Positions 1 to 64,000 of a stretch of DNA of 64,000 nt are shown here, in pieces. The notes under the pieces are model-generated. The model had not been told where the DNA came from, did not search any database, and saw only the letters and a program-made list of their open reading frames with translations. A program made the translations under genes and the position numbers. This stretch comes from Promicromonospora sp. AC04 (GTDB lineage: Bacteria; Actinomycetota; Actinomycetes; Actinomycetales; Cellulomonadaceae): the NCBI RefSeq assembly GCF_003058225.1, contig NZ_QBUG01000009.1:1-64000 (forward strand). The letters run 5' to 3'. Each line of letters opens with the position of its first letter. The stretch's first letter is position 1.

Positions 1-88
1 GGTCCCATTCCGAACCCGGAAGCTCAGCCCTACAGCGCCGATGGTACTGCCCTGGAGACGGGGTGGGAGAGTAGGACGCCGCCGGACA
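1..88 (+). rRNA. rrf: 5S ribosomal RNA, 3' part
   Basis: The sequence from GGTCCCATTCCGAACCCGGA through the GGGTGGGAGAGTAGGACGCC region matches the conserved 3' three-quarters of bacterial 5S rRNA, which forms the large-subunit central protuberance. The 5' end lies before the window. The 3' end is placed near position 88 by the closing GCCGGACA. A strong terminator follows directly, so this is the end of an rRNA operon. Confidence 0.95.
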
Positions 89-96
89 ACCATTGG

Positions 97-152
97 AAAG
101 AGGTCTTTCTTTCCTGACCAGTGATGGTCGGGAAAGGAAGGCCTCTTTTCTT
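97..152 (+). terminator. Terminator of the rRNA operon
   Basis: Two 24-nt arms (97-120 and 125-148) pair along their full length with a few G-U pairs around the loop GTGA, and a short T run follows. It begins nine bases after the 5S end, so it is the intrinsic terminator of the rRNA transcript. Confidence 0.9.
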
Positions 153-212
153 GTGCCCGAAACCGGTGAGCAGCCTGTCGACACCCCGGGCCGAAGAAGA
201 ACACCCCGGGCA

Positions 213-290
213 GAACCGAAAGTTGCGCGTCCCCCGGGGGCCGAACCGAATGTTGCACGCCCTCCGGGGGATCGGACCGAAGGTTGATGG
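213..290. repeat. Degenerate tandem repeat of about 31 bp, block A
   Basis: Three successive copies begin GAACCGAAAGTTG, GAACCGAATGTTG and GACCGAAGGTTG, with a CCCCGGGGG-type segment between them. Copy spacing is 30 and 32 bp. No plausible gene covers it. It fills the gap between the 5S terminator and gatC together with block B. Confidence 0.65.
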
Positions 291-320
291 TCCACACGGG
301 CGGCGATCGACGCGCGTCCT

Positions 321-457
321 GCGGCTCGGCCACTGCGACGACCGGCACGTTGCGGCTCGGCGTCTGCGACGGCCGGCAGGTTGCGGTTCGGCGACTGGGA
401 CGGCCGGCAGGTTGCGGATTGGCGTCCGCGACGACCGGTAGGTTGCGGTTCGGTACC
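321..457. repeat. Degenerate 31-bp tandem repeat, block B
   Basis: Four full copies of exactly 31 bp start at 321, 352, 383 and 414, followed by a partial copy at 445. Each begins GCGGNTNGG and ends GACCGG or GGCCGG plus NANGTT. Copies differ at several positions, so this is an old array. Open frames across it are simple products of the repeat and are not called as genes. Confidence 0.75.
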
Positions 458-561
458 GTCGGCGGAGAGCGTGTCCGAAGGGCCGAAGTGTTGCCGCACG
501 AGTTGCAGAGATTTCACATTGAACGCGCGGGTATCCGGGCGATCGAACGGCGTCCGGCGAC

Positions 562-575
562 TAGACTGGCGGCCA
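562..575 (+). promoter_or_regulatory. Probable leaderless promoter of gatCAB
   Basis: TAGACT (562-567) lies 7 nt before the gatC ATG and no Shine-Dalgarno sequence is present. This spacing puts the transcription start on or next to the start codon, as in leaderless actinobacterial genes. No convincing -35 box was found. Confidence 0.5.
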
Positions 576-871
576 TGTCCACCATCTCCCGTGACGAGGT
601 TGCGCGCGTGGCTGCGCTGGCACGGATCGACCTGCGACCGGACGAGGTTTCCCGCCTCGCCGGTGAGCTCGACGTGATCGTCGAGTCCATCGCTCGCGTC
701 AGCGAGGTCGCCACCGCAGACGTGCCTGCAACGAGCCACCCCCTCCCGCTGACGAACGTGTTCCGAGACGACGTGCCCGAGGCCGCTCTGCCGGTCCAGG
801 ACGTGCTGGCCGGTGCCCCGCAGCAGGAGAATGGACGGTTCGCCGTCCCGCAGATCCTTGGCGAAGAGTGA
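575..871 (+). CDS. gatC: Asp-tRNA(Asn)/Glu-tRNA(Gln) amidotransferase subunit GatC
   Basis: This 98-residue protein is the small subunit of the GatCAB complex, which amidates misacylated Glu-tRNA(Gln) and Asp-tRNA(Asn) in the cytoplasm. GatC wraps around GatA and stabilises it. The N-terminus ([17 protein letters not shown]) and the acidic end of the protein match the family, as does its length. The frame is open upstream, but that part runs over the tandem repeats; the ATG at 575 gives the normal length and follows a -10 box at leaderless spacing. gatA follows almost at once, with gatB overlapping it, so the three form one operon. Confidence 0.95.
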
Positions 872-887
872 GATGGGTACCAGCGAC

Positions 888-2414
888 ATGACGAACGACA
901 TCACCCGGCTCAGCGCGTCCGACCTTGCGTCCGCGCTGAGCAACAAGGACATCACCAGCGTCGAGGCCACCCAGGCACACCTGGACCGCATCGCCGCCGT
1001 CGACGGCGACCTGCATGCGTTCCTGCACGTCTCCTCCGACAAGGCGCTGGCGACGGCCGCCGAGGTCGACGCCAAGCGCGCCGCCGGCGAGGAGCTGCAC
1101 CCGCTCGCGGGCGTGCCCATCGCGGTCAAGGACGTCGTGGTGACCAAGGGCCTGCCCACCACTGCGGGGTCGAAGATCCTCAAGGACTGGATCCCGCCGT
1201 ACGACGCGACCCTCGTGGAGCGCATCAAGGCCGCGGGCCTGCCGATCCTCGGCAAGACCAACATGGACGAGTTCGCCATGGGCTCCTCGACGGAGCACTC
1301 GGCGTACGGCAACACCAAGAACCCGTGGGACCTCGACCGGATCCCCGGTGGGTCCGGCGGTGGCTCCGCCGCCGCGGTGGCCGGCTTCGAGGCGCCCCTG
1401 GCGATCGGCACCGACACCGGCGGTTCCATCCGCCAGCCCGGCGCCGTCACCGGCACCGTCGGCGTGAAGCCCACCTACGGTGGCGTCTCGCGCTACGGCC
1501 TGATCGCTATGGCGTCCTCGCTCGACCAGGCAGGCCCCGTGACCCGCACGGTGCTCGACGCCGCGCTGCTGCACGAGCTCATCGGCGGTCACGACCCGCA
1601 CGACTCGACGTCGATCAACGAGCCGGTGCCCGGCGTCGTCGCGGCCGCCCAGCAGGGCGCCAAGGGCGACCTGAAGGGCCTGCGCGTCGGCGTCGTCAAG
1701 GAGCTCTCCGGCGAGGGCTACCAGGCCGGCGTGTCCGCGCGGTTCGAGGAGTCGCTCGACCAGCTGCGCGCGCTCGGCGCCGAGATCGTCGAGGTCTCGT
1801 GCCCCAGCTTCACCTACGCGCTCGACGCGTACTACCTGATCATGCCTGCCGAGGCGTCCAGCAACCTGGCCAAGTTCGACGGCATGCGCTTCGGCCTGCG
1901 CGTCGAGCCGGCCGAGGGCCCGGTCACCGCGGAGCGCGTCATGGGCGCCACGCGCGGCGCCGGTTTCGGCGACGAGGTCAAGCGACGTGTCATCCTCGGC
2001 ACGTATGCCCTGTCCGCGGGTTACTACGACGCCTACTACGGCAGCGCGCAGAAGGTTCGCACGCTGATCCAGCGCGACTTCGCGGCCGCGTTCGAGCAGG
2101 CCGACGTGCTGGTCTCGCCCACGGCGCCGACCACGGCGTTCAAGTTCGGCGAGAAGCTCGACGACCCGCTGGCGATGTACCTCAACGACGTCGCGACCAT
2201 CCCCGCGAACCTCGCGGGCGTCCCCGGCATGTCGCTGCCGAACGGCCTGTCCGACGACGGCCTGCCCGTCGGCTTCCAGATCCTGGCCCCCGCCAAGGCG
2301 GACGACCGGCTGTACCGCGTGGGCGCTGCCCTCGAGGCGGCCCTCGAGTCCGGCTGGGGCGGCCCCCTCCTGAACAAGGCACCCGAACTCAAGACCACGG
2401 AGCTCGCCCGATGA
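888..2414 (+). CDS. gatA: Asp-tRNA(Asn)/Glu-tRNA(Gln) amidotransferase subunit GatA
   Basis: This is the 508-residue glutaminase subunit of GatCAB. It frees ammonia from glutamine and channels it to GatB. It belongs to the amidase-signature family, and the catalytic Lys-cisSer-Ser triad can be read as K81 (PIAVKD), S156 (PGGSGGGS) and S180 (DTGGSIRQ). Length is normal. The start is set so that the conserved [12 protein letters not shown] follows closely. An ATG at 873 in the same frame has a better Shine-Dalgarno (GAAGAG in the gatC tail) and would add five residues, so it remains possible. The stop overlaps the gatB ATG. Confidence 0.95.
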
Positions 2415-3931
2415 CCGCACCGTCGACCGCCACGGCCACCAGCCTGGTCGCCTACGAGGACGCCGTCCGCCGCTACGACCCGGTGCTGGGCATCGAGGTG
2501 CACGTGGAGCTCGGCACGCTCACCAAGATGTTCTGCGCGGCCGAGGTCGCGTACGGCGGCGAGCCCAACACCCAGGTGACCCCGGTCAGCCTCGGGCTGC
2601 CGGGTGCTCTGCCCGTGGTCAACGGCAAGGCCGTCGAGTACGCGATCCGCATCGGCCTCGCGCTCAACTGCAACATCGCCGAGAGCTGCCGGTTCGCCCG
2701 CAAGAACTACTTCTACCCGGACGTCCCGAAGAACTTCCAGACCTCGCAGTACGACGAGCCCATCGCGTACGACGGCTGGATCGACATCGAGCTCGACGAC
2801 GGCGAGGTGTTCCGCGTCGAGATCGAGCGGGCACACATGGAAGAGGACGCCGGCAAGAACACCCACGTGGGTGGCTCGACCGGCCGCATCCAGGGCGCCG
2901 AGTACTCGCTGGTGGACTACAACCGCGCCGGCATCCCGCTCGTGGAGATCGTGACACGGCCCATCGAGGGCGTCGGCGACCGGGCCCCCGAGGTGGCCCG
3001 GGCCTACGTGCAGACGCTGCGCGACATCTTCCGCTCGCTGGGGGTCTCCGAGGCCCGCATGGAGCGGGGCAACGTCCGCGCGGACGTGAACCTGTCGCTG
3101 CGGCCGACGCCCGAGTCGCCCCTGGGCACGCGCACCGAGACCAAGAACGTGAACTCGTTCCGCTCGGTCGAGCGCGCCGTCCGCTACGAGGTGTCCCGCC
3201 AGGCGGGCGTGCTCGACGCCGGCCTGCCGGTGATCCAGGAGACGCGCCACTTCCACGAGGAGGACGGCACCACGTCGTCGGGCCGCGTGAAGTCGGACGC
3301 CGAGGACTACCGCTACTTCCCCGAGCCCGACCTGGTGCCCGTGGCTCCGAGCCGCGAGTGGGTAGAGGAGATCCGGGCGACGCTCCCGGAGCTGCCGGTC
3401 GCGCGCCGCCGTCGGCTCCAGACGGAGTGGGGGTACGCCGACGCCGAGATGCGCGACGTCGTCAACGCGGGCGCCATCGAGCTCATCGAGGCGACCGTCG
3501 TCGCGGGCACGAGCGCCGCGGGCGCGCGCAAGTGGTGGATGGGCGAGCTGGCCCGGCGGGCCAACCAGGACGAGGTCACGCTCGAGGACCTCACGGTCAC
3601 CCCGGCGCAGATCGCGCAGCTGCAGGGCCTCGTGGAGTCGGGCCGGATCAACGACAAGCTCGCCCGCCAGGTGCTCGACGGCGTGCTCGCCGGAGAGGGC
3701 GACCCGGAGGCGGTAGTCGTGGCTCGCGGCCTGGAGATCGTGTCCGACGACGGCCCGCTGCTCGCCGCCATCGACGACGCGCTCGCCGCTCAGCCCGACA
3801 TCGTCGAGAAGGTCCGTGGTGGCAACCAGGGGCCGGTCGGCGCGATCATCGGCGCCGTCATGAAGGCGACCAGGGGCCAGGCCGACGCGAAGCGGGTCCG
3901 GGAGCTGGTGCTGGATCGGATCGGCTCGTGA
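2411..3931 (+). CDS. gatB: Asp-tRNA(Asn)/Glu-tRNA(Gln) amidotransferase subunit GatB
   Basis: This 506-residue subunit binds the misacylated tRNA, activates its Glu or Asp side chain with ATP, and completes amidation with ammonia from GatA. The N-terminal catalytic cradle shows [12 protein letters not shown] and the [19 protein letters not shown] region. The C-terminal helical and YqeY-like tail (about residues 350-506) binds tRNA and ends with [12 protein letters not shown]. The frame is open far upstream, but the ATG at 2411 overlaps the gatA stop (ATGA) and gives the family length, so translational coupling is likely. Confidence 0.96.
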
Positions 3932-3955
3932 GGCTCGGCTCATGAGGCCAGGCAG

Positions 3956-4543
3956 GTGACCCGCGGACCCCTCCTGCACGGCGAGATGATGCGGTTGCGG
4001 CCCATCGAGGCGCGCGACGCGGAACGCCTGTGGGAGGCAGTCCAGGATCCGGAGGGGACCCGTCTGACGGGGACCACCGCTGTCTTCACGCGCGACCAGA
4101 TCGACGAGTGGGCGAGCACGGTCAGCGACCGGCCCGGCCGTTTCGACTGGGCGATCTGCCCCGCTGCCATGCGGGAGGGCAAGCCGATCAGTGACGAGAT
4201 GATCGGTGAGATCGTCCTCAACGACCTCGACGAGGACGTCCGCTCGGCGAACCTGCGGCTCCAGCTGCTGCCCAACTACCGGGGCCGCGGGTACGGCCGG
4301 GAGGCCATCCTCGAGGTCTTGCGGTTCGCGTTCGACGGCGTCGACGACGAGCCCGGGCCGCACCTGCACCGGGTGAGCCTCGACGTGCTCAGCATCAACC
4401 CGCGTGCCCAGGCCCTGTACGAGTCGCTCGGCTTCCGTGAGGAGGGCCGCCTGCGGGACATCTACCGCGACGGCGACGCCTGGGCCGACGCCATAGTGAT
4501 GAGCATCCTCGAGGACGAGTACCGAGCGACGCTGCGGACCTAG
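3956..4543 (+). CDS. GNAT-family N-acetyltransferase, RimJ/RimL type
   Basis: A 195-residue acetyl-CoA-dependent transferase. The pattern LRPIEARDAERLWEAV near the N-terminus, the acetyl-CoA loop region (QLLPNYRGRGYGREAI, with R-G-R-G-Y-G) and the late ALYESLGFREEGRLRD are typical of RimJ/RimL enzymes that acetylate protein N-termini or small amines. The substrate cannot be read from sequence. The GTG at 3956 follows a weak AGGCAG; an in-frame ATG at 3986 is an alternative. It sits 24 bp after gatB and may be read through from that operon. Confidence 0.8.
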   Translation: MTRGPLLHGEMMRLRPIEARDAERLWEAVQDPEGTRLTGTTAVFTRDQIDEWASTVSDRPGRFDWAICPAAMREGKPISDEMIGEIVLNDLDEDVRSANLRLQLLPNYRGRGYGREAILEVLRFAFDGVDDEPGPHLHRVSLDVLSINPRAQALYESLGFREEGRLRDIYRDGDAWADAIVMSILEDEYRATLRT

Positions 4544-4591
4544 ATCACACGGTTGCCGGCGGGCGGAGGCGGGCGCGGCCCTGCAAAACAC

Positions 4592-4621
4592 CTTCGGGTT
4601 TTCGTCCGTCGGCACCCGAAG
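4592..4621. other. Small stem-loop upstream of the beta-strand-repeat gene
   Basis: CTTCGGGT (4592-4599) pairs perfectly with ACCCGAAG (4614-4621). It has no T tract. It could end the upstream transcript or simply belong to the promoter region, because it directly abuts the operator at 4621. Confidence 0.3.
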
Positions 4622-4634
4622 TGAGCGCTAACAT
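4621..4634 (+). promoter_or_regulatory. LacI-type operator overlapping a leaderless -10 box
   Basis: GTGAGCGCTAAC (4621-4632) is a near-perfect palindrome of the form GTNAGCGCTNAC, close to the GTTAGCGCTAAC type bound by LacI-family sugar regulators in actinobacteria. A -10 candidate, TAACAT (4629-4634), overlaps it and lies 6 nt before the ATG at 4641. The arrangement suggests direct repression by a LacI-family protein. No such regulator is encoded in this window. Confidence 0.5.
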
Positions 4635-4640
4635 CCCTCC

Positions 4641-6968
4641 ATGCCGCACCTGTCGTCCCGTCTGCCCCTGCGGCTGCTCGCCGTGGTCGCGCTGACGTTC
4701 GCCACCGTCCTGCCTGCCGGGATGCCGGCCCAGGCGGCAACGGACATCACCGAGAGGGTCCGGGCGAACGAGAACATCGAGCTGGCGGGTGACGCCGTCA
4801 TCACGCTCGGTGACGGCGAGGAGGTCGTCTACGGCGGCGTGTTCTCCGGCGTCGGCACCCTGACCGTCCGCGGGCGAGGCAAGCTCGTGCTGACGGCGGA
4901 CAGTGACTTCCAGATCCCCGAGGACCGTCAGCGACAGCGCATGGAGATCCTGGGCATCCCGGGGCACCCCTCCATCACGATGCGCGACCCCGATCCTCCG
5001 GCCGTCACGGTCGAGGCCGGCGCGACGCTCCAGTACGGTGACGGCGCCGGCTCGACGGGGCGCGTCGGCCACTACCCGTACGACTACCCGAACTTCGCCT
5101 GGAACGCGCTCAACCACCACGTCGACGGCACGCTCGTCGTCGCCGTCAGCGGTGCGCTGTACCACCCGGGGATCCTCAGCGGTGGCGGTGTGCTGAACCA
5201 GCCGCGGTTCATCTGGGACGGCGTCGACCTGGCCGGGGACCACACTTTCTCGGGCACCATCGTCAACGGGACCGGAGTGCATGTCGGCCGGCGGGAGTAC
5301 CTGACGTCCCTCCCCAACCTCGCGAAGCTGGTCAACTACGGCTCGTTCATGGTGGACACCCCGCACGCCTACGACACCGTCCTGGGGTTCGACATCTTCT
5401 CCCGCGAGTGGGGCAACGACATCAACTTCTACGGCGCCCCCGACGGCAGCCGGGTCATCATGTCGGGCGTCTACTCCTGGAGCGACCAGGGTTCGGAGAC
5501 GGACCCTTCGCTGTCGGACCCCGACCTGAACTACCGGGCGGTCCCCAAGAACATCAACAAGCGCGGCGTGAACATCCAGGGCGCGATCGTCCAGTGGGGC
5601 GACGGCACCCACAACCGGTTCTTCCTGCCCGGCACCCGCGAGACCATCTACATCAACCTGTACACGCGCCGCGCGCGCGGGCACCTCATCTTCGACTACA
5701 ACGGACCGGTCACCCTGGGCGCGCCCATCTCCGGGGGGCAGTACCACGACACGATGGCCGCCGTGGCGCAGGGGGACGTCACCATCGCCGGCACGCCGGG
5801 GAACGACGTCACCTTCGCTGACCAGCAGAACTACGAAGGCACCACAACCATCGAGAACGGGGCGACCCTGCGGCTCGGCAGCGGCAGCCCGGGCCAGGAC
5901 TCCTGGCTGATCACCGGCACGGCGGGCGCCAAGATCGTCGACGACGGCGTGCTCGTCGTCAGCAACGCCGAGCAGGCCATCGAGCTCTCCGGGGTCACGG
6001 GTGCGGGCTCCTTCCAGCAGGCGGGTCCGGCGTCGGTGACGTTCACGGGTGACATCGCCTACACGGGGCCGACGACGGTGTCGAGCGGGGAGCTCGTCCT
6101 CGCCGGCGGAAGCATCGCGTCGTCCGCGGGCCTCGACCTGTCGAGACCTGGCGCGGCGCTCGACGTGACCGCCGCCGAGGACCAGACCGTGCACAACCTC
6201 CGCGGCGTCAAGGGAAGCGCCCTCCGCCTCGGCGCCGCCGGGCTGATCGTCGCCAGCACCGAGAACACCACCTACGCCGGCAAGGTCGAGGGAGCGGGCG
6301 GCCTGGTAAAGGCCGGGGCCGCCACGCTGACCTACTCCGGCACGAGCACCGCCCAGGCCCCCTGGGCCGTCACGGACGGGACGCTCGTGCTCGCGGACGC
6401 GAAGCTCGCCGGGGGCCTCGTCGTCGGCAGATCGCTCGGAGTCGCCGGAGCATCCGCGGTGGGCGGCAACCTGACCCTTCGGCGTACCTCCACCCTCCAG
6501 GTGGGCACGGGCGCCGCGCTGACGGTCGCCGGCGACGTCGAGCTGGGCGGCAGGCTCACGATCCGCCACAAGGACGGCGCTCGCCTTCCCCGCGAGCTCG
6601 CCGTCGTCACGTCCGGCGGAAAGATCACCGGGACGTTCGCCGGCCTCGCCGACGGAGACCGGCTCGACATCGGTGGCACTGCCTACGAGATCAGCTACGC
6701 GGCCGACCGGGTCCTGCTCACGGTCCCGGCGCCGTCCGCGGGTCCGAGCGCGGATGCCCAGCCCGAGAACGCCGCCGGCCCCACCGCTCCAGGGGCCAGC
6801 GCTTCGCCCGTCGTCGCCATCCTTCTCGGCTCGGCCGCCGTGCTCGTCCTGGGCGCGACCGTCTTCGTCGTCGTCCGTCGACGCCGCAGGCCCCTGACCC
6901 CGCGCCACGCCCAGTCCGCCATGATCACGCACGAACAGACCTCGTCCGACCAACCAGACGTCAGGTAG
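4641..6968 (+). CDS. Secreted, membrane-anchored protein with autotransporter-associated beta-strand repeats
   Basis: A 775-residue surface protein of unknown substrate. Residues 1-32 are a Sec signal peptide ending PAQAA. The long body is Gly/Thr/Val-rich. Around residues 395-500 it carries passenger-type repeats (GTTTIENGATLRLGSGS, GPTTVSSGELVLAGGS) like those of beta-helical passenger domains. Near 705-730 there is a Pro/Ser/Ala linker, then one membrane helix (VVAILLGSAAVLVLGATVFVV) and a basic cytoplasmic tail (RRRRR). There is no LPXTG motif and no outer-membrane barrel, so it is held by the helix. The sugar-type operator before it suggests carbohydrate-linked expression. A right-handed beta-helix polysaccharide lyase or adhesin is possible, but I see no catalytic motif. 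Confidence 0.7.
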   Translation: MPHLSSRLPLRLLAVVALTFATVLPAGMPAQAATDITERVRANENIELAGDAVITLGDGEEVVYGGVFSGVGTLTVRGRGKLVLTADSDFQIPEDRQRQRMEILGIPGHPSITMRDPDPPAVTVEAGATLQYGDGAGSTGRVGHYPYDYPNFAWNALNHHVDGTLVVAVSGALYHPGILSGGGVLNQPRFIWDGVDLAGDHTFSGTIVNGTGVHVGRREYLTSLPNLAKLVNYGSFMVDTPHAYDTVLGFDIFSREWGNDINFYGAPDGSRVIMSGVYSWSDQGSETDPSLSDPDLNYRAVPKNINKRGVNIQGAIVQWGDGTHNRFFLPGTRETIYINLYTRRARGHLIFDYNGPVTLGAPISGGQYHDTMAAVAQGDVTIAGTPGNDVTFADQQNYEGTTTIENGATLRLGSGSPGQDSWLITGTAGAKIVDDGVLVVSNAEQAIELSGVTGAGSFQQAGPASVTFTGDIAYTGPTTVSSGELVLAGGSIASSAGLDLSRPGAALDVTAAEDQTVHNLRGVKGSALRLGAAGLIVASTENTTYAGKVEGAGGLVKAGAATLTYSGTSTAQAPWAVTDGTLVLADAKLAGGLVVGRSLGVAGASAVGGNLTLRRTSTLQVGTGAALTVAGDVELGGRLTIRHKDGARLPRELAVVTSGGKITGTFAGLADGDRLDIGGTAYEISYAADRVLLTVPAPSAGPSADAQPENAAGPTAPGASASPVVAILLGSAAVLVLGATVFVVVRRRRRPLTPRHAQSAMITHEQTSSDQPDVR

Positions 6969-7040
6969 TTCAACCCGCTGCCCCTGCTCCAAGTTCCGCG
7001 GGTGGTTCGAGCGGCGAGCACGCCGTCGAGGGACCGGGTG

Positions 7041-8069
7041 TCACGCCGTCGAGATCATGACCTTCCCCGATGTGTCGGCGCCGGCGGCCGTGAAGGCCTC
7101 CGCGACGTCGTCGAGCCCGTAGGTGGCCGACACGATCTCGTCGACGGGAAGCCCGCCCGCCACGGCGATGGCGAGGGACGTGACGATGTCCTCCTCGGTG
7201 TACGCCGCGCAGCCCTGCACGCGCAGCTCCCAGTCCTGGATCAGCGGGAGGTTGACCGCGCCCGGCCGAGGGGGCACACCGACGACCAGGAGCGTTCCGG
7301 CCCGGCGCAGCAGTCCGACCGCCTGGTCGAGGGACCGGTCGTTCGCCACGCAGTCGAAGACGACGTCGGCCGGTCCGCCCAGCAGGTCGCGGACGTCGTG
7401 GGCCAGCCAGCCGGCCGTCGCGAGGACCCCACCGGCCGCACCGACGCGCACCGCGCGGTCGAGCTTGCTCTGCTCCATGTCCGTCACGACCACGGCGGAA
7501 GCACCGGCGTGCAGCGCGGCGACGACGCAGAGCAGGCCTATCGTCCCGGCTCCGAGGACGACCACCCGCGCCCCGCGGAGGTCGCCGGCGATCCGGGCGG
7601 CGTGCACGGGAGTCGCCAGGCACTCGACCAGCGCCGCCGCTTCGTCGTCCAGGACGTCCGGGACGGGGTAGAGATTGCCCGCGGGTGCGACGAACCAGCC
7701 GGCCATCGCGCCGGGGAGCGCACCGGAGGGGTCGCAGCCGACCCAGGCGAGAGTCTCGCAGGCGTTGGTGCGGCCCGCCCGGCAGTTGAGGCAGGTGCCG
7801 CAGGCCACGTTCGGCTTGAGCAGCACCCGTTGCCCGGCATGCACTGCGCCGTCGACACCCGGCCCTGTCGACACGACCGCGCCGGTCGCCTCGTGACCCG
7901 GCACGTAGGGGCCGGTCAGGAAGGGGTGACGGCCTGCGAGGGCGTGCGTGTCGGATCCGCAGATCCCGACCAGGGTGCTGCGTACCAGCACCTCGCCCGC
8001 GCCCGGGACCGGGATCGCGGCCTCTTCCAGCCGGGCGCCCACCCCGGGCTCGACGACGACGCGGCGCAT
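7041..8069 (-). CDS. Zinc-dependent alcohol/polyol dehydrogenase (MDR family)
   Basis: A 342-residue medium-chain dehydrogenase of the sorbitol/threonine dehydrogenase type. The catalytic zinc motif is visible as CGSDTHALAG followed by GHEATGAV. The structural zinc site has the spaced cysteines CGTCLNCRAGRTNAC, and the NAD-binding Rossmann loop is VVLGAGTIGLL. It probably oxidises a polyol or sugar to a keto compound. It is the last gene of the import operon, so its substrate is probably what the transporter brings in. The ATG at 8069 lies 2 nt after the permease stop; a GTG at 8075 overlapping that stop is an equally good start. Confidence 0.85.
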   Translation of the reverse strand: MRRVVVEPGVGARLEEAAIPVPGAGEVLVRSTLVGICGSDTHALAGRHPFLTGPYVPGHEATGAVVSTGPGVDGAVHAGQRVLLKPNVACGTCLNCRAGRTNACETLAWVGCDPSGALPGAMAGWFVAPAGNLYPVPDVLDDEAAALVECLATPVHAARIAGDLRGARVVVLGAGTIGLLCVVAALHAGASAVVVTDMEQSKLDRAVRVGAAGGVLATAGWLAHDVRDLLGGPADVVFDCVANDRSLDQAVGLLRRAGTLLVVGVPPRPGAVNLPLIQDWELRVQGCAAYTEEDIVTSLAIAVAGGLPVDEIVSATYGLDDVAEAFTAAGADTSGKVMISTA

Positions 8070-8071
8070 CG

Positions 8072-8884
8072 TCACTTGACCGCCCCCATGGCCAGGCCGC
8101 GGACCAGCTGCTTCTGGGCGAGCCAGCCGGCGAGCACGACCGGCAGGACGGCGAGGCTCGATGCGGCCGACAGGATGGCGAGGAACTGTCCGCGGCCGGA
8201 GACGAAGCCGGCCAGGAACGGCGGTACGGTCCGGGCGTCGACGGTCGTGAGGATGGTGGCGAGGAAGTACTCGTTCCACGCGAAGATGAAGCAGATCAGC
8301 GCCACGGCCGCGATGCCGGGCAGCACGATGGGCAGGACCACTCGCGCGAGCTCGGCACGGAGGTTGGCGCCGTCCAGGCGCGCGGCCTCGACGATCTCTT
8401 CGGGCACCTCGCTGAAGAAGGAGCGCATCATCCATACGGCGATGGGCAGGTTCATCGCGGCGTAGAGCAGCAGCATCACGTTGATGTTGTCCAGGGCTCC
8501 GATGGTCTTCAGGATGATGAAGATCGGCAGGATGGAGGCTGCGGCGGGCAGGAAGCGGGTCGAGATGAAGAAGAACAGCACGTCCCGGACCTTGACGATC
8601 GGCCGGATGCTCAGCCCGTAGGCCACCGGGATGGCCAGTGCGAGCACCAGCGCTGTCGATCCGAGGCTCGCGATGAACGAGCTGATGAGGTAGTCCCCGA
8701 TGCCTTCGTCGATCACGGCCTGGAACTGGTCCAGGCTGAGGGCGGCGTCGAATCGCGGGGGGATTGCAGCGGCGTCGTTCTCCGACTTGAGGGCCGTGTA
8801 CACCATCCAGGCGACCGGGAAGAAGAAGAGCAGCACCACCAGCCACGTGAGGCCGGTCACCAGACTTTCCTTGAAGACCCGCAT
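8072..8884 (-). CDS. Carbohydrate ABC transporter permease, MalG type
   Basis: A 270-residue inner-membrane permease with six predicted helices, the first within LTWLVVLLFFFPVAWMVYTAL. The EAA loop that docks the ATPase is clear (EAARLDGANLRAELARVVLPIVLPG region, near residue 170). It forms the channel with the upstream MalF-type subunit and receives substrate from the lipoprotein at 9970-11307. The ATG overlaps the upstream stop (ATGA). No ATPase gene lies in this operon, so a shared MsiK-type ATPase elsewhere in the genome is likely. Confidence 0.9.
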   Translation of the reverse strand: MRVFKESLVTGLTWLVVLLFFFPVAWMVYTALKSENDAAAIPPRFDAALSLDQFQAVIDEGIGDYLISSFIASLGSTALVLALAIPVAYGLSIRPIVKVRDVLFFFISTRFLPAAASILPIFIILKTIGALDNINVMLLLYAAMNLPIAVWMMRSFFSEVPEEIVEAARLDGANLRAELARVVLPIVLPGIAAVALICFIFAWNEYFLATILTTVDARTVPPFLAGFVSGRGQFLAILSAASSLAVLPVVLAGWLAQKQLVRGLAMGAVK

Positions 8885-9888
8885 CAGCGCACCTTCCCTT
8901 CGACGAAGATGGAGAACACGCTGCGCAGGGTGATCATCGCGAACCCGATGGTGACGACGACCGCGATGACGCCGAACGCCGCTGCCTGGCCGATGTCCAG
9001 GCCGATGAACGCCCGCTCGTACAGCAGGTAGGACAGGGTCTTGGTCCCGCCGGTGCCCTTCGTCATGATCGCGATGGGGTCGAAGACCTGCAGCAGCATG
9101 ATCGATCCGAGGAGGGTCGCGATCTCGGCGTAGGGGCGGAGGTGGGGAAGCGTGAGCGACCAGAAGACCCGGACGGGTCCGGCGCCGTCGACGGCGGCCG
9201 CCTCCAGGACGTCCCGGCCCTGGCTCTGCAGGCCGGCCATCAGGATCAGCATCATGAACGGCGTGTACTGCCAGACCAGGACGATGACGATGGTGGCCCA
9301 CGGGTAGTTCGTGTTCCACTGCACCGGGTCGATCCCGAACAGCCCGAGGGACCAGTTGACCATGCCGACGTTCGAGTCGAGCATCAGCCACTTCCACAGG
9401 AGTGCCGCGGCGGCGGGCATCACCAGGAACGGAGTGATGGCCAGCGTGCGGGCCAGGCCGCGTCCGCGGAACTTGCGGTCCAGCAGCACCGCGAGGAACA
9501 GGCCGAGCAACAGGGACAGCAGCACCGCCGAGCCGGTGATGGTGACCGTTGCACCGAGGGACCTGAGGAAGTCGGGTCCGGTGAAGACCACGGCGTAGTT
9601 GTCCCAGCCGGTGAAGCGGATCTCGTCCGGACGTAGCTGGTTCCACTGCAGGAACGAGAAGACGATCGTCACGACGAACGGGATCTGGGTCAGCAGGATA
9701 GTGAAGATCAGGCCGGGCAGGACCAGGCCCCGGGCGAGCCGGGCCGTCTGCTTCGCGGCTGCGCCGCCCGTGTCGGGCCTTCGGGCTCGGCGCGGTGGCG
9801 CGCCGCCCCACATCGCGAGGGGCGCCTGGGTGGGAAGGGTGGCCACGGCGGGACGCGATGGCGTTGGTGTCTCAGGGTTGGTTCTCAT
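8884..9888 (-). CDS. Carbohydrate ABC transporter permease, MalF type
   Basis: A 334-residue inner-membrane permease. A 50-residue Pro/Arg-rich cytoplasmic N-terminus precedes six helices, the first being VLPGLIFTILLTQIPFVVTIVFSF. The ATPase-docking EAA loop is EAAAVDGAGPVRVFWSLTLP near residue 230. It pairs with the MalG-type subunit downstream. The substrate is not readable, but the adjoining zinc dehydrogenase suggests a polyol or sugar. It is separated from the binding-protein gene by a stem-loop that may lower permease expression relative to the binding protein. Confidence 0.9.
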   Translation of the reverse strand: MRTNPETPTPSRPAVATLPTQAPLAMWGGAPPRRARRPDTGGAAAKQTARLARGLVLPGLIFTILLTQIPFVVTIVFSFLQWNQLRPDEIRFTGWDNYAVVFTGPDFLRSLGATVTITGSAVLLSLLLGLFLAVLLDRKFRGRGLARTLAITPFLVMPAAAALLWKWLMLDSNVGMVNWSLGLFGIDPVQWNTNYPWATIVIVLVWQYTPFMMLILMAGLQSQGRDVLEAAAVDGAGPVRVFWSLTLPHLRPYAEIATLLGSIMLLQVFDPIAIMTKGTGGTKTLSYLLYERAFIGLDIGQAAAFGVIAVVVTIGFAMITLRSVFSIFVEGKVR

Positions 9889-9902
9889 GGAGCCTCCGGC
9901 CG

Positions 9903-9950
9903 GCTCCCGGGTCCACCTGGCACGTCGCGGCCGGCGTGGACCCCGGGAGC
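9903..9950 (-). terminator. Stem-loop between binding-protein and permease genes
   Basis: The arms 9903-9916 and 9936-9950 pair over 14 bp with one bulged base. There is no T tract. Its position just after a solute-binding-protein gene fits a 3' stabilising or partial-termination hairpin that yields more binding protein than permease. Confidence 0.55.
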
Positions 9951-9969
9951 ATCGGCCCGTCGTCGCGGA

Positions 9970-11307
9970 CTACTTCTGCTTGTCGCCGGCGGTCTGGGCG
10001 ATCTCCTGCCCGCTGTCGAGGGCTTCCTGGACCGTGGTGCGACCGGCGATCGCGTCGGCGACGCCCTGCGCCACCTGGTTGCCGACGTCCTGGAACTCCG
10101 GGATCGGGACGTACTGGATCCCGACGTACGGCTGCGGGTCGACGCCCGGGTGCGTCGGATCGACGCTCTCCATCACCTCGAGAGTGATCGGGGCGAACGC
10201 GGCCGCCGCCTCCTTGTACTCGGGGATCGAGTAGGTGGACGTGCGCGCGCCCGGCGGGACGCGGGTCCAGCCCAGTTCCTCGCCGACGAGCTGGTGGTAC
10301 TCCTTGCTCGTCGCCCACTTCACGAAGGTCGTCGCCGCATCGGCGTTCTTCGTCGTCTTCGGCACCGCGAGGTTCCACGACCAGAGCCAACCGGACTCCT
10401 CGGTCTTGTTGACCGGCGCGTGGGTGTATCCCATCTGGCCCGCGACCTCCGACGCCTCGGGGTCCTCGAGAATCGACGCCGCGACGGAGGCGTCGTACCA
10501 CATGGCAACCTTGCCGGAGCTGAGCAGGTTCAGGCACTCGGTGAAGCTGTAGGACACCGGGTCCGACTCCCCGTGCTCCTTGAGGAGGTCGACGTAGAAC
10601 TCGACACCCTCCACGAACTCGGGCGAGTTGACCTGGGCGTCCCAGTTCTCGTCGTACCAGTTGCCGCCGAAGGTCTGCACCACCGTGGTCAGGGGTGCGA
10701 AGAGATCGCCCCAGCCGGGCTTGCCACGCAGGCAGATGCCGGCATGCTCGTCGGTGTCCAGCTCGGCCGCGTACTCGGCGACCTCCTGCCAGGTCGGGTT
10801 GTTCGAGATCTCGATGCCCGCCTCGGCGAACATCTCCTTGTTGTACATGAGGATCGACGACTCCCCGTAGAACGGCACGGCGTACTGCTTGCCGTCGACC
10901 GACAGCGCGTCACGAAGCGGAGGCAGGATGTCGTCGACGTCGTACGCGGCGTCCTCCTGGAGGGGCTCGGTGAGGTCCAGGAGCCAGTCCTGCGCGCCCC
11001 ACTGCGGAACCTCGTAGGCACCGACGGTGACGATGTCGTACTGGCCGGCGCCGGAGGCGACGTCGGCGGTCACCGCGGCGCGCAGGTCGCCCTCCTCCAT
11101 GGTCACGAAGTCGACAGTGATCCCGGGGTTGTCCTCCTCGAAGTGGGAACTGAGCTCCTCCATGTCCTGCATCTGCGGGTTGTTGACCGTTGCGATGGTG
11201 AGGTGGGCTTCCTCTCCGGCGCCGCCGGAGGAGGAACAAGCACTTGTCGCCAGCAGGGAGCCCACCAGGGCGATGCTGGTCATGTACGTGCGAGGGCTGG
11301 CCTTCAC
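9970..11307 (-). CDS. Extracellular sugar/polyol-binding lipoprotein of an ABC importer
   Basis: A 445-residue family 1 solute-binding protein. Residues 1-24 form a lipoprotein signal peptide with lipobox TSAC, so the mature protein begins at a lipid-modified Cys and sits on the outer face of the membrane. The mature part shows the usual two-lobed pattern, with VTMEEGDLRAAVTADVASG and WYDASVAASILEDPEA. The start is a GTG with a strong AAAGGAG 7 nt upstream. It is the first gene of a four-gene operon divergent from an AraC regulator. The overall arrangement resembles sorbitol/mannitol import operons, but the ligand is inferred only from context. Confidence 0.88.
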   Translation of the reverse strand: MKASPRTYMTSIALVGSLLATSACSSSGGAGEEAHLTIATVNNPQMQDMEELSSHFEEDNPGITVDFVTMEEGDLRAAVTADVASGAGQYDIVTVGAYEVPQWGAQDWLLDLTEPLQEDAAYDVDDILPPLRDALSVDGKQYAVPFYGESSILMYNKEMFAEAGIEISNNPTWQEVAEYAAELDTDEHAGICLRGKPGWGDLFAPLTTVVQTFGGNWYDENWDAQVNSPEFVEGVEFYVDLLKEHGESDPVSYSFTECLNLLSSGKVAMWYDASVAASILEDPEASEVAGQMGYTHAPVNKTEESGWLWSWNLAVPKTTKNADAATTFVKWATSKEYHQLVGEELGWTRVPPGARTSTYSIPEYKEAAAAFAPITLEVMESVDPTHPGVDPQPYVGIQYVPIPEFQDVGNQVAQGVADAIAGRTTVQEALDSGQEIAQTAGDKQK

Positions 11308-11519
11308 GAGTACTCCTTTGTCACTCTCGGTGCACTGACCGTTCGGGCACCTGGGCTGATGGGTGTGGCGGCCGTCAGTGGCGCTCGGTCCAGGGCCGAC
11401 CGTGGTCGTGCGATGTGGTCGGAATACGACGGTCGCAGCCTCGCGTCGTTGAAACTACGCCGATACTGAACGGATACTGGTACTTTCATTCCCAGATTCG
11501 TCAACGGGAAGGGCTGCTC
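11308..11519. promoter_or_regulatory. Divergent control region of the import operon and AraC regulator
   Basis: These 212 bp hold the promoters for the minus-strand import operon and the plus-strand regulator. AAAGGAG for the binding-protein gene and GGGAAGGG (11506-11513) for the regulator can be seen. AT content rises around 11460-11500. The AraC operator is probably here, but no clear direct repeat was identified. Confidence 0.5.
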
Positions 11520-12494
11520 GTGGTCGTCTCGGACCCTGCCTCGGAGGTGCTCGCCACGCTGGAACGCGTGACCTCGCGGCCGGCTGAGCTCGAGGTCATC
11601 TCCGTGCCGCCGACCCAGTCGTTCCGATGGGTTCAGCACGACTATCCGACGGACGTCGCCCGGTGGAACCGCCACCCGGAGTACGAGCTGCACCTGATCC
11701 GGTCCAGCCACGGCAGCTTCATCATCGGCGACCAGATCGGCCGGTTCGGACCGGGCCACGTCGCCATGGTCGGCAGCGGAGTGCCGCACGACTGGATGAG
11801 CGACCTCGACCCGGGTGAAGTGCTCGTGAACCGCGACGTCGTCATCCAGCTCCACCCCGACTGGCTGCACCAGTCCATCGAGGTGATCCCCGAGCTCCAG
11901 GAGGTCGCCGGTCTCCTCGAGCTGTCCCAGCGGGGCATCGAGTTCCTGGGGGAGACCGGACGGCGGGCGGCCGAGCTCATCGAGGAGGTGGGCCGGTGCA
12001 CCGGCACGGCGCGCATCGGTGCGCTCTACACGCTCCTGGCGTTCCTCGCCCACGCACCCGAGAGCGAGTCACCCTGCATCAACAGCACCTGGATCGCAGA
12101 CTCCACGAGCAGGGAGAGCGTGGCCGCCGTCGAGACCGGACTGGCCTACATCCTCGAGGATCTGCGAGGACACATCACCGCACAGCGCGCCGCCGAGCTG
12201 GCCTACCTGTCCCAGCCGTCGTTCTCCAAGCACTTCAAGCGTGCCAGCGGACTCAGCTTCACCGAGATGGTCCGCCGGCTCCGGATCGCCCAGGCCTGCC
12301 GCCTGCTGGTCTCGACCGACCTGAAGGTGGCCAGGATCTGCGAGGAGGTGGGCTATACCAACCTGTCCAACTTCAACCGGCAGTTCCTTGCGGAGATGGG
12401 CGTCACGCCGCGGGAGTACCGGCGTCGCGAGCAGCGCATGCCGCCAAGCAGACCGCCCGGCAGGGCCGAGACCCGGCCTACGGGCCCCCGGTGA
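11520..12494 (+). CDS. AraC-family transcriptional regulator
   Basis: A 324-residue regulator. The N-terminal cupin-like sensor domain (about 20-160) contains RHPEYELHLIRSSHGSFIIGD and a PGHVAMVGSGVPHDW strand. The C-terminal double helix-turn-helix (about 205-300) shows AAELAYLSQPSFSKHFKRASG and the second AraC signature VARICEEVGYTNLSNFNRQFLAEMGVTPREYR split over the end of the domain. The GTG at 11520 is chosen for the GGGAAGGG 7 nt upstream; the frame is open further but without a ribosome site. It is divergent from the import operon, which it very probably activates in response to the imported sugar. Confidence 0.88.
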   Translation: MVVSDPASEVLATLERVTSRPAELEVISVPPTQSFRWVQHDYPTDVARWNRHPEYELHLIRSSHGSFIIGDQIGRFGPGHVAMVGSGVPHDWMSDLDPGEVLVNRDVVIQLHPDWLHQSIEVIPELQEVAGLLELSQRGIEFLGETGRRAAELIEEVGRCTGTARIGALYTLLAFLAHAPESESPCINSTWIADSTSRESVAAVETGLAYILEDLRGHITAQRAAELAYLSQPSFSKHFKRASGLSFTEMVRRLRIAQACRLLVSTDLKVARICEEVGYTNLSNFNRQFLAEMGVTPREYRRREQRMPPSRPPGRAETRPTGPR

Positions 12495-12912
12495 TGTAGG
12501 CCGTCAGCTGGTCGCGCTCGGCCTGTACCTCGGCGATCCGGTGCTTGACCACGTCACCGATGCTCACGATCCCGGTCAGCCGGGCGTCCACGAGCACGGG
12601 GACGTGCCGGACCCGGTGCTCGGTCATCACGGGCATCAGCTCGTCGAGCGTGGCCTCCGGCCCACAGGTGTGCACGGCGGTCGTCATGATCGCCTCCACC
12701 GTGCCGTCGAGGATGCCGTCACCGTCCGAGTGCAGCCGGCGGACGACGTCGCGCTCGCTCACGATTCCGTCGACGCTCACGCCGTCTTCGGACACCACCA
12801 CTGCACCGATGCGGTGCTCGGCGAGCAGGGCGAGCAGGTCACGCACGCTCCGGTCCCTGGAGATGGTGACGACCGAGCCACCCTTACGCCGCAATGCCTC
12901 TGTCACTCGCAT
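12478..12912 (-). CDS. Tandem CBS-domain protein
   Basis: A 144-residue cytoplasmic protein made of two CBS domains (about 8-60 and 75-130), the second with EHRVRHVPVLVDARLTGIVSIGDVVKHR. Pairs like this bind adenosine nucleotides and often act as energy or redox sensors, but the partner is unknown. The start MRVTEALRRKGGSVVTI fits small CBS proteins; the frame is open up to 13008, which would add 32 untypical residues. Its 3' end overlaps the convergent AraC gene by 17 bp. Confidence 0.8.
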   Translation of the reverse strand: MRVTEALRRKGGSVVTISRDRSVRDLLALLAEHRIGAVVVSEDGVSVDGIVSERDVVRRLHSDGDGILDGTVEAIMTTAVHTCGPEATLDELMPVMTEHRVRHVPVLVDARLTGIVSIGDVVKHRIAEVQAERDQLTAYITGGP

Positions 12913-13118
12913 TCGAGCACCCCCGTCGCGTGCACGCCGGAAACCCACGCCTTTGCGGGTCCTGCTATGACGGTACGGCACATGGCTCGAATTCAGGTAG
13001 GGGCCCATGGGTCACCTTGTGGACGCCTGCTGTCGGTCCCGGGATACCGGAGGTAGCGTGACGTGGCCGTTCGCCCGCATCGCGCACGGCCACCCAGCAT
13101 CGAAGGAGCTGAACAGTC

Positions 13119-14981
13119 ATGAGTCGTCCCCTGCGCTCCCGGACGTCCACCCACGGCCGCAACATGGCCGGAGCCCGCGCGCTCTGGCGCGCCACCGGCA
13201 TGGGTTCCGAGGACTTCGGGAAGCCGATCATCGCGATCGCGAACTCGTACACGCAGTTCGTACCGGGGCACGTACACCTCAAGGACATGGGCGACCTCGT
13301 GGCCTCGGCCATCCGCGAGGCCGGCGGCGTCGCGAAGGAGTTCAACACCATCGCCGTCGACGACGGCATCGCGATGGGCCACGCCGGCATGCTCTACTCC
13401 CTGCCGAGCCGCGACCTGATCGCGGACTCCGTGGAGTACATGGTCCAGGCGCACACCGCCGACGCCCTCGTCTGCATCTCCAACTGCGACAAGATCACGC
13501 CCGGCATGCTCAACGCCGCGCTGCGGCTGAACATCCCGGTGATCTTCGTGTCGGGCGGCCCCATGGAGGCCGGCAAGGCCGTCGTCGCGAACGGCGTCGC
13601 GAAGACCCCGCTGAACCTGATCAACGCGATCAACTACTCGGCGGACGAGAACGTGGACGACGCCGCGCTCGGCCTGGTCGAGGAGAACGCGTGCCCCACG
13701 TGCGGCTCGTGCTCCGGCATGTTCACCGCGAACTCGATGAACTGCCTCACCGAGGCGCTGGGCCTGTCCCTGCCCGGCAACGGCTCGACGCTGGCGACGC
13801 ACGCCGCTCGCAAGGAGCTGTTCCTGGAGGCCGGCCGCACCATCGTGGACCTGGCCCGCCGGTACTACGAGGACGAGGACGACTCCGCGGCGCCCCGCGG
13901 GATCGCCACCAAGGCGGCGTTCGCGAACGCGATGGCGCTCGACGTGGCCATGGGCGGCTCCACCAACACGGTGCTGCACGTCCTCGCCGCCGCCCAGGAG
14001 GCCGAGGTCGACTTCACGCTCGCCGACATCGAGGACATCAGCCGCCGGGTGCCGTGCCTGTCCAAGGTGGCGCCCAACCACCCGGACTACCACATGGAGG
14101 ACGTCCACCGGGCGGGCGGCATCCCCGCGCTGCTGGGCGAGCTCGACCGCGGCGGCCTGCTGGACCACGACGTCACCTCGGTGCACACGCCCACGCTGCG
14201 CGCCTGGCTCGACGACTGGGACGTCCGCGGCGGCAAGGCCACCGACCGGGCGCTCGGCCTGTTCCACGCGGCGCCCGGCGGGGTGCGCACCACCAAGGCG
14301 TTCTCCACGAACAACCAGTGGGAGTCGCTCGACACGGACGGCGCGGGCGGCTGCATCCGCGACATCGAGCACGCGTACACCGTCGAGGGCGGGCTGGCCG
14401 TGCTGCGCGGCAACCTTGCCGAGGACGGCGCCGTCTTCAAGACGGCGGGCGTCGATCCCGACGTGTTCCACTTCGTCGGCAAGGCGCTGGTCTGCGAGTC
14501 GCAGGACGAGGCCGTCGAGAAGATCCTGACCAAGCAGGTCGAGCCCGGGCACGTGGTGGTCGTGCGCTACGAGGGTCCCGCCGGCGGGCCGGGCATGCAG
14601 GAGATGCTCTACCCGACGTCGTACATCAAGGGTCGTGGCCTGGGGAAGGTGGTCGCCCTGATCACGGACGGCCGGTTCTCCGGCGGGTCCAGCGGCATCT
14701 CCGTCGGCCATGTCTCCCCGGAGGCCGCCGCGGGCGGCACGATCGGCCTGGTCGAGGACGGCGACGAGATCGAGATCGACGTCGACACCCGCAAGATCCG
14801 GATCAACGTGCCGGACGAGGTGCTCGCCGAGCGGCGCGCCAAGATGGAGTCCTCCGAGCGGCCGTGGCAGCCCGTGGCCCGCGACCGGTACGTGTCGCCG
14901 GCGCTGCAGGCGTACGCGGCCCTGGCGACGTCGGCGGACAAGGGTGCGGTGCGGGACGTCGCGCGCCTGCGGCGCGGCTGA
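13119..14981 (+). CDS. ilvD: Dihydroxy-acid dehydratase
   Basis: This 620-residue Fe-S enzyme dehydrates 2,3-dihydroxy-isovalerate and 2,3-dihydroxy-3-methylvalerate to the keto acids that give valine, leucine and isoleucine. The cluster cysteines are visible in [10 protein letters not shown] and [11 protein letters not shown], and the C-terminal half carries [17 protein letters not shown]. Length is normal. A strong AAGGAG lies 10 nt before the ATG. It stands alone here, ended by a strong terminator, while ilvBNC, leuB, ilvE and cimA lie further along the window. Confidence 0.97.
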
Positions 14982-14984
14982 CGC

Positions 14985-15029
14985 CGTCGCCCGACGGCGG
15001 ACCCGCGCCGGGTCCGCCGTCGGGCGACG
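14985..15029 (+). terminator. Terminator after ilvD
   Basis: A perfect 20-bp stem (14985-15004 with 15010-15029) closes a 5-nt loop, starting three bases after the ilvD stop. It lacks a T run, as is common in high-GC actinobacteria. Confidence 0.8.
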
Positions 15030-15128
15030 CACTGACGAGCGGCGACGGCGAGGGCCTGTCGGGTGTCGGAGTCTCGTGCCATGGTGGTGGGACCCGGACG
15101 ACTGGACGTACGAGGGAAGGCACTACCC

Positions 15129-15800
15129 ATGAGCGACGCGATCACCGCTGCCGAGTTCACCGCGGCAGAAGGCACGGACGACTGGCGGGTGCTCCACGAC
15201 GCGGCGCTCGCGCGCTTCACCACCGGTTCGTTCGCCACCGGGCTGGTGCTGGTCGCCCGCATCGGTGAGCTCGCCGAGTCGGCCAACCACCATCCCGACG
15301 TCGACCTGCGCTACGGGAGCGTGACGGTGCGGACCTGGTCGCACGACATCGGCGGGCTGTCCGAGCGGGACCTCGCGCTGGCGCGGGCGATCTCGGCCGC
15401 GGCCCGCAACGTCGGCGTCGCGGCGGACGTGTCCGGGCTGCGCGAGGTGGCGATCGCGATCGACGCCGTGGTCGGGCCCGCCGTCCAGGCCTTCTGGCAG
15501 GCGGTGCTGGGTCACGAGGCGCAGCCGTACCGCGGTGGGAACACCGCGGCCGGTCGGCTGCTCGACCGGGACGGACGCCAGCCGATGTTCTGGTTCCAAC
15601 AGACCGACGAGCACCGGGAGCAGCGCAACCGCATCCACGTGGACGTCTGGGTGCCGCACGACCTGGCCGAGGCGCGGGTGGCGGAGGCGGTCGCTGCCGG
15701 CGGGCGGCTCGTCACGGACAAGTACGCCCCGTCGTGGTGGGTGCTGGCCGACGCCGAGGGCAACGAGGCCTGCGTCTGCACCTGGCAGGGTGAGTTCTGA
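15129..15800 (+). CDS. Pterin-4a-carbinolamine dehydratase fused to a glyoxalase-like domain
   Basis: A 223-residue two-domain protein. Residues 1-105 resemble 4a-hydroxytetrahydrobiopterin dehydratase, with the pattern NHHPDVDLRYGSVTVRTWSH that holds the active-site histidines. Residues 110-223 resemble glyoxalase/bleomycin-resistance proteins (RIHVDVWVPHDLAEARV ... WVLADAEGNEACVC). The ATG at 15129 follows GAGGGAAGG at good spacing. The first domain would recycle oxidised pterin after hydroxylation. No pterin-dependent hydroxylase is nearby, so it may instead have a moonlighting or stress role. The partner and substrate of the second domain are unknown. Confidence 0.82.
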   Translation: MSDAITAAEFTAAEGTDDWRVLHDAALARFTTGSFATGLVLVARIGELAESANHHPDVDLRYGSVTVRTWSHDIGGLSERDLALARAISAAARNVGVAADVSGLREVAIAIDAVVGPAVQAFWQAVLGHEAQPYRGGNTAAGRLLDRDGRQPMFWFQQTDEHREQRNRIHVDVWVPHDLAEARVAEAVAAGGRLVTDKYAPSWWVLADAEGNEACVCTWQGEF

Positions 15801-15812
15801 GAGCGCCGCGCG

Positions 15813-15852
15813 ACGGCGTCGTGCGGGCAGGGCCAAGCACGTGCGACGCCGT
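15813..15852 (+). terminator. Possible terminator after the pterin dehydratase gene
   Basis: ACGGCGTCG (15813-15821) pairs with CGACGCCGT (15844-15852) over a 22-nt loop, 13 bases after the stop codon. No T tract is present, so this is only a candidate. Confidence 0.35.
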
Positions 15853-15900
15853 TCGTCGAACGGATCCGTAAAAGAGGGTGAACTCCGGCCGCACGGCGAG

Positions 15901-15916
15901 TAGGGTCTCGCGCTTG
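15901..15916 (+). promoter_or_regulatory. Possible leaderless promoter of the ABC exporter operon
   Basis: TAGGGT (15901-15906) fits the TANNNT -10 form and lies 9 nt before the GTG at 15916. There is no Shine-Dalgarno sequence. The spacing is slightly longer than in the other leaderless cases in this window. Confidence 0.35.
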
Positions 15917-16734
15917 TGCGCCCACGCCCGTCCCCGGCTCGGAACCCGTACTGGCGGTTCCTCGTAGCGGGTATCCGCGGACAGTCGGCCTACCCGCTGG
16001 CGACGCTCGCCGGCCTGGTCGCGAACGCGACGTTCGGCCTGCTCAAGGGCGGGATCATGGGCGCGGCGGTGGCGAGCTCCGGCGGCGAGCTGGCGGGGTA
16101 CACGGCGGCCACGATGGCGGCGTTCGTCTGGCTGGGGCAGGGGATGCTCGGGTCGGTGAACCTGTCGGGCCGCAGCGACCTGCAGACCCGGATCAAGTCG
16201 GGCGACGTCGCCGTCGACTTCCTGCGGCCGGTGAGCGTGCAGGCCGCGCACATCCTGACGGACGTCGGCAAGGGGCTGTTCGCCCTGCTGCCGCGCGGGC
16301 TGCCGAGCGTGGTCATCGGTGTGCTCGTCTCCGGCATGGCGCTGCCACCCGACGCTGCCGCGTACGCGCTGGGCCTGGCCAGCCTCGTCATCGGCATCAC
16401 CGTCTCGCACGCCACCATGTACGCCCTGGCGACCTCGGGGTTCTGGCTGGTGGAGACCCGCGGCGTCAGCGTTCTCTACATGGCGCTCTCCGGGTTCTTC
16501 ACCGGCCTGTTCACGCCGATCTACCTGTTCCCGGACTGGCTGCTGACCCTCGCGCTGCTCACCCCCTTCCCTTCGATGATGCAGTTCCCCATCGACGTGC
16601 TCTCCGGGCAGGTCAGCGGGGCAGCGGCATGGCAGCACCTCGGGGTGCAGCTGGTCTGGCTGGCCGTTGTGCTCGCCGTCGGGCACCTGACCACCAGGGC
16701 CGGACGCCGCAGGCTGGAGGTGCAGGGTGGCTGA
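15916..16734 (+). CDS. ABC-2 type permease, first subunit (COG4587-like)
   Basis: A 272-residue inner-membrane protein with about six hydrophobic helices, belonging to the uncharacterised exporter type whose operon holds two different permeases and one ATPase. The pattern RSDLQTRIKSGDVAVDFLRPVSVQA in the first cytoplasmic loop is typical of this group. The substrate is unknown. It starts with GTG, possibly from a leaderless transcript, and overlaps the second permease by 8 bp. Confidence 0.75.
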   Translation: MRPRPSPARNPYWRFLVAGIRGQSAYPLATLAGLVANATFGLLKGGIMGAAVASSGGELAGYTAATMAAFVWLGQGMLGSVNLSGRSDLQTRIKSGDVAVDFLRPVSVQAAHILTDVGKGLFALLPRGLPSVVIGVLVSGMALPPDAAAYALGLASLVIGITVSHATMYALATSGFWLVETRGVSVLYMALSGFFTGLFTPIYLFPDWLLTLALLTPFPSMMQFPIDVLSGQVSGAAAWQHLGVQLVWLAVVLAVGHLTTRAGRRRLEVQGG

Positions 16735-17575
16735 GCCGAAGCGGAACCGCCGGCTCGGACGCCAAAGGGCACTGCCTGACGGGCTGCGGGCCTATCGGGC
16801 GGTCCTCGCGAGCCGCGCGCGCTCGCAGGCGAGCTACCGCGCCAGCTTCCGCATGGACCTGGTGGGCACAGTGCTGGTGGGGCTCATCGAGTTCTCCGAG
16901 GTCTGGGTGCTGTACTCGGCGACGGACCAGATCGGCGGGTTCACGCTCGCCCAGATCCTGCTCGTGTTCGGACTGGCCGACCTCGCCTTCTCCCTGGCCG
17001 ACCTCGTGGCCGGGCACTGCGACAACCTCCCGGTATACGTGCGCGCGGGCACCCTCGACGTCTTCTTCCTGCGGCCGCAGCCGGTGCTGGCGCAACTCAT
17101 CACGAGCGACCTCAGCCTGCGCCGCCTGGCACGCTGCCTGGTGGGCGCGACGTCGCTCACCGTGGGCCTGGTGCTCAACGACATCGACTGGAGCGTCGGG
17201 ACGGTTGGGCTGCTGGTGGTGGCCCTCGTCTGCGGGTTCGTCATCTTCACCGCGCAGTTCGTCACCGCCGCCGGCCTGCAGTTCTTCCTGATCAACGGCA
17301 GCGAGATGACCAACGCGTTCGTGTACGGCGGCCGGTACGCGGCCACGCAGCCCGCGAACGTGTGGCCGCGCGGCCTGCTGGTCGTCTTCGGCGCTGTCTT
17401 TCCGGTGGCCTTCGCCGCCTACCTGCCGGTGTCCACGCTGCTCGGCATGCCCGGCCTCGCCGGGCTGCCGACGTGGCTGGGCTGGTGCGCGCCGATCGCC
17501 GCCCTGTGGGCGGTAGTCGTCGCGGGGCTGTGCTGGCGCTGGGGCCTTCGTCACTACCGAGGAGCGGGCGGATGA
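16727..17575 (+). CDS. ABC-2 type permease, second subunit (COG3694-like)
   Basis: A 282-residue inner-membrane protein with about six helices. The cytoplasmic loop GHCDNLPVYVRAGTLDVFFLRPQPVL mirrors the same loop in the first permease, which supports a heterodimeric channel. The GTG start lies inside the end of the previous gene and the stop overlaps the ATPase ATG, so the three are translated as a unit. The exported substrate cannot be deduced. Confidence 0.75.
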   Translation: MAEPKRNRRLGRQRALPDGLRAYRAVLASRARSQASYRASFRMDLVGTVLVGLIEFSEVWVLYSATDQIGGFTLAQILLVFGLADLAFSLADLVAGHCDNLPVYVRAGTLDVFFLRPQPVLAQLITSDLSLRRLARCLVGATSLTVGLVLNDIDWSVGTVGLLVVALVCGFVIFTAQFVTAAGLQFFLINGSEMTNAFVYGGRYAATQPANVWPRGLLVVFGAVFPVAFAAYLPVSTLLGMPGLAGLPTWLGWCAPIAALWAVVVAGLCWRWGLRHYRGAGG

Positions 17576-18537
17576 ACGTCATCAAGACCGAGGGCCTGAC
17601 CCGGGTGTTCACGGGCCGGCCGAACCGCAAGGACAGGTTCCGGCGACCCCGGCACGTCGCCGTCGACCGCCTCGACCTGATCGTGGAGGCCGGCGAGTCC
17701 GTGGGCTACATCGGCGCGAACGGCGCCGGAAAGTCCACCACCATCAAGATGCTGGTCGGCATCCTGGTGCCCACGAGCGGCGCGGTGACCACGGTCGGGC
17801 TGCACCCGCTGAAGCAGCGCCGCGCGCTCGCGCGCCGGATCGGCGTGGTCTTCGGGCAGCGCTCGCAGCTGTGGTGGGACCTGCCGGTGCGGGAGTCGTT
17901 CTCGATCCTGGCGGCGATCCACTCCCTGCCCGCGGCCGACGAGCGCACTCGGACCGCCGAGCTCGTCGAGATGCTCGAGATGGGCGAGTTCTTGAGCACG
18001 CCCGTGCGGCAGCTCTCCCTGGGGCAGCGCATGCGCGCCGAGGTCGCGGCGGCGCTGCTGCACCGCCCGGAGCTGGTGATCCTCGACGAGCCGACGATCG
18101 GCTTGGACGTGCTGTCCAAGCAGCGCCTGCGCGAGTTCCTCGTGGCGCAGCGGCGCGAGCACGGCACGACGCTGCTGCTCACCACGCACGACATGGGCGA
18201 CGTCGAGCGGCTCTGCGACCGGATCCTCGTCGTGGACCACGGCAGCCTCGCGTTCGACGGCACGCTCGACGGGCTGGCCCGCACCGTGGGCGCGCGGCGC
18301 GAGCTCGTCGTGGACCTCGCCACGGCGAGCGGTGACCTGGTGGACCTGGACGGCGCGGAGCACGTGCGCAGCGAGTCGGACGGCCTGCGGCAGCGCCTCG
18401 CCTTCGACCCGCAGCGCACGACGGCGGCGCGGGTGCTCGCCGCGGTCTCCGAGCGGGTCGAGGTGCTGGACCTGTCGATCACCGAGCCCGACATCGAGGA
18501 CGTGGTGCGCGAGATCTACCGCGCCACCCGGCGGTAA
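17572..18537 (+). CDS. ABC transporter ATP-binding protein (COG4586-like)
   Basis: A 321-residue ATPase that drives the two preceding permeases. Walker A is GANGAGKSTT, the Q-loop follows in VVFGQRSQLWWDLPV, the signature is the variant LSLGQRMRAE, Walker B with catalytic Glu is LVILDEPTIGLD, and the H-loop is TTHDMGDVE. RSQLWWDLPV after the Q-loop is characteristic of this exporter type. A C-terminal regulatory segment of about 90 residues follows. The ATG overlaps the permease stop. Unlike the ATPase at 26994, all catalytic motifs are intact. Confidence 0.9.
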   Translation: MNVIKTEGLTRVFTGRPNRKDRFRRPRHVAVDRLDLIVEAGESVGYIGANGAGKSTTIKMLVGILVPTSGAVTTVGLHPLKQRRALARRIGVVFGQRSQLWWDLPVRESFSILAAIHSLPAADERTRTAELVEMLEMGEFLSTPVRQLSLGQRMRAEVAAALLHRPELVILDEPTIGLDVLSKQRLREFLVAQRREHGTTLLLTTHDMGDVERLCDRILVVDHGSLAFDGTLDGLARTVGARRELVVDLATASGDLVDLDGAEHVRSESDGLRQRLAFDPQRTTAARVLAAVSERVEVLDLSITEPDIEDVVREIYRATRR

Positions 18538-18549
18538 CCCCGGCTGTTC

Positions 18550-18612
18550 GGTTGTGGGCGCGATCGTTGCGACTACGCGTCCGTTCTAGGCGCAACGGTC
18601 GCGCCCACAACC
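18550..18612. terminator. Long bidirectional hairpin between convergent genes
   Basis: Arms of 22 nt (18550-18571 and 18591-18612) match with one G-T type mismatch around a 19-nt loop. It lies between the ABC ATPase stop and the convergent P450 stop, so it can end transcription from both sides. It belongs to a set of long non-homologous hairpins in this window (33848, 44530, 57548 and the coding one at 22761). Confidence 0.7.
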
Positions 18613-18620
18613 AAGGCTCG

Positions 18621-19928
18621 TCAGGTTTGGGAGACGTGTAGCTCCGACCAGGCCGGGATCAGCACACCATGGGCCGCCCGACGTCGGACGACGCGCAGCG
18701 GCCGGTCCTCCGACCACAGCATCCGCAGCAGGGTGCCGATCTCGGCTCTGGCCAGTGCCGCGCCCAGGCAAAGGTGCCGGCCGGCGCCGAACCAGAGCTG
18801 GCGGGACTCCCGCACGTACGGGCGGTCGGCGCGGAACGGGCCCGCAGCGGCGTTCGCCGACCAGACCAACAGCATGATCCGCTCGCCGGCGCGCAGGCGT
18901 GCGCCGCCGATCTCGACGTCGGCGGCAACCCCGCGGCCGATCACGGAGGCCGGGCTCGTCACCCGCAGCCCTTCGCGCACCACGTTCTCGACCGGGTCGC
19001 CCTCGCCCGGGTTCAGCAGGCGACCCGCGCCCGGGCCCGTGCCCTCGCTGCCGGCCTCGGCGAGAGGGACGGTCGCGCCCGCCCGCATCGCCGCGAGCAT
19101 CCGATGCTGCTCGCCCGTGTCGATCAGCAGCGCGGTGGTGCGGCCCATGGCGCTCGCGGCGGTCTCCGTGCCCGCGACCATGAGCAGGGAGGCCAGGCCG
19201 GAGGTCTCGGTCAGCCCGAGCCCGAGCTCCCGGCAGCGGCCGAGCAGGGTGTCCGGCGGCGCGTTCCGCCAGCCGTCGGGGATCCCGGCGGTCAGCTCGG
19301 CGACGATGCCCTGTGCGGTCGCCACCTGGTCCGGCGTCAGGGTCGTCGACCCCGCGGTGTTGAGCGCGACGGTGGCCAGGCGCTCACCGGTCTCGAAGAC
19401 CTGCAGCGCGCCCTCGTCGTCCGGCCAGGTTCCGCGGTGCCCAGCGGGCCGGGGGATGCCCAGCAGGCCGATGACCATGCGTCCCACCAGGACCCGGGCG
19501 AGGTGCGCGACGTCGAGCGTGCCGCCCGAGCGCAGCACCTCGCCAGCGGCGGCGACCCGCTCGCCCCACGCGGTGTGCACGAGGTCGCGGGAGACGGCCT
19601 CCGTGAAGAGCTCGCGGGTGCGGGATCGCAGGTCGTGGTGGCCGGCGCCGTCGAACAGGTCGAGCACCCAGTCGCCGAGGATCTGCGCCCACAGGTCGCC
19701 CACTCCGCCCTCGCCGAGGATCGTGAACGAACGGTGGTCCTGCAGGACCGCGCGGGCCACCACAGGGTCTGCCGTGACCCACCCGATGCCCGGCACCTTG
19801 CGGATCGGCGAGCTCTTGACGGGCCAGCTCTGGGCCGCGGTGCCCGCCAGGAGCAGGCCGGCCATCGCAGGCCGAGCGCGGTACAGAAGGCCCAGCTCGT
19901 GCCGGGTGGTCGGAAAGGTCTGCATCAC
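18621..19928 (-). CDS. Cytochrome P450 (cluster-flanking)
   Basis: A 435-residue haem monooxygenase. The I-helix oxygen-binding motif is VAGTETAAS, the K-helix ExxR is EGLR, and the haem-ligand loop is FGAGRHLCLGAALA with its Cys. A degenerate -10 box (TAGTGT) ends 7 nt before the GTG at 19928, so a leaderless start is preferred over the GTG three codons earlier. Substrate and redox partner are unknown. It is divergent from the beta-lactone-type operon that starts at 20682, which contains a second P450 with a similar haem loop, and probably works in the same pathway. Confidence 0.85.
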   Translation of the reverse strand: MMQTFPTTRHELGLLYRARPAMAGLLLAGTAAQSWPVKSSPIRKVPGIGWVTADPVVARAVLQDHRSFTILGEGGVGDLWAQILGDWVLDLFDGAGHHDLRSRTRELFTEAVSRDLVHTAWGERVAAAGEVLRSGGTLDVAHLARVLVGRMVIGLLGIPRPAGHRGTWPDDEGALQVFETGERLATVALNTAGSTTLTPDQVATAQGIVAELTAGIPDGWRNAPPDTLLGRCRELGLGLTETSGLASLLMVAGTETAASAMGRTTALLIDTGEQHRMLAAMRAGATVPLAEAGSEGTGPGAGRLLNPGEGDPVENVVREGLRVTSPASVIGRGVAADVEIGGARLRAGERIMLLVWSANAAAGPFRADRPYVRESRQLWFGAGRHLCLGAALARAEIGTLLRMLWSEDRPLRVVRRRAAHGVLIPAWSELHVSQT

Positions 19929-19977
19929 AGCCGCCACACTATGGGCAGGTGCTTCTCGCGCGGCGGCGGCCCGCCGC

Positions 19978-20553
19978 TCAGCCGTACAGGCCCTGGACGT
20001 CCAGCTCGATCGGGAACGGCAGGTCGACCTTGAGGGTGTCGCGGAAGATGCCGATCGGGACGTAGGTCCTGGTCATGTCGTCGAGCTCGTAGACATGAAT
20101 CGTCGTCGACGCGTTGCCGTCCTCGTCTTCGACCCGCCAGAAGTGGCTGATGCCGGCCTCGGCATACTTGTGCGGCTTGACTGCCTTGTCGCGGTGCTCG
20201 GACTCGGGCGAGACCACCTCGACCGCCAGCACAATGTCCTTGGCCTCGTACCAGGTCGCGTCGTGAGCTATCGACACGGTCGAGGCGATGACGTCCGGCT
20301 CCGGCCGGTTGTGCTTGTCCAGGCGGACCGTCATCTCGCTGTTGACCTCGATCCCTTCCGGCGCCTGGTCGTTGAGGGCATTGTCGAGCGCTTTGATGAC
20401 ACGGCGGTGCCAGTTGCGTTGAGGGGACATCATGAAGACGAGGGCTCCGTCGATCAGCTCGGTGTGGCGGGGAGCGTCCGGCAGATTGTCCAGGTCCTCA
20501 GCAAGCCAGCCCTCCGGGCGCGGAGGGCGCATCCAGTCGGGGAGCTCGGCCAT
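19978..20553 (-). CDS. Uma2-family putative endonuclease (DUF820)
   Basis: A 191-residue protein with the PD-(D/E)XK-like fold of the Uma2 family. The core can be followed as ELIDGALVFM, RPEPDVIAS (catalytic Asp), VLAVEVVSPESEHRDKAVKPHKYAEAGISHFW (Glu-x-Val then Lys). These proteins are abundant in cyanobacteria and actinobacteria and their role is not established. TACCGT lies 6 nt before the ATG, indicating a leaderless start. It stands between the two arms of the P450/beta-lactone-type locus, with no obvious functional tie to it. Confidence 0.8.
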   Translation of the reverse strand: MAELPDWMRPPRPEGWLAEDLDNLPDAPRHTELIDGALVFMMSPQRNWHRRVIKALDNALNDQAPEGIEVNSEMTVRLDKHNRPEPDVIASTVSIAHDATWYEAKDIVLAVEVVSPESEHRDKAVKPHKYAEAGISHFWRVEDEDGNASTTIHVYELDDMTRTYVPIGIFRDTLKVDLPFPIELDVQGLYG

Positions 20554-20565
20554 GGCACCACGGTA
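20554..20565 (-). promoter_or_regulatory. Probable leaderless -10 box of the Uma2 gene
   Basis: On the minus strand TACCGT (20565-20560) ends 6 nt before the ATG at 20553, with no ribosome-binding site between them. Confidence 0.45.
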
Positions 20566-20668
20566 GCAACGCGCAACAGGCGTGTCATGACTCGGCGCTA
20601 CTGCTGTCGATCGCATGCCTAGACGTTAATACGTCTAGCTGTCATCGGTGCGCGATAAGGGGTGCCGC

Positions 20669-20682
20669 TACCCTGTGCCGAG
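20669..20682 (+). promoter_or_regulatory. Probable leaderless promoter of the beta-lactone-type operon
   Basis: TACCCT (20669-20674) lies 7 nt before the GTG of the OleA-like gene, and no Shine-Dalgarno sequence is present. The same TACCCTGTG string precedes the ABC ATPase start at 26994. No clear -35 box. Confidence 0.5.
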
Positions 20683-21944
20683 TGCTTCCCGAACCAGCCG
20701 CCGTGCTGAGCCCGGCACCCACCCGACCCACCGAGCCCTCTGCGCCGTCCCAGCAGCTCCGGCGGGCTCCCCACCCCGTCGCCCGCATCGCCGAAGTGGC
20801 CGTTCACCTGCCCGAACGCACGCGGGACGTGGCCGAGGCGGAGCGCGACCTGCACCGCAGGAACCCGCGCGTCGCGCCGCGCATCCCGATGGTGTCGCGC
20901 CTGACGGGTGTGCGCCGCGTCCATGTGGCCGACGACGACCAGCAGGCCTCCGACCTAGCCGTCGCCGCCTCCCGCACCGTCCTGGACCACGCGGGCCTGG
21001 GACCCGAGGACGTCGACCTCCTGATCTTCGCGTCCGCCACCCAGGACATGGTCGAACCCGCCACCAGCCACATCACCGCGGCCAAGCTGGGCGTCCGCGC
21101 GCCGGTGATGGACGTCAAGAACGCCTGCAACTCCGTGCTCAACGGCATCGAGGTGGCCGAGGCGCTCATCGGCACCGGCCGGTACCGCCGGGTGCTCGTC
21201 GCCTCCGGCGAGATGCCGACGCGCGGGGTCCGGTGGGACGTGCCCGACCGCCGCACGTACGCGATGTCCGCGGCCGGCTACACGATGTCCGACGCCGGGG
21301 CGGCGGTGCTCGTCGAGGCGACCGACCCGCCGTCCGGCGCGGCGCCATGGAACGGGGGCACCTCCGGAGGCTCCAGCGACTTCGAGGACGACCTGGCCGC
21401 TGAGCTCGCGGGCCTGGTCGATTCCGGGACCGATTCCGGGATCGACCCCCGTACCGGTGCTAAGACCGATCCCGGGACCGACCCCGGGACGCGGCCCTCG
21501 GGCATCCTGGCGTCGGTGTTCACCGCCGAGTCGCAGCACTGGGACGTCGGGATGCTGCCGGGTGGTGGCACCGTCAACCCACGCGACCCGGAGCGGACCT
21601 ACTTCGAGATCGACGGGTCGCGGCTGCGTGAGGCGTTCCTCGCGCTCGGGCCGGGCCCGGTCGACCAGGCCCTGGACCAGGCGGGCGTCACCATGGACGA
21701 CGTCGCGCTCGTCGCCGTGCACCAGGTAGCGGTCGCGTACCTCGCGGACGTGCACCGGGCGCTCGGTGTGCCGGCCGACCGCACGATCCTCACCGTGGCC
21801 GATCACGGCAACATCGCCTCGGCGACGCTGCCGCTGCAGCTCGTGACGGCACTGGAGTCGGGCCGCCTGAAGCGGGGCGACGTCGTGCTGCTGCTCGGCC
21901 TCGCGGGCGGGATCAGCATGGGCGCGATGGTGGTCCGGTGGTGA
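20682..21944 (+). CDS. OleA/KAS III-like thiolase-superfamily condensing enzyme
   Basis: A 420-residue thiolase-fold enzyme expected to condense two acyl chains by Claisen chemistry to a beta-keto acid. The catalytic triad can be read: C149 (VKNACNSVLNG), H347 (VAVHQVAVAY) and N377 (DHGNIASATLPLQL). The 40 N-terminal residues and a 30-residue Asp/Gly/Thr insertion at about 246-272 are untypical; the insertion is coded by a 12-bp tandem repeat. GTG start from a leaderless promoter. As first gene of an operon with OleC- and OleD-like enzymes it most resembles OleA rather than the fatty-acid FabH. Chain specificity is unknown. Confidence 0.82.
   Translation: MLPEPAAVLSPAPTRPTEPSAPSQQLRRAPHPVARIAEVAVHLPERTRDVAEAERDLHRRNPRVAPRIPMVSRLTGVRRVHVADDDQQASDLAVAASRTVLDHAGLGPEDVDLLIFASATQDMVEPATSHITAAKLGVRAPVMDVKNACNSVLNGIEVAEALIGTGRYRRVLVASGEMPTRGVRWDVPDRRTYAMSAAGYTMSDAGAAVLVEATDPPSGAAPWNGGTSGGSSDFEDDLAAELAGLVDSGTDSGIDPRTGAKTDPGTDPGTRPSGILASVFTAESQHWDVGMLPGGGTVNPRDPERTYFEIDGSRLREAFLALGPGPVDQALDQAGVTMDDVALVAVHQVAVAYLADVHRALGVPADRTILTVADHGNIASATLPLQLVTALESGRLKRGDVVLLLGLAGGISMGAMVVRW
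21421..21492. repeat. 12-bp tandem repeat inside the OleA-like gene
   Basis: Six 12-bp units, four of them close to ATTCCGGGACCG, code the low-complexity segment DSGTDSGID...TDPGTDPG. It lies between core strands and the frame is kept because each unit is four codons. Confidence 0.7.
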
Positions 21945-22744
21945 GCGACGCTCCCGGCACGCCGGAGGGCACGACGGCGCAGCGCCCGCGCCTCGCCGTC
22001 GTCGTGCCGGCGCTGAACGAGGCGCACGACCACGGGATCCTGCGCACGCTCGAGGCGCTGCACGCGCAGGAGGACGACGACTTCGACCTGGTGGTGGTGG
22101 ACAACGCGTCCACCGACGGCACGCCCGATGTCGTGCGCAAGGCGATCGCGGAGTGGGGTCGGCTGCGCTGGCAGGTGGTCGCCGAGCCGCAGAAGGGGAC
22201 GGGCGCCGCCGCCGACACGGGGATGCGGGCCGCCATCAGTCTCGGGGCCGAGCTGCTGGCCCGGACCGACGCCGACTGCCTGCCGCCGCCCGGGTGGACG
22301 CGCGCGGTGCGGGCGGCGTTCGCGTCGGGCGACGAGCTGGTCGCAGGAAGGCTCGTGCCGCGCACGGACGACGTGCCGGTGTCGCGGTTCCAGCAGGGCG
22401 TGCTGTCGTTCGCGCTGTGGGCGTCGAGCACGTTCGGCAAGGTCCGCCCGGGCAACCAGGACGCGGGGTACCTCGGGCCGTACGTGATGACGCCCGGCTG
22501 CAACATGGCGATCACGGCGTCCCTGTACGAGCGGGCGGGCGGGTTCCCGCGCACCCGGATCGAGGACGTGCACGAGGATCGCGCCCTGGTCAACGCCGTG
22601 CGGCGGCTGACAACGCGGTACGCGGAGCACCGCGAGGTGTGGGTGCGCGCCTCGACGCGCCGCGTGCACGCGTGGGGCCTGGTGCGCACGCTCGGCTGGT
22701 ACGCCGACCACCGGTACCGCCCCGAGCTGGTGGACATCCGATGA
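21938..22744 (+). CDS. Family 2 glycosyltransferase
   Basis: A 268-residue GT-A type transferase. The nucleotide-sugar fold begins LAVVVPALNEAHD, continues with VVVDNASTDGTPDVV and has an Asp-x-Asp metal site in LARTDADCLPPPGW. A later ED motif (RIEDVHEDRALV) fits the catalytic base of GT2 enzymes. No transmembrane helix is evident. It starts with GTG inside the stop region of the OleA-like gene (21938 or 21941) and its stop overlaps the P450 ATG. Its place in the operon suggests glycosylation of the lipid product, which is unusual for ole-type pathways. Confidence 0.85.
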   Translation: MVSDAPGTPEGTTAQRPRLAVVVPALNEAHDHGILRTLEALHAQEDDDFDLVVVDNASTDGTPDVVRKAIAEWGRLRWQVVAEPQKGTGAAADTGMRAAISLGAELLARTDADCLPPPGWTRAVRAAFASGDELVAGRLVPRTDDVPVSRFQQGVLSFALWASSTFGKVRPGNQDAGYLGPYVMTPGCNMAITASLYERAGGFPRTRIEDVHEDRALVNAVRRLTTRYAEHREVWVRASTRRVHAWGLVRTLGWYADHRYRPELVDIR

Positions 22745-24135
22745 GGGCCGTCCAACTCGCCGGGCGGCGATCGACCACAGCAGTTGCTGCCAGGACGAGG
22801 CTGGCCTTGGCAGCAGCTGCTGTGGTCAGTCGCCGCCCGCCGGCGGCCGGCGCACTGGGCGACGGCGCGGCCTCGCCCGAGGTGCTCTGGGAGGAACACG
22901 TCCAGCGTGCCGCGCACCCGCTCGCCTACCCCGCGCTCCGGTCCGCGCGGAACCGGCCGGTCGTGCGCGTGCCGCGTATCGGGGTGGTGGTGAGCGACGC
23001 AGCGATCGCGCGCGAGGTGCTGCTCGACCTGGACCACTTCTCGAAGGTGGGCCCAGGGGCGCCGTCGGACCTGTGGACGCCCGTGCTGGGGCCGTCCGTG
23101 CTGCTCAACATGGAGGGCGCGGAGCACGCCGCGCTGCGGCGCACGCTCGGGCTGCTGTTCTCGCCCCGGGCGGTGCGTGAGCTCGTGTCCGCGGACGGTG
23201 CGGACGGTGCGGACGGCGGCGGCGTGCTGCCGGAGCTCACCCGGCGGCTTGCCGCGGGGGAGACCGTCGACCTCGCGGCGGCCGTGGCCGCGCAGGCGGG
23301 GGCGGTGATCTGCGGGATGGTCGGGCTGCCGCCGACGGACGACGCCGTGCGCTCGTCCATGGCCGCCGCGCAGACGATCACGGGGATGGTGCGGCTGCAT
23401 CGCCGCGGGCTCACCCGGTCCCAGGTGGCGCAGGCGCGGGTGGTGCTGGAGCGGCTGACGGCGCCCGCGCGCGCCGCCTACCGCGCGGGCGACCCGGCCA
23501 CCGTGCCCGGTCGGATGCGCGACCTTGGGCTGTCGGAGCGCGAGGCGATGGGCGCCGTCGGCGCGTTCGTGCTCACCGGGACCGAGACCATCCAGTCGTT
23601 CGTGCCGCGGCTCGTCGCGATCGCGCACGACACCGGGTGGACCGCCCGCCTGCTCGCGGACGACGCGCAGCTGCGCCGTCGGGCCGTCGAGGAGGGGCTG
23701 CGCGTCACCGTGCCGACGCCGGCGATGCTGCGCTCGGTGCGGGCCTCCGCCTCGGTGGGCGGCGTCCCGGTCGCCGCCGGCGATCGCGTGGTCATCGCCA
23801 CCGTGAACTGCTGCCGGGCGTCGGGCGGCTTCGATCCCGACCGGCCCGTCGACCCCGCTGTGCGGCACCTCTGGTTCGGTGCGGGCCCGCACTTCTGCCT
23901 CGGCATGCCGCTTGCGATGGCGCAGGTGGACGCGGTGCTGGACGCGCTGGCGGCTGCGGCGTCGGATGGCCGGGTCCCGGTCGTGGGGCGGCGTCGTGCC
24001 GCACGCGGTGTGCTGGTCCCGGCCTACCGGTCGCTGGAGCTGAGCCTGCGCGGCGAGGGCCCGCGGGAATCGAGGCCGCGGGGCGGCAGCCTGCCGGACG
24101 CGGGCCGGGGCCGGGCACCGGAGGAGACGGCGTGA
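22741..24135 (+). CDS. Cytochrome P450 (within the operon)
   Basis: A haem monooxygenase of up to 464 residues. The I-helix motif is LTGTETIQS, the K-helix ExxR is EEGLR, and the haem loop is FGAGPHFCLGMPLA. The ATG at 22741 overlaps the glycosyltransferase stop, but the first 35 codons are an Ala/Arg-rich stretch formed by a large hairpin; a GTG at 22822 or later could be the real start, removing 27 or more residues. An Asp-Gly-Ala repeat near residue 155 reflects a 9-bp DNA repeat. It probably hydroxylates or desaturates the acyl product of the pathway. Confidence 0.85.
   Translation: MRAVQLAGRRSTTAVAARTRLALAAAAVVSRRPPAAGALGDGAASPEVLWEEHVQRAAHPLAYPALRSARNRPVVRVPRIGVVVSDAAIAREVLLDLDHFSKVGPGAPSDLWTPVLGPSVLLNMEGAEHAALRRTLGLLFSPRAVRELVSADGADGADGGGVLPELTRRLAAGETVDLAAAVAAQAGAVICGMVGLPPTDDAVRSSMAAAQTITGMVRLHRRGLTRSQVAQARVVLERLTAPARAAYRAGDPATVPGRMRDLGLSEREAMGAVGAFVLTGTETIQSFVPRLVAIAHDTGWTARLLADDAQLRRRAVEEGLRVTVPTPAMLRSVRASASVGGVPVAAGDRVVIATVNCCRASGGFDPDRPVDPAVRHLWFGAGPHFCLGMPLAMAQVDAVLDALAAAASDGRVPVVGRRRAARGVLVPAYRSLELSLRGEGPRESRPRGGSLPDAGRGRAPEETA
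22761..22839. other. Very long hairpin at the start of the P450 gene
   Basis: Arms of 32 nt (22761-22792 and 22808-22839) pair with only three mismatches around a 15-nt loop. It is the same kind of element as the intergenic hairpins elsewhere in the window, but here it lies inside an operon and inside the annotated reading frame. It may attenuate downstream genes or mark a 5' region that is not translated. Confidence 0.75.
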
Positions 24136-25979
24136 CGAACTTCCTGGACGACCTGCTGGCCGTGGCGCGGAACGCGCCCGACGTCGTCGCGTTGCGCTGG
24201 TTCGGCGGGAGCCGGTTCGGCGGGAGCCGGTTCGGCCGCCGCGATGGGGCGCTGGTGCGCGAGGAGGTCACGTTTGGCGACCTCGCCGAGCGGGTCGAGC
24301 GGACGGCGGCCGGCCTGCGAGCGCAGGGCATGGCGCCCGGCGACCGGGTGCTGTTCAGCATTCGCCCCCGGCCCGAGGGCGTGATCCTGTGCCTCGCGGT
24401 CCTGCGCGCGGGCGGTGCCGTCGTCTTCGTGGATCCCGGCTCGACGCCGGAGCTGTTCGCGGCGCGGATCGCGGCGGCCAAGCCTCGCTGGGCTGCGACT
24501 GAGGCGCTGCTGTACGCGGCGTCGTCCGGTCCGCTGCGGGGGATCGCCCGGTCGCGCGGGCTGCTGCTCCCGGACTACGGGCGGCTGCCCGTGCGGCACC
24601 TGTACAGCGGCGGCTGGCTCCCGGGAGTGCCGCGCGGCGCGCGCCGCGTGGCGAGCCTCGCGGGGCGGGTCGCGGCCTCCGGTTCGCTGCTCGGTTCGTT
24701 GCTCGGTTCGGCGCCTGGTTCGGCGCCTGGTTCGGCGCCTGGTTCGGCGCCTGGTTCGGCGCCCGGCTCGGTAGCCGAGGCAGCACCGCGGACGGCGCCC
24801 GAGGCGGCTCCGGAGGGGGAGGACCGGGAGGCGCTGATCGTCTTCACCTCCGGGACGACGTCGGACCCCAGGGCAGTGGTGCACACCGCGCGCACGCTCG
24901 GCGGCATGCTGGGCCTGTTCGCGCAGGTCGGCGACCTGAAGGCCGGTCAACGGGCGCATACCGACCAGATGTTCCTGGGGCTCCCGGCGATCCTCGCGGG
25001 CGGCACCTGGGAGATCCCGGCGAAGGCGCCCAAGGAGGCGCCGGAGGCGTTCACGCGCGGCGTCGCGGGGGCGGACTCGTCGTTCCTGGTCCCCGCCGAC
25101 GTGACCGCGCTGCTCGACGTCCTGGAGGCGCGGCACGACCCGGCTTCCGCGGACGGCGGTGCGGACCCAGCGGTAGGGCCGGCCGTGCTGGCGGTCGGCG
25201 CCGCGCCGGTCACCGTAGCGCTGCTCGAACGTGGCCGCCGCATCCTGCCCGGCACGCGCTGGCTCGCCGTCTACGGCGCCACCGAGATCCTGCCCGCGGC
25301 GATGACCGACGCCGACGAGAAGATCGTCGCCGCGGCGTCCGGCGACCTCGTCGGCCGCCCGCTCGACGGTATCGGCGTCCGGATCGACACCGCGGTCGTC
25401 GACTTGGACGACGACCTGGCGGCCCCGTCCACGACCTCGGACGGCGGGCCGGCGGTGGGCGAGCTCGTGCTGACCGGGCCCTCCCTGATGGCCGGCTACC
25501 TGTCCGACCTCGACGCGGGCAAGCCGCGCGCGACCGAGCACCGCACCGGCGACCTCGCCTACCAGGACGCCGACGGCCGGATCGTGCTGGTCGGCCGCAA
25601 CCGGGACATGATCATCCGCGGCACGGTGAACATCTACCCGGGCTTGTTCGAGCCCCGGCTGCGGGACCTGCCGGGGGTGGCCGACGCCGTCCTGGTCGGC
25701 GTCCCCGTGCCAGACGGCGACGAGCGGGTGGTCCTCGTGGTGACGGCGGAGGGCGGGTCTCGACGTGAGCCGGGAGGCGCGGGCGCTCCCCGGGTCCGGA
25801 CCGACACCGACCTGACCCGGGCCGTCGCGGACCAGGTCGGGCAGGTCCTGGACCACGGCGCCCTGCCCGACCTGGTCGTCGAGGCGTCGCACGTGCCGCT
25901 CACCGGCCGCTCGCAGAAACCGGACCGTCGTGCGCTGGTCAACTTGGTTTCACCACTCACGGGTACAGTGCGCGCATGA
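24132..25979 (+). CDS. OleC-like AMP-dependent ligase (beta-lactone synthetase type)
   Basis: A 615-residue adenylate-forming enzyme. The P-loop is FTSGTTSDPRAVVHT, A5 is YGATE, A7-A8 is TGDLAYQDADGRIVLVGR then MIIRG, and the C-terminal catalytic Lys is in TGRSQKPDRR. The usual PKG of the P-loop is PRA. OleC enzymes activate a 2-alkyl-3-hydroxy acid and close it to a beta-lactone; a plain acyl-CoA or acyl-AMP ligase role is the alternative. Low-complexity inserts (GGSRFGGSRFG near the N-terminus and repeated GSAP near residue 190) come from tandem DNA repeats. The GTG start overlaps the P450 stop (GTGA). Confidence 0.8.
   Translation: MTNFLDDLLAVARNAPDVVALRWFGGSRFGGSRFGRRDGALVREEVTFGDLAERVERTAAGLRAQGMAPGDRVLFSIRPRPEGVILCLAVLRAGGAVVFVDPGSTPELFAARIAAAKPRWAATEALLYAASSGPLRGIARSRGLLLPDYGRLPVRHLYSGGWLPGVPRGARRVASLAGRVAASGSLLGSLLGSAPGSAPGSAPGSAPGSAPGSVAEAAPRTAPEAAPEGEDREALIVFTSGTTSDPRAVVHTARTLGGMLGLFAQVGDLKAGQRAHTDQMFLGLPAILAGGTWEIPAKAPKEAPEAFTRGVAGADSSFLVPADVTALLDVLEARHDPASADGGADPAVGPAVLAVGAAPVTVALLERGRRILPGTRWLAVYGATEILPAAMTDADEKIVAAASGDLVGRPLDGIGVRIDTAVVDLDDDLAAPSTTSDGGPAVGELVLTGPSLMAGYLSDLDAGKPRATEHRTGDLAYQDADGRIVLVGRNRDMIIRGTVNIYPGLFEPRLRDLPGVADAVLVGVPVPDGDERVVLVVTAEGGSRREPGGAGAPRVRTDTDLTRAVADQVGQVLDHGALPDLVVEASHVPLTGRSQKPDRRALVNLVSPLTGTVRA
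24681..24776. repeat. 12-bp tandem repeat inside the OleC-like gene
   Basis: About eight 12-bp units run from 24681, the middle ones being exact copies of GGTTCGGCGCCT (24705-24752). They encode GSLLGSLLGSAPGSAPGSAP-type sequence before the ATP-binding loop. Exact copies imply recent expansion, and the length probably varies among strains. Confidence 0.85.
25964..25976 (+). promoter_or_regulatory. Possible internal leaderless promoter of the OleD-like gene
   Basis: TACAGT (25964-25969) lies 6 nt before the ATG at 25976, within the 3' end of the OleC-like gene, and a TTG-containing -35 candidate (AACTTG, 25941-25946) is 17 bp upstream. OleD could therefore be transcribed on its own as well as with the operon. 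Confidence 0.45.
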
Positions 25980-26950
25980 AGGTGGCTGTGACCGGTTCGT
26001 CAGGTTTTGTCGGAGGGGCCGTGGTCCGCGACCTCGCGGCGCACGGGCACGAGGTGGTCGCGTTCTCGCGCCGGGTTCCTCGCCTGCCCAGCGAGATCCT
26101 CCATCAGGTCGCCCACCAGTTCTGGGACCTGCGGGACGGCCCGCTGGCCAAGGAGGACCGGCCCGAGCACGTCGACGCCGTCGTGCACTGCGGCGCGGCC
26201 GTGGGCGACGGCGGCAGCCACGCCCGCGCGTGGGTGGTCAACGTCGAGGGCACACGTGCCGTGCGCGAGACCTTCCCCGACGCGCGGTTCGTGCACGTCT
26301 CGTCGGGCAGCGTGTACGACCCCCGCAAGCCGAGCGTCGCCGCGACCGAGGCGGAGGCGCCCGCGCACGGCTACGTCAACGCGTACGGCTCCACGAAGGC
26401 GGCCGCCGAGCGCTACCTCGCGGCCGACGCGGGGCGCGAGGACCGCGGGCCCGTCGTCGTGCTGCGGCCCCACGCGGTGTACGGACCGGGGGACACGACC
26501 CTGCTGCCGCGGCTCGAGTCCGCGGCGATCGGCGCCTGGCTGCCGATCCCGGGCGGCGGGAAGGTGCGTCAGCACCTCACGCACGTGGAGACCCTGGCCC
26601 ATGCCGTGCGAGCCGCCCTGGACGCGGACGTCGAGCCCGAGATCGCGGCCGGCAAACCGCTCGTCGCGAACGTGGCCGACGCCAGGCCCATCGACCTCGA
26701 CGAGACGATCGAGCTGCTGATGTTCGCCCGGTTCCGGCCCGTGCAGGTGGTGGGCATCCCGATCCGGCTGGCGAACGCCCTGGCCTGGGCCGGGGAACGG
26801 CTGGCCCGGTGGACCGGGCGCGAGCCGCGCCTGTCGCGGTACGCCATCAGCCACCTCGCGATGGAACGCACCTACGACCTCACGGTGCTGCGCGAGCGCC
26901 TCGGCGTGGACCCGGCGCCGACGTCGCTGCACGGCGCGATGAGCTGGTAG
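25976..26950 (+). CDS. OleD-like NAD(P)-dependent reductase (extended SDR)
   Basis: A 324-residue extended short-chain dehydrogenase of the epimerase/3-beta-HSD type. The cofactor loop is VTGSSGFVGGAV at the N-terminus. The catalytic pair is Y137 and K141 in NAYGSTKAAAERY, with an upstream Ser in VSSGSVYD. In the ole pathway OleD reduces the beta-keto acid made by OleA to the beta-hydroxy acid that OleC cyclises, and the gene order here matches that scheme. The ATG overlaps the OleC-like stop. It is the last gene of the operon; no OleB-like hydrolase follows. Confidence 0.82.
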   Translation: MKVAVTGSSGFVGGAVVRDLAAHGHEVVAFSRRVPRLPSEILHQVAHQFWDLRDGPLAKEDRPEHVDAVVHCGAAVGDGGSHARAWVVNVEGTRAVRETFPDARFVHVSSGSVYDPRKPSVAATEAEAPAHGYVNAYGSTKAAAERYLAADAGREDRGPVVVLRPHAVYGPGDTTLLPRLESAAIGAWLPIPGGGKVRQHLTHVETLAHAVRAALDADVEPEIAAGKPLVANVADARPIDLDETIELLMFARFRPVQVVGIPIRLANALAWAGERLARWTGREPRLSRYAISHLAMERTYDLTVLRERLGVDPAPTSLHGAMSW

Positions 26951-26981
26951 CCGTCGAAACAGGGGCTTTTCCGGAATGCCC

Positions 26982-26994
26982 TACCCTGTGCGGG
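26982..26994 (+). promoter_or_regulatory. Leaderless promoter of the degenerate ABC ATPase gene
   Basis: TACCCT (26982-26987) lies 6 nt before the GTG at 26994. The box overlaps an earlier in-frame ATG at 26976, which argues that the GTG is the real start. Confidence 0.5.
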
Positions 26995-29264
26995 TGATCC
27001 CGGAGAGCGACGTCGCGATCGAGACGCTCGGGCTGCGCAAGGCGTACCGCTCGGTGCGTGGACGGGTCGTGGGCGTCGACGGGCTGGACCTGCGGGTTCC
27101 GGCCGGTGGCGTGCACGCGCTCCTCGGGCTCGCGGGCTCGGGCAAGACCACCACGCTGCGCCTGCTCACCGGCCTCGCCCGCGCGGACGGGGGCGCCATG
27201 AAGGTCTTCGGCACCCACGTCCCGGACGGCCTGCCCGACCTCGCCGGCCGCATCGGCGCCGTCGTCGGCGAACCCGGGTTCCAGGCCCGGCTGAGCGGCC
27301 GCCGCAACCTGGCCCTCCTCGCGAGCGCGGCCGGCGTGCCGCGTGCCCGGGTCGACGAGGTGCTCACCCGGGTAGTCCTGGCCGACCGTGCGAAGGCCGC
27401 CTTCGGCACCTACTCGGCCGACGAGGAGCGCCGGCTGGCGCTCGCTGCCGCCCTGCTGCGCGATCCCGACCTGCTCGTCGTCGACGACCCGAGCGCAGGG
27501 CTCGACGCCGTCGGCACCCGCGAGATCCGCCAGGCGCTGCGTCGCCTCGCGGACCAGGGCAAGACCGTCCTCGTCGCGACCGGCGTCCTCACCGAGGCGC
27601 AGCAGATCGCGGACACGGTAACCGTCCTCGACGGCGGCCGCGTCCTCGTGCAGGGCGCCGTCGCCGAGCTGCTGGGCGACGCCAAGGTCAGCGTCCGGGT
27701 GGGCATCGACGAGCCGGGCAAGGCTGCCGCGGTCCTGCGTACAGCGGGTTTCAAGGTCCGGGCCGACGGCGACGTGCTGCACGTCGACGACGTCGCCGAG
27801 CCCGCCGACATCGGGCGGGCGCTCGCCAAGCAGAAGCTCTTCGCGAGCGAGCTGGTGCCGCAGCGGGAGGATCTGGCGGCCGTCGTCGGGCGGCTTCGTC
27901 CGGTCGTGGCGCCGACTCCGGAGCCGCTCAGCCGCGCCGAGGAACGGGCTGCCCGCAAGGCGGCCGAGCGGAAGGCAGCGGACCGGAAGAAGGCCGCCGA
28001 CCAGCGCAAGGCCGACAAGGAAGCGGCCGCGAAGCAGGCCGCGGCCGCGGAGAAGGCAGCCGAGGACGCCGCGGCGAAGCAGGCGGCGATCGACGCCCGG
28101 GCCGCGGCCAAGGAGGCGGCCCTCGCGGAGCGGGCTGCCGCGAAGGAGGCGGCGCTCGCGGAGCGAGCTGCCGCGAAGGAAGCCCGGAGGTCGGCTGGAA
28201 AGCCCGCCGTGAGCGGCATCGCATTGGCGGGGGAGCGGGCTGCGGCGGCTGCTGCGCCGGGACCGGCCCCGAAGCCCGCTGCGAAGCCTGCCGCGAAGCT
28301 CGCTCCGAGCCCGGTCTCGAAGCCCGCCTCCAAGCCGGTGCTGAATCCGGCCGGCAACGCGGCGTCGCCGAAGGTCACTCCGAAGGCCCTGCCAAAGTCG
28401 GCCGCGAAACCGGCGAACGCGGGGAAGACCGAGGTAAAGGCGGCGGCCGCCGCGGAGACCGACGCTCCGCCGAAGCAGTCGAAGCTCGCGCAGCGGCGGG
28501 CCGCGTTCGACGCCAAGGTCGCGGAGAAGCAGGCAGCCGCCGAGGCGCGGCTCGCCGAGCGGAAGGCGGCCGCTGACGCGAAGGCGGCGGAGAAGCAGGC
28601 GGCCGCAGACGCGAAGGCGGCTGCGAAACAGGCGGCCGCGGATGCCAGGGCGGCCGCGAAACAGGCCAAGGTCGAAACCAAACAAGCCCGGATCGACGAC
28701 AAGCAGGCCAAGATCAACGACAAGGCCGCGCAGAAGCAGGCGGCGATCAACGACAGGGCGGCCAAGAAGCAGGAGGCCGCCGACGCTCGCGCCGCCCGGC
28801 TGGCGGCCCAGAAGAAGGGCGCCACGGCGCTCCTGAGCCGGCGCGCGGCGGAGACCTCGGGCGGGCAGGTAGAGCCGGGCGGTCGCGACCAGGGAACGAC
28901 GACGGCGGCCGCTCCGGCCGGAAAGCCGAAGCCGGCGGCCGACAAGGCCCCGTCGGGGTCGGACGACGCTGAACCGGAGGAGGTCGAGCTGGACGACCTC
29001 GAGCTGGACGAGCTTGATTCGGAGTCCGGCGAGCTGGACGACCTTCAGCTGGACGACGTCGAACCGGACGACGTCGAACCGGACGACGTCGAACCAGACG
29101 ACGTCGAACCAGACGTGTGGGAGTCCGAGGACTCGGATCCGGACACCCCGCAGCCGGGCCCCCAGCAGGACCGGGCCCGGCGCCAGGGTCAGGGACGACA
29201 GAACCCGGGGCAGCAGCGACCGGGCCAGGGCCGGGGCAAGAAGCGCTCCAAGGGGAGACGATGA
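26994..29264 (+). CDS. ABC-type ATPase with degenerate motifs and a long low-complexity tail
   Basis: A 756-residue protein. Residues 1-230 form an ABC ATPase: Walker A is GLAGSGKTTT (K51). Walker B is LLVVDDPSAGLD, where Asp replaces the catalytic Glu, the signature is YSADEERRLA instead of LSGGQ, and the H-loop His is missing (VATGVLTEAQQ). After a regulatory segment comes a tail of more than 400 residues: Ala/Lys/Glu/Arg repeats likely to form coiled coil, a Pro/Lys/Ala part, then four DDVEP repeats, and a basic Gly/Gln/Arg end. The next gene is a permease-like protein, overlapping by 4 bp. Turnover may be slow or absent. GTG chosen for leaderless spacing; an ATG at 26976 is the alternative. 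Confidence 0.8.
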   Translation: MIPESDVAIETLGLRKAYRSVRGRVVGVDGLDLRVPAGGVHALLGLAGSGKTTTLRLLTGLARADGGAMKVFGTHVPDGLPDLAGRIGAVVGEPGFQARLSGRRNLALLASAAGVPRARVDEVLTRVVLADRAKAAFGTYSADEERRLALAAALLRDPDLLVVDDPSAGLDAVGTREIRQALRRLADQGKTVLVATGVLTEAQQIADTVTVLDGGRVLVQGAVAELLGDAKVSVRVGIDEPGKAAAVLRTAGFKVRADGDVLHVDDVAEPADIGRALAKQKLFASELVPQREDLAAVVGRLRPVVAPTPEPLSRAEERAARKAAERKAADRKKAADQRKADKEAAAKQAAAAEKAAEDAAAKQAAIDARAAAKEAALAERAAAKEAALAERAAAKEARRSAGKPAVSGIALAGERAAAAAAPGPAPKPAAKPAAKLAPSPVSKPASKPVLNPAGNAASPKVTPKALPKSAAKPANAGKTEVKAAAAAETDAPPKQSKLAQRRAAFDAKVAEKQAAAEARLAERKAAADAKAAEKQAAADAKAAAKQAAADARAAAKQAKVETKQARIDDKQAKINDKAAQKQAAINDRAAKKQEAADARAARLAAQKKGATALLSRRAAETSGGQVEPGGRDQGTTTAAAPAGKPKPAADKAPSGSDDAEPEEVELDDLELDELDSESGELDDLQLDDVEPDDVEPDDVEPDDVEPDVWESEDSDPDTPQPGPQQDRARRQGQGRQNPGQQRPGQGRGKKRSKGRR
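29051..29110. repeat. 15-bp tandem repeat in the ABC ATPase tail
   Basis: Four 15-bp units of GGACGACGTCGAACC, the last differing in its first base, encode the acidic DDVEP repeat. Confidence 0.9.
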
Positions 29265-30025
29265 TGGGTCTGCTGTGGGCCGAGCTGCGCCGGTTCGGCG
29301 TGCGCCCGGCGATCCGGTGGATAGCGGTGGCGATGCTGGCGCACGTCGCGCTGGCGGTAGTGCTGACGGCCTTCGCGCCGGAGGCGTCGACGCTCGCGGC
29401 GATGATCGAGCAGGGGCAGATCTCGTTCTACGCGATGACGTCGGTGTTCCTCGCGTACGTGGCGGGCGTGCTGCTGGTGACGGGCGAGGCGGCGTCGGGC
29501 GGGACGCGGGCGCTGCTGACCGTCGAGCCGCGCCGCGGCCGCGTGTACTGGAGCAAGCTGGCGGCCGCCGGGCTGGCGGTGGTGCCAGGGATCGCGGCGG
29601 CCTACGCGTTGCTGGCTTCCGGCATGTACTGGGTGCACGCGCGCGCCGGCGTGCTCGGCGGTCCGCCGTCGGACCTGGTGTACGCGATGACGTGGAGCGG
29701 CGTCCGGGTGCTCGCCCTGGCGGTGTGCGCGGCGGTCGGCGGAGCGGCGCTCGGCGTGCTGGTGCGGCGCTGGTGGGTGGCGGTCGCGCTCGCGGTGGCG
29801 TGGTTCCTGTTCGAGGAGCAGGTGGTGCTGAGCGCGGCGTCGGGCGTCCGGGACTGGTTCCCGTTCACGAGCGCGGACGCATGGGTCCGGGGTACGCGGA
29901 CGGTCCTGTCCGGCGACGGGCTCCTGGCGGTCCCGCTCGTGCACAGCGCGCTCCTGCTGCTGGGCCTCACGGTGGTGCTGACCGTGCTCGGCTCGGTAGT
30001 GTTCCGGCATCGGGACGTGCGCTGA
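29261..30025 (+). CDS. ABC-2 type permease-like membrane protein
   Basis: A 254-residue inner-membrane protein with about six helices: the first covers IAVAMLAHVALAVVLTAF and the last LVHSALLLLGLTVVLTVLGSVVF. The layout matches ABC-2 permeases of multidrug or membrane-stress exporters (ALLTVEPRRGRVYWSKLAA in the first cytoplasmic loop). The start overlaps the stop of the ATPase gene (ATGATG at 29261, either ATG possible; GGGGAG is upstream). It is the obvious partner of the degenerate ATPase. The substrate is unknown. Confidence 0.7.
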   Translation: MMGLLWAELRRFGVRPAIRWIAVAMLAHVALAVVLTAFAPEASTLAAMIEQGQISFYAMTSVFLAYVAGVLLVTGEAASGGTRALLTVEPRRGRVYWSKLAAAGLAVVPGIAAAYALLASGMYWVHARAGVLGGPPSDLVYAMTWSGVRVLALAVCAAVGGAALGVLVRRWWVAVALAVAWFLFEEQVVLSAASGVRDWFPFTSADAWVRGTRTVLSGDGLLAVPLVHSALLLLGLTVVLTVLGSVVFRHRDVR

Positions 30026-30088
30026 GGCCCGGAATCCTGCGGCTGGACCGCCGTCGTGTCTCGGATCGTGGGACCTTCGGCCCGCTGG

Positions 30089-30117
30089 GTGACATCGCCG
30101 AAAATTCGGCGTAACGT
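30089..30117 (+). promoter_or_regulatory. Promoter of the ilvBNC operon
   Basis: GTGACA (30089-30094) and TAACGT (30112-30117) are separated by 17 bp. The -10 box ends 7 nt before the GTG of the leader peptide, so the leader is probably translated from a leaderless transcript. Confidence 0.6.
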
Positions 30118-30124
30118 GCGTCAC

Positions 30125-30169
30125 GTGCAGACGATCATTCTTGTAGTACTTCCTGAGCGCGCGGCCTAA
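30125..30169 (+). CDS. ilvBNC leader peptide
   Basis: This 14-codon frame encodes [14 protein letters not shown] with GTG as start. Six consecutive codons are Ile-Ile-Leu-Val-Val-Leu, the three branched-chain amino acids made by the operon. Stalling of the ribosome on these codons when the charged tRNAs are scarce would favour an antiterminator fold. The stop lies inside the 5' arm region of the next hairpin, as in classical attenuators. ilvBNC leader attenuation is known from Corynebacterium. The frame is short, but its codon content makes it convincing. Confidence 0.85.
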
Positions 30170-30238
30170 GCCCAGCACAGGCATCGTCCGCGCGCTCACC
30201 CTGGCAGTCCTTCTCACCAAAGGACCCGGGGTTTTTTT
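30156..30238 (+). terminator. Attenuator hairpins of ilvBNC
   Basis: A perfect 9-bp stem (AGCGCGCGG at 30156-30164 with CCGCGCGCT at 30188-30196) overlaps the end of the leader peptide. A second hairpin (GTCCTT at 30207-30212 with AAGGAC at 30220-30225, possibly extended by outer pairs) is followed by seven T residues (30232-30238), the only such run nearby. This is an intrinsic terminator placed before ilvB. The competing antiterminator pairing was not worked out in full. Confidence 0.75.
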
Positions 30239-30291
30239 GTTGTCACGAACGCTCGCTCGCCCCGGACGGGGCGCGACGGCAGGAGAACCGT

Positions 30292-32172
30292 ATGACCGGC
30301 ACACCGACACCCGCACAGATCGCCGCGCGCGCCGAGGCGCGTGACCAGGTGCGCACCGAGCTTCGGTCTCGCGTGGTAGGCGGCAAGACCGAGCCCGAGG
30401 CAGCCGCGCCTCGCGTCGGGCCGGAAGAAGTCACGGGCGCCGAGTCGATCGTCCGCTCGCTCGAGGAGATCGGGGCCGACACCGTCTTCGGCATCCCCGG
30501 CGGTGCGATCCTGCCCCTGTACGACCCGTTGATGGACTCCGCCAAGCTGCGCCACATCCTGGTGCGGCACGAGCAGGGCGGCGGCCATGCGGCGTCGGGC
30601 TACGCCCACGCGACCGGCAAGGTCGGGGTGACCATGGCGACGTCGGGCCCGGGCGCGACGAACCTGGTGACGCCGATCGCGGACGCGCACATGGACTCGA
30701 TCCCGCTCGTGGCGATCACCGGTCAGGTGGGGGCCGCGGCGATCGGCACCGACGCGTTCCAGGAGGCCGACATCGTCGGCATCACGATGCCGATCACCAA
30801 GCACAACTTCCTGGTCACCGACCCGGACCAGATCCCGCGCACCATCGCGGAGGCGTTCCACATCGCCTCGACCGGGCGGCCGGGGCCGGTGCTCGTGGAC
30901 ATCGCGAAGTCGGCGATGCAGTCGCGCACCACGTTCTCGTGGCCGCAGGAGCTCGACCTGCCCGGCTACCACCCGGTGACCAAGCCGCACTCGAAGCAGA
31001 TCCGCGAGGCCGCGAAGCTGCTGGCCACGGCCCGGCGGCCGGTGCTGTACGTCGGCGGCGGCGTGATCCGGTCGGGGGCGGCGGACCTGCTGCGCAAGCT
31101 GGTGGACCTGTCCGGTGCGCCGGTGGTGACCACCCTCATGGCTCGCGGAGCCGTGCCGGACAGCCACCCGCAGCACCTCGGCATGCCCGGCATGCACGGC
31201 ACGGTGCCCGCGGTCGCGGCGCTCCAGAAGGCGGACCTGGTGTTCGCGCTCGGCGCCCGGTTCGACGACCGCGTGACGGGCAAGCTGTCGAGCTTCGCGC
31301 CGCTGGCGGCCATCATCCACGCGGACATCGACCCGGCCGAGATCGGCAAGAACCGCGAGGCGGACGTCCCGATCGTGGGTGACCTCCGCGAGGTCATCGG
31401 CGACTTGCTGCCCGAGCTGGCCAGGGAGCACGAGGAGCACGGCAAGCCGGACATCGAGGGCTGGTGGCGTCAGCTCGACGAGTGGCGCCGAACCTACCCG
31501 CGCGGCTACACCGCGCCGGAGGACGGCCACCTCGCGCCGCAGCACGTGATCCAGCGCCTCGGCGAGCTGACCGGGCCGGACGGGATCTACGTCGCGGGCG
31601 TCGGACAGCACCAGATGTGGGCGGCGCAGTTCATCAGCTACGAGCGGCCGAACACCTGGATCAACTCCGGCGGGCTCGGCACGATGGGCTACTCCGTCCC
31701 CGCGGCGATGGGTGCGAAGGTCGGCCAGCCGGACAGGACGGTCTGGGCGATCGACGGCGACGGCTGCTTCCAGATGACCAACCAGGAGCTCGCCACCTGC
31801 ACCATCAACGACATCCCCATCAAGGTGGCGGTGATCAACAACAGCTCGCTGGGCATGGTGCGGCAGTGGCAGACGCTCTTCTACGAGTCGCGCTACTCCA
31901 ACACCGACCTGCACACCGGGCACGGCACGATGCGCGTGCCCGACTTCGTGAAGCTCGCCGACGCGTACGGCTGCGAGGGCATCCGCGTGGAGCGGGCCTC
32001 CGACGTCGACGCCGCGATCAAGCGGGCCAACCAGATCGACGACCGGCCCGTGGTCGTGGACTTCACCGTCTCGCGGGACGCGATGGTGTGGCCCATGGTC
32101 GCCGCCGGCGTGAGCAACGACGACATCCAGTACGCACGCGGCATCTCGCCGGCGTGGGACCGAGAAGACTGA
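30292..32172 (+). CDS. ilvB: Acetolactate synthase, large (catalytic) subunit
   Basis: A 626-residue thiamine-diphosphate enzyme that joins two pyruvates, or pyruvate with 2-oxobutyrate, in the first common step of valine, leucine and isoleucine synthesis. The catalytic Glu lies in [16 protein letters not shown] after [12 protein letters not shown]. The TPP/Mg motif is [14 protein letters not shown] ... VAVINN. FAD-binding middle domain present. A 45-residue N-terminal extension is common in actinobacteria. AGGAGAACCGT provides the ribosome site. It is the first gene of ilvBNC behind the attenuator. Confidence 0.97.
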
Positions 32173-32188
32173 GCGAGGACTGAATCCC

Positions 32189-32713
32189 ATGTCGAGGCAC
32201 ACCCTGTCCGTGCTCGTGGAGAACAAGCCCGGCGTGCTCACGCGCGTCGCGGGGCTGTTCGCCCGCCGCGCGTTCAACATCCACTCCCTGGCGGTGGGCC
32301 CCACGGAGCACGAGGAGATCTCGCGCATCACCGTGGTGGTCGACGTCGAGGAGCACCCCCTGGAACAGGTCACCAAGCAGCTCAACAAGCTCATCCACGT
32401 GATCAAGATCGTCGAGCTCGAACCCGAGTCGTCAGTGCACCGCGAGCTGCTGCTCGTCAAGGTGCGGGCCGACGCCGCCACCCGAACCGGGGTGCTGGAA
32501 GTCGTCGAGATGTTCCGGGCGCGCGTCGTCGACGTCGTGCCGGACTCCGTGGTGATCGAAGCCACCGGGCCCGCCGCGAAGCTCGACGCCCTCCTCTCGG
32601 CGCTGGAACCGTACGGCGTCCGTGAGATCGTCAAGTCCGGCACACTGGCCATCGGCCGGGGCGCCCGGTCCATCACCGACCGTGCGTTCGAGCGCGCGGT
32701 GCGATCCGCCTGA
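32189..32713 (+). CDS. ilvN: Acetolactate synthase, small (regulatory) subunit
   Basis: A 174-residue regulatory subunit. The N-terminal ACT domain (TLSVLVENKPGVLTRVAGLFARR) binds valine and mediates feedback inhibition of IlvB. The C-terminal half (VEMFRARVVDVVPDSVVIEATG) activates the catalytic subunit. Length is normal. It follows ilvB by 16 bp and precedes ilvC by 48 bp. Confidence 0.96.
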   Translation: MSRHTLSVLVENKPGVLTRVAGLFARRAFNIHSLAVGPTEHEEISRITVVVDVEEHPLEQVTKQLNKLIHVIKIVELEPESSVHRELLLVKVRADAATRTGVLEVVEMFRARVVDVVPDSVVIEATGPAAKLDALLSALEPYGVREIVKSGTLAIGRGARSITDRAFERAVRSA

Positions 32714-32749
32714 GACCGACCGAGTCTCTCCACCCGATTTACGAACTGA

Positions 32750-33790
<1,041 letters not shown>

Positions 33791-33847
33791 CCTCGCCGCC
33801 GCTGTTGTCCCAGGGCGCGTAACGGCGCTCGGGGAATGCCTGCAGAT

Positions 33848-33900
33848 TCGGGGTGGGTTGCGCTGCGTAGACGTTGTCTACGCAGCGCAACCCACCCCGA
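33848..33900. terminator. Long perfect hairpin after ilvC
   Basis: A perfect 25-bp stem (33848-33872 with 33876-33900) closes a 3-nt loop, 57 bp past the ilvC stop. No T run follows. It is the probable end of the ilvBNC transcript and belongs to the window's set of long hairpins. Confidence 0.75.
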
Positions 33901-33992
33901 GCTCGTTGTGTCTCCCCGCGGAGGGTCCCGCGCGTGTCCGGCCGACGGCGGGCTGGGTGCCCGAGACCTGCGGGTACTGGCAGGATGTCCCC

Positions 33993-34622
33993 GTGACCGA
34001 TGACGTGACGCCCGAGAACACCGAGCGCGACTCCGAGCTGGGCTCCGAGCTCGACCCTGAGTCGTTCGACTCCGAGACGTTCGACCCCTCGACGTTCGAC
34101 CCTGAGGCGGTGCCCGTCGAGGACGCGGAGCTCGCCGCCGAGGTCCTGGACTTCTGGGCCGCGACCCGCCAGTACGCGGGCATGGCGAAGGCGAGCATCG
34201 TCGTCGGGCAGACCGTGAGCGAGACCGTGCCGCCGCAGGCCTGGTCGTTCGGCGACGAGCCCGAGCTCGCGGAGAAGCTGCTCGGCGCGGTCCTGGCGGG
34301 GGACAAGACGGCGACGTCGTCGGCCCTGTGGGACTACGACGACGAGGGCGCGCCGCTGCCGGTGATCGGCGAGCTGTCGATCCTGCTCGACGGCGAACGC
34401 CACCCGCGGGCGCTGATCCGCACCACGAGCGTCGAGACCACGACGTTCGAGGAGGTCGACGAGGACTTCGCCGCCGCCGAGGGCGAGGGCGACCGCACCC
34501 TCGAGTCGTGGCGCGCCGACCACGAGGCGTTCTGGCGCCGGACGCTCGCCGAGGGCCGCGAGTTCGCGCAGGACATGCCGGTCGTGTGCGAGCAGTTCGA
34601 GCTGCTCTACCCGAAGCCCTGA
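33993..34622 (+). CDS. ASCH-domain protein
   Basis: A 209-residue cytoplasmic protein. After a 40-residue acidic N-terminus (repeated ESFDSETFDPSTFDPE) the C-terminal part matches the ASCH fold: GAVLAGDKTATSSALWDYDDE, then LPVIGELSILLDGERHPRALIRTTSVE and the ending FAQDMPVVCEQFELLYP. ASCH proteins resemble PUA domains and are thought to bind RNA or nucleotides; the function of this one is unknown. GTG start with CAGGA upstream. Confidence 0.8.
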   Translation: MTDDVTPENTERDSELGSELDPESFDSETFDPSTFDPEAVPVEDAELAAEVLDFWAATRQYAGMAKASIVVGQTVSETVPPQAWSFGDEPELAEKLLGAVLAGDKTATSSALWDYDDEGAPLPVIGELSILLDGERHPRALIRTTSVETTTFEEVDEDFAAAEGEGDRTLESWRADHEAFWRRTLAEGREFAQDMPVVCEQFELLYPKP

Positions 34623-34636
34623 CCCGTCCGTAGCCC

Positions 34637-35848
34637 TCAGCGCGCCGCGAACTCCGCCTGCGCGCGCTCGACGACAGTGGTGTCCCGGAACGCCGCGAGC
34701 GCTACGGCCGCGAGCATCGTTGCGCCGTCGGTGATCGCCGCCGCCGCGTGCGGCCCGTTGGCGGCGGCGGCGAACTCGCGGGTGTGCGCGGCCAGCTCCG
34801 GCTCGAGCTCGATCATCGGGTGGATCGCCGGCACGACCTGGCTGACGTTGCCCATGTCGGTCGACCCGCCGGCCGGTGCGTTGAGCTGCGGTTCGCGGCC
34901 GAGCGCCCGGTAGGCGTCCGCGGCGAGCTCGACGAGCGTCGGGTTCTGCACGAGCGAGAAGTACGGCGGGGTGTTCTCGACCGCGCGCATCGTGGCGCCG
35001 GTCGCGATGGCCGCCCCCTCGAAGCAGGCGCGGACCCGGGGCACCACGTTCTCGAGCAGGTGCTCGCGGTCCTGGGCGCGGATGAACGCGCGGAGCGAGG
35101 TGTGCTCCGGGATGATGTTGGGCGCCTGGCCGCCATCGACGATGATCGCGTGCACGCGGACGTCGTCGGTCAGCTGCTGGCGCAGCAGGCCGATCGCCGT
35201 GAGCGAGAGCGTAGCGGCGTCGAGCGCGTTGATGCCGAGCTCCGGGCGTGCGGCGGCGTGGCTGGCCCGGCCGTCGAAGTCGACGTCGAGCGCGATGCGG
35301 GACAGGCTCGAACCGTCGACGGCGTTCAGGCCCGCGGGATGCACCATGATCGCGAGGTCGACGCCGGTGAGCACGCCGGCCTCGATCATCGGGACCTTGC
35401 CGGCCGCGCCCTCCTCGCCCGGGCTGCCGATGACCACGAGGTTGGCCGCGACGGGTGCCTGCTCGAGCGCATCCTTGACGAGCAGCCCGGCGCCGAGCCC
35501 GGCGGCCGCGATGATGTTGTGGCCGCAGCCGTGGCCGATGCCTTCGAGCGCGTCGTACTCGCAGAACACGGCGATCGTCGGCGCGCCGTCGGCGTCCGCC
35601 GTCGACCAGCGTGCGACGAACGCGGTCTCAAGGCCGGCGTAGCCGCGTGTCACGGCGAAGCCGGCCCGCTCGAGCTCGGCCGTGAGCCGGGCGGCCGCGT
35701 GCACCTCGGTGAAGCGGATCTCGGGGTGCGCGTGCAGGTCGGCGGCTACGTCGACGAGTGTCGCCCGGCGGGTGTCGAGGAGCGGTCGCAGCTCCTCGAC
35801 GATCGTGGCGATCGGCGCGGTGGCGGTCAGGGGCTCGGTGGGCTGCAC
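34637..35848 (-). CDS. M20-family amidohydrolase (AbgB-like)
   Basis: A 403-residue metallopeptidase-type hydrolase. Zinc ligands are suggested by HAHPEIRFTE (first His), the GHGCGHN loop and GSPGEEGAAGK, and a dimerisation lid domain lies in the middle (DGRASHAAARPELGINALDA). The family removes aminoacyl or acyl groups from small amides, such as p-aminobenzoyl-glutamate or N-acyl amino acids. The specific substrate is unknown. It starts with GTG after AAAGGA and runs convergently towards the ASCH gene. Confidence 0.85.
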   Translation of the reverse strand: MQPTEPLTATAPIATIVEELRPLLDTRRATLVDVAADLHAHPEIRFTEVHAAARLTAELERAGFAVTRGYAGLETAFVARWSTADADGAPTIAVFCEYDALEGIGHGCGHNIIAAAGLGAGLLVKDALEQAPVAANLVVIGSPGEEGAAGKVPMIEAGVLTGVDLAIMVHPAGLNAVDGSSLSRIALDVDFDGRASHAAARPELGINALDAATLSLTAIGLLRQQLTDDVRVHAIIVDGGQAPNIIPEHTSLRAFIRAQDREHLLENVVPRVRACFEGAAIATGATMRAVENTPPYFSLVQNPTLVELAADAYRALGREPQLNAPAGGSTDMGNVSQVVPAIHPMIELEPELAAHTREFAAAANGPHAAAAITDGATMLAAVALAAFRDTTVVERAQAEFAAR

Positions 35849-36075
35849 GAGGGTCCTTTCGGTCCGAGGAGCACGAGAGACAGCCCGCCAAGTGTGCTCA
35901 CCCGGGATTTCGCGCCGGTTTCGTGCGCCGCTGCGCGATGTTGATGGGCTCCGTGCGAGGTGGACGACCGGCGAGCACGGAACTCATCGGGAGTGTCGGT
36001 GTCTCGTCCTAGTCTCTGGGCATCGGCCTGGATCGCGGGCTGAGGGCCACGGAGACGCAGGGAAGGGTGATGGCG

Positions 36076-36474
36076 ATGGCGCTGCGCTGGTACTCGACGG
36101 TGGTGGAGTCCACCGATCACAAGAAGTTGGCCCGCTGGTGGGCCGAGGCCCTGGGCTGGGAGGTCATCTTCGAGCTGGACTCGGAGGCGGTGCTGGTGCC
36201 GCCGTGGGCGCTCGGTCTCTCGGAGAAGCTGGACTTCCACCAGGTGCCGCCGGGCATGGTGTTCGTCCCGGTCGAGCACGAGAAGTCCGGCAAGAACCGC
36301 CTGCACTGGGACTTCGCGCCACACACGAGCGACGACCGGGACGCCGAGATCGCCCGGCTGGTCGAGCTGGGTGCGAAGGTGATCGACGTCGGGCAGCCGG
36401 ACGATGCGACCTGGACCGTCCTGGCGGACCCGGACGGCAACGAGTTCTGCGTGCTCTCGGCGCGGGAGCAGTAG
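36076..36474 (+). CDS. VOC-family (glyoxalase-like) protein
   Basis: A 132-residue protein of the vicinal oxygen chelate superfamily. Two beta-alpha-beta-beta-beta units are visible, with STDHKKLARWWAEALGW and NRLHWDFAPHTSDDRDAEI, and a closing VLADPDGNEFCVLSA that supplies the usual C-terminal Glu. Members are lyases, dioxygenases or binding proteins; the substrate is unknown. The ATG at 36076 is placed 8 nt after GGAAGGG; ATG 36070 and GTG 36067 are too close to it. Confidence 0.75.
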   Translation: MALRWYSTVVESTDHKKLARWWAEALGWEVIFELDSEAVLVPPWALGLSEKLDFHQVPPGMVFVPVEHEKSGKNRLHWDFAPHTSDDRDAEIARLVELGAKVIDVGQPDDATWTVLADPDGNEFCVLSAREQ

Positions 36475-36520
36475 TCCGGCGGGCCGATGAGTTCTCGTCG
36501 CCGGCGTGGTCCACCGGGGT

Positions 36521-37051
36521 ATGAAGACAAAGAACCTCGCAGACCTCTATCACCTCCCGACCCTCGACTGGGCTCCCGTCGCGGCGAGCCTCGACGGCCT
36601 CACGCAGGCGCCGGGCACCGGTGGGCCAGACCGGCACTCGCACTGGCTCACCACGATCAACGCGGACGGCAGCCCGCACGTGACCGGCATCGGGGCGATC
36701 TGGCTCGACGACGCGTTCTGGGTGGTGTCGGGCCGCTCCGCGCGCAAGGCCAGGAACCTCGAGCGGGACCCGCGGTGCACCATCGCGGTGGCGACTGATG
36801 ACTACGACACGGTGGTGGACGGCGTCGCGGAGCTGGTCACGGACCCGGCCGTGGTGGCCAAGGTGTCCAAGCAGCTCAGCGACGGCGGGTGGCCGTGCGA
36901 GACGGACGAGTCAGGCACGGCGCTCACCGCCCCGTACAGCGCGCCGTCGGCGGGACCGGCCCCGTGGCACGTGTACCGCGTGACCCCCACGAAGGCCAAC
37001 GCGCTGTACGTGAAGGACCAGGGCGGTGCGACGTCCTGGTCGTTCGACTGA
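36521..37051 (+). CDS. Pyridoxamine 5'-phosphate oxidase-fold protein
   Basis: A 176-residue split-barrel flavin or F420-binding protein. The pattern HWLTTINADGSPHVTGIGAIWLDDAFWVVSG followed by RKARNLERDPRCTIAV is typical of the PNPOx-like family, many of which in actinobacteria use F420 or FMN to reduce small molecules. The substrate is unknown. It lies between the VOC gene and leuB on the same strand. Confidence 0.8.
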   Translation: MKTKNLADLYHLPTLDWAPVAASLDGLTQAPGTGGPDRHSHWLTTINADGSPHVTGIGAIWLDDAFWVVSGRSARKARNLERDPRCTIAVATDDYDTVVDGVAELVTDPAVVAKVSKQLSDGGWPCETDESGTALTAPYSAPSAGPAPWHVYRVTPTKANALYVKDQGGATSWSFD

Positions 37052-37108
37052 GCCGCCCGGTTACGTCCATTCCGTGAGACCCGCGTCTCAGCCGAGTGGT
37101 CGCGCGCG

Positions 37109-37121
37109 TAGGCTCCGGACA
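37109..37121 (+). promoter_or_regulatory. Probable leaderless promoter of leuB
   Basis: TAGGCT (37109-37114) lies 6 nt before the leuB ATG, and no Shine-Dalgarno sequence is present. No clear -35 box. Confidence 0.5.
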
Positions 37122-38179
37122 TGGCACAGGTGGGCACGACAGACGGCATCGACCTCGCAGTGGTCGCAGGTGACGGCATCGGTACCGAGGTCGTGGAGCA
37201 GGGTCTCTCGATCCTCGAGGCGGCGCTGGCGCCGTCGGGCACCAAGCTCTCCACCACCGAGTTCGACCTCGGCGCGCGCCGCTGGCACGCGACCGGCGAG
37301 ACCCTCACCGACGAGGACCTCGAGCGGATCAAGGGCCAGGACGCGATCCTCCTGGGTGCGATCGGTGACCCGTCGGTCCCGAGCGGTGTGCTGGAGCGCG
37401 GCCTGCTGCTCAAGCTGCGTTTCGCGCTGGACCACTACGTGAACCTGCGCCCGACCAAGCTCTACGAGGGTGTCTCCAGCCCGCTTGCCGACCCGGGCGA
37501 GATCGACTTCGTCGTGGTCCGCGAGGGTACCGAGGGGCCGTACGTCGGCAACGGCGGTGCGCTGCGCGTCGGCACGCCGCACGAGATCGCCACCGAGGTC
37601 AGCGTCAACACCGCGTTCGGCGTCGAGCGCGTGGTCCGGGACGCGTTCGCCCGTGCCGCTGCCCGCCCCCGCAAGCACCTCACGCTGGTGCACAAGCACA
37701 ACGTGCTGGTGCACGCCGGTCACCTGTGGCGCCGTACGGTCGAGGCTGTGAACGCGGACTTCCCCGACGTCACCACCGACTACGCGCACGTGGACGCCGC
37801 GACCATCTACCTCACGACCAACCCGAGCCGGTTCGACGTGATCGTGACGGACAACCTCTTCGGCGACATCCTCACCGACCAGGCCGCCGCGATCTCGGGC
37901 GGCATCGGGCTGGCCGCGTCGGCCAACATCAACCCCGACCGCACCGCGCCGTCGATGTTCGAGCCGGTGCACGGCTCGGCGCCCGACATCGCGGGTCAGG
38001 GCAAGGCCGACCCCACGGCGACCATCCTCTCGGTCGCCCTGCTCCTCGACCACCTGGGCTTCGCGGCCGAGTCCGCGCGGGTCCAGGCCGCCGTCGCGGC
38101 GGACCTCGCGGCCCGCGGCGACGCTGTACGCACGACCGACCAGGTAGGCCGCGACATCGCGGCCCGCGTGACCGGGTAA
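37121..38179 (+). CDS. leuB: 3-isopropylmalate dehydrogenase
   Basis: A 352-residue NAD-dependent beta-decarboxylating dehydrogenase that makes 2-ketoisocaproate, the leucine precursor. Visible family elements are [26 protein letters not shown] for substrate binding, [14 protein letters not shown], and [28 protein letters not shown], whose Asp residues bind Mg. Length fits the actinobacterial LeuB group. No leuACD genes are in the window. A terminator follows the stop. Confidence 0.95.
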
Positions 38180-38188
38180 GCACGCTGC

Positions 38189-38237
38189 ACGACGGCGGCG
38201 CCCGGGTCACGCAGACCGACCCGGGCGCCGCCGTCGT
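38189..38237 (+). terminator. Terminator after leuB
   Basis: A perfect 20-bp stem (38189-38208 with 38218-38237) closes a 9-nt loop, ten bases after the leuB stop. No T run is present. Confidence 0.8.
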
Positions 38238-38336
38238 ACGTCGACGAACGTCCGGGCAGGCGCCCGGCTCGGAATGCTCCTTCCGCCTTGCCGGGCGTGG
38301 AAGACTGACAACAGCATTCCGGTGAAAGGCATCGAT

Positions 38337-39467
38337 ATGACAACCTCGACGGACCCCATCCTCCCGACCCGGCTCGAAGACCTGGTTGCGCTCTTCGACG
38401 TGCGGCCCACCGACGCGCCGACGTCGGACGCCGAGCGCGCCGAGGCGCTCCGCGCTCCGAAGTTCGGGACCAAGTTCACGGACCACATGGCGCGAGTCTC
38501 CTGGACCAGCGCCGACGGCTGGAAGGACCGGCGGATCGAGAAGTATGGTCCGCTCCAGCTCGACCCGGCAACTGCCGTGCTGCACTACGCGCAGGAGATC
38601 TTCGAGGGCCTCAAGGCCTACAAGCACGCCGACGGCTCGATCTGGACGTTCCGTCCCGACCAGAACGCGGCGCGCTTCGCCCGGTCCGCGCACCGCCTCG
38701 CGCTGCCCGCGCTCAGCGTCGACGACTTCATCGGGTCGCTGGCCGCCCTGGTCCGCACGGACATCGACTGGGTGCCCGACGGCGAGGACTCGTCGCTGTA
38801 CCTGCGGCCGTTCATGTACGCGTCGGAGGTCTTCCTCGGCGTGCGGCCGGCAGCCGAGGTCGAGTACCTGGTGATCGCCTCGCCCGTCGGCCCGTACTTC
38901 TCGGGCGGCGTGCAGCCGGTGTCGATCTACGTGTCCGAGGAGTACCACCGAGCCGGGCCCCCCGGCGGAACCGGTGACGCCAAGTTCGGCGGCAACTACG
39001 CCGCAAGCCTCCTGCCGCAGCTCCAGGCGCAGAAGCAGGGTTTCGACCAGGTCTGCTTCCTCGACGCCGCGACCAGCAGCTACCTCGAGGAGCTCGGGGG
39101 CATGAACGTGTTCCTCGTGATGGACGACGGCACCCTGCACACGCCCGAGCTCGGCTCGATCCTCGAGGGGATCACCCGCGCGTCGGTGCTGCAGCTCGCC
39201 CACGACCGCGGGTACGAGGTCGTGGAGCGGCGGATCCCGCTCGCCGACGTCGTGTCCGGCCTGGAGACCGGGAAGGTCAAGGAGTTCTTCGCGTGCGGCA
39301 CCGCCGCCGTCGTGACGCCGGTGGGGCGCCTCGCCGGGACCACGTTCGACCACGAGGTGAACGGCGGGAAGGCGGGCGAACTCACGATGGCCATCCGCCA
39401 GGAGCTCACCGACATCCAGTACGGCCGCGCCGAGGACCGGCACGGCTGGATGCGCCGCCTGGCCTGA
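38337..39467 (+). CDS. ilvE: Branched-chain amino acid aminotransferase
   Basis: A 376-residue class IV PLP enzyme that moves the amino group from glutamate to the branched-chain keto acids, the last step for Val, Leu and Ile. The PLP-binding Lys is in GDAKFGGNYAAS. LHYAQEIFEGLKAY and the late FFACGTAAVVTPVG match the IlvE group II. The ATG at 38337 follows GTGAAAGG. It has its own terminators on both sides. Confidence 0.95.
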   Translation: MTTSTDPILPTRLEDLVALFDVRPTDAPTSDAERAEALRAPKFGTKFTDHMARVSWTSADGWKDRRIEKYGPLQLDPATAVLHYAQEIFEGLKAYKHADGSIWTFRPDQNAARFARSAHRLALPALSVDDFIGSLAALVRTDIDWVPDGEDSSLYLRPFMYASEVFLGVRPAAEVEYLVIASPVGPYFSGGVQPVSIYVSEEYHRAGPPGGTGDAKFGGNYAASLLPQLQAQKQGFDQVCFLDAATSSYLEELGGMNVFLVMDDGTLHTPELGSILEGITRASVLQLAHDRGYEVVERRIPLADVVSGLETGKVKEFFACGTAAVVTPVGRLAGTTFDHEVNGGKAGELTMAIRQELTDIQYGRAEDRHGWMRRLA

Positions 39468-39473
39468 CGCCAC

Positions 39474-39510
39474 GCCCCCCGCCGAGATGGTCGTCCACCT
39501 CGGCGGGGGC
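39474..39510. terminator. Bidirectional terminator between ilvE and the GAP-family gene
   Basis: The C-rich arm beginning CGCCCCCCGCCGAG (39473 onward) pairs with CTCGGCGGGGGCG (39498-39510) with one bulged base. It lies between two convergent genes. Confidence 0.6.
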
Positions 39511-39514
39511 GGGC

Positions 39515-40318
39515 TCAGCCCCAGAGCTTGCCGACCGCGTCGCGGGCCACGAGGAACCCCACGATCCCGACGACCCACGCGGTGGTGCTCGCCGCGTTCC
39601 GGGTGAGCCAGCCGTCCAGCCGCCCGAGCGGGCGCTCCACGAGCCGCGAGGCGAACACGCGCGCCGCGGTCAGCACGAGGGCCGGCGCGATCATGACCAG
39701 GCAGTACCCCAGGATCCAGAGTGCCGACGCCGGCCAGCCCGGACCCTGCGTCCCGATCAGGCCCAGCGCCGCGAGGTAGGGGAGCATCGACGCGACCTCG
39801 ACCAGCCCTGCCCCGACCGCCAGCGTGGCCAGCGCGAGCCCGCTGCCGGACTCGGTCCCCAGCACGCGCTCGCGCCAACGGCTCAGCTTCCCCGAGCGCT
39901 CCACCGGGTTGTCGGTCGCCTGCGCGGCGCCCGCCCCTGGAGCCGCACCTGCCGACGACCCGCTCGCCACCGACTCCGCGGGCTTGCGGCCCCCGACCGG
40001 CTCCAGCTTGAAGCTCCACGCGAACAGTCCCACGCCGATCAGCAGCTGCACGATCAGGAACGGGCGCATGCTGGACAGGTCGGCGAGCGTGTCGCCCAGC
40101 GCACCCGCCCCCAGCAGGATCGCCAGCCCGACCAGGGCGTAGAACCCGGCGATCGACCCGAGGTAGACGAGCATCCGCCCCACCCGTACCCGTCCGGGCG
40201 ACATGAGCAGCCACACGGGGATGAGCAGGGTGCCGAAGCTCGTCGAGTCGATGAGCGCGAGCACGGCCAGGGCGCCGAACAGTGCGGCACCCGTGAGCTC
40301 GCCGGAGATGAGGTCCAT
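39515..40318 (-). CDS. GAP-family (LysE-like) membrane protein
   Basis: A 267-residue integral membrane protein with about six helices: three in the first 100 residues, a 50-residue Gly/Ala/Ser-rich loop, then three more. The arrangement and the N-terminal LAVLALIDSTSFGTLLIPVWLL resemble the GAP/LysE superfamily, which in mycobacteria includes proteins for lipid surface export and elsewhere amino acid exporters. The substrate is unknown. It is divergent from the two-component system at 40429 and could be its target. Confidence 0.65.
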   Translation of the reverse strand: MDLISGELTGAALFGALAVLALIDSTSFGTLLIPVWLLMSPGRVRVGRMLVYLGSIAGFYALVGLAILLGAGALGDTLADLSSMRPFLIVQLLIGVGLFAWSFKLEPVGGRKPAESVASGSSAGAAPGAGAAQATDNPVERSGKLSRWRERVLGTESGSGLALATLAVGAGLVEVASMLPYLAALGLIGTQGPGWPASALWILGYCLVMIAPALVLTAARVFASRLVERPLGRLDGWLTRNAASTTAWVVGIVGFLVARDAVGKLWG

Positions 40319-40428
40319 GCCGCACAGCCTGCTGCACGTCCCCGGGCCGGCGCATCGGCCGAAGCGCCGAGACCCGAGTACATACTTCGGATGACCCGTA
40401 CCCCGCCACGTCGTGCTGAGATGGTGGC

Positions 40429-41958
40429 ATGCCCAGCCCGTCCGACCTGATCGCGCCAGTCGCGAAGGTAGTCATGGCCGAAGACCGGCGCGGAGACGTC
40501 ATCACGGCGGCGGGCCTCCTCGTCATCGCGCTGACCCTCGACGCGCTGGGCCTGGTCAGGACGTCGTGGAGCGGTCCACCAAGCGTGCCGTCCTGGTGGT
40601 TCGCGGTCCCGGCGATCGTCGGCTGCACCGCACTGGTCTGGCGCCGGGTCCACCCGCTCGGTGCGCTCGGCGTGGCCACTGTCGCCTTCGGCGCCGACGT
40701 CGCGCTCGGCGGCAGCGTCGGCCTGGTCGTGATCGTGTGGGAGGCCCTGTACGCGGTCCACCTGCACGGCCGTCCGGCAGCGCGGCGAGTGACCTCCGTC
40801 GGCGTCGCGCTCGCCTCGCTCGCGCTGATGATCGCGATCGGTGTGATCACGGGCGAGCTCAGGGCGGCGGTCCTCACCGGGCTCCAGGCGGTGACCCTCC
40901 TGGTCATGCCGATGTGGTGGGGCGCGAACGTGCGTCAGGGCCGCGAGCTCACCGCCGCCGCGCACGAGCGGGGACGGCTCGAGCGAGAGCGCGGCACCGC
41001 ACTCCTCCGTCTCGCCGAGGCATCGCGGCACGACGCCGTCCGCGCCGAGCGCACCGCAGTCGCCCGCGACCTGCACGACGTCATCGCCTCGCACCTCTCC
41101 GCCATCACCATCACGTCGGGCGCTGCGCTCGCGGGCGCGGCCGAGCCGGAGCGCGACCGTGCGGCACTGCGCAGCATCCGCGCGGAGAGCCTGGCCTCGC
41201 TGCAGGACATGCAGGCGATGATCCGGGTGCTGCGCGCCGAGACCGTACAGCCCGGTTCGGGGCAGGACGGTTCGGGACAGGACGACTTGGGGGCGGACGG
41301 CGTGGGCGGCCCGGTGCGGGACAGTACGGCAGCGGGTCGGATGCCAGACGGCCTGGCATCGTCCAGTGCGGGATCGCCCAGTTCAGGATCGCCCAGTTCA
41401 GGATCGTCCAGCGCAGGATCGTTCGGTGCGGGATCGTCCCGAGCGGCGTCGTCCGGCGTCGGCAGCGTGGACCTGCTGGCCGCGCCGCGCGCCGCCCAGC
41501 TCGCTCCCGTGGTGGAACAGGCGCGGCTCGCGGGGCTCGACCTGGCGGTCGCGGATCCCGACGGCGTGCTGACTGGCGTCACGGCGCTGCCGGCGGCGGT
41601 GGACCACGCGGTGTACCGGGTGGTCCGGGAGGCACTGACGAACGTGCACAAGCACGGCGGCGCCCGCGCCGACCTGAGCTTCGCCGCGGGAGACGGCCTG
41701 GAGATCGAGGTGCGGGACGTCGGCACGGGGCCGGACGACAGTCCCCGCGACCGGGCCGACGTCGGCGGGGGGACCGGGATCGGGCTGGTGTCGATGCAGG
41801 AGCGCGTCGAATCCCTCGGCGGGTCGTTCGAGGCAGGGCCGGAGCGCGCCCGGTCCGGCGGCACCGGATGGCGGGTCCGCGCCGTCCTGCCGCTGCCCGA
41901 CCGGGTGACTGCGGGGCCCGCGTCGTCGGATCGGCCGACGCCGGAGATCCGCGCATGA
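40429..41958 (+). CDS. Sensor histidine kinase (HisKA_3 type)
   Basis: A 509-residue membrane kinase. Five or six N-terminal helices (about 25-165) form the sensor. The phosphorylated His is H216 in AVARDLHDVIASHLSA. A low-complexity Ser/Gly/Ala stretch of about 80 residues follows the dimerisation domain, and the ATPase domain shows REALTNVHKHGG (N box) and GGGTGIGLVSMQERV (G box). It autophosphorylates and passes the phosphate to the overlapping response regulator. The signal is unknown. The Ser/Gly stretch is coded by a 15-bp repeat. Confidence 0.9.
   Translation: MPSPSDLIAPVAKVVMAEDRRGDVITAAGLLVIALTLDALGLVRTSWSGPPSVPSWWFAVPAIVGCTALVWRRVHPLGALGVATVAFGADVALGGSVGLVVIVWEALYAVHLHGRPAARRVTSVGVALASLALMIAIGVITGELRAAVLTGLQAVTLLVMPMWWGANVRQGRELTAAAHERGRLERERGTALLRLAEASRHDAVRAERTAVARDLHDVIASHLSAITITSGAALAGAAEPERDRAALRSIRAESLASLQDMQAMIRVLRAETVQPGSGQDGSGQDDLGADGVGGPVRDSTAAGRMPDGLASSSAGSPSSGSPSSGSSSAGSFGAGSSRAASSGVGSVDLLAAPRAAQLAPVVEQARLAGLDLAVADPDGVLTGVTALPAAVDHAVYRVVREALTNVHKHGGARADLSFAAGDGLEIEVRDVGTGPDDSPRDRADVGGGTGIGLVSMQERVESLGGSFEAGPERARSGGTGWRVRAVLPLPDRVTAGPASSDRPTPEIRA
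41356..41445. repeat. 15-bp tandem repeat inside the histidine kinase gene
   Basis: Six 15-bp units, two of them exact GGATCGCCCAGTTCA (41371-41400), encode the SAGSPSSGSPSSGS linker. The repeat unit is a multiple of three, so copy-number change keeps the frame. Confidence 0.85.
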
Positions 41959-42614
41959 TCCGTGTCCTGCTCGCCGACGACCACGCGGCGATCCGCGCAG
42001 GCCTGCGCATGCTGCTCGCGACGGCCGGCGACATCGAGGTGATCGGTGAGGCCGGGGACGGTGCGGTGGCGGTGACGAACGCACGGGCGCTGCGCCCCGA
42101 CGTCGTGCTGATGGACGTCCGCATGCCTGGGACCGACGGCGTGACCGCTACCCGGCAGATCGTCGACGAGGGGCTGGCCGAGGTCCTCGTGCTGACGACG
42201 TTCGACCTGGACGAGTACGTGTTCGGCGCGCTCCGGGCCGGGGCGGCGGGTTTCCTCCTGAAGACCGCCGAGGCGTCCGCGCTGGTGGACGCCGTGCGGC
42301 ACATCGCGGCCGGCGACGGCGTGGTGGCACCGGAGGTGACCCGGCGCCTCATCGCGGAGCTGTCGGCGCCGCGCGCCAGGAACGGCGGCAACCGGGGCGT
42401 CGGCCCGGCGGCGTCCCTGCCCGCGGACCTGACGCCGAGGGAGCGGGACGTGCTTGCGGGCCTCGGCTGCGGCCTGTCGAACGCGGAGCTCGCCGCCGAG
42501 CTGTCGATCAGCGAGGCGACGGCCAAGACCCATGTGTCGCGGGTGCTCGCCAAGCTCGGCGTGACGTCCCGCGTCCAGGCCGCGATCGCGGCCCGCGACG
42601 CGGGCCTGGCCTGA
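41955..42614 (+). CDS. NarL/LuxR-family response regulator
   Basis: A 219-residue regulator. The receiver domain (about 1-120) carries the acidic pocket at LLADDH and phospho-acceptor D54 in VVLMDVRMPG, plus the conserved Lys in GFLLKTAEA. A C-terminal LuxR helix-turn-helix (about 155-215) shows LTPRERDVLAGLGCGLSNAELA and SEATAKTHVSRVLAKLGV. The ATG overlaps the kinase stop, so the two form a pair. Targets are unknown; the adjacent divergent membrane protein is the closest candidate. Confidence 0.92.
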   Translation: MIRVLLADDHAAIRAGLRMLLATAGDIEVIGEAGDGAVAVTNARALRPDVVLMDVRMPGTDGVTATRQIVDEGLAEVLVLTTFDLDEYVFGALRAGAAGFLLKTAEASALVDAVRHIAAGDGVVAPEVTRRLIAELSAPRARNGGNRGVGPAASLPADLTPRERDVLAGLGCGLSNAELAAELSISEATAKTHVSRVLAKLGVTSRVQAAIAARDAGLA

Positions 42615-42690
42615 CCGGTCGCGGTTCCGCGCGGCGCGACGGCGACAGCATGCCAACGGACAATCCTCAGAAATCGGTTACCAGCAGCCC

Positions 42691-42732
42691 TTGACTTCAC
42701 CCCGGCCCAACCCGAGCATGGGAGCGTTCCCA
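42691..42732 (+). promoter_or_regulatory. Cellulase promoter region with a CelR/CebR-type operator
   Basis: TGGGAGCGTTCCCA (42719-42732) differs at one base from the TGGGAGCGCTCCCA palindrome bound by LacI-family CelR/CebR, the cellobiose-responsive repressors of actinobacterial cellulase genes. TTGACT (42691-42696) upstream can serve as -35; the -10 is unclear and would fall next to or within the operator. This gives direct evidence for cellobiose-controlled expression of the downstream cellulase. Confidence 0.75.
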
Positions 42733-42758
42733 CAGGTGCACACGAGAAGGGCCTCGTC

Positions 42759-44522
42759 ATGCAGAGAACTGCGCGCACCCTGGCCGGCATCGTCGCCGGC
42801 CTCGCACTGACCCTCGCTTCGGTCGCCCCGGCGGCCGGAGCCGGAACCACCAGCGGTCCGGAATCCGGCAGCGCCGCCGGGGCAGCCGCCCAGCCGAGCT
42901 CGACCAACGAGAAGGCCAAGGAGAAGGCCAAGCACAAGACCAAGGAAACGGTCGCCGACATGCAGCCCGGCTGGAACCTGGGCAACAGCTTCGACTCGAC
43001 CGGCGGCGACGAGACGTCCTGGGGCAACCCGCGCGTCACCGAGGAGCTCCTGGACCAGGTTCGCGCCCAGGGCTTCAACAGCATCCGGATCCCCGTCACC
43101 TGGGGCCAGCACCAGGGCGGTGCGCCCGACCACACGATCGACCCGGCGTACCTCGACCGCGTCGAGGAGGTGGTGGGCTGGGCGCTGGACGACGGCTTCT
43201 ACGTGATGATCAACATCCACCACGACTCGTGGCAGTGGGTGAACACCATGCCCACGAACCACGACGCCGTGCTCGACCGCTACACCGACACCTGGACCCA
43301 GATCGCCGACCGGTTCCAGGACGCGGACGGCCGGCTGCTCTTCGAGAGCGTCAACGAGCCGCAGTTCACGGGCAGCTCGGGCGAGCCGGCGAACCTCGAG
43401 CTGCTGGCCGAGCTCAACGACGTGTTCTACGACGTCGTGCGCGGTTCGGGCGGCGGGAACGCGAACCGGCCGCTCGTGCTGCCCACGCTGAACACGGGCT
43501 CCGAGCCGACCAAGATCGAGGCGCTGGCCGCGCAGATCGCCGCGCTGGACGACCCGAACCTCATCGCGACCGTGCACTACTACGGGTTCTGGCCGTTCAG
43601 CGTGAACATCGCCGGGTACACCCGGTTCAACGCCGAGGTGCAGCAGGACGTCACGAGCACCTTCGACCGGGTGCACTCCGCGTTCGTCGCCCGCGGCGTG
43701 CCGGTGATCCTGGGGGAGTACGGGCTGCTCGGGTTCGACCGGCACACCGGGACGATCGAGCAGGGGGAGAAGCTGAAGTTCTTCGAGTACCTCGGCCACG
43801 CGGCCCGCGAGCGCGGCATCACGACGATGCTGTGGGACAACGGGCAGCACTTCGACCGCACCGCCCACAGGTGGCGGGACACGGCCCTGTTCGACCAGGT
43901 CTCGTCGAGCTGGACGGGGCGGTCGGGGACGGCGTCGTCGGACCTGGTGTTCGTGCCCGCCTCGGGCGGCGTCGCCGCCCAGAGCCTGACGCTCAACCCG
44001 AACGGGACCAGCTTCCAGGCCCTGCTGCACGACGGCGCGGCGCTGGTCGCCGGGACCGACTACACCCTGTCGGGCAACGAGCTCACGCTGTCCGCGGCGC
44101 TGCTGGAGCGGCTGGCGGGTGATCGGACGCCGGGACCGGCCGGCGAGCTGGTGGCCCGGTTCTCCGGCGGGGTGCCCTGGACGATCCGGGTCATCAACCA
44201 GGAGACACCGGTGCTGCAGGACTCCACGGGCACGACGGGGGCGTTCGCGATCCCGACGTCGTTCACGGGCGACCTGCTCGCGACGATGGAGGCTACCTAC
44301 GCGGACGGGTCGAACGCCGGGCCGCAGAACTGGACGCCGTACAAGGAGTTCGACGTGACGTTCGCGCCGGACTACGCAGCCGGGACCATCAGCCTCACCC
44401 CGGCGTTCTTCGCCGAGGTGAACGACGGGACGGTCAATCTGACGTTCCACTTCTGGAGCGGTGAGACGGTCGGCTACACCCTGACCAAGACCGGGACCAC
44501 GATCAGCGGCACAGCCGACTGA
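42759..44522 (+). CDS. Secreted endo-beta-1,4-glucanase, GH5 with CBM_X2-like module
   Basis: A 587-residue secreted cellulase. Residues 1-28 are a signal peptide; a Lys/Ala-rich linker (about 49-65) follows. The GH5 barrel covers about 66-390, with GWNLGNSFDS, the acid/base E200 in ESVNEPQF and the nucleophile E320 in VILGEYGLLG. Residues 395-487 form an X2-type immunoglobulin-like module (TLNPNGTSFQALLHDGAALVAGTDYTLSG split across its strands), and the last 95 residues form another beta domain that may bind carbohydrate. It hydrolyses internal bonds of cellulose or a related glucan. GAAGGG is 9 nt before the ATG. Expression is likely under cellobiose control. Confidence 0.92.
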   Translation: MQRTARTLAGIVAGLALTLASVAPAAGAGTTSGPESGSAAGAAAQPSSTNEKAKEKAKHKTKETVADMQPGWNLGNSFDSTGGDETSWGNPRVTEELLDQVRAQGFNSIRIPVTWGQHQGGAPDHTIDPAYLDRVEEVVGWALDDGFYVMINIHHDSWQWVNTMPTNHDAVLDRYTDTWTQIADRFQDADGRLLFESVNEPQFTGSSGEPANLELLAELNDVFYDVVRGSGGGNANRPLVLPTLNTGSEPTKIEALAAQIAALDDPNLIATVHYYGFWPFSVNIAGYTRFNAEVQQDVTSTFDRVHSAFVARGVPVILGEYGLLGFDRHTGTIEQGEKLKFFEYLGHAARERGITTMLWDNGQHFDRTAHRWRDTALFDQVSSSWTGRSGTASSDLVFVPASGGVAAQSLTLNPNGTSFQALLHDGAALVAGTDYTLSGNELTLSAALLERLAGDRTPGPAGELVARFSGGVPWTIRVINQETPVLQDSTGTTGAFAIPTSFTGDLLATMEATYADGSNAGPQNWTPYKEFDVTFAPDYAAGTISLTPAFFAEVNDGTVNLTFHFWSGETVGYTLTKTGTTISGTAD

Positions 44523-44529
44523 CCCGTTT

Positions 44530-44590
44530 GTCGAGTGCTGGGTACTTGCTGGTCCGACGCGGCAGCCCCAGCAAATACCCAGCACTCGAC
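44530..44590. terminator. Long bidirectional hairpin after the cellulase gene
   Basis: Arms of 23 nt (44530-44552 and 44568-44590) pair with one mismatch over a 15-nt loop. It separates the cellulase from a convergent gene. Confidence 0.7.
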
Positions 44591-44608
44591 GTGGAGGGGA
44601 GTGGGCGG

Positions 44609-45193
44609 TCAGGTGGCCGTGCGGCGCACGACGGTGCGGCTGAGGGTGCCCGTCAGCAGGGACCAGACGGCGGAGCCGATGACGATCCAGACGACCGCGG
44701 CGAGGACGGCCGGCACCGGATCGGAGAGATCGGCGAACGGCACGGCGGCGAGGATCACGGTGGCGAGGGAGACCACCCAGCCGAAGAACGCCCGGGGACG
44801 CGGCGTGCTCAGGACGAGCAGATAGAGCACGATCGCGGCCGCGAGGGCGAAGAGCGCGCCCGCCACGACCCAGGCCATCGCGTCGGAGCCGGTGCCGAAC
44901 AGGTCGGCCTGCGGCTGGATCTCCAGGTTCAGGACGTCCTCGAGGATGAAGTCCGCGGCCAGCCCGATGAGGGCGGCCACGAGCATCGTCGCCAGCGCTC
45001 CGGCCCAGTAGCGGCCGACTTCCAGGCCGAGGCGCGGGTTCTGCGTGCCGGACGTGACGGGCTGGACGACCTCTTCGTCGGGGCCGTGCCCCAACGGCTG
45101 GGTCGGCGTTCCCGGGGTCTGCGCCGGCGGCGGATAGGCGGGCGGCGGCTGCTCCCCGTAGTCGGGGTCATAGGGGCGGTTCGGGTCGCTCAT
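44609..45193 (-). CDS. Small Pro-rich four-helix membrane protein (DUF6069-like)
   Basis: A 194-residue protein. The first 55 residues are Pro/Gln/Tyr-rich and cytoplasmic. Four hydrophobic helices follow (ALATMLVAALIGLAADFI, AWVVAGALFALAAAIVLYLLVL, FFGWVVSLATVILAAVPF and a last near VLAAVVWIVIGSAVW). The layout resembles actinobacterial proteins called DUF6069. No function is known. GGGAGGT is upstream of the ATG. It is divergent from the ABC exporter. Confidence 0.65.
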   Translation of the reverse strand: MSDPNRPYDPDYGEQPPPAYPPPAQTPGTPTQPLGHGPDEEVVQPVTSGTQNPRLGLEVGRYWAGALATMLVAALIGLAADFILEDVLNLEIQPQADLFGTGSDAMAWVVAGALFALAAAIVLYLLVLSTPRPRAFFGWVVSLATVILAAVPFADLSDPVPAVLAAVVWIVIGSAVWSLLTGTLSRTVVRRTAT

Positions 45194-45317
45194 CGCGGTA
45201 CCTCCCGGTTGTAAGCCCTATGTCCACTCCACCACGGATCGGGCGGGGTTGCACGGCGCGGGGCGAAGGGATCGGGGCGCGACCGCGGAGCTTCCCGTCC
45301 GTGTCGGTGACCCGTCC

Positions 45318-45330
45318 TACTGTGTGTGGC

Positions 45331-45331
<1 letters not shown>
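45318..45331 (+). promoter_or_regulatory. Probable leaderless promoter of the ABC-2 exporter operon
   Basis: TACTGT (45318-45323) ends 7 nt before the ATG at 45331; no Shine-Dalgarno sequence is seen. Confidence 0.5.
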
Positions 45332-46259
<928 letters not shown>

Positions 46260-46260
<1 letters not shown>

Positions 46261-47087
46261 TGAGCACCGACGTCTTCACCGCACGCGGGGGCCACGGCCC
46301 GCGCCCGCCGCTGGCGACCCGCGAGCGGGTGGGCGCCGTGACCGGGTACATGCTGCTCGTCTACCGGCGCACGCTGCGCGGCACCATCATCAGCACGTTC
46401 CTGTCCCCGCTGTTCTTCCTGCTGGCCATGGGCATCGGCCTGGGCTCGCTGATCGACGAGCGCACCGGCGGCGTCGGAGGTGTGCCGTACCTGCAGTTCG
46501 TGGTGCCGGCGATCGTGGCCATGCAGACCATGTGGCTCGCCATGTTCGAGGCCACCTATCCGGTGATGGACTACATCAGGTGGAGCAAGCTCTACGACTC
46601 CATGCTCGCCACCCCGCTACGCGTGCGGGACGTCATGGTGGGGCACATCGGCTCCATCGCCGGCCGGCTGGTCCTCGCCACCTCCGTGTTCATGCTCGTC
46701 GCCGCCCTGTTCGGCGGGTTCGCCACATGGGGCGCGCTGTGGTGCCTCCCGATCGCCGTGCTCACCGGCCTCGCGTTCACGGTCCCCATCTTCGGATTCA
46801 CCGCCACCCAGCAGAACGAGGACGGGTTCAACATCCTGTTCCGCCTGATCGCGACCCCGCTGATGCTGTTCAGCGGCACCTTCTTCCCGATCGACCAGCT
46901 CCCGGTGTGGATGCAGCCGCTCGCCTGGGTGACCCCCCTGTGGCACGGCGTCGAGTCCGCGCGCATGGTCGCCCTGGGGACCGTCGACCCGCCCTGGCTG
47001 GCCCTGCACACCGGCGTGCTCCTGATGTTCGTGCTGGTCGGGTGGGTCCTGTGCGAACGTGCGCTGACGAAGAGGCTCGTCACATGA
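46260..47087 (+). CDS. ABC-2 type permease, first subunit
   Basis: A 275-residue membrane protein of the NodJ/DrrB type with six helices. YMLLVYRRTLRGTIISTFLSPLFFLLAMGIGLG opens the domain in two parts, and FNILFRLIATPLMLFSGTFFPIDQLPVW followed by TPLWHGVE is the family signature near the C-terminus. It pairs with the next gene. The start overlaps the ATPase stop by one base. Confidence 0.88.
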
Positions 47088-47923
47088 GCACGACGACGGC
47101 GCCCGCAGCGCGTCCCGGCCTCGCCTCCCGCATCGCCCGCGCCGTGCCGATCCCCGCCGGCGCCGGGATGGCGCGCATGCTCGTCGAACGCAACGTCCGC
47201 GCCTACCGGCACCTGTGGGTCGCACTGGTCACGGGCTTTGCCGAGCCGGTGTTCTACCTGTTCTCCATGGGGATCGGCATCGGCGGCCTGGTCCGCACCG
47301 TCACCACCGACAACGGCGCCGAGGTGCCCTACGCGGCGTTCGTGGCCCCCGCCCTGCTCGCGGCGTCCGCCATGAACGGCGCCGTCTTCGACTCCACGTT
47401 CAACGTGTTCTGGAAGCTCAAGTACGCCAAGCTGTACGACGCCGTGCTGGCCACCCCGCTCGGCCCGCGGGACATCGCGGTGGGCGAGATCTGCTGGTCG
47501 CTCATCCGCGGCGCCGTCTACTCCGCCCTCTTCCTGGTCGTCGCCGCGCTCGCGGGCGCCGTCACCTCGTGGTGGGCGCTGCTCGCCCTCCCCGCTGCCG
47601 TCCTCATCGGGTTCGCGTTCGCAGCGATCGGGATGTTCGCCACCACGTTCATCCGCTCCTGGGTGGACTTCGACTACGTGACCCTCGCGATCCAGCCCAT
47701 GTTCCTGTTCAGCGCCACGTTCTTCCCGCTGGCGACCTACCCGCCGGCCCTGCAGTGGCTGGTGCAGGCGACGCCGCTGTACCACGGCGTCGCGCTCGAG
47801 CGGGCGCTCATGCTGGGCCAGGTGGACTCCGGGATCTGGGTGCACGTGGCCTACCTGGTCGGACTCGGCCTGGTGGGCCTGGTCGCGGCGTCGGCCCGGC
47901 TGGAGAAGCTGCTGCTGTCGTGA
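47084..47923 (+). CDS. ABC-2 type permease, second subunit
   Basis: A 279-residue paralogue of the preceding permease with the same order of motifs (RAYRHLWVALVTGFAEPVFYLF near the N-terminus, PMFLFSATFFPLATYPPALQW and TPLYHGVALE near the C-terminus). The pair presumably forms a heterodimer driven by the ATPase at 45331. It overlaps the previous gene by 4 bp and ends just before a hairpin shared with the convergent ebo-type operon. Confidence 0.88.
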   Translation: MSTTTAPAARPGLASRIARAVPIPAGAGMARMLVERNVRAYRHLWVALVTGFAEPVFYLFSMGIGIGGLVRTVTTDNGAEVPYAAFVAPALLAASAMNGAVFDSTFNVFWKLKYAKLYDAVLATPLGPRDIAVGEICWSLIRGAVYSALFLVVAALAGAVTSWWALLALPAAVLIGFAFAAIGMFATTFIRSWVDFDYVTLAIQPMFLFSATFFPLATYPPALQWLVQATPLYHGVALERALMLGQVDSGIWVHVAYLVGLGLVGLVAASARLEKLLLS

Positions 47924-47932
47924 GCGCCGCCT

Positions 47933-47961
47933 GGTCAGACCCGGGTGACCCGGGCCTGACC
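47933..47961. terminator. Bidirectional hairpin between the exporter and ebo-type operons
   Basis: GGTCAGACCCGGG (47933-47945) pairs with CCCGGGCCTGACC (47949-47961) with one mismatch over a TGA loop, between two convergent operons. Confidence 0.65.
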
Positions 47962-47968
47962 CGGCGGC

Positions 47969-49369
47969 CTAGCGCACCCCCTGCAGGTCCAGCACCAGGC
48001 CCTTCACGGCCGACGCCGGCACCTGGCCGGCGTCGTCCTCGACCCAGCGGGAGACCGCCGCGGGGATCCGCGCGTCCGAGCACAGGACGAGCGGCGTGTC
48101 CGCGGCCGAGTCGGGCAGCCGGCCGTGGGTGCCGCGCACGTACGACGCGTCGAGCGGGGTGGTGCCCATCGCGTACCGCAGGCCGAGCTTCTTGCGCACC
48201 AGGTTCAGGCCCGCCTTGGCCTTGGCCAGCGGGTCGGCGGGGTTGAAGAACAGCTCGGCGGGGTCGTAACCCGGCTTGCGGTGGATGTCGACGCCGCGGG
48301 CGTACTCGGGCGCGCGGTCGTCGTCGAGCCAGAAGTAGTAGGTGAACCACGAGCCAGGCTCGGCCACGACCACCAGCTCGCCCGCCCGCTCGTGGTCCAG
48401 CCCGTACTTCGCCTGCGCCGCGCGGTCCAGCACCTCGTCGACGCCGGGCACCGCGCGCAGCAGGTCCGCGACCCGGGCGGCGTCAGCGGGGTCGTCGACG
48501 TAGACGTGCGCCACCTGGTGGTCCGCGACGGCGAAGGCGCGCGACGTCCAGGGGTCCAGCTGCTCCCGGCCGTCCTGCACGTAGACCTCCAGGAAGCCCT
48601 CGGAACGCAGGATGCGGTTGATGTCCACCGGCCGGTTCGCCTGCCCGATGCCGTACTCCGAGACGGCCACGACGGTGACGCCCGCCGCCTCGGCGTCGTC
48701 GAGCAGGGGCGCCAGGACGGCGTCCAGCTCGGCCGCCGCCCGGTCCGCCTCCGGCGAGCTCGGGCCGAACCGCTGCAGGTCGTAGTCGAGGTGCGGCACG
48801 TACGCCGTCGTGAGGTGGGACGTCCGGGTGCGCAGCAGGTGCCGGGTCACGTCGACGATCCACCGGCTCGACGCGATCGACGCCGTCGGGCCCCAGTAGG
48901 TGAACAGGGGGAAGTCGCCGAAGCGGCCCGTCAGCTCGTCGTGCATGGCCGCCGGCCGGACGTACGCGTCGGGCGACTTGCGGCCGTCGGCGTGGTAGAT
49001 CGGGCGCGGGGTGACGGTGACGTCGGTGGTCATCCCCATCGCGTACCACCAGCACACGTTGTCGGCGCGGTAGCTCGGATCCAGCGCGCGGCCCGCCTCC
49101 CACAGCTTCTCGCCCGCGACGAGCCGGTTGTGCTGACGCCACAGGTACACGTCGCCCAGCTCGCGGAAGTACCAGCCGTTGCCGACGATCCCGTGCTCGG
49201 CAGGCGTCAGCCCGGTCAGCATCGTGGACTGCACGCTGCAGGTCACCGCGGGCAGCACGGTGGCGAGCTCGGACTGCCAGCCGGACTCCGCGAGCCGGCG
49301 CAGGCGCGGCATGTGGGCCAGCGCGCGGGCGGTGAGCCCGACGACGTCGAGCAGCAGGACGGGCTTCAT
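47969..49369 (-). CDS. eboF: Alkaline phosphatase/nucleotide pyrophosphatase family protein (EboF-like)
   Basis: A 466-residue member of the alkaline phosphatase superfamily. It begins KPVLLLDVVGLTARALAHMP, where Asp 8 can serve as a first metal ligand, and LPAVTCSVQSTMLTGLTPAEHGIVGNGWYFR holds the probable nucleophile Thr (VTCSVQ) and metal His. Later metal sites are near YVPHLDYDLQRFG and ADHQVAHVYV. It would hydrolyse a phosphate or phosphodiester in the cytoplasm, as it has no signal peptide. The ATG overlaps the stop of the EboE-like gene. It is the last gene of the operon, and the assignment to EboF rests on neighbours as well as family. Confidence 0.75.
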   Translation of the reverse strand: MKPVLLLDVVGLTARALAHMPRLRRLAESGWQSELATVLPAVTCSVQSTMLTGLTPAEHGIVGNGWYFRELGDVYLWRQHNRLVAGEKLWEAGRALDPSYRADNVCWWYAMGMTTDVTVTPRPIYHADGRKSPDAYVRPAAMHDELTGRFGDFPLFTYWGPTASIASSRWIVDVTRHLLRTRTSHLTTAYVPHLDYDLQRFGPSSPEADRAAAELDAVLAPLLDDAEAAGVTVVAVSEYGIGQANRPVDINRILRSEGFLEVYVQDGREQLDPWTSRAFAVADHQVAHVYVDDPADAARVADLLRAVPGVDEVLDRAAQAKYGLDHERAGELVVVAEPGSWFTYYFWLDDDRAPEYARGVDIHRKPGYDPAELFFNPADPLAKAKAGLNLVRKKLGLRYAMGTTPLDASYVRGTHGRLPDSAADTPLVLCSDARIPAAVSRWVEDDAGQVPASAVKGLVLDLQGVR

Positions 49370-50670
49370 GCGTCCACTCCCTCGGTGACGGTGGCTTCGG
49401 GGACAGCGGATCCGGTGCCGGGGACTCCGGTGACGGCGGTTCGAGCGACAGGGGCACCGGTCGCGAGCAGGTGTTCCCCGGCCCAGCGCAGCTCGGCCGC
49501 GATCCCGGCCACCAGGCCGGCCTCCCCGCCCGCGGCGGCAGCTCCCACCGCGCCGCCAGCCCCGCCGGCAGCCCCGCCGCCCGCCACGCCGTCCGGCAGC
49601 ACCGACCACGTGTAGGTCTCGACGTCGAGGTGCGCCTCGGCCCCGTGCGGTGCGGCGCGCACCGCGGCGACGGCGTCGCGCAGCACGCTGGTCGTCGCCG
49701 CCAGCGGCGCGGCCGGCTCGTGGTGCAGCGGCACGTGGAAGTGCACCCGCCACGGCCCGACGCCCGGCAGGGCCGGGCGCCCGGTCGTGTCGCCGAGTGC
49801 AACGGGCAGGTCGTCGGAGGCCAGCACCTCGCCCGACGGCGCGAGCTCGCCCACCTGGTGCAGGTAGCGCTGCTCGACGAACCGGCCCACGGCGTCCCGT
49901 GCGCCCGGCGCGGACAGGTCGGCGACCTCCAGTGCCGCGGAAGCCTGCACCTTGACCACGCGCAGGCCGGCATCGGTGATCCGCCGGACCGCGCCCGCCG
50001 GGTCCGCGAACGACACCGCCAGGTGGCACGTGTCCAGGCAGACGCCGACGTGCTCGGGGTCGATGCGCCGGTCGTCCGGCACCTCGGGGCCCGTGCGCGC
50101 GGCGAGCCACGCGACGACGTCCTCCACGGTGTCCAGCACGCACCCCGGCTCGGGCTCGACGGCGACGCGCACGGTCCGGCCCGTGCGCAGCGCGAGCTCG
50201 CGCAGCTCGGCGGACAGGGTGGCGAAGGCCCGGGTCGCCTCGTCGTCGTCGGCCCGGGTCCAGGGGGCGCGCCAGGCCAGGGGGAGGGTCGAGATCGACC
50301 CCGCGGTGCCCTCGGGCAGCAGGTCGGCCAGCACCCGGGCGCACGCCAGGACGTAGTCGAGCCGGGCCCGCTCGGCCCAGGTGGGGGAGTACACCGCGAG
50401 CTTGACGACCTCGCGGTGGAAACCGCCGTACGGGAAGGCGTTGAGGGTGTGCACCCGGAGCCGGTGCTCGGCGAGCGCAGCGCGCAGCCGGTCCCGGTCC
50501 GCGGCGGACGTGTCCAGGCGGTGCGCCAGCTCGGCGGGCAGCCACAGCCCGACGCTGAGCGTGTCGAGGCCCGCGGCCTCGCGCACCGGGCCGGAGTACC
50601 GGGCGAGCTGGTCGAGCACGCCGTCGAGGTCCTCGGCGGGGTGCACGTTGGTGCAGTAGGAGAGCAGCAT
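49366..50670 (-). CDS. eboE: EboE-like TIM-barrel metabolite traffic protein
   Basis: A 434-residue protein of the xylose-isomerase-like TIM-barrel type. It begins MLLSYCTNVHPAEDLDGVLDQL and has LNAFPYGGFHREVVKLAVY, VAVEPEPGCVLDT and VGVCLDTCHLAV, with Glu, Asp and His residues that probably bind metal; a late VHFHVPLHHE is also characteristic. The group is named EboE, metabolite traffic protein, after its role in export or processing of a secondary metabolite in cyanobacteria. A Gly/Ala-rich insert (about 365-385) comes from biased DNA. GAGGAGGCTGA-type sequence precedes the ATG. Confidence 0.82.
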   Translation of the reverse strand: MLLSYCTNVHPAEDLDGVLDQLARYSGPVREAAGLDTLSVGLWLPAELAHRLDTSAADRDRLRAALAEHRLRVHTLNAFPYGGFHREVVKLAVYSPTWAERARLDYVLACARVLADLLPEGTAGSISTLPLAWRAPWTRADDDEATRAFATLSAELRELALRTGRTVRVAVEPEPGCVLDTVEDVVAWLAARTGPEVPDDRRIDPEHVGVCLDTCHLAVSFADPAGAVRRITDAGLRVVKVQASAALEVADLSAPGARDAVGRFVEQRYLHQVGELAPSGEVLASDDLPVALGDTTGRPALPGVGPWRVHFHVPLHHEPAAPLAATTSVLRDAVAAVRAAPHGAEAHLDVETYTWSVLPDGVAGGGAAGGAGGAVGAAAAGGEAGLVAGIAAELRWAGEHLLATGAPVARTAVTGVPGTGSAVPEATVTEGVDA

Positions 50671-50681
50671 CGTCAGCCTCC

Positions 50682-51560
50682 TCAGGCTCGCGCGCCGCGG
50701 AGCACGGACGAGCCCTCGAACTCCACGCCGGGCGTCGGGGGAGCGCCCTCGGTGAACCCGGGAACGGGATCGAGCACCAGGTTTCCCGACTGCTCGTAGA
50801 AGGCGACCGGGTTGCGCCACAGCACCTGGTCGACGTCGTCGTCCGAGAAGCCGGCGGCCAGCATCGCCTGCCCCGTCCGGGCGGTCTTGAGCGGGTCGGA
50901 GCGCCCCCAGTCCGCGGCGGAGTTCACGATCATGCGGTTGATGCCGTACTCCTTCAACAACGCCACCATGCGGTCCTCGTCCATCTTGGTGTCGGGGTAG
51001 ATCGAGAACCCGGCCCAAGCGCCGGCGTCGCGCACGAGGGCGACGTTGGTCTCGTTGAGGTGGTCCACGAGCACCCGTTCCGGCGCCAGGCCGGACTCGC
51101 GCACGACGTCGAGCGTCCGGTGCGTTCCCGCGAGCTTGTCGCGGTGCGGGGTGTGCACGAGGACGGGGAGCTCGGCCTCCTGGGCCATCCGTAGCTGTGC
51201 GGCGAACACCTCGTCCTCCTCGGGGGTCATCGAGTCGTAGCCGACCTCGCCGACGGCCACGACGCCGTCCTTGAGCAGGTAGCGCGGAATCTCGGCGAGC
51301 ACCTCGCGGCAGCGCGGGTCGTTCGCCTCCTTGGGGTTGAGCGCGATCGTCGCGTGGTGCCGGATGCCGAACTGCGCGGCCCGGAACCTCTCCCAGCCGA
51401 GCAGGGAGTCGAAGTAGTCGGTGAACGAGCCCACACTGGTGCGGGGCTGGCCCAGCCAGAACGCGGGCTCGACGACGGCGCGCACACCCGCCGCGTACAT
51501 CGCCTCGTAGTCGTCGGTGGTGCGGCTCGTCATGTGGATGTGCGGGTCGAGGATGCGCAT
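50682..51560 (-). CDS. eboB: TatD-family metal-dependent hydrolase (EboB-like)
   Basis: A 292-residue amidohydrolase-fold protein. The metal motif HxH appears as DPHIHMTSRT at the N-terminus. GVVAVGEVGYDSMTPEEDE supplies the bridging Glu, VLVHTPHRDK and VLVDHLNETNV the further His ligands, and the last Asp lies in NSAADWGRSDPL. TatD relatives are nucleases or hydrolases, but in ebo clusters the substrate is unknown. It follows the EboA-like gene by 2 bp and precedes eboE by 11 bp. Confidence 0.82.
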   Translation of the reverse strand: MRILDPHIHMTSRTTDDYEAMYAAGVRAVVEPAFWLGQPRTSVGSFTDYFDSLLGWERFRAAQFGIRHHATIALNPKEANDPRCREVLAEIPRYLLKDGVVAVGEVGYDSMTPEEDEVFAAQLRMAQEAELPVLVHTPHRDKLAGTHRTLDVVRESGLAPERVLVDHLNETNVALVRDAGAWAGFSIYPDTKMDEDRMVALLKEYGINRMIVNSAADWGRSDPLKTARTGQAMLAAGFSDDDVDQVLWRNPVAFYEQSGNLVLDPVPGFTEGAPPTPGVEFEGSSVLRGARA

Positions 51561-51562
51561 CG

Positions 51563-52372
51563 TCACTCCCTGGTGTCCGTGAGCCTGCTGTTCGTGGGTC
51601 CGGTGTTCGTGGACCGGGTGCTCGCAGGCCGTGTGCTCGTGAGCCGGTCGAGGTCGGTCGGTACGGCACGCCCCGCGGCCCGGCGTTCCGCGGCGAAGTC
51701 GCGGGCCATGCGCGCGAGCTCGTCGTCGGCCCGGGCGTCGAGGCCGCTGACGGCGTCGAGGCTCACGCCCTGGAACACGAGCTTGAGCACCGCGTGCCGC
51801 CACGTGTGCTGATCCAGGTGCCGGGACCCGAACGGGCCGACGGCGGCCGCGACGAGGCTGGGGTCGTTGGCGCGCAGGGCGTCGGCGGCGAGCTCGATGC
51901 CCGTGGTCACGAGCTCGGCCGTTCCGGTGGGGCGGGCGTCGTCGGTCGGGGCGTCGACAGGGCGGGAGACGCCGGTCTGGGCGTCGGTTGGGCGTGGGCG
52001 GGCGTCGTTGGAGCTGGCGGCGCCGTCGTGGCCGGGCCCGGCCCGCCCGAGGTCGCCCCGAGCCTCGAGCGCGTCGAGGCCCCGCAGCACGCCGCGCCGT
52101 TCGGCGGCGTCCCCCTGCCGGTAGAGGAGCCCCAGGCGCTCGGCGTAGTCCGGCCCGGTCCCCACGGCGTCGGCCAGCGCGACGACGAGCGCCGCCCGGG
52201 CGGCGTCGTCGGCCGTGCCGTGCACGACGCCGGCCGGGTCGGCGTCGGGCCGCAGCGGTGCGCGCCCCACCCGGCGGGCGGCAAACGCGAACGCGCGTGT
52301 GACGCTGTCCGGGTCACGTGCGACCTCGGCGCGCGCCTCGGTGAGCCAGCCGGAGCCGGGCGACTCGTTCAT
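51563..52372 (-). CDS. eboA: EboA-domain protein
   Basis: A 269-residue protein matching the EboA type, a helical family of unknown biochemical role found only in ebo-type clusters. TAELVTTGIELAADALRANDPSLVAAAVGPFGSRHLDQHTWRHAVLKLVFQGV, read in parts, is the typical C-terminal core. The internal stretch with repeated RPTDA/RPVDAPTDD and the end STRPASTRSTNTGPTN are low-complexity additions encoded by degenerate 15-bp-like repeats. The ATG overlaps the upstream TIM-barrel stop. The name rests on pattern memory and context; sequence search would settle it. Confidence 0.72.
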   Translation of the reverse strand: MNESPGSGWLTEARAEVARDPDSVTRAFAFAARRVGRAPLRPDADPAGVVHGTADDAARAALVVALADAVGTGPDYAERLGLLYRQGDAAERRGVLRGLDALEARGDLGRAGPGHDGAASSNDARPRPTDAQTGVSRPVDAPTDDARPTGTAELVTTGIELAADALRANDPSLVAAAVGPFGSRHLDQHTWRHAVLKLVFQGVSLDAVSGLDARADDELARMARDFAAERRAAGRAVPTDLDRLTSTRPASTRSTNTGPTNSRLTDTRE

Positions 52373-53262
52373 GACAGGGCCCTCTCGCCGGTGGTCGGGC
52401 TGGTCCCGGCGACCGTCGCCCACGCCCGGAGCAGGGCGGCGCGGCTGTGGCGGGCGAGCCGGGGTGCGTCGTGGGAGTGGCGGGGCAGCTCGACGGCGGC
52501 GACCCCCGTGTAGCCGATGTCGGCGAGCGTGGCGAGCACGAGCGGCAGGTCGATGCCGCCCTGGCCGAACGGGCGGTGCTCGTGGTGCGTGGGCGGCATG
52601 TCGTCGAGCTGCACGTTGCTCAGGTACGGCGCCGCGGCACGCAGGGCACCCTCGACACCGTCTGGCTCGACGACGAGGCAGTGCCCGACGTCGACGGTGA
52701 TCCCCAGCTCGGGCGGCGCGCCGACATCGGAGCGGAGCCGCAGAGCGTCGTCGACGGTCTCGACGAGCATGCCCGGCTCCGGTTCGAGAGCGAGCCGCAC
52801 CCCGCGCTCCCCGGCGTACTCGACGAGCGCCGGGACGCGATCGCGGAGCCTGGCCCAGCCGTCGGCGGGGTTGGCGTCGTCCGGGAGGACACCCGAGAAG
52901 AACGAGACGCACCGGGCCTCGAGGTCCGCCGCGATCTCGATGGCGCGTTCGAGGAAACGCATCCGGAGGGTGGCGTCGCGGTCGACGAGTGTGGGCCGGT
53001 GCTTGTGCAGCGGGTCGAGCAGGTAGCGCGTGCCCGTCTCGACGACGACCGCCGCTCCCGCGCCCCCGCGCATCCGCCGGAGGTGGGCGCGCAGCGCAGC
53101 GACGTCGTCGCCGGCGAGGGGAGCGAACGGGTCCAGGTGCGGGAAGCCGAGGGTGACCGCCACCGCGTCGTACCCGACGTCGTCCAGCACGTCCAGCGCG
53201 ACGCGGAGGGGATGGTCCCCGAAGCCGTTGGTGCCGTAACCCAGGAGGAAGGGAGGCCTCAC
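52369..53262 (-). CDS. Sugar-phosphate isomerase/epimerase-like TIM barrel protein
   Basis: A 297-residue xylose-isomerase-like barrel. Metal ligands are suggested by RLALEPEPGMLVETVDD (Glu), LGITVDVGHCLVVE (Asp, His), SNVQLDDMPPTHHEHRPFGQGGIDL (Asp, His) and GVAAVELPRHSHD (Glu). The motif order is that of IolE/IolI-type inosose isomerases and dehydratases. With an inositol-phosphate-synthase-like enzyme two genes upstream, an isomerase acting on a cyclitol is a fair inference. GTG start overlapping the UbiA stop; its stop overlaps eboA. Confidence 0.8.
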   Translation of the reverse strand: MRPPFLLGYGTNGFGDHPLRVALDVLDDVGYDAVAVTLGFPHLDPFAPLAGDDVAALRAHLRRMRGGAGAAVVVETGTRYLLDPLHKHRPTLVDRDATLRMRFLERAIEIAADLEARCVSFFSGVLPDDANPADGWARLRDRVPALVEYAGERGVRLALEPEPGMLVETVDDALRLRSDVGAPPELGITVDVGHCLVVEPDGVEGALRAAAPYLSNVQLDDMPPTHHEHRPFGQGGIDLPLVLATLADIGYTGVAAVELPRHSHDAPRLARHSRAALLRAWATVAGTSPTTGERALS

Positions 53263-54338
53263 GTGATGCTCACCCCCGCCCGGCCGCGGGTGCGGCTCAG
53301 CAGCCGGAGCCCGTAGCCGACGGCGGCGACCCCGGCCAGGAGCGCCGTCGTGCCCAGGCCGCCGGAGCGTGCCGCCCACGCGGCCTGCAGCGGCACCATC
53401 GCCTGGATCCCGGACCGCGTGGCGGTCCGCGCGTTGGCCGCCGTGGGCCGCGCGGCCGCGCGGACCTGCGCCGGCGCACAGGCCGCGGCGTAGGCGGTGG
53501 CGGCCGCGACCGTGGTCCAGCGGGCGGCGGTCTGGCGGGCGGTGGGAGCTGTGGTCGTGGGTGTGGCGGCCGCCGCCACCGCACCCGCTATCGTGCCCGC
53601 GGCGACGACGCCGGCGACCTGCGCCGTCGTGCCGTGCACCTCGCCGCGGGAGAGCACGGTGACGCCGAGAGTGTGGGCCGTGAGCCCCGCCGCGGCGGGG
53701 AGCGCCGACCGCATGCGCCCGGGTGTGGCGCCGAGCAGCACGTCCAGCCCGCGGCACGCCGCCATGACGAACGGCCCGGCCGGCCGGTCCTTGGCGACCA
53801 GGTCGTACGTCCATACGCAGGCGGCGAGCGGTACGGCCACGCCGAGCGCACGTCGCCCGCCGGCGACGCCGGCCGCTGCCACGCCGCCCGCCGTGAGGGC
53901 CGCGCCGATCGCGATCGCGGCCCGCGGCGTCACCCGGCCCGACGGGATGGGCCGCTCGGGCCGCTCGACCGCGTCGACGTGCCGGTCGGCGTAGTCGTTC
54001 AGCGCCATGCCGCCCAGGTAGAGGCAGGCTGAGGCGACCGGCAGCAGGAGGTGGCGGCCGCGGATCGGGACGGGCGCGCCGGCTCGCTCGCCGGGGTGCG
54101 CGCCGACTTGTGCGGCGGCTCTCGCGCCGGCGCGTGCGGCAGCCAGGCCCGCCAGGGTGTCGCCGACGACGCTCAGGGCGGCGGGCGCCCGGACGAGCTC
54201 GGCGAGGTCTGCAAAGGTAGGTGTTCGCGGCCGGGGCTCTGCCCGGAACTGCGACCAGGGCTCTGACCTGGTCCGCCACCGGGAATCGGTCCGAGACTCG
54301 GACCGGTAGGCGAGCCGGGGCTCAGGCCGGGAACTCAT
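53259..54338 (-). CDS. eboC: UbiA-family prenyltransferase (EboC-like)
   Basis: A 359-residue membrane prenyltransferase. After about 65 Arg/Ser/Pro-rich residues come eight or nine short Ala-rich helices. The first Asp-rich motif NDYADRHVDAVERPERPIPSGRV binds the Mg-diphosphate of the prenyl donor; the second is the weaker YDLVAKDRPAG. The family transfers isoprenoid chains to aromatic or polar acceptors at the membrane. In ebo clusters this is the EboC gene. The start overlaps the stop of the inositol-phosphate-synthase-like gene. Acceptor and chain length are unknown. Confidence 0.82.
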   Translation of the reverse strand: MSSRPEPRLAYRSESRTDSRWRTRSEPWSQFRAEPRPRTPTFADLAELVRAPAALSVVGDTLAGLAAARAGARAAAQVGAHPGERAGAPVPIRGRHLLLPVASACLYLGGMALNDYADRHVDAVERPERPIPSGRVTPRAAIAIGAALTAGGVAAAGVAGGRRALGVAVPLAACVWTYDLVAKDRPAGPFVMAACRGLDVLLGATPGRMRSALPAAAGLTAHTLGVTVLSRGEVHGTTAQVAGVVAAGTIAGAVAAAATPTTTAPTARQTAARWTTVAAATAYAAACAPAQVRAAARPTAANARTATRSGIQAMVPLQAAWAARSGGLGTTALLAGVAAVGYGLRLLSRTRGRAGVSIT

Positions 54339-55561
54339 CGGCGGACCTGTGTCGAGGTGCGGCCGACCCATTCCTCGAGCGCGGCGGCCTGCTCGGCGGC
54401 GTCGTGCACGTCCGAGTCCCATGGATCCTTGAAGAAGAAGCCCAGCTCCTGGACCGTCCCGCTGATCCCCGCTGAGTGCGCGAGTGCGAGCAGGCGGGCC
54501 AGGTCGAGGACGAGCGGCGCGGCGAGCATCGAGTCGTGGGCGCTCCAGGTGGTCTGCAGCGTGAGCCGCGACCCGAGGAAGCCCTCGACGTGCACGTGGT
54601 CCCAGGCGACCTTGGTGTCGCCCAGGTCGGGCACGTTGTCGATGTGCAGCGGAGTGGTGTCGCTGCCGGTCAGCGCCCTCAGCCCGCGGTTCTTGCTGGC
54701 GAGCTTGCTGCGCACGGCGTCAGGGTCCGCGAGGGTGGCGCCGTCGCCGCCGCCCAGCAGGTTGGTGCCGGCCCACGAGAGCACCTTCAGCCCGCGCGCT
54801 GCGAACGCGGGGGCCAGGACGGTGCGCAGCCACGTCTGCCCGGTCTTGCCGTCCTGCCCCGCCACGGGGATGCCGCGCTCGCGCGCGAGCCGGGTCAGCG
54901 CGGGCAGGCCCATGCCCGCCGACGGCGTGAAGGCGGCGTACGCGGCTCCGGCAAGGATCGCCGCGTACGCCGAGACGGAGGACGCGGGGAGCACCGCGCG
55001 AGCCGGGTCGGCCAGGGCCGCGAGCAGGGCCTCGGGGTCGTAGAACTCCGGCACCGGGTCGACGGGCGGCTCCGTGGAGGACAGGTCGATCACGACGACT
55101 CGCGCCAGGGCATGCCGCTCCTGGAACGACGTGATGTCGGCGGCGAGCCGCTCGGCCGCGGCCTGCTGAGACCGGCCCTGTGGAGACCGGCCCTGCTGGA
55201 CGGCGTGCGGGTCGTAACCAGGCCGCACCTCGGCGTCGGCCCGTTCGAGGGCGTCGTGCGTCGCGGCGAGCAGCCGCGGCGGGATCATGCCGGTCTCGAC
55301 GAGAGCCTCCGCGCGCTTGGTCATGGTGACGGCGGAGATGTCGTGCCCGCCGACCACCAGGTCGGCGAACTCGGGGAGGCCGGCGGAGGCGAAGGGCTCG
55401 CGCGCGGTGACGCAGGCCGTCGGGGGTGACTGACCGTCGGCGATGGCCGCGAGGCCCAACGTGGCGGTGCTGGCCACGGAGCCGCGGGCCCCTATGAACC
55501 AGATCCCGGTGCGTGCTGAGGCTGCGGCGGCATGGTGGCGTGCAGAGGCGTGGTGCATCAT
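54335..55561 (-). CDS. Inositol-3-phosphate synthase-like enzyme
   Basis: A 408-residue NAD-binding enzyme of the inositol-1-phosphate synthase family, which turns glucose 6-phosphate into a cyclitol phosphate. The N-terminal Rossmann loop is IWFIGARGSVASTA. The catalytic half has GQDGKTGQTWLR, WAGTNLLGGGDGATLADPDAVRSKL in two overlapping pieces, and KVAWDHVHVEGFLGS followed by AAPLVLDLARLLALA. Residues differ from housekeeping Ino1 (for example TNLLGGGDG in place of NHLGNNDG). It is the first gene of the seven-gene ebo-type operon. The start has GGGGAG upstream of ATGATG; the frame is open to 55627. Confidence 0.83.
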   Translation of the reverse strand: MMHHASARHHAAAASARTGIWFIGARGSVASTATLGLAAIADGQSPPTACVTAREPFASAGLPEFADLVVGGHDISAVTMTKRAEALVETGMIPPRLLAATHDALERADAEVRPGYDPHAVQQGRSPQGRSQQAAAERLAADITSFQERHALARVVVIDLSSTEPPVDPVPEFYDPEALLAALADPARAVLPASSVSAYAAILAGAAYAAFTPSAGMGLPALTRLARERGIPVAGQDGKTGQTWLRTVLAPAFAARGLKVLSWAGTNLLGGGDGATLADPDAVRSKLASKNRGLRALTGSDTTPLHIDNVPDLGDTKVAWDHVHVEGFLGSRLTLQTTWSAHDSMLAAPLVLDLARLLALAHSAGISGTVQELGFFFKDPWDSDVHDAAEQAAALEEWVGRTSTQVRR

Positions 55562-55724
55562 CGCTCCCCGGTTCGACTTCGACTTCGTCGTCCCGAGCAA
55601 CCTATCCGGACTTATGGCGATTAGCAAACAAAAGTTCGGAGTTGTTCGGAAGAAGCGTGATTCCTGTAGCCCCGACCCTTGGCCGCAGTTCTGGACACCT
55701 CTTCCGTCAGCCGTCTCGCTGTGG

Positions 55725-55738
55725 CACTATGACCCGCA
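55725..55738 (+). promoter_or_regulatory. Probable leaderless promoter of the cimA leader
   Basis: CACTAT (55725-55730) ends 7 nt before the leader-peptide ATG and resembles a -10 box with A2 and T6 conserved. A ribosome-binding site is absent. Confidence 0.4.
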
Positions 55739-55794
55739 TGACTCAGCGCCTCACCCCGAGCTCTACCCTGCGACAGGTGATCATCATTTCGTAG
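55738..55794 (+). CDS. cimA leader peptide
   Basis: An 18-codon frame encodes MTQRLTPSSTLRQVIIIS and ends just where the first attenuator hairpin starts. The control codons Val-Ile-Ile-Ile stand directly before the last codon, so a ribosome short of charged Ile-tRNA would stall there and open the hairpin. This matches the isoleucine pathway role of the following citramalate synthase gene. Two hairpins and a T run come next. The peptide has no other sign of function. Confidence 0.82.
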   Translation: MTQRLTPSSTLRQVIIIS

Positions 55795-55824
55795 CGCGTC
55801 CGGCGAGAACCCCACCGGACGCGC
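55794..55824 (+). promoter_or_regulatory. First attenuator hairpin of cimA
   Basis: GCGCGTCCGG (55794-55803) pairs perfectly with CCGGACGCGC (55815-55824). Its 5' arm starts at the last base of the leader stop codon, so a ribosome at the end of the leader would block it. Confidence 0.7.
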
Positions 55825-55854
55825 AGACCTTCCACACCCGGAGGGTCTTTTTTT
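55825..55854 (+). terminator. Attenuator terminator of cimA
   Basis: AGACCTTCC (55825-55833) pairs with GGAGGGTCT (55840-55848), with one G-T pair, and a seven-base T run follows. It is a classical intrinsic terminator ahead of the cimA gene and adjoins the first hairpin. Confidence 0.85.
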
Positions 55855-55910
55855 GTTGGCCTGAAGATCCGACCTCAGCCACATCGCCAGCCACATCGTT
55901 GGGAGCATCG

Positions 55911-57542
55911 ATGACCACCGCCTCGTTCCAGGTGTACGACACGACGTTGCGCGACGGCGCGCAGCAGGAGGGTATGAACCTCTCCGTCTCAGACAAGCTC
56001 GCCATCGCGGTACTGCTCGACGAGCTCGGCGTCGGCTACATCGAGGGCGGCTGGCCGGGCGCGGTACCCAAGGACACCGACTTCTTCGCCCGCGCCGCCA
56101 CCGAGCTGACCCTGAAGAACGCGGTGCTCGCCGCGTTCGGCGCCACCCGCCGGGCGGGTGTCCGCGCGGGCGACGACCCGCAGGTGCGCGCACTGCTCGA
56201 CGCCGCCACCCCCGTGGTGACGCTCGTGGCCAAGTCGGACGTCCGGCACGTGGAGCGCGCGCTGAAGACGACCCGCGCCGAGAACCTCGCGATGATCACC
56301 GACACCGTCGCGTTCCTCGTCGCGGAGGGCCGCCGGGTGGTGCTCGACGCCGAGCACTTCTTCGACGGCTACCGGTACGACCCGCAGTACGCGACCAGCG
56401 CCGTCAGCGCCGCGTTCGACGCCGGCGCCGAGGTGGTCACCCTCTGCGACACCAACGGCGGCATGCTGCCCACCTGGGTCGGCGAGATCGTGAGCGAGCT
56501 GCGCGCCGGCGCCGCCGTCGGGCCGGAGCAGCGGCTCGGGGTGCACGCGCACAACGACACCGGCTGCGCCGTCGCGAACTCGCTCGCCGCCGTCGAGGCG
56601 GGCGCCACCCACGTGCAGGGCACGGTCAACGGGTACGGCGAGCGCACCGGCAACGCGGACCTGGTCACGGTCGTGGCGAACCTCGAGCTGAAGGCCGGCA
56701 TGTCCCTCCTGGCCGACGGCGGCCTGCGGGAGGCCGCCCGGATCTCGCACGCCATCAGCGAGATCACGAACATCTCGCCGTTCGCGCGCCAGCCGTACGT
56801 CGGGGCGAGCGCGTTCGCCCACAAGGGCGGCCTGCACGCCAGCGCCATCCGGGTGGACCCGGACATGTACCAGCACACCGACCCCACCCTGGTCGGCAAC
56901 GACATGCGCATGCTCGTATCGGACATGGCGGGCCGCGCCTCGATCGAGCTCAAGGGCCGCGAGCTGGGCTTCGACCTCGCCGGCCAGGGCGAGCTGCTCT
57001 CCCGGGTCACGAACCGCGTGAAGGACGACGAGGCCGCCGGCTACACCTACGAGGCGGCCGACGCGTCGTTCGAGCTGCTGCTGCGGTCCGAGCTGGGGCA
57101 GCGCCCGGACTTCTTCACCGTCGAGTCGTGGCGCACCATCGTGGAGACCGTCCCGGCGGGCGCGGCCCCGCCGTCGGTCCACGCGCCCGACGCCGCCGCC
57201 GTCGCCGAGGCGACCGTCAAGATCTGGGCCGGCGGCGAGCGGATCGTGACGACGGGGGAGGGCAACGGCCCCGTCAATGCGCTGGACCAGGCGCTGCGCA
57301 CCGCGCTGTCGCGGGTCTACCCGGAGCTCAGCCGGTTCGAGCTCATCGACTTCAAGGTCCGCATCCTCGACATGGAGCTCGGCACGGGTGCGATCACGCG
57401 GGTGCTCACCGAGACCACCGACGGCGAGCACTCCTGGTCCACGGTCGGCGTGGGGCCCAACATGATCGAGGCCGCGTGGGAGGCCGTGACCGAGGCGTAC
57501 GTGTACGGCCTGCTGAAGTCGGGCGTAGAGCCCCGCCCCTGA
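55911..57542 (+). CDS. cimA: Citramalate synthase
   Basis: A 543-residue enzyme of the LeuA/CimA family that condenses pyruvate with acetyl-CoA to (R)-citramalate, the entry of the threonine-independent isoleucine route. The N-terminal barrel shows YDTTLRDGAQQEGMNLS, the metal-binding HAHNDTGCAVANS and GTVNGYGERTGNADL. The C-terminal LeuA dimer regulatory domain (about 400-530) should give isoleucine feedback control. YIEGGWPGAVPKDTDFF is characteristic of CimA rather than LeuA. The frame is open far upstream, but the ATG at 55911, with GGGAG before it, lies after the attenuator. Confidence 0.93.
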   Translation: MTTASFQVYDTTLRDGAQQEGMNLSVSDKLAIAVLLDELGVGYIEGGWPGAVPKDTDFFARAATELTLKNAVLAAFGATRRAGVRAGDDPQVRALLDAATPVVTLVAKSDVRHVERALKTTRAENLAMITDTVAFLVAEGRRVVLDAEHFFDGYRYDPQYATSAVSAAFDAGAEVVTLCDTNGGMLPTWVGEIVSELRAGAAVGPEQRLGVHAHNDTGCAVANSLAAVEAGATHVQGTVNGYGERTGNADLVTVVANLELKAGMSLLADGGLREAARISHAISEITNISPFARQPYVGASAFAHKGGLHASAIRVDPDMYQHTDPTLVGNDMRMLVSDMAGRASIELKGRELGFDLAGQGELLSRVTNRVKDDEAAGYTYEAADASFELLLRSELGQRPDFFTVESWRTIVETVPAGAAPPSVHAPDAAAVAEATVKIWAGGERIVTTGEGNGPVNALDQALRTALSRVYPELSRFELIDFKVRILDMELGTGAITRVLTETTDGEHSWSTVGVGPNMIEAAWEAVTEAYVYGLLKSGVEPRP

Positions 57543-57547
57543 AACCG

Positions 57548-57628
57548 AGAGCTCTGGCGAGACCGAACCGGGGCGAGACAGAACTGCTGAGGTTCTGTCT
57601 CGCCCCGGTTCGGTCTCGCCAGAGCTCT
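57548..57628. terminator. 37-bp perfect hairpin between cimA and the RpiR gene
   Basis: Two arms of 37 nt (57548-57584 and 57592-57628) are exact reverse complements around a 7-nt loop. It lies between convergent genes and starts five bases after the cimA stop. It is the longest perfect palindrome I saw in the window. Confidence 0.85.
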
Positions 57629-57644
57629 ACTTCGGCGGGGCGGG

Positions 57645-58559
57645 TCAGACGACCGGTGCGGCCGGGCGCTCCACCTTGTTCGGACCGTTCCCGAAGTCGA
57701 GGCGCTGGTCGCGCACGGCGTCGAACGTCGCCTTGATCGCGATCGACGAGCGCTCGAAGGTGCGCTGGGCGACGCGGACGAACAGGTAGTCCACGACCGT
57801 GAGCTGCGCGATGCGGCTGGACATCGCTCCGACCCGGAACTGGGTCTCGCGGGCGGTGGTGGCCAGGACGACGTCGGACACCAGGCCGATCGGGGCGTCC
57901 GGGAAGTTCGTGATCGCCGCCGTGAGCGCGCCACGCTTGCGCGCGATCTCGAGCGCCTGGTTGGTCTCGCGCGTCTGTCCCGAGTGCGAGACGGCGATCG
58001 CCACGTTGCCCGGCTCGAGCAGCGCCGACGAGGCGAGCTGCTGGTGCGGGTCGGGGGAGCTGAACACGAACACGCCGATGCGCTGCAGCTTCATCGCGAG
58101 GTCGGCGGCGGCGAGGTTGGACGAGCCGACGCCGTAGACGTCCACCCGCTTGGCCTCGGAGATGGCCGTGGCCACCCGCTCGATCGCATCGGTGTCGATC
58201 ATGCGCGCGGTCTCTTCGATGGTGCGGGCCTCGTGGAACGCGATCTTCGAGACGACGGCCTCGATGTCGTCGGTCTGGTTGATCTCGCCCTCGGCGATGC
58301 CGGACCGCTCCATCTCGACCTCGCGCCGGCTGGTCGCCTGTGCCAGGTCGATCCGGAACTCGGGGTAACCGGCGTAGCCGACGGCACGGCAGAACCGCAC
58401 CACCGTGGCCTGTGACGTGTCCGCGTGACCGGCGAGCTCGGTGATGGTCGACTGGACGACAGTGTTCGGGTCGTCGAGGACCGTCTGCGCGACTCTCGCC
58501 TCTGCTGGTCGCAGCGTCGGTAGTGCGCGCCTGAGTCGGACGAGGACGTCACCTGACAT
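57645..58559 (-). CDS. MurR/RpiR-family transcriptional regulator
   Basis: A 304-residue regulator. The N-terminal winged helix-turn-helix (about 1-77) contains TITELAGHADTSQATVVRFCRAVGYAGYPEFR in successive pieces. The C-terminal SIS domain (about 125-255) has VYGVGSSNLAAADLAMKLQRIG and AVSHSGQTRETNQAL and binds a phosphosugar. It probably senses an amino-sugar phosphate and controls the neighbouring kinase or sugar importer. GGGAG precedes the ATG. It lies 111 bp downstream of the kinase gene on the same strand. Confidence 0.9.
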   Translation of the reverse strand: MSGDVLVRLRRALPTLRPAEARVAQTVLDDPNTVVQSTITELAGHADTSQATVVRFCRAVGYAGYPEFRIDLAQATSRREVEMERSGIAEGEINQTDDIEAVVSKIAFHEARTIEETARMIDTDAIERVATAISEAKRVDVYGVGSSNLAAADLAMKLQRIGVFVFSSPDPHQQLASSALLEPGNVAIAVSHSGQTRETNQALEIARKRGALTAAITNFPDAPIGLVSDVVLATTARETQFRVGAMSSRIAQLTVVDYLFVRVAQRTFERSSIAIKATFDAVRDQRLDFGNGPNKVERPAAPVV

Positions 58560-58670
58560 GTCGCATCTCCCGGGATGGGGTGGTGGGGCTAGGGGTCGAG
58601 AACATACACCCGTACCGGGGATTCGGGCACAACGGGGTAGTGAAGGAACGCGTCGGTGAACAGCCGTCGT

Positions 58671-59801
58671 TCACTGACGCTCGTCGCCGGGCAGATCGGT
58701 CGCCGACAACCCTGCGCTGAGGGTATCCGCGGCCCCCATGTCTTCGGTGGTCTCCGCACTGGTGTGGTGGCCGTCGACGCGGACGGTTAGCCAGGGCCGG
58801 AAGCCGCCCACGGCGTGCGGCGTCTCGCGCAGGCGCTGGGCCAGCTTGAGCGCTCCGTCGAGGGGCGACCCGGCGCTGGGGACGAGCGAGACCTCGGGCC
58901 GGTCCTCGGAGAGGTGCTTGGTGAGCGACACCGTGAGCGGCGACTCCTCCTGCACCAGGCGGCCGGTCGTGGAGGCGAGCGGCGGGATGCCCCGGCCGAG
59001 CGCGCTCGACAGCGTGTCGGCGAGGTGCCGGCCCGCTTCCTCGAGGATGCGGATCGACGTCGGGTCGCCCTCAGCCGCGGCGATCATGACCTCAGGGGCC
59101 ATCGAGGCGAGCTGCCGGGCGCGCTCCGCGTTCTTGTAGAACTGGTTGGGCCAGCTCTCGATGAGGCCGAACTTGGCGACGGCTGCCTCGAGGAGGCGCT
59201 TCGATGCGCCACGGCTCGCGCCGTCGTGGTACCGACCGGCAGCGCGCAGCGCCTCGCCGCCGACCCAGACGCCCGCGCCCAGGTCGCCGAGCAGGTGTCC
59301 CCAGCCGTCCGCGCGACGCCAGCGGCTCACGCCGTCGAACCCGAAGGCAACGGCGCCAGTGCCTACCGACAGCACGGCTCCGGCTCGGCCGGCCAGCGCA
59401 CCGAGGTGGGCGGTGAGCGCGTCACCGGCGACGGCGGTGCGGTTGGTCCGCAGCTCGCGGGCGAGGATGTCGTGCACATCGGTCGGCTTCTCGACCAGCG
59501 AGGTCAGGCCGGTGATGCCGACAGCGGCGGAGGCGACGGGCGCGGTGCTGCCGTCGCTCATCCCGTCGTGGCCCATGCGGGCGGCCCACGCGTTGAAGGA
59601 CTGGCACAGGGACGCGACGACAGCCGGGGCATCGCTGCCCTGGTGGTTCACCTTGACGGCGCGGCCGCTCAGGCTGATGCGCTCGGGGTGTGTTGAGTTG
59701 CCGAATTCAGCGACAAGGCGCGAGCCACTGCCGCCTACGTCGAGAGCGACGACCCAGGCGTCGACCGCCGCTCCATCAATACCCTGTGAGAGTTCGGACA
59801 C
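58671..59801 (-). CDS. BadF/BadG-type N-acetylglucosamine kinase-like protein
   Basis: A 376-residue ASKHA-fold ATPase. The phosphate-1 loop is VVALDVGGSGSRLVAEFG, the second ATP motif is AVLSVGTGAVAFGFDG, and GWGHLLGDLGAGVWVGGEALRAA is the typical BadF/GlcNAc kinase segment. It probably phosphorylates an amino sugar such as N-acetylglucosamine using ATP. Start placed at the GTG (VSELSQGIDG), because residues upstream are untypical; a weak ribosome site leaves this uncertain. It is divergent from lplA and shares a control region with two palindromes. Confidence 0.8.
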   Translation of the reverse strand: MSELSQGIDGAAVDAWVVALDVGGSGSRLVAEFGNSTHPERISLSGRAVKVNHQGSDAPAVVASLCQSFNAWAARMGHDGMSDGSTAPVASAAVGITGLTSLVEKPTDVHDILARELRTNRTAVAGDALTAHLGALAGRAGAVLSVGTGAVAFGFDGVSRWRRADGWGHLLGDLGAGVWVGGEALRAAGRYHDGASRGASKRLLEAAVAKFGLIESWPNQFYKNAERARQLASMAPEVMIAAAEGDPTSIRILEEAGRHLADTLSSALGRGIPPLASTTGRLVQEESPLTVSLTKHLSEDRPEVSLVPSAGSPLDGALKLAQRLRETPHAVGGFRPWLTVRVDGHHTSAETTEDMGAADTLSAGLSATDLPGDERQ

Positions 59802-59897
59802 CAGGTCATTCTGACACGAAACCAGGGCAAGATTGTCTAAAGAGAGGAGGAAATTCTGGTCTGTTCTGCTGCCTCTTCTCGCCAAATATCGGACGTG

Positions 59898-59970
59898 CCC
59901 GACGTCGGGCCCACCTTCCGTACCCAAGGTTCACCCGACGTCGGACACCACAGGCACCGTCGCCTACTGT
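59898..59970. promoter_or_regulatory. Paired CCGACGTCGG palindromes and lplA promoter
   Basis: CCGACGTCGG occurs twice, at 59899-59908 (extended to a 12-bp perfect palindrome) and 59935-59944, 36 bp apart centre to centre. The second touches a -35 candidate (CGGACA, 59942-59947) placed 17 bp before TACTGT (59965-59970), which ends 6 nt before the lplA GTG. The pair lies between the divergent kinase and lplA genes and looks like an operator. Confidence 0.55.
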
Positions 59971-59976
59971 GAACAC

Positions 59977-61038
59977 GTGCGAGGAGAGTTCAAGGTTCCA
60001 CTCGGAAAACTGGTTCGTGTCGAGACCGAGGTGGACGACGCGGCAGGTCCGCCCGGCCGGCTGACGGGCACCAGGGTGAGCGGGGACTTCTTCCTCGAAC
60101 CCGACGAGGCGCTTGAGGCGATGAGTGCGGCCCTCGACGGCATGCCCGCCGACGCCTCGAAGGCGCAGCTCGCCGAGGCGGTGCGCGGCGCCCTGGACGG
60201 CGCGACCGCCGTCGGCTTCGACGCCGACGCCGTGGCGGTCGCCGCCCGGCGCGCGCTCGGCCACGCGACGGCCTGGGAGGACCACGAGTTCCAGGTGATC
60301 CGCACGCCTGCCGTGTCGCCCCTGCTCAACGTCGCGCTCGACCAGGTGCTCACCGAGGAGCTCGGCGCCGGACGGCGCGCGCCGACCCTCCGGTTCTGGG
60401 AGTGGGACGAGTCCGCGGTGATCATCGGATCGTTCCAGTCGCTGCGCAACGAGGTCGACGCCGACGGCGCCGCACGGCACGGGGCCCGCGTGATCCGGCG
60501 GATCTCCGGGGGTGGCGCCATGTTCATGGAGCCCGGCAACACCATCTCCTACTCGCTGTACGTGCCGGGCTCGCTCGTGGACGGGCTGAGCTTCGAACGG
60601 TCCTACGCGTTCCTCGACGACTGGGTGATCGGCGCCCTGCACGGGCTCGGCATCGACGCCTCGTACGTGCCGCTCAACGACATCGCCTCGCCCGCGGGCA
60701 AGATCGCGGGGGCCGCCCAGAAGCGGCTCGCCGGGGGCGCCGTCCTGCACCACGCGACGATGGCCTACGACATGGACGCCGACAAGATGACGGACGTGCT
60801 GCGGATCGGGCGCGAGAAGCTCAGCGACAAGGGCACCCGCAGCGCCAACAAGCGCGTGGACCCGCTGCGCTCGCAGACGGGGCTCAGCCGCGCCGAGGTG
60901 ATCGACGCGCTCGAGGCGTCGTTCCGCGCGCGGTACCGCACGGTGCCGGGCGAGATCACGCCCGACGAGTGGGCGCTGGCGCAGGCCCTGGTCGAGTCGA
61001 AGTTCGGCACTCCGGAATGGACCGCGCGCGTGCCTTAG
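59977..61038 (+). CDS. lplA: Lipoate-protein ligase family protein with N-terminal accessory domain
   Basis: A 353-residue BPL/LplA-type ligase. The first 95 residues (RGEFKVPLGKLV...LSGD-type, with FFLEPDEALEAM) form a small accessory domain found at the N-terminus in actinobacteria. The catalytic part contains RFWEWDESAVIIGSFQSLRNEVD, RRISGGGAMFMEPGN and the ligase Lys in PAGKIAGAAQKRL. It attaches lipoate or octanoate to lipoyl domains of 2-oxoacid dehydrogenases or glycine cleavage H protein. GTG start fits the family N-terminus and a leaderless promoter; the frame is open to 59833. Confidence 0.85.
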   Translation: MRGEFKVPLGKLVRVETEVDDAAGPPGRLTGTRVSGDFFLEPDEALEAMSAALDGMPADASKAQLAEAVRGALDGATAVGFDADAVAVAARRALGHATAWEDHEFQVIRTPAVSPLLNVALDQVLTEELGAGRRAPTLRFWEWDESAVIIGSFQSLRNEVDADGAARHGARVIRRISGGGAMFMEPGNTISYSLYVPGSLVDGLSFERSYAFLDDWVIGALHGLGIDASYVPLNDIASPAGKIAGAAQKRLAGGAVLHHATMAYDMDADKMTDVLRIGREKLSDKGTRSANKRVDPLRSQTGLSRAEVIDALEASFRARYRTVPGEITPDEWALAQALVESKFGTPEWTARVP

Positions 61039-61150
61039 GCGTGGGTGAAAAGGGGGCATGCCATGATGGCCAATCACGGTTTGGTAACACCCCTAGCATG
61101 CACTTCACCCGGTCAGTAATCTCCACGCAATGCCGCGTATTGGGAAGTTC

Positions 61151-61163
61151 ATTTCTCAGAAAT
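61151..61163. promoter_or_regulatory. 13-bp palindrome upstream of the sugar importer
   Basis: ATTTCTCAGAAAT is a perfect inverted repeat with a central C, 46 bp before the binding-protein ATG, in an AT-rich stretch (61060-61190). It is a candidate operator for the importer. The cognate regulator is unknown; the RpiR protein nearby is one possibility. Confidence 0.4.
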
Positions 61164-61208
61164 ATCACCTGGCTACTCTCGCGGCACCGAGCGGAAGGAA
61201 GCCGAACG

Positions 61209-62504
61209 ATGACTCGAGCGATGCGACGGCCCGTAGTGGCGGCCACAGGGGCCCTGCTTCTCGCGGCCACGACGGCCGCGTGCGGCAGCGGCGGTGGCGG
61301 CACCGAGAGCGAGGGTGACGGCACCCTCAGCGTCTGGATCATGCAGGGCACCAACCCCGACGCCGAAGACTTCTTCGCCGACGTCTCGACCGCGTTCGAG
61401 GAGGAGACGGGCGCGACGCTCGACGTGGAGTTCGTCGAGTGGGCCGACGCCCACGACCGGTTCGTCACCTCCATCGCCGGCGGGACCACCCCGGACGTCG
61501 CCGAGACCGGCACCACCTGGACCCCCGAGTTCGCCGACGCCGGGGCGCTCGCCCCGCTCGACGAGTACGTGGACGGCGCGGGTGTCACCGAAGACCTGGT
61601 CGAGGGCCTGGTCGAGGCAGGCACCTACGACGAGCAGCTCTACGGCATGCCCTGGTACGCCGGTGTGCGCTCGCTGGTCTACAACACGGAGATGTTCGAG
61701 AAGGCCGGCGTCGAGCCGCCCACCACCTGGGCCGAGCTCGAGGAGGCCGCAGCGGCGCTCAAGGAGGAGTACCCGGACAAGATCGCCGTCGCCGTGCCCG
61801 GCGACGCCGAGTTCACGGTCTACCCGTGGGTGTGGGGAGCGGGCGGAGATGTCGCCACGCTCGACGGCGACACCTGGACCTCGGGCCTGGACAGCCCCGA
61901 GTCGCAGGAGGGCATCGAGTTCTGGACCGGCCTGGCCACCGAGGGCGGCTACTCGTCGGAAGGCGCCACCACCTGGCGCGAGACCGACGTCCTCGACGCG
62001 TTCGCCGCCGGCGACGTCGGCATGGCGGTCATGGGCTCCTGGACGCCGGGCGCGATCGTCGACGCCAACGCGGACATGGAGGGCAAGTTCGCGGCCGTGC
62101 CGATCCCGGGCAAGGACGGCGGCATCGCCCCCTCGGTCCTGGGCGGCTCGCACCTGAGCATGTTCGAGACGGCCGAGGACAAGGACCTGGCCTTCGCGTT
62201 CATCGAGATGATGACCACCGGCGAGTTCGCGCAGCAGTGGGGCGAGCAGTCCGGGTACTTCCCCGGCCAGGTCTCCCTCCTGGACGAGACGCTCAAGAGC
62301 ACCGACCCGCTCGTGGCGCCGTTCGCCGAGCAGTTCGTCGACGGCGGCGCGTCCGTGCCCGCCGCGGCCACCTACGGCGCGGTGCAGGCCAAGCTCACGA
62401 CGAGCACGATGATGCAGTCGATCCTCTCCGGAGACGCAGACGTCGCAACGGCGAGCAAGGCCGCCGCCGAGGAGATGACCAGCATCCTGAACGGGTCCGA
62501 GTGA
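61209..62504 (+). CDS. Sugar-binding lipoprotein of an ABC importer
   Basis: A 431-residue family 1 solute-binding protein. The signal peptide ends at lipobox TAAC (residue about 25), then a Gly-rich linker. LSVWIMQGTNPDAEDFFADVSTAFEEETG opens the mature fold, and DVGMAVMGSWTPGAIVDANADMEGKF is typical of the family's second lobe. It delivers a sugar to the two following permeases; an amino sugar or oligosaccharide is possible given the RpiR regulator and GlcNAc-kinase-like gene upstream, but this is inference. GGAAGGA lies 10 nt before the ATG. Confidence 0.9.
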   Translation: MTRAMRRPVVAATGALLLAATTAACGSGGGGTESEGDGTLSVWIMQGTNPDAEDFFADVSTAFEEETGATLDVEFVEWADAHDRFVTSIAGGTTPDVAETGTTWTPEFADAGALAPLDEYVDGAGVTEDLVEGLVEAGTYDEQLYGMPWYAGVRSLVYNTEMFEKAGVEPPTTWAELEEAAAALKEEYPDKIAVAVPGDAEFTVYPWVWGAGGDVATLDGDTWTSGLDSPESQEGIEFWTGLATEGGYSSEGATTWRETDVLDAFAAGDVGMAVMGSWTPGAIVDANADMEGKFAAVPIPGKDGGIAPSVLGGSHLSMFETAEDKDLAFAFIEMMTTGEFAQQWGEQSGYFPGQVSLLDETLKSTDPLVAPFAEQFVDGGASVPAAATYGAVQAKLTTSTMMQSILSGDADVATASKAAAEEMTSILNGSE

Positions 62505-62508
62505 CTTC

Positions 62509-63429
62509 GTGACGGAGACACTCCCGCGGCTCGGCCGGGCCAGGGCCGCCCTCGTGCGGCCCTGGCTCCTGCTTGCCCCCGCGCTGGCGGTCCTGGCGGT
62601 GCTGCTGCTGTGGCCGCTGGTCCGGGTGTTCCTCTTCTCCCTGCAGGACTACGGGCTGCGCGAGATCACCACCGGCGAGCCGAACTGGATCGGCACCGCG
62701 AACTACGCCGAGATCCTGGCCTCGCCGGAGCTGTGGACCGTGGTGCTGCCCAACACCGTCGGGTTCGCAGTGCTGTCGGTGGCGGGCACCGTCGCGTTCG
62801 GCACCGGCGTGGCGGTGCTGCTCGCGTCGCTCGGGACCTTCTGGCGCACCGTCACCTCCAGCGCGATCATGGCGGCCTGGGCCATGCCCGCCGTGACCGG
62901 CACCTACGTCTGGGTGTGGATCTTCGACGCCGACCGCGGCGTCTTCAACGACGTCCTGATGGGCCTCGGCCTGCTGGACGACCCGACCAACTGGTTCACA
63001 AACCGGTGGACGTTCTACGCGATAGTCCTGCTCAACGTGATCCACCACGGCTTCCCGTTCGTCGCGGTCACCGTGCTCGCGGGGCTGCTCGGCGTGCCCA
63101 AGGAGATGCTGGAGGCCGCCGAGATGGACGGCGCCGGGTCGTTCCGCCGGTTCTTCTCGATCGTCGTACCGCAGCTGCGGCAGGTGTTCGCCGTCGTGAT
63201 CATCCTGTCGACCATCTGGGACTTCAAGGTGTTCGCGCAGGTGTACCTAATGCCCGGCGGCGCGGGATCGAACCGGTCGGTGCTCAACCTGGGCGTGTGG
63301 TCGTACGTGGAGTCGTTCGGGCAGAACAGGTACGGCTTCGGCTCGGCGATCGCCGTGCTGCTGACGCTGCTGCTGCTCGTGGTCACCGCCGTCTACGTCC
63401 GCACCGTGCTGGCGGAGGAGGAACGATGA
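62509..63429 (+). CDS. Carbohydrate ABC transporter permease, MalF type
   Basis: A 306-residue inner-membrane permease with six helices, the first being LLLAPALAVLAVLLLWPLVRVFLFS. The EAA loop is EAAEMDGAGSFRRFFSIVVPQLRQ near residue 200. GTG start 4 nt after the binding-protein stop, and the stop overlaps the next permease. No ATPase gene follows in the window; a shared MsiK-type ATPase is likely. Confidence 0.9.
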   Translation: MTETLPRLGRARAALVRPWLLLAPALAVLAVLLLWPLVRVFLFSLQDYGLREITTGEPNWIGTANYAEILASPELWTVVLPNTVGFAVLSVAGTVAFGTGVAVLLASLGTFWRTVTSSAIMAAWAMPAVTGTYVWVWIFDADRGVFNDVLMGLGLLDDPTNWFTNRWTFYAIVLLNVIHHGFPFVAVTVLAGLLGVPKEMLEAAEMDGAGSFRRFFSIVVPQLRQVFAVVIILSTIWDFKVFAQVYLMPGGAGSNRSVLNLGVWSYVESFGQNRYGFGSAIAVLLTLLLLVVTAVYVRTVLAEEER

Positions 63430-64000
63430 GCACCACCCGCCCGCTGGTCCGTCCGGAGGTCAGCACCGGCCGGCGTCCGCTGCGCCGCTCCGGCCGGCGC
63501 TCCTCGCGGAGGTCGCCGCTGCGCCAGCTCGGCAAGGGCGTGCTCGTCGCCCTGCTGCTCGTGTTCACGCTGTTCCCCGTCTACTGGATGCTGAACAGCT
63601 CGCTCGACGCCCAGGCCGGGCACACCAGCAGCTTCTGGCCGGCCGAGCCCACCCTCGACCACTACGTGTTCGTGCTGACCGAGGGCGGGTTCGGCACGTT
63701 CCTGCGCAACTCCCTGCTCGTGGCGCTCGGCACCGTCCTGATCTCGTCGGCGCTCGCGCTGCTGGCGTCCGTCGCGGTGGCCCGCTTCCGGTTCCGGATG
63801 CGCACCCAGATCCTCATGCTGGTGCTCATCGTGCAGATGGTGCCGCTCGAGGCGCTCGTCATCCCGCTGTTCGTCCAGGTCCGCGACCTGCAGCTGCTCG
63901 AGACCCTGACGGGCCTCATCGTGGTGTACGTCGCCCTGGCCCTGCCGTTCGGGATCTGGATGCTGCGCGGGTTCGTCGCCGCGGTGCCGGTGGAGCTGGA
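63426..64000 (+). CDS. Carbohydrate ABC transporter permease, MalG type (3' end beyond window)
   Basis: The first 191 codons of a MalG-type permease. A 38-residue Arg-rich cytoplasmic start precedes the first helix (GVLVALLLVFTLFPVYWMLNSSLDA), and helices follow at LLVALGTVLISSALALLASV and ILMLVLIVQMVPLEALVIPLF. The window ends within PFGIWMLRGFVAAVPVEL, just at the start of the EAA loop. It is the partner of the MalF-type subunit, whose stop its ATG overlaps. Confidence 0.9.
   Translation, partial: MSTTRPLVRPEVSTGRRPLRRSGRRSSRRSPLRQLGKGVLVALLLVFTLFPVYWMLNSSLDAQAGHTSSFWPAEPTLDHYVFVLTEGGFGTFLRNSLLVALGTVLISSALALLASVAVARFRFRMRTQILMLVLIVQMVPLEALVIPLFVQVRDLQLLETLTGLIVVYVALALPFGIWMLRGFVAAVPVEL

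Follow-up and report, generated by a model that had tools for sequence, protein, structure and literature searches.

In this study, we ask how an ebo operon may form its ring when the sugar-phosphate cyclase EboD is missing, a question raised by the window, a stretch of 64,000 nucleotides from Promicromonospora sp. AC04. The ebo operon is reportedly needed for the export of a metabolite precursor in Nostoc. In the accessible parts of the literature, ebo genes have been connected with the maturation of scytonemin and with the resistance of a Pseudomonas to nematode grazing (PMC6282210), and the idea of an isoprenoid cyclitol has already been published for the EboD type, with EboD proposed to use sedoheptulose 7-P (PMC5133447).

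An ebo operon headed by an Ino1-like gene

Positions 47969-55558 of the window hold, on the minus strand, seven co-directional genes in the order ino1-ubiA-tim-eboA-eboB-eboE-eboF. The initial annotation had read seven minus-strand genes of these families here, and all were recovered in place by Pfam or NCBIfam profile matches. The operon's first gene, which is ino1-like (54335..55558; 407 aa; PF07994, 5e-50; PF01658, 7e-30), starts at ATGATG (55561/55558) and is followed by a UbiA prenyltransferase gene in the eboC position (53259..54338; 359 aa; PF01040; NF045897, SCO3242 family) and by the gene for TIM2, a xylose-isomerase-like TIM barrel (52369..53262; 297 aa; PF01261). Downstream lie eboA (51563..52372; 269 aa), whose product reaches the EboA domain model NF035938 (143.7 bits, cut-off 50), does not reach the EboA family model NF035937 (56.7, cut-off 320) and matches no Pfam family; eboB, for a TatD-like metallohydrolase in a conserved position (50682..51560; 292 aa; PF01026, E 1.6e-12); eboE, for a TIM barrel (49366..50670; 434 aa; NF035939, 414.1 bits, cut-off 250); and eboF, of the type I phosphodiesterase/nucleotide pyrophosphatase family (47969..49369; 466 aa; PF01663, E 3e-58). 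Of the proteins EboA to EboF that define an ebo operon, EboA (by the domain model), EboB, EboE, and EboF are encoded. The 4-bp overlaps said to join nearly all of the genes hold at four of the six junctions, whereas gaps of 2 bp and 11 bp separate eboA from eboB and eboB from eboE. Among 64 named actinobacterial loci found via Ino1, of which 10 were left out as too short downstream, the gene order is kept in 53 of 54, and the sole exception (L071) is a disordered scaffold; the operon arrangement is therefore more than chance.

As far as the accessible text describes the EboD-type ebo operon (Yurchenko et al. 2016, PMC5133447; Klicki et al. 2018, PMC6282210), the window shares with it EboA, EboB, EboE, EboF, and UbiA in one cluster, whereas it has Ino1 and a second TIM barrel, lacks EboD, and encodes a UbiA protein that passes the SCO3242-family model NF045897 (310 bits, cut-off 260) and not the EboC model (146, cut-off 250). 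The absence of EboD, claimed at the outset for the operon, extends to the genome: the sole DHQ synthase match in a genome-wide profile search is AroB, at 345.6 bits against an aroB equivalog cut-off of 305, and an eboD elsewhere is ruled out. The EboD-type actinobacterial genome G301 has two DHQ synthase matches, and there is one each in G123, G335, and G244 and in the five Ino1-positive Verrucomicrobiota searched.

Neither flank was accepted as part of the system. For the two ABC-2 permeases (46260-47923) there is no match beyond the window, and the HMGL/LeuA-dimer gene at 55911-57542, presumably cimA, stands beside the operon in only 15 of the 64 named loci, all of them from Promicromonospora, Myceligenerans, or Isoptericola. 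An Rfam search of 44000-60000 gave no match. As a separate observation, GSDH-family genes lie less than 10 kb from eboE in 18 of 27 eboE-positive actinobacterial genomes, compared with 0.45 expected by random placement. They were rejected as part of the pathway: 12 of the 18 genomes belong to one genus and the genome of the window is not among them. None occurs in the plasmid loci read or beside 40 verrucomicrobial eboE loci.

Occurrence of Ino1, TIM2, and EboD in ebo loci

The central claim of the initial annotation, that an Ino1-type enzyme replaces EboD, is well supported, since the two cyclases were never found together in the plasmid, Actinomycetota, or Verrucomicrobiota surveys. At the level of gene content, no locus or genome examined for both was seen to combine EboD with ebo-type Ino1, and TIM2 comes with Ino1. 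Among 396 Actinomycetota genomes, 25 have an Ino1 match that scores 298 bits or higher (26 matches in total), and each of the 25 is EboE-positive; the next best match scores 228 bits, and no match in the 369 EboE-negative genomes reaches 298 bits. Conservation of the Ino1-like gene with ebo genes in relatives, the point set beforehand, was found, as 25 of the 26 copies are no more than 6 kb from eboE; the remaining one is a full copy away from eboE, in a genome whose in-operon copy is a fragment. Four of 29 actinobacterial eboE loci have no full ino1 within 6 kb, namely the second locus of G123, G335:C3, G244, and the EboD-type G301. Among 47 plasmid eboE records, 29 carry Ino1, 15 carry EboD, three carry neither and none carries both, EboD being counted among the matches listed (the best 40 of 115 records). 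A Streptomyces plasmid (L154) has the seven genes of the window's operon in unchanged order. In Verrucomicrobiota, 47 of the 48 eboE genomes have EboD and the remaining one (G522) has neither cyclase; no Ino1 match at 1e-10 occurs in these 48, and EboD is absent from all six Verrucomicrobiota genomes with Ino1. These genome counts cover all 48, and the loci were read for 40 of the 47 eboE loci over the cut-off. Counted against the exchange, besides G522 and the four actinobacterial loci named above, are three Streptomyces plasmids with eboE and neither cyclase on the plasmid, a Gloeothece plasmid with EboD (among the best 40 of 115) and no EboE match, and the EboE of Ino1-type Verrucomicrobiota, which scores below the family cut-off. 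No description of the exchange was found in the open literature searched.

The rest of the gene set is shared. The ebo genes of Verrucomicrobiota are clustered in only part of the loci. EboE is retained with either cyclase, and where the genes are clustered so are EboB, EboF, UbiA, and usually EboA. Profiles of EboB and EboF built from Ino1-type proteins also match EboD-type plasmid loci, and in Actinomycetota the EboE of both types passes the same family cut-off (426 bits in the EboD-type G301, 414 in the window). With at most 44 candidates scored per genome, a number that an initial search exceeded in some genomes, TIM2 follows Ino1 in Verrucomicrobiota, being found in five of the six Ino1 genomes compared with none of the 48 eboE genomes, and it was not found in the EboD-type G301. 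The exceptions to the pairing are one locus with Ino1 and no TIM2 (L045) and one with TIM2 and no ino1 (L035); in L043 the TIM2 gene is split across two frames.

The Ino1-like, TIM2, and UbiA proteins

The Ino1 of the window belongs to the MIPS/Ino1 family by both of its Pfam domains and its active-site lysines. The tested MIPS active-site positions N266, K285, K289, K316, D342, and K377, including the K-x-x-x-K motif, are intact in sequence and invariant in 44 of 44 ebo-type Ino1 proteins. The nearest solved sequence is the mIPS 1u1i (E 2e-61). The protein shares the sequence family and the six tested active-site positions with the inositol-1-phosphate synthases 1u1i (A. fulgidus) and 1gr0 (M. 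tuberculosis), whereas it falls in a separate clade tied to ebo genes: a branch with support 99 sets the 44 actinobacterial ebo-type sequences apart, in a tree built without 49 of the 60 loci L064-L123 and without the fragment L040. A sister relation between verrucomicrobial Ino1 and the actinobacterial ebo clade was rejected (p-AU 0.0145 for holding both together), but with Gemmatirosa added the group reaches a support of only 44, so that one or two recruitments of Ino1 are both compatible with the tree.

In actinobacteria, inositol goes into mycothiol and lipids, and this demand is what would favor a reading in which Ino1 adds to the supply for mycothiol or phosphatidylinositol and sits in the operon by accident; we regard this as highly improbable, given that the genome has a separate mycothiol INO1 (on C3; 700.7 bits, cut-off 638 of the equivalog TIGR03450), that the EboE-negative actinobacterial genomes have no Ino1 match at the level of the ebo-type proteins, and that the genome with a fragmentary in-operon ino1 keeps a full copy elsewhere. 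The Ino1 of the window scores 32.1 bits on the same equivalog. The protein is thus neither the housekeeping Ino1 nor the only inositol synthase of the organism; the housekeeping INO1, like AroB, has a gene of its own.

For TIM2, the predicted model (pLDDT 91.8) has UlaE, an L-xylulose-5-P 3-epimerase, as its best Foldseek match, and the best-ranked solved folds are ketose 3-epimerases, including this phosphoketose enzyme. Action on a cyclitol, as first suggested, is possible; because of these folds, a sugar phosphate upstream of the Ino1 step could equally be what TIM2 acts on. The nearest solved sequence to the UbiA protein is the DGGGP synthase 6m31, in a weak and partial match (E 6e-5, residues 103-208). 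UbiA subtype was rejected as a marker of cyclase type, which it does not track strictly. According to the available text of PMC9235831, the assayed UbiA group of ebo clusters farnesylates aromatic quinolines, 8-HQA best, which counts against a prenyl-cyclitol reading.

The NCBI UbiA family is named after SCO3242 of Streptomyces coelicolor, which the accessible text of PMC3610822 lists with SCO3243 in the CDA cluster as 'putative transferase' and 'myo-inositol phosphate synthase'. By name, SCO3243 may be the orthologue of the Ino1 of the window. The literature searched, as far as its text was accessible, holds no reading of the two as an ebo pathway with an exchanged cyclase.

Possible pathways and products

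We consider it likely that the operon encodes an alternative ebo pathway in which a module of Ino1 and TIM2 takes the place of EboD. The product is probably a prenylated cyclitol, and we infer glucose 6-phosphate as the starting material. Ino1 would form a cyclitol phosphate by oxidizing, cyclizing, and re-reducing a sugar phosphate, for which glucose 6-phosphate is the likeliest candidate, and TIM2, with its fold like those of metal-dependent ketose 3-epimerases, would act on either side of the cyclization step to adjust a keto-sugar or a keto-cyclitol. The UbiA enzyme may then put a prenyl chain on a hydroxyl of the polyol phosphate, as DGGGP synthase does on a glycerol phosphate ether, EboF would take off the phosphate, EboB and EboE would carry out further changes, and EboA may keep the other proteins assembled. 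The result would be a membrane-bound prenylated cyclitol that helps to export other metabolites or to do redox work on them.

Counted against this pathway is that the proposed EboD product has seven carbons and no phosphate, and myo-inositol 1-phosphate has six and is phosphorylated; the two versions would then end in different products, or the substrate of Ino1 would be a different one. One rival reading would make the ebo enzymes a general prenyl-polyol tail from which the Ino1 version yields a prenyl-inositol with a role unrelated to that of the EboD product. The difference between the rings by known chemistry, the distinct actinobacterial UbiA subtype and the differing neighbors (GSDH genes near eboE in 18 of 27 actinobacterial genomes and at none of 40 verrucomicrobial loci) are consistent with it; however, in Actinomycetota a single family cut-off is passed by the EboE of either type, and two cyclases that were not found together fit alternatives better than separate products, and we consider it unlikely. 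In another rival reading, Ino1 would cyclize sedoheptulose 7-phosphate to the C7 branched cyclohexane skeleton that EboD gives, but with the phosphate kept, and TIM2 would epimerize or isomerize it, giving EboE and UbiA the same substrate in both versions. The occurrence of EboB, EboE, EboF, and UbiA in clustered loci of both types, the ketose 3-epimerase folds of TIM2 and the substrate proposed for EboD all point this way, as does Ari2 (6k96), described in the available text of PMC11188666 as a MIP-synthase orthologue that acts on fructose 6-phosphate, a ketose, as a five-membered cyclitol-phosphate synthase. Like the Ino1 of the window, Ari2 is a MIP-synthase-type enzyme recruited to a special metabolite pathway; it is only distantly similar in sequence (E 9e-8), far behind 1u1i, and that text mentions no ebo genes with it. 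We regard this route as quite unlikely. About as unlikely is a broader proposal in which two unrelated cyclase modules, the DHQS-like EboD and the pair of Ino1 and a ketose-epimerase-like protein, were swapped, perhaps repeatedly, at one place of a conserved prenyl-lipid pathway, the Ino1 version reaching the same C7 skeleton by Ari2-like cyclization of sedoheptulose 7-phosphate, and the product being a general membrane cofactor or carrier that works with secreted sugar dehydrogenases and with exported metabolites as unlike one another as scytonemin, CDA-type peptides, and type II polyketides.

The ebo genes, a widespread bacterial gene set, come in two versions that no examined locus was found to combine, one with the dehydroquinate-synthase-like ring-former EboD and the other, that of the window, with Ino1 and a sugar-epimerase-like protein. 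The swap would set bounds on ebo chemistry, in that whatever EboE, EboB, EboF, and the prenyltransferase accept should be obtainable by two routes, one through a DHQS-like cyclase and the other through a MIPS-like cyclase with a protein of ketose-epimerase fold. If this is true, it would also assign a pathway to SCO3242 and SCO3243, which have until now been listed as CDA-cluster genes.

An inositol-phosphate-synthase-like enzyme heads the ebo operon

The ebo operon occupies the minus strand of the window from 55558 to 47969, where Pfam and NCBIfam models identify ino1 (inositol-phosphate-synthase-like, 54335-55558), ubiA (53259-54338), TIM2 (a xylose-isomerase-like TIM barrel protein, 52369-53262), eboA (51563-52372), eboB (50682-51560), eboE (49366-50670) and eboF (47969-49369). 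All seven genes of the initial annotation were recovered, but its description of them as nearly all overlapping was too strong: four of six junctions are 4-bp overlaps, and at the remaining two the genes are 2 and 11 bp apart. The closest named loci are from Promicromonospora (Ino1 identity 84-89%), which makes this the probable genus of the host, and single genes of Ino1-type operons have already been named by NCBI automatic annotation. On the plus strand at 55740-55860, 5' of a divergent HMGL/LeuA-dimer gene, a short reading frame ending Val-Ile-Ile-Ile-Ser is followed by a hairpin-like stretch and a T run; it resembles a leader for branched-chain amino acid attenuation and has no Rfam match.

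The absence of eboD, the gene for the DHQ-synthase-like cyclase of usual ebo clusters, extends to the whole 6.85-Mb genome, as its sole DHQ-synthase match passes the aroB equivalog (345.6, cut-off 305). The EboD-type protein of another actinobacterial locus (L042) fails this model (208.7) and passes PRK06203 (563, cut-off 333). Nor is the window Ino1 the only inositol synthase of its host: there are two PF01658 matches, and the second is the mycothiol INO1 equivalog (700.7, cut-off 638), on which the window protein scores 32.1. The best solved relative of the window Ino1 is the A. fulgidus mIPS 1u1i (E 2e-61), compared with 5e-8 for 1gr0 from M. tuberculosis and 9e-8 for Ari2 (6k96). Six active-site positions, N255, K274, K278, K306, D332 and K367 of 1u1i (numbered by counting along the alignment), are invariant in all 44 ebo-type Ino1 rows and in the 29 other rows; at three of them entries 3qvw, 3qvx and 3qw2 differ. 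As reported for rice MIPS (PMC5614600), the K-x-x-x-K pair is essential. In quick trees, a branch with SH-aLRT support of at least 99 separates the actinobacterial ebo Ino1 rows from the others; the Verrucomicrobiota Ino1 is not firmly placed inside or outside this group. Ino1 is likely to be an active sugar-phosphate cyclase.

Exchange of EboD for Ino1 and TIM2

Judged by gene content, comparison shows EboD to be replaced by Ino1 and TIM2, the remaining ebo genes being kept. EboE was present in 27 of 396 Actinomycetota genomes (26 above the cut-off). When the same genomes were searched with the window Ino1, 25 of them, every one EboE-positive, gave 26 matches scoring 298 bits or more, the runners-up scoring 228 and 223 bits. 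The gene lies within 6 kb of eboE at 25 of the 29 eboE loci in the 27 genomes, which bears out its conservation with ebo genes in relatives. In genome G301 (L042), EboD stands in place of Ino1 and TIM2 is absent; G123 has one eboE locus without ino1 within 6 kb and another (L038) that carries it; the operon of G335 retains an ino1 fragment (residues 1-114 matched), with a full same-clade copy on another contig; and in G244 eboE was matched only as two partial pieces, with a more distant Ino1 elsewhere. Some actinobacterial ebo loci may not be Ino1-type: besides G301, Saccharomonospora appears in the ebo-cluster figure of PMC9235831, a paper that names EboD as part of this cluster. The search with Ino1 yielded 64 named actinobacterial loci, of which 54 extend far enough downstream; TIM2, EboA, EboB, EboE and EboF were matched in all 54 and UbiA in 53, with identical gene order in 53. 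Several Arthrobacter-type loci encode TIM2 and EboA in a single reading frame, in agreement with the fusion of EboA to a xylose-isomerase-like region that PMC5133447 notes for actinobacteria.

On plasmids, 47 EboE records were matched by accession and position to the hits for Ino1 and EboD. Since many Streptomyces records are near copies, the resulting counts are not independent. Ino1 lies within ~5.3 kb of EboE in 28 actinobacterial records and in Gemmatirosa. In 15 records EboD adjoins EboE with no Ino1 match (Azospirillum, Roseivivax, five Ketogulonicigenium, two Salipiger, three Mycetohabitans, two Deinococcus and Aureibacter), and three, all Streptomyces, have neither, their neighbourhoods having been read. 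None of the 47 was seen with both cyclases among the EboD matches listed, which are the best 40 of 115 records. In Verrucomicrobiota, EboE was found in 49 of 145 genomes; with the centre genome G397 left out, EboD was matched in 47 of the 48 others (278-409 bits) and Ino1 in none at 1e-10. Conversely, EboD is missing from all six genomes that the Ino1 search picked out, their top DHQS match being 142 bits or nothing reaching 1e-20. Any single absence is weak because genome completeness is not stated. Across 40 Verrucomicrobiota eboE loci read, EboD is nearby in 19 and neither cyclase in 21, and neither Ino1 nor TIM2 is close to eboE in any.

A search built on 21 aligned TIM2 proteins (threshold 1e-15) placed a TIM2 match (276-286 bits) directly before an EboE-like gene in five of the six Ino1-positive Verrucomicrobiota, the EboE-like match of the sixth being a piece at a contig end; it found none in the 48 other eboE-positive Verrucomicrobiota genomes or in G301. 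Five of the EboE-like proteins of these Ino1-positive genomes score 162-206 bits, under the cut-off of 250, and EboF and UbiA genes are near the EboE-like gene in one genome. Their ino1 is at a locus separate from the EboE-like gene; in three of the six, an EboB-like gene lies no more than ~3.3 kb from ino1. In Gemmatirosa, TIM2, ino1, ubiA, eboF and eboB share one strand and eboE is divergent. Five EboD-type plasmid loci gave no TIM2 match; one of them, in Ketogulonicigenium, has another annotated sugar phosphate isomerase/epimerase. Since TIM2 occurs with Ino1 and not with EboD loci, the simplest reading is that the unit exchanged comprises Ino1 and TIM2 together. L045 (ino1 without TIM2) and L035 (TIM2 without ino1) depart from this pattern, and each of these genomes has a second locus with both.

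The AlphaFold model of TIM2 (pLDDT 91.8) ranks ketose 3-epimerases first, namely UlaE (1.6e-15), L-ribulose 3-epimerase and D-tagatose 3-epimerase, followed by YcjR, with IolI at rank 38; UlaE likewise heads the sequence search (1e-9). As 801 chains match the model at 0.001, the reaction cannot be assigned from fold alone.

Neighbouring genes and related clusters

In 18 of the 27 genomes, from four genera, a gene of the glucose/sorbosone dehydrogenase family (GSDH, PF07995) lies no further than 10 kb from eboE, compared with 0.45 expected by random placement; 12 of the 18 belong to a single genus (g12, probably Streptomyces). Such genes adjoin the Ino1-type operon at L037-L039, L041, L044, L046-L054, L058, L060, L088, L095-L099, L102-L104, L106, L108, L109, L113-L116, L121 and L124. 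Where g12 loci have GSDH, it lies upstream of ino1; in Arthrobacter and its kin it lies downstream of eboF. In g12 and Glycomyces (L124), ThuA, PKD, CBM6 and 3-keto-disaccharide-hydrolase domains are encoded in the GSDH frame itself or in one next to it. Five GSDH genes occur in the window genome, none on the contig of the ebo operon, and none was found near the window ebo operon or in any plasmid locus read.

At L103 (8607-9995) and in Cellulomonas relatives, a further TIM barrel, weakly similar to the myo-inosose-2 dehydratase IolE (40.5 bits, cut-off 290), directly precedes ino1. The Ino1-type operon of a Streptomyces plasmid (L154, 10639-17029) adjoins 4Fe-4S, amidase, glutamine synthetase and adenylosuccinate lyase genes, a set resembling kinamycin-type nitrogen-nitrogen bond genes. 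Other Streptomyces plasmids carry lone eboE or eboB-eboE-eboF sets, one within a type II polyketide cluster. The EboD-type operons of Mycetohabitans (L159, 2048-5066) and Aureibacter (L177, 11813-14873), of different phyla, both adjoin genes for a 'ferritin-like protein' and a large hypothetical protein common to the two, and in Ketogulonicigenium (L157, 4765-6811) eboD comes directly after two Gfo/Idh/MocA oxidoreductase genes. In another cluster type (L135-L141, L179), a non-ebo Ino1 occurs together with a TIM2-like protein; both loci inspected contain YcaO, L136 with a methyltransferase and L179 (Hymenobacter) with two Gfo/Idh/MocA proteins and an HD-domain protein.

Proposed product of the pathway

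We propose that a prenyl group would be transferred to the Ino1 product, that EboF would remove the phosphate, that EboB and EboE would modify the product further, and that the end product would be membrane-bound. The nearest solved structure to UbiA is DGGGP synthase (E 6e-5 over ~100 residues), followed by chlorophyll synthase (5e-4). DGGGP synthase prenylates a hydroxyl of a glycerol phosphate ether. EboC is placed nearest DGGGP synthases and archaeal UbiA homologues in PMC6282210, and this nearness is the ground for the proposed prenylation of a cyclitol phosphate. On the other side, UbiA proteins of ebo clusters farnesylate quinoline-like aromatics, with 8-HQA preferred, as reported in PMC9235831, which speaks for aromatic acceptors instead of a cyclitol.

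The open literature covered, in part, comprised ebo papers and two Streptomyces transcriptomes, and took in EboE, the EboA domain, the SCO3242 family and SCO3238-SCO3243; we found in it no description of Ino1 in place of EboD, subscription papers and preprints being largely outside this scope. With regard to a prenylated cyclitol, the hypothesis that the ebo product is an isoprenoid-cyclitol has been published (PMC5133447), and it gains weight from the exchange because the substitute enzyme, Ino1, also belongs to a cyclitol-making family.
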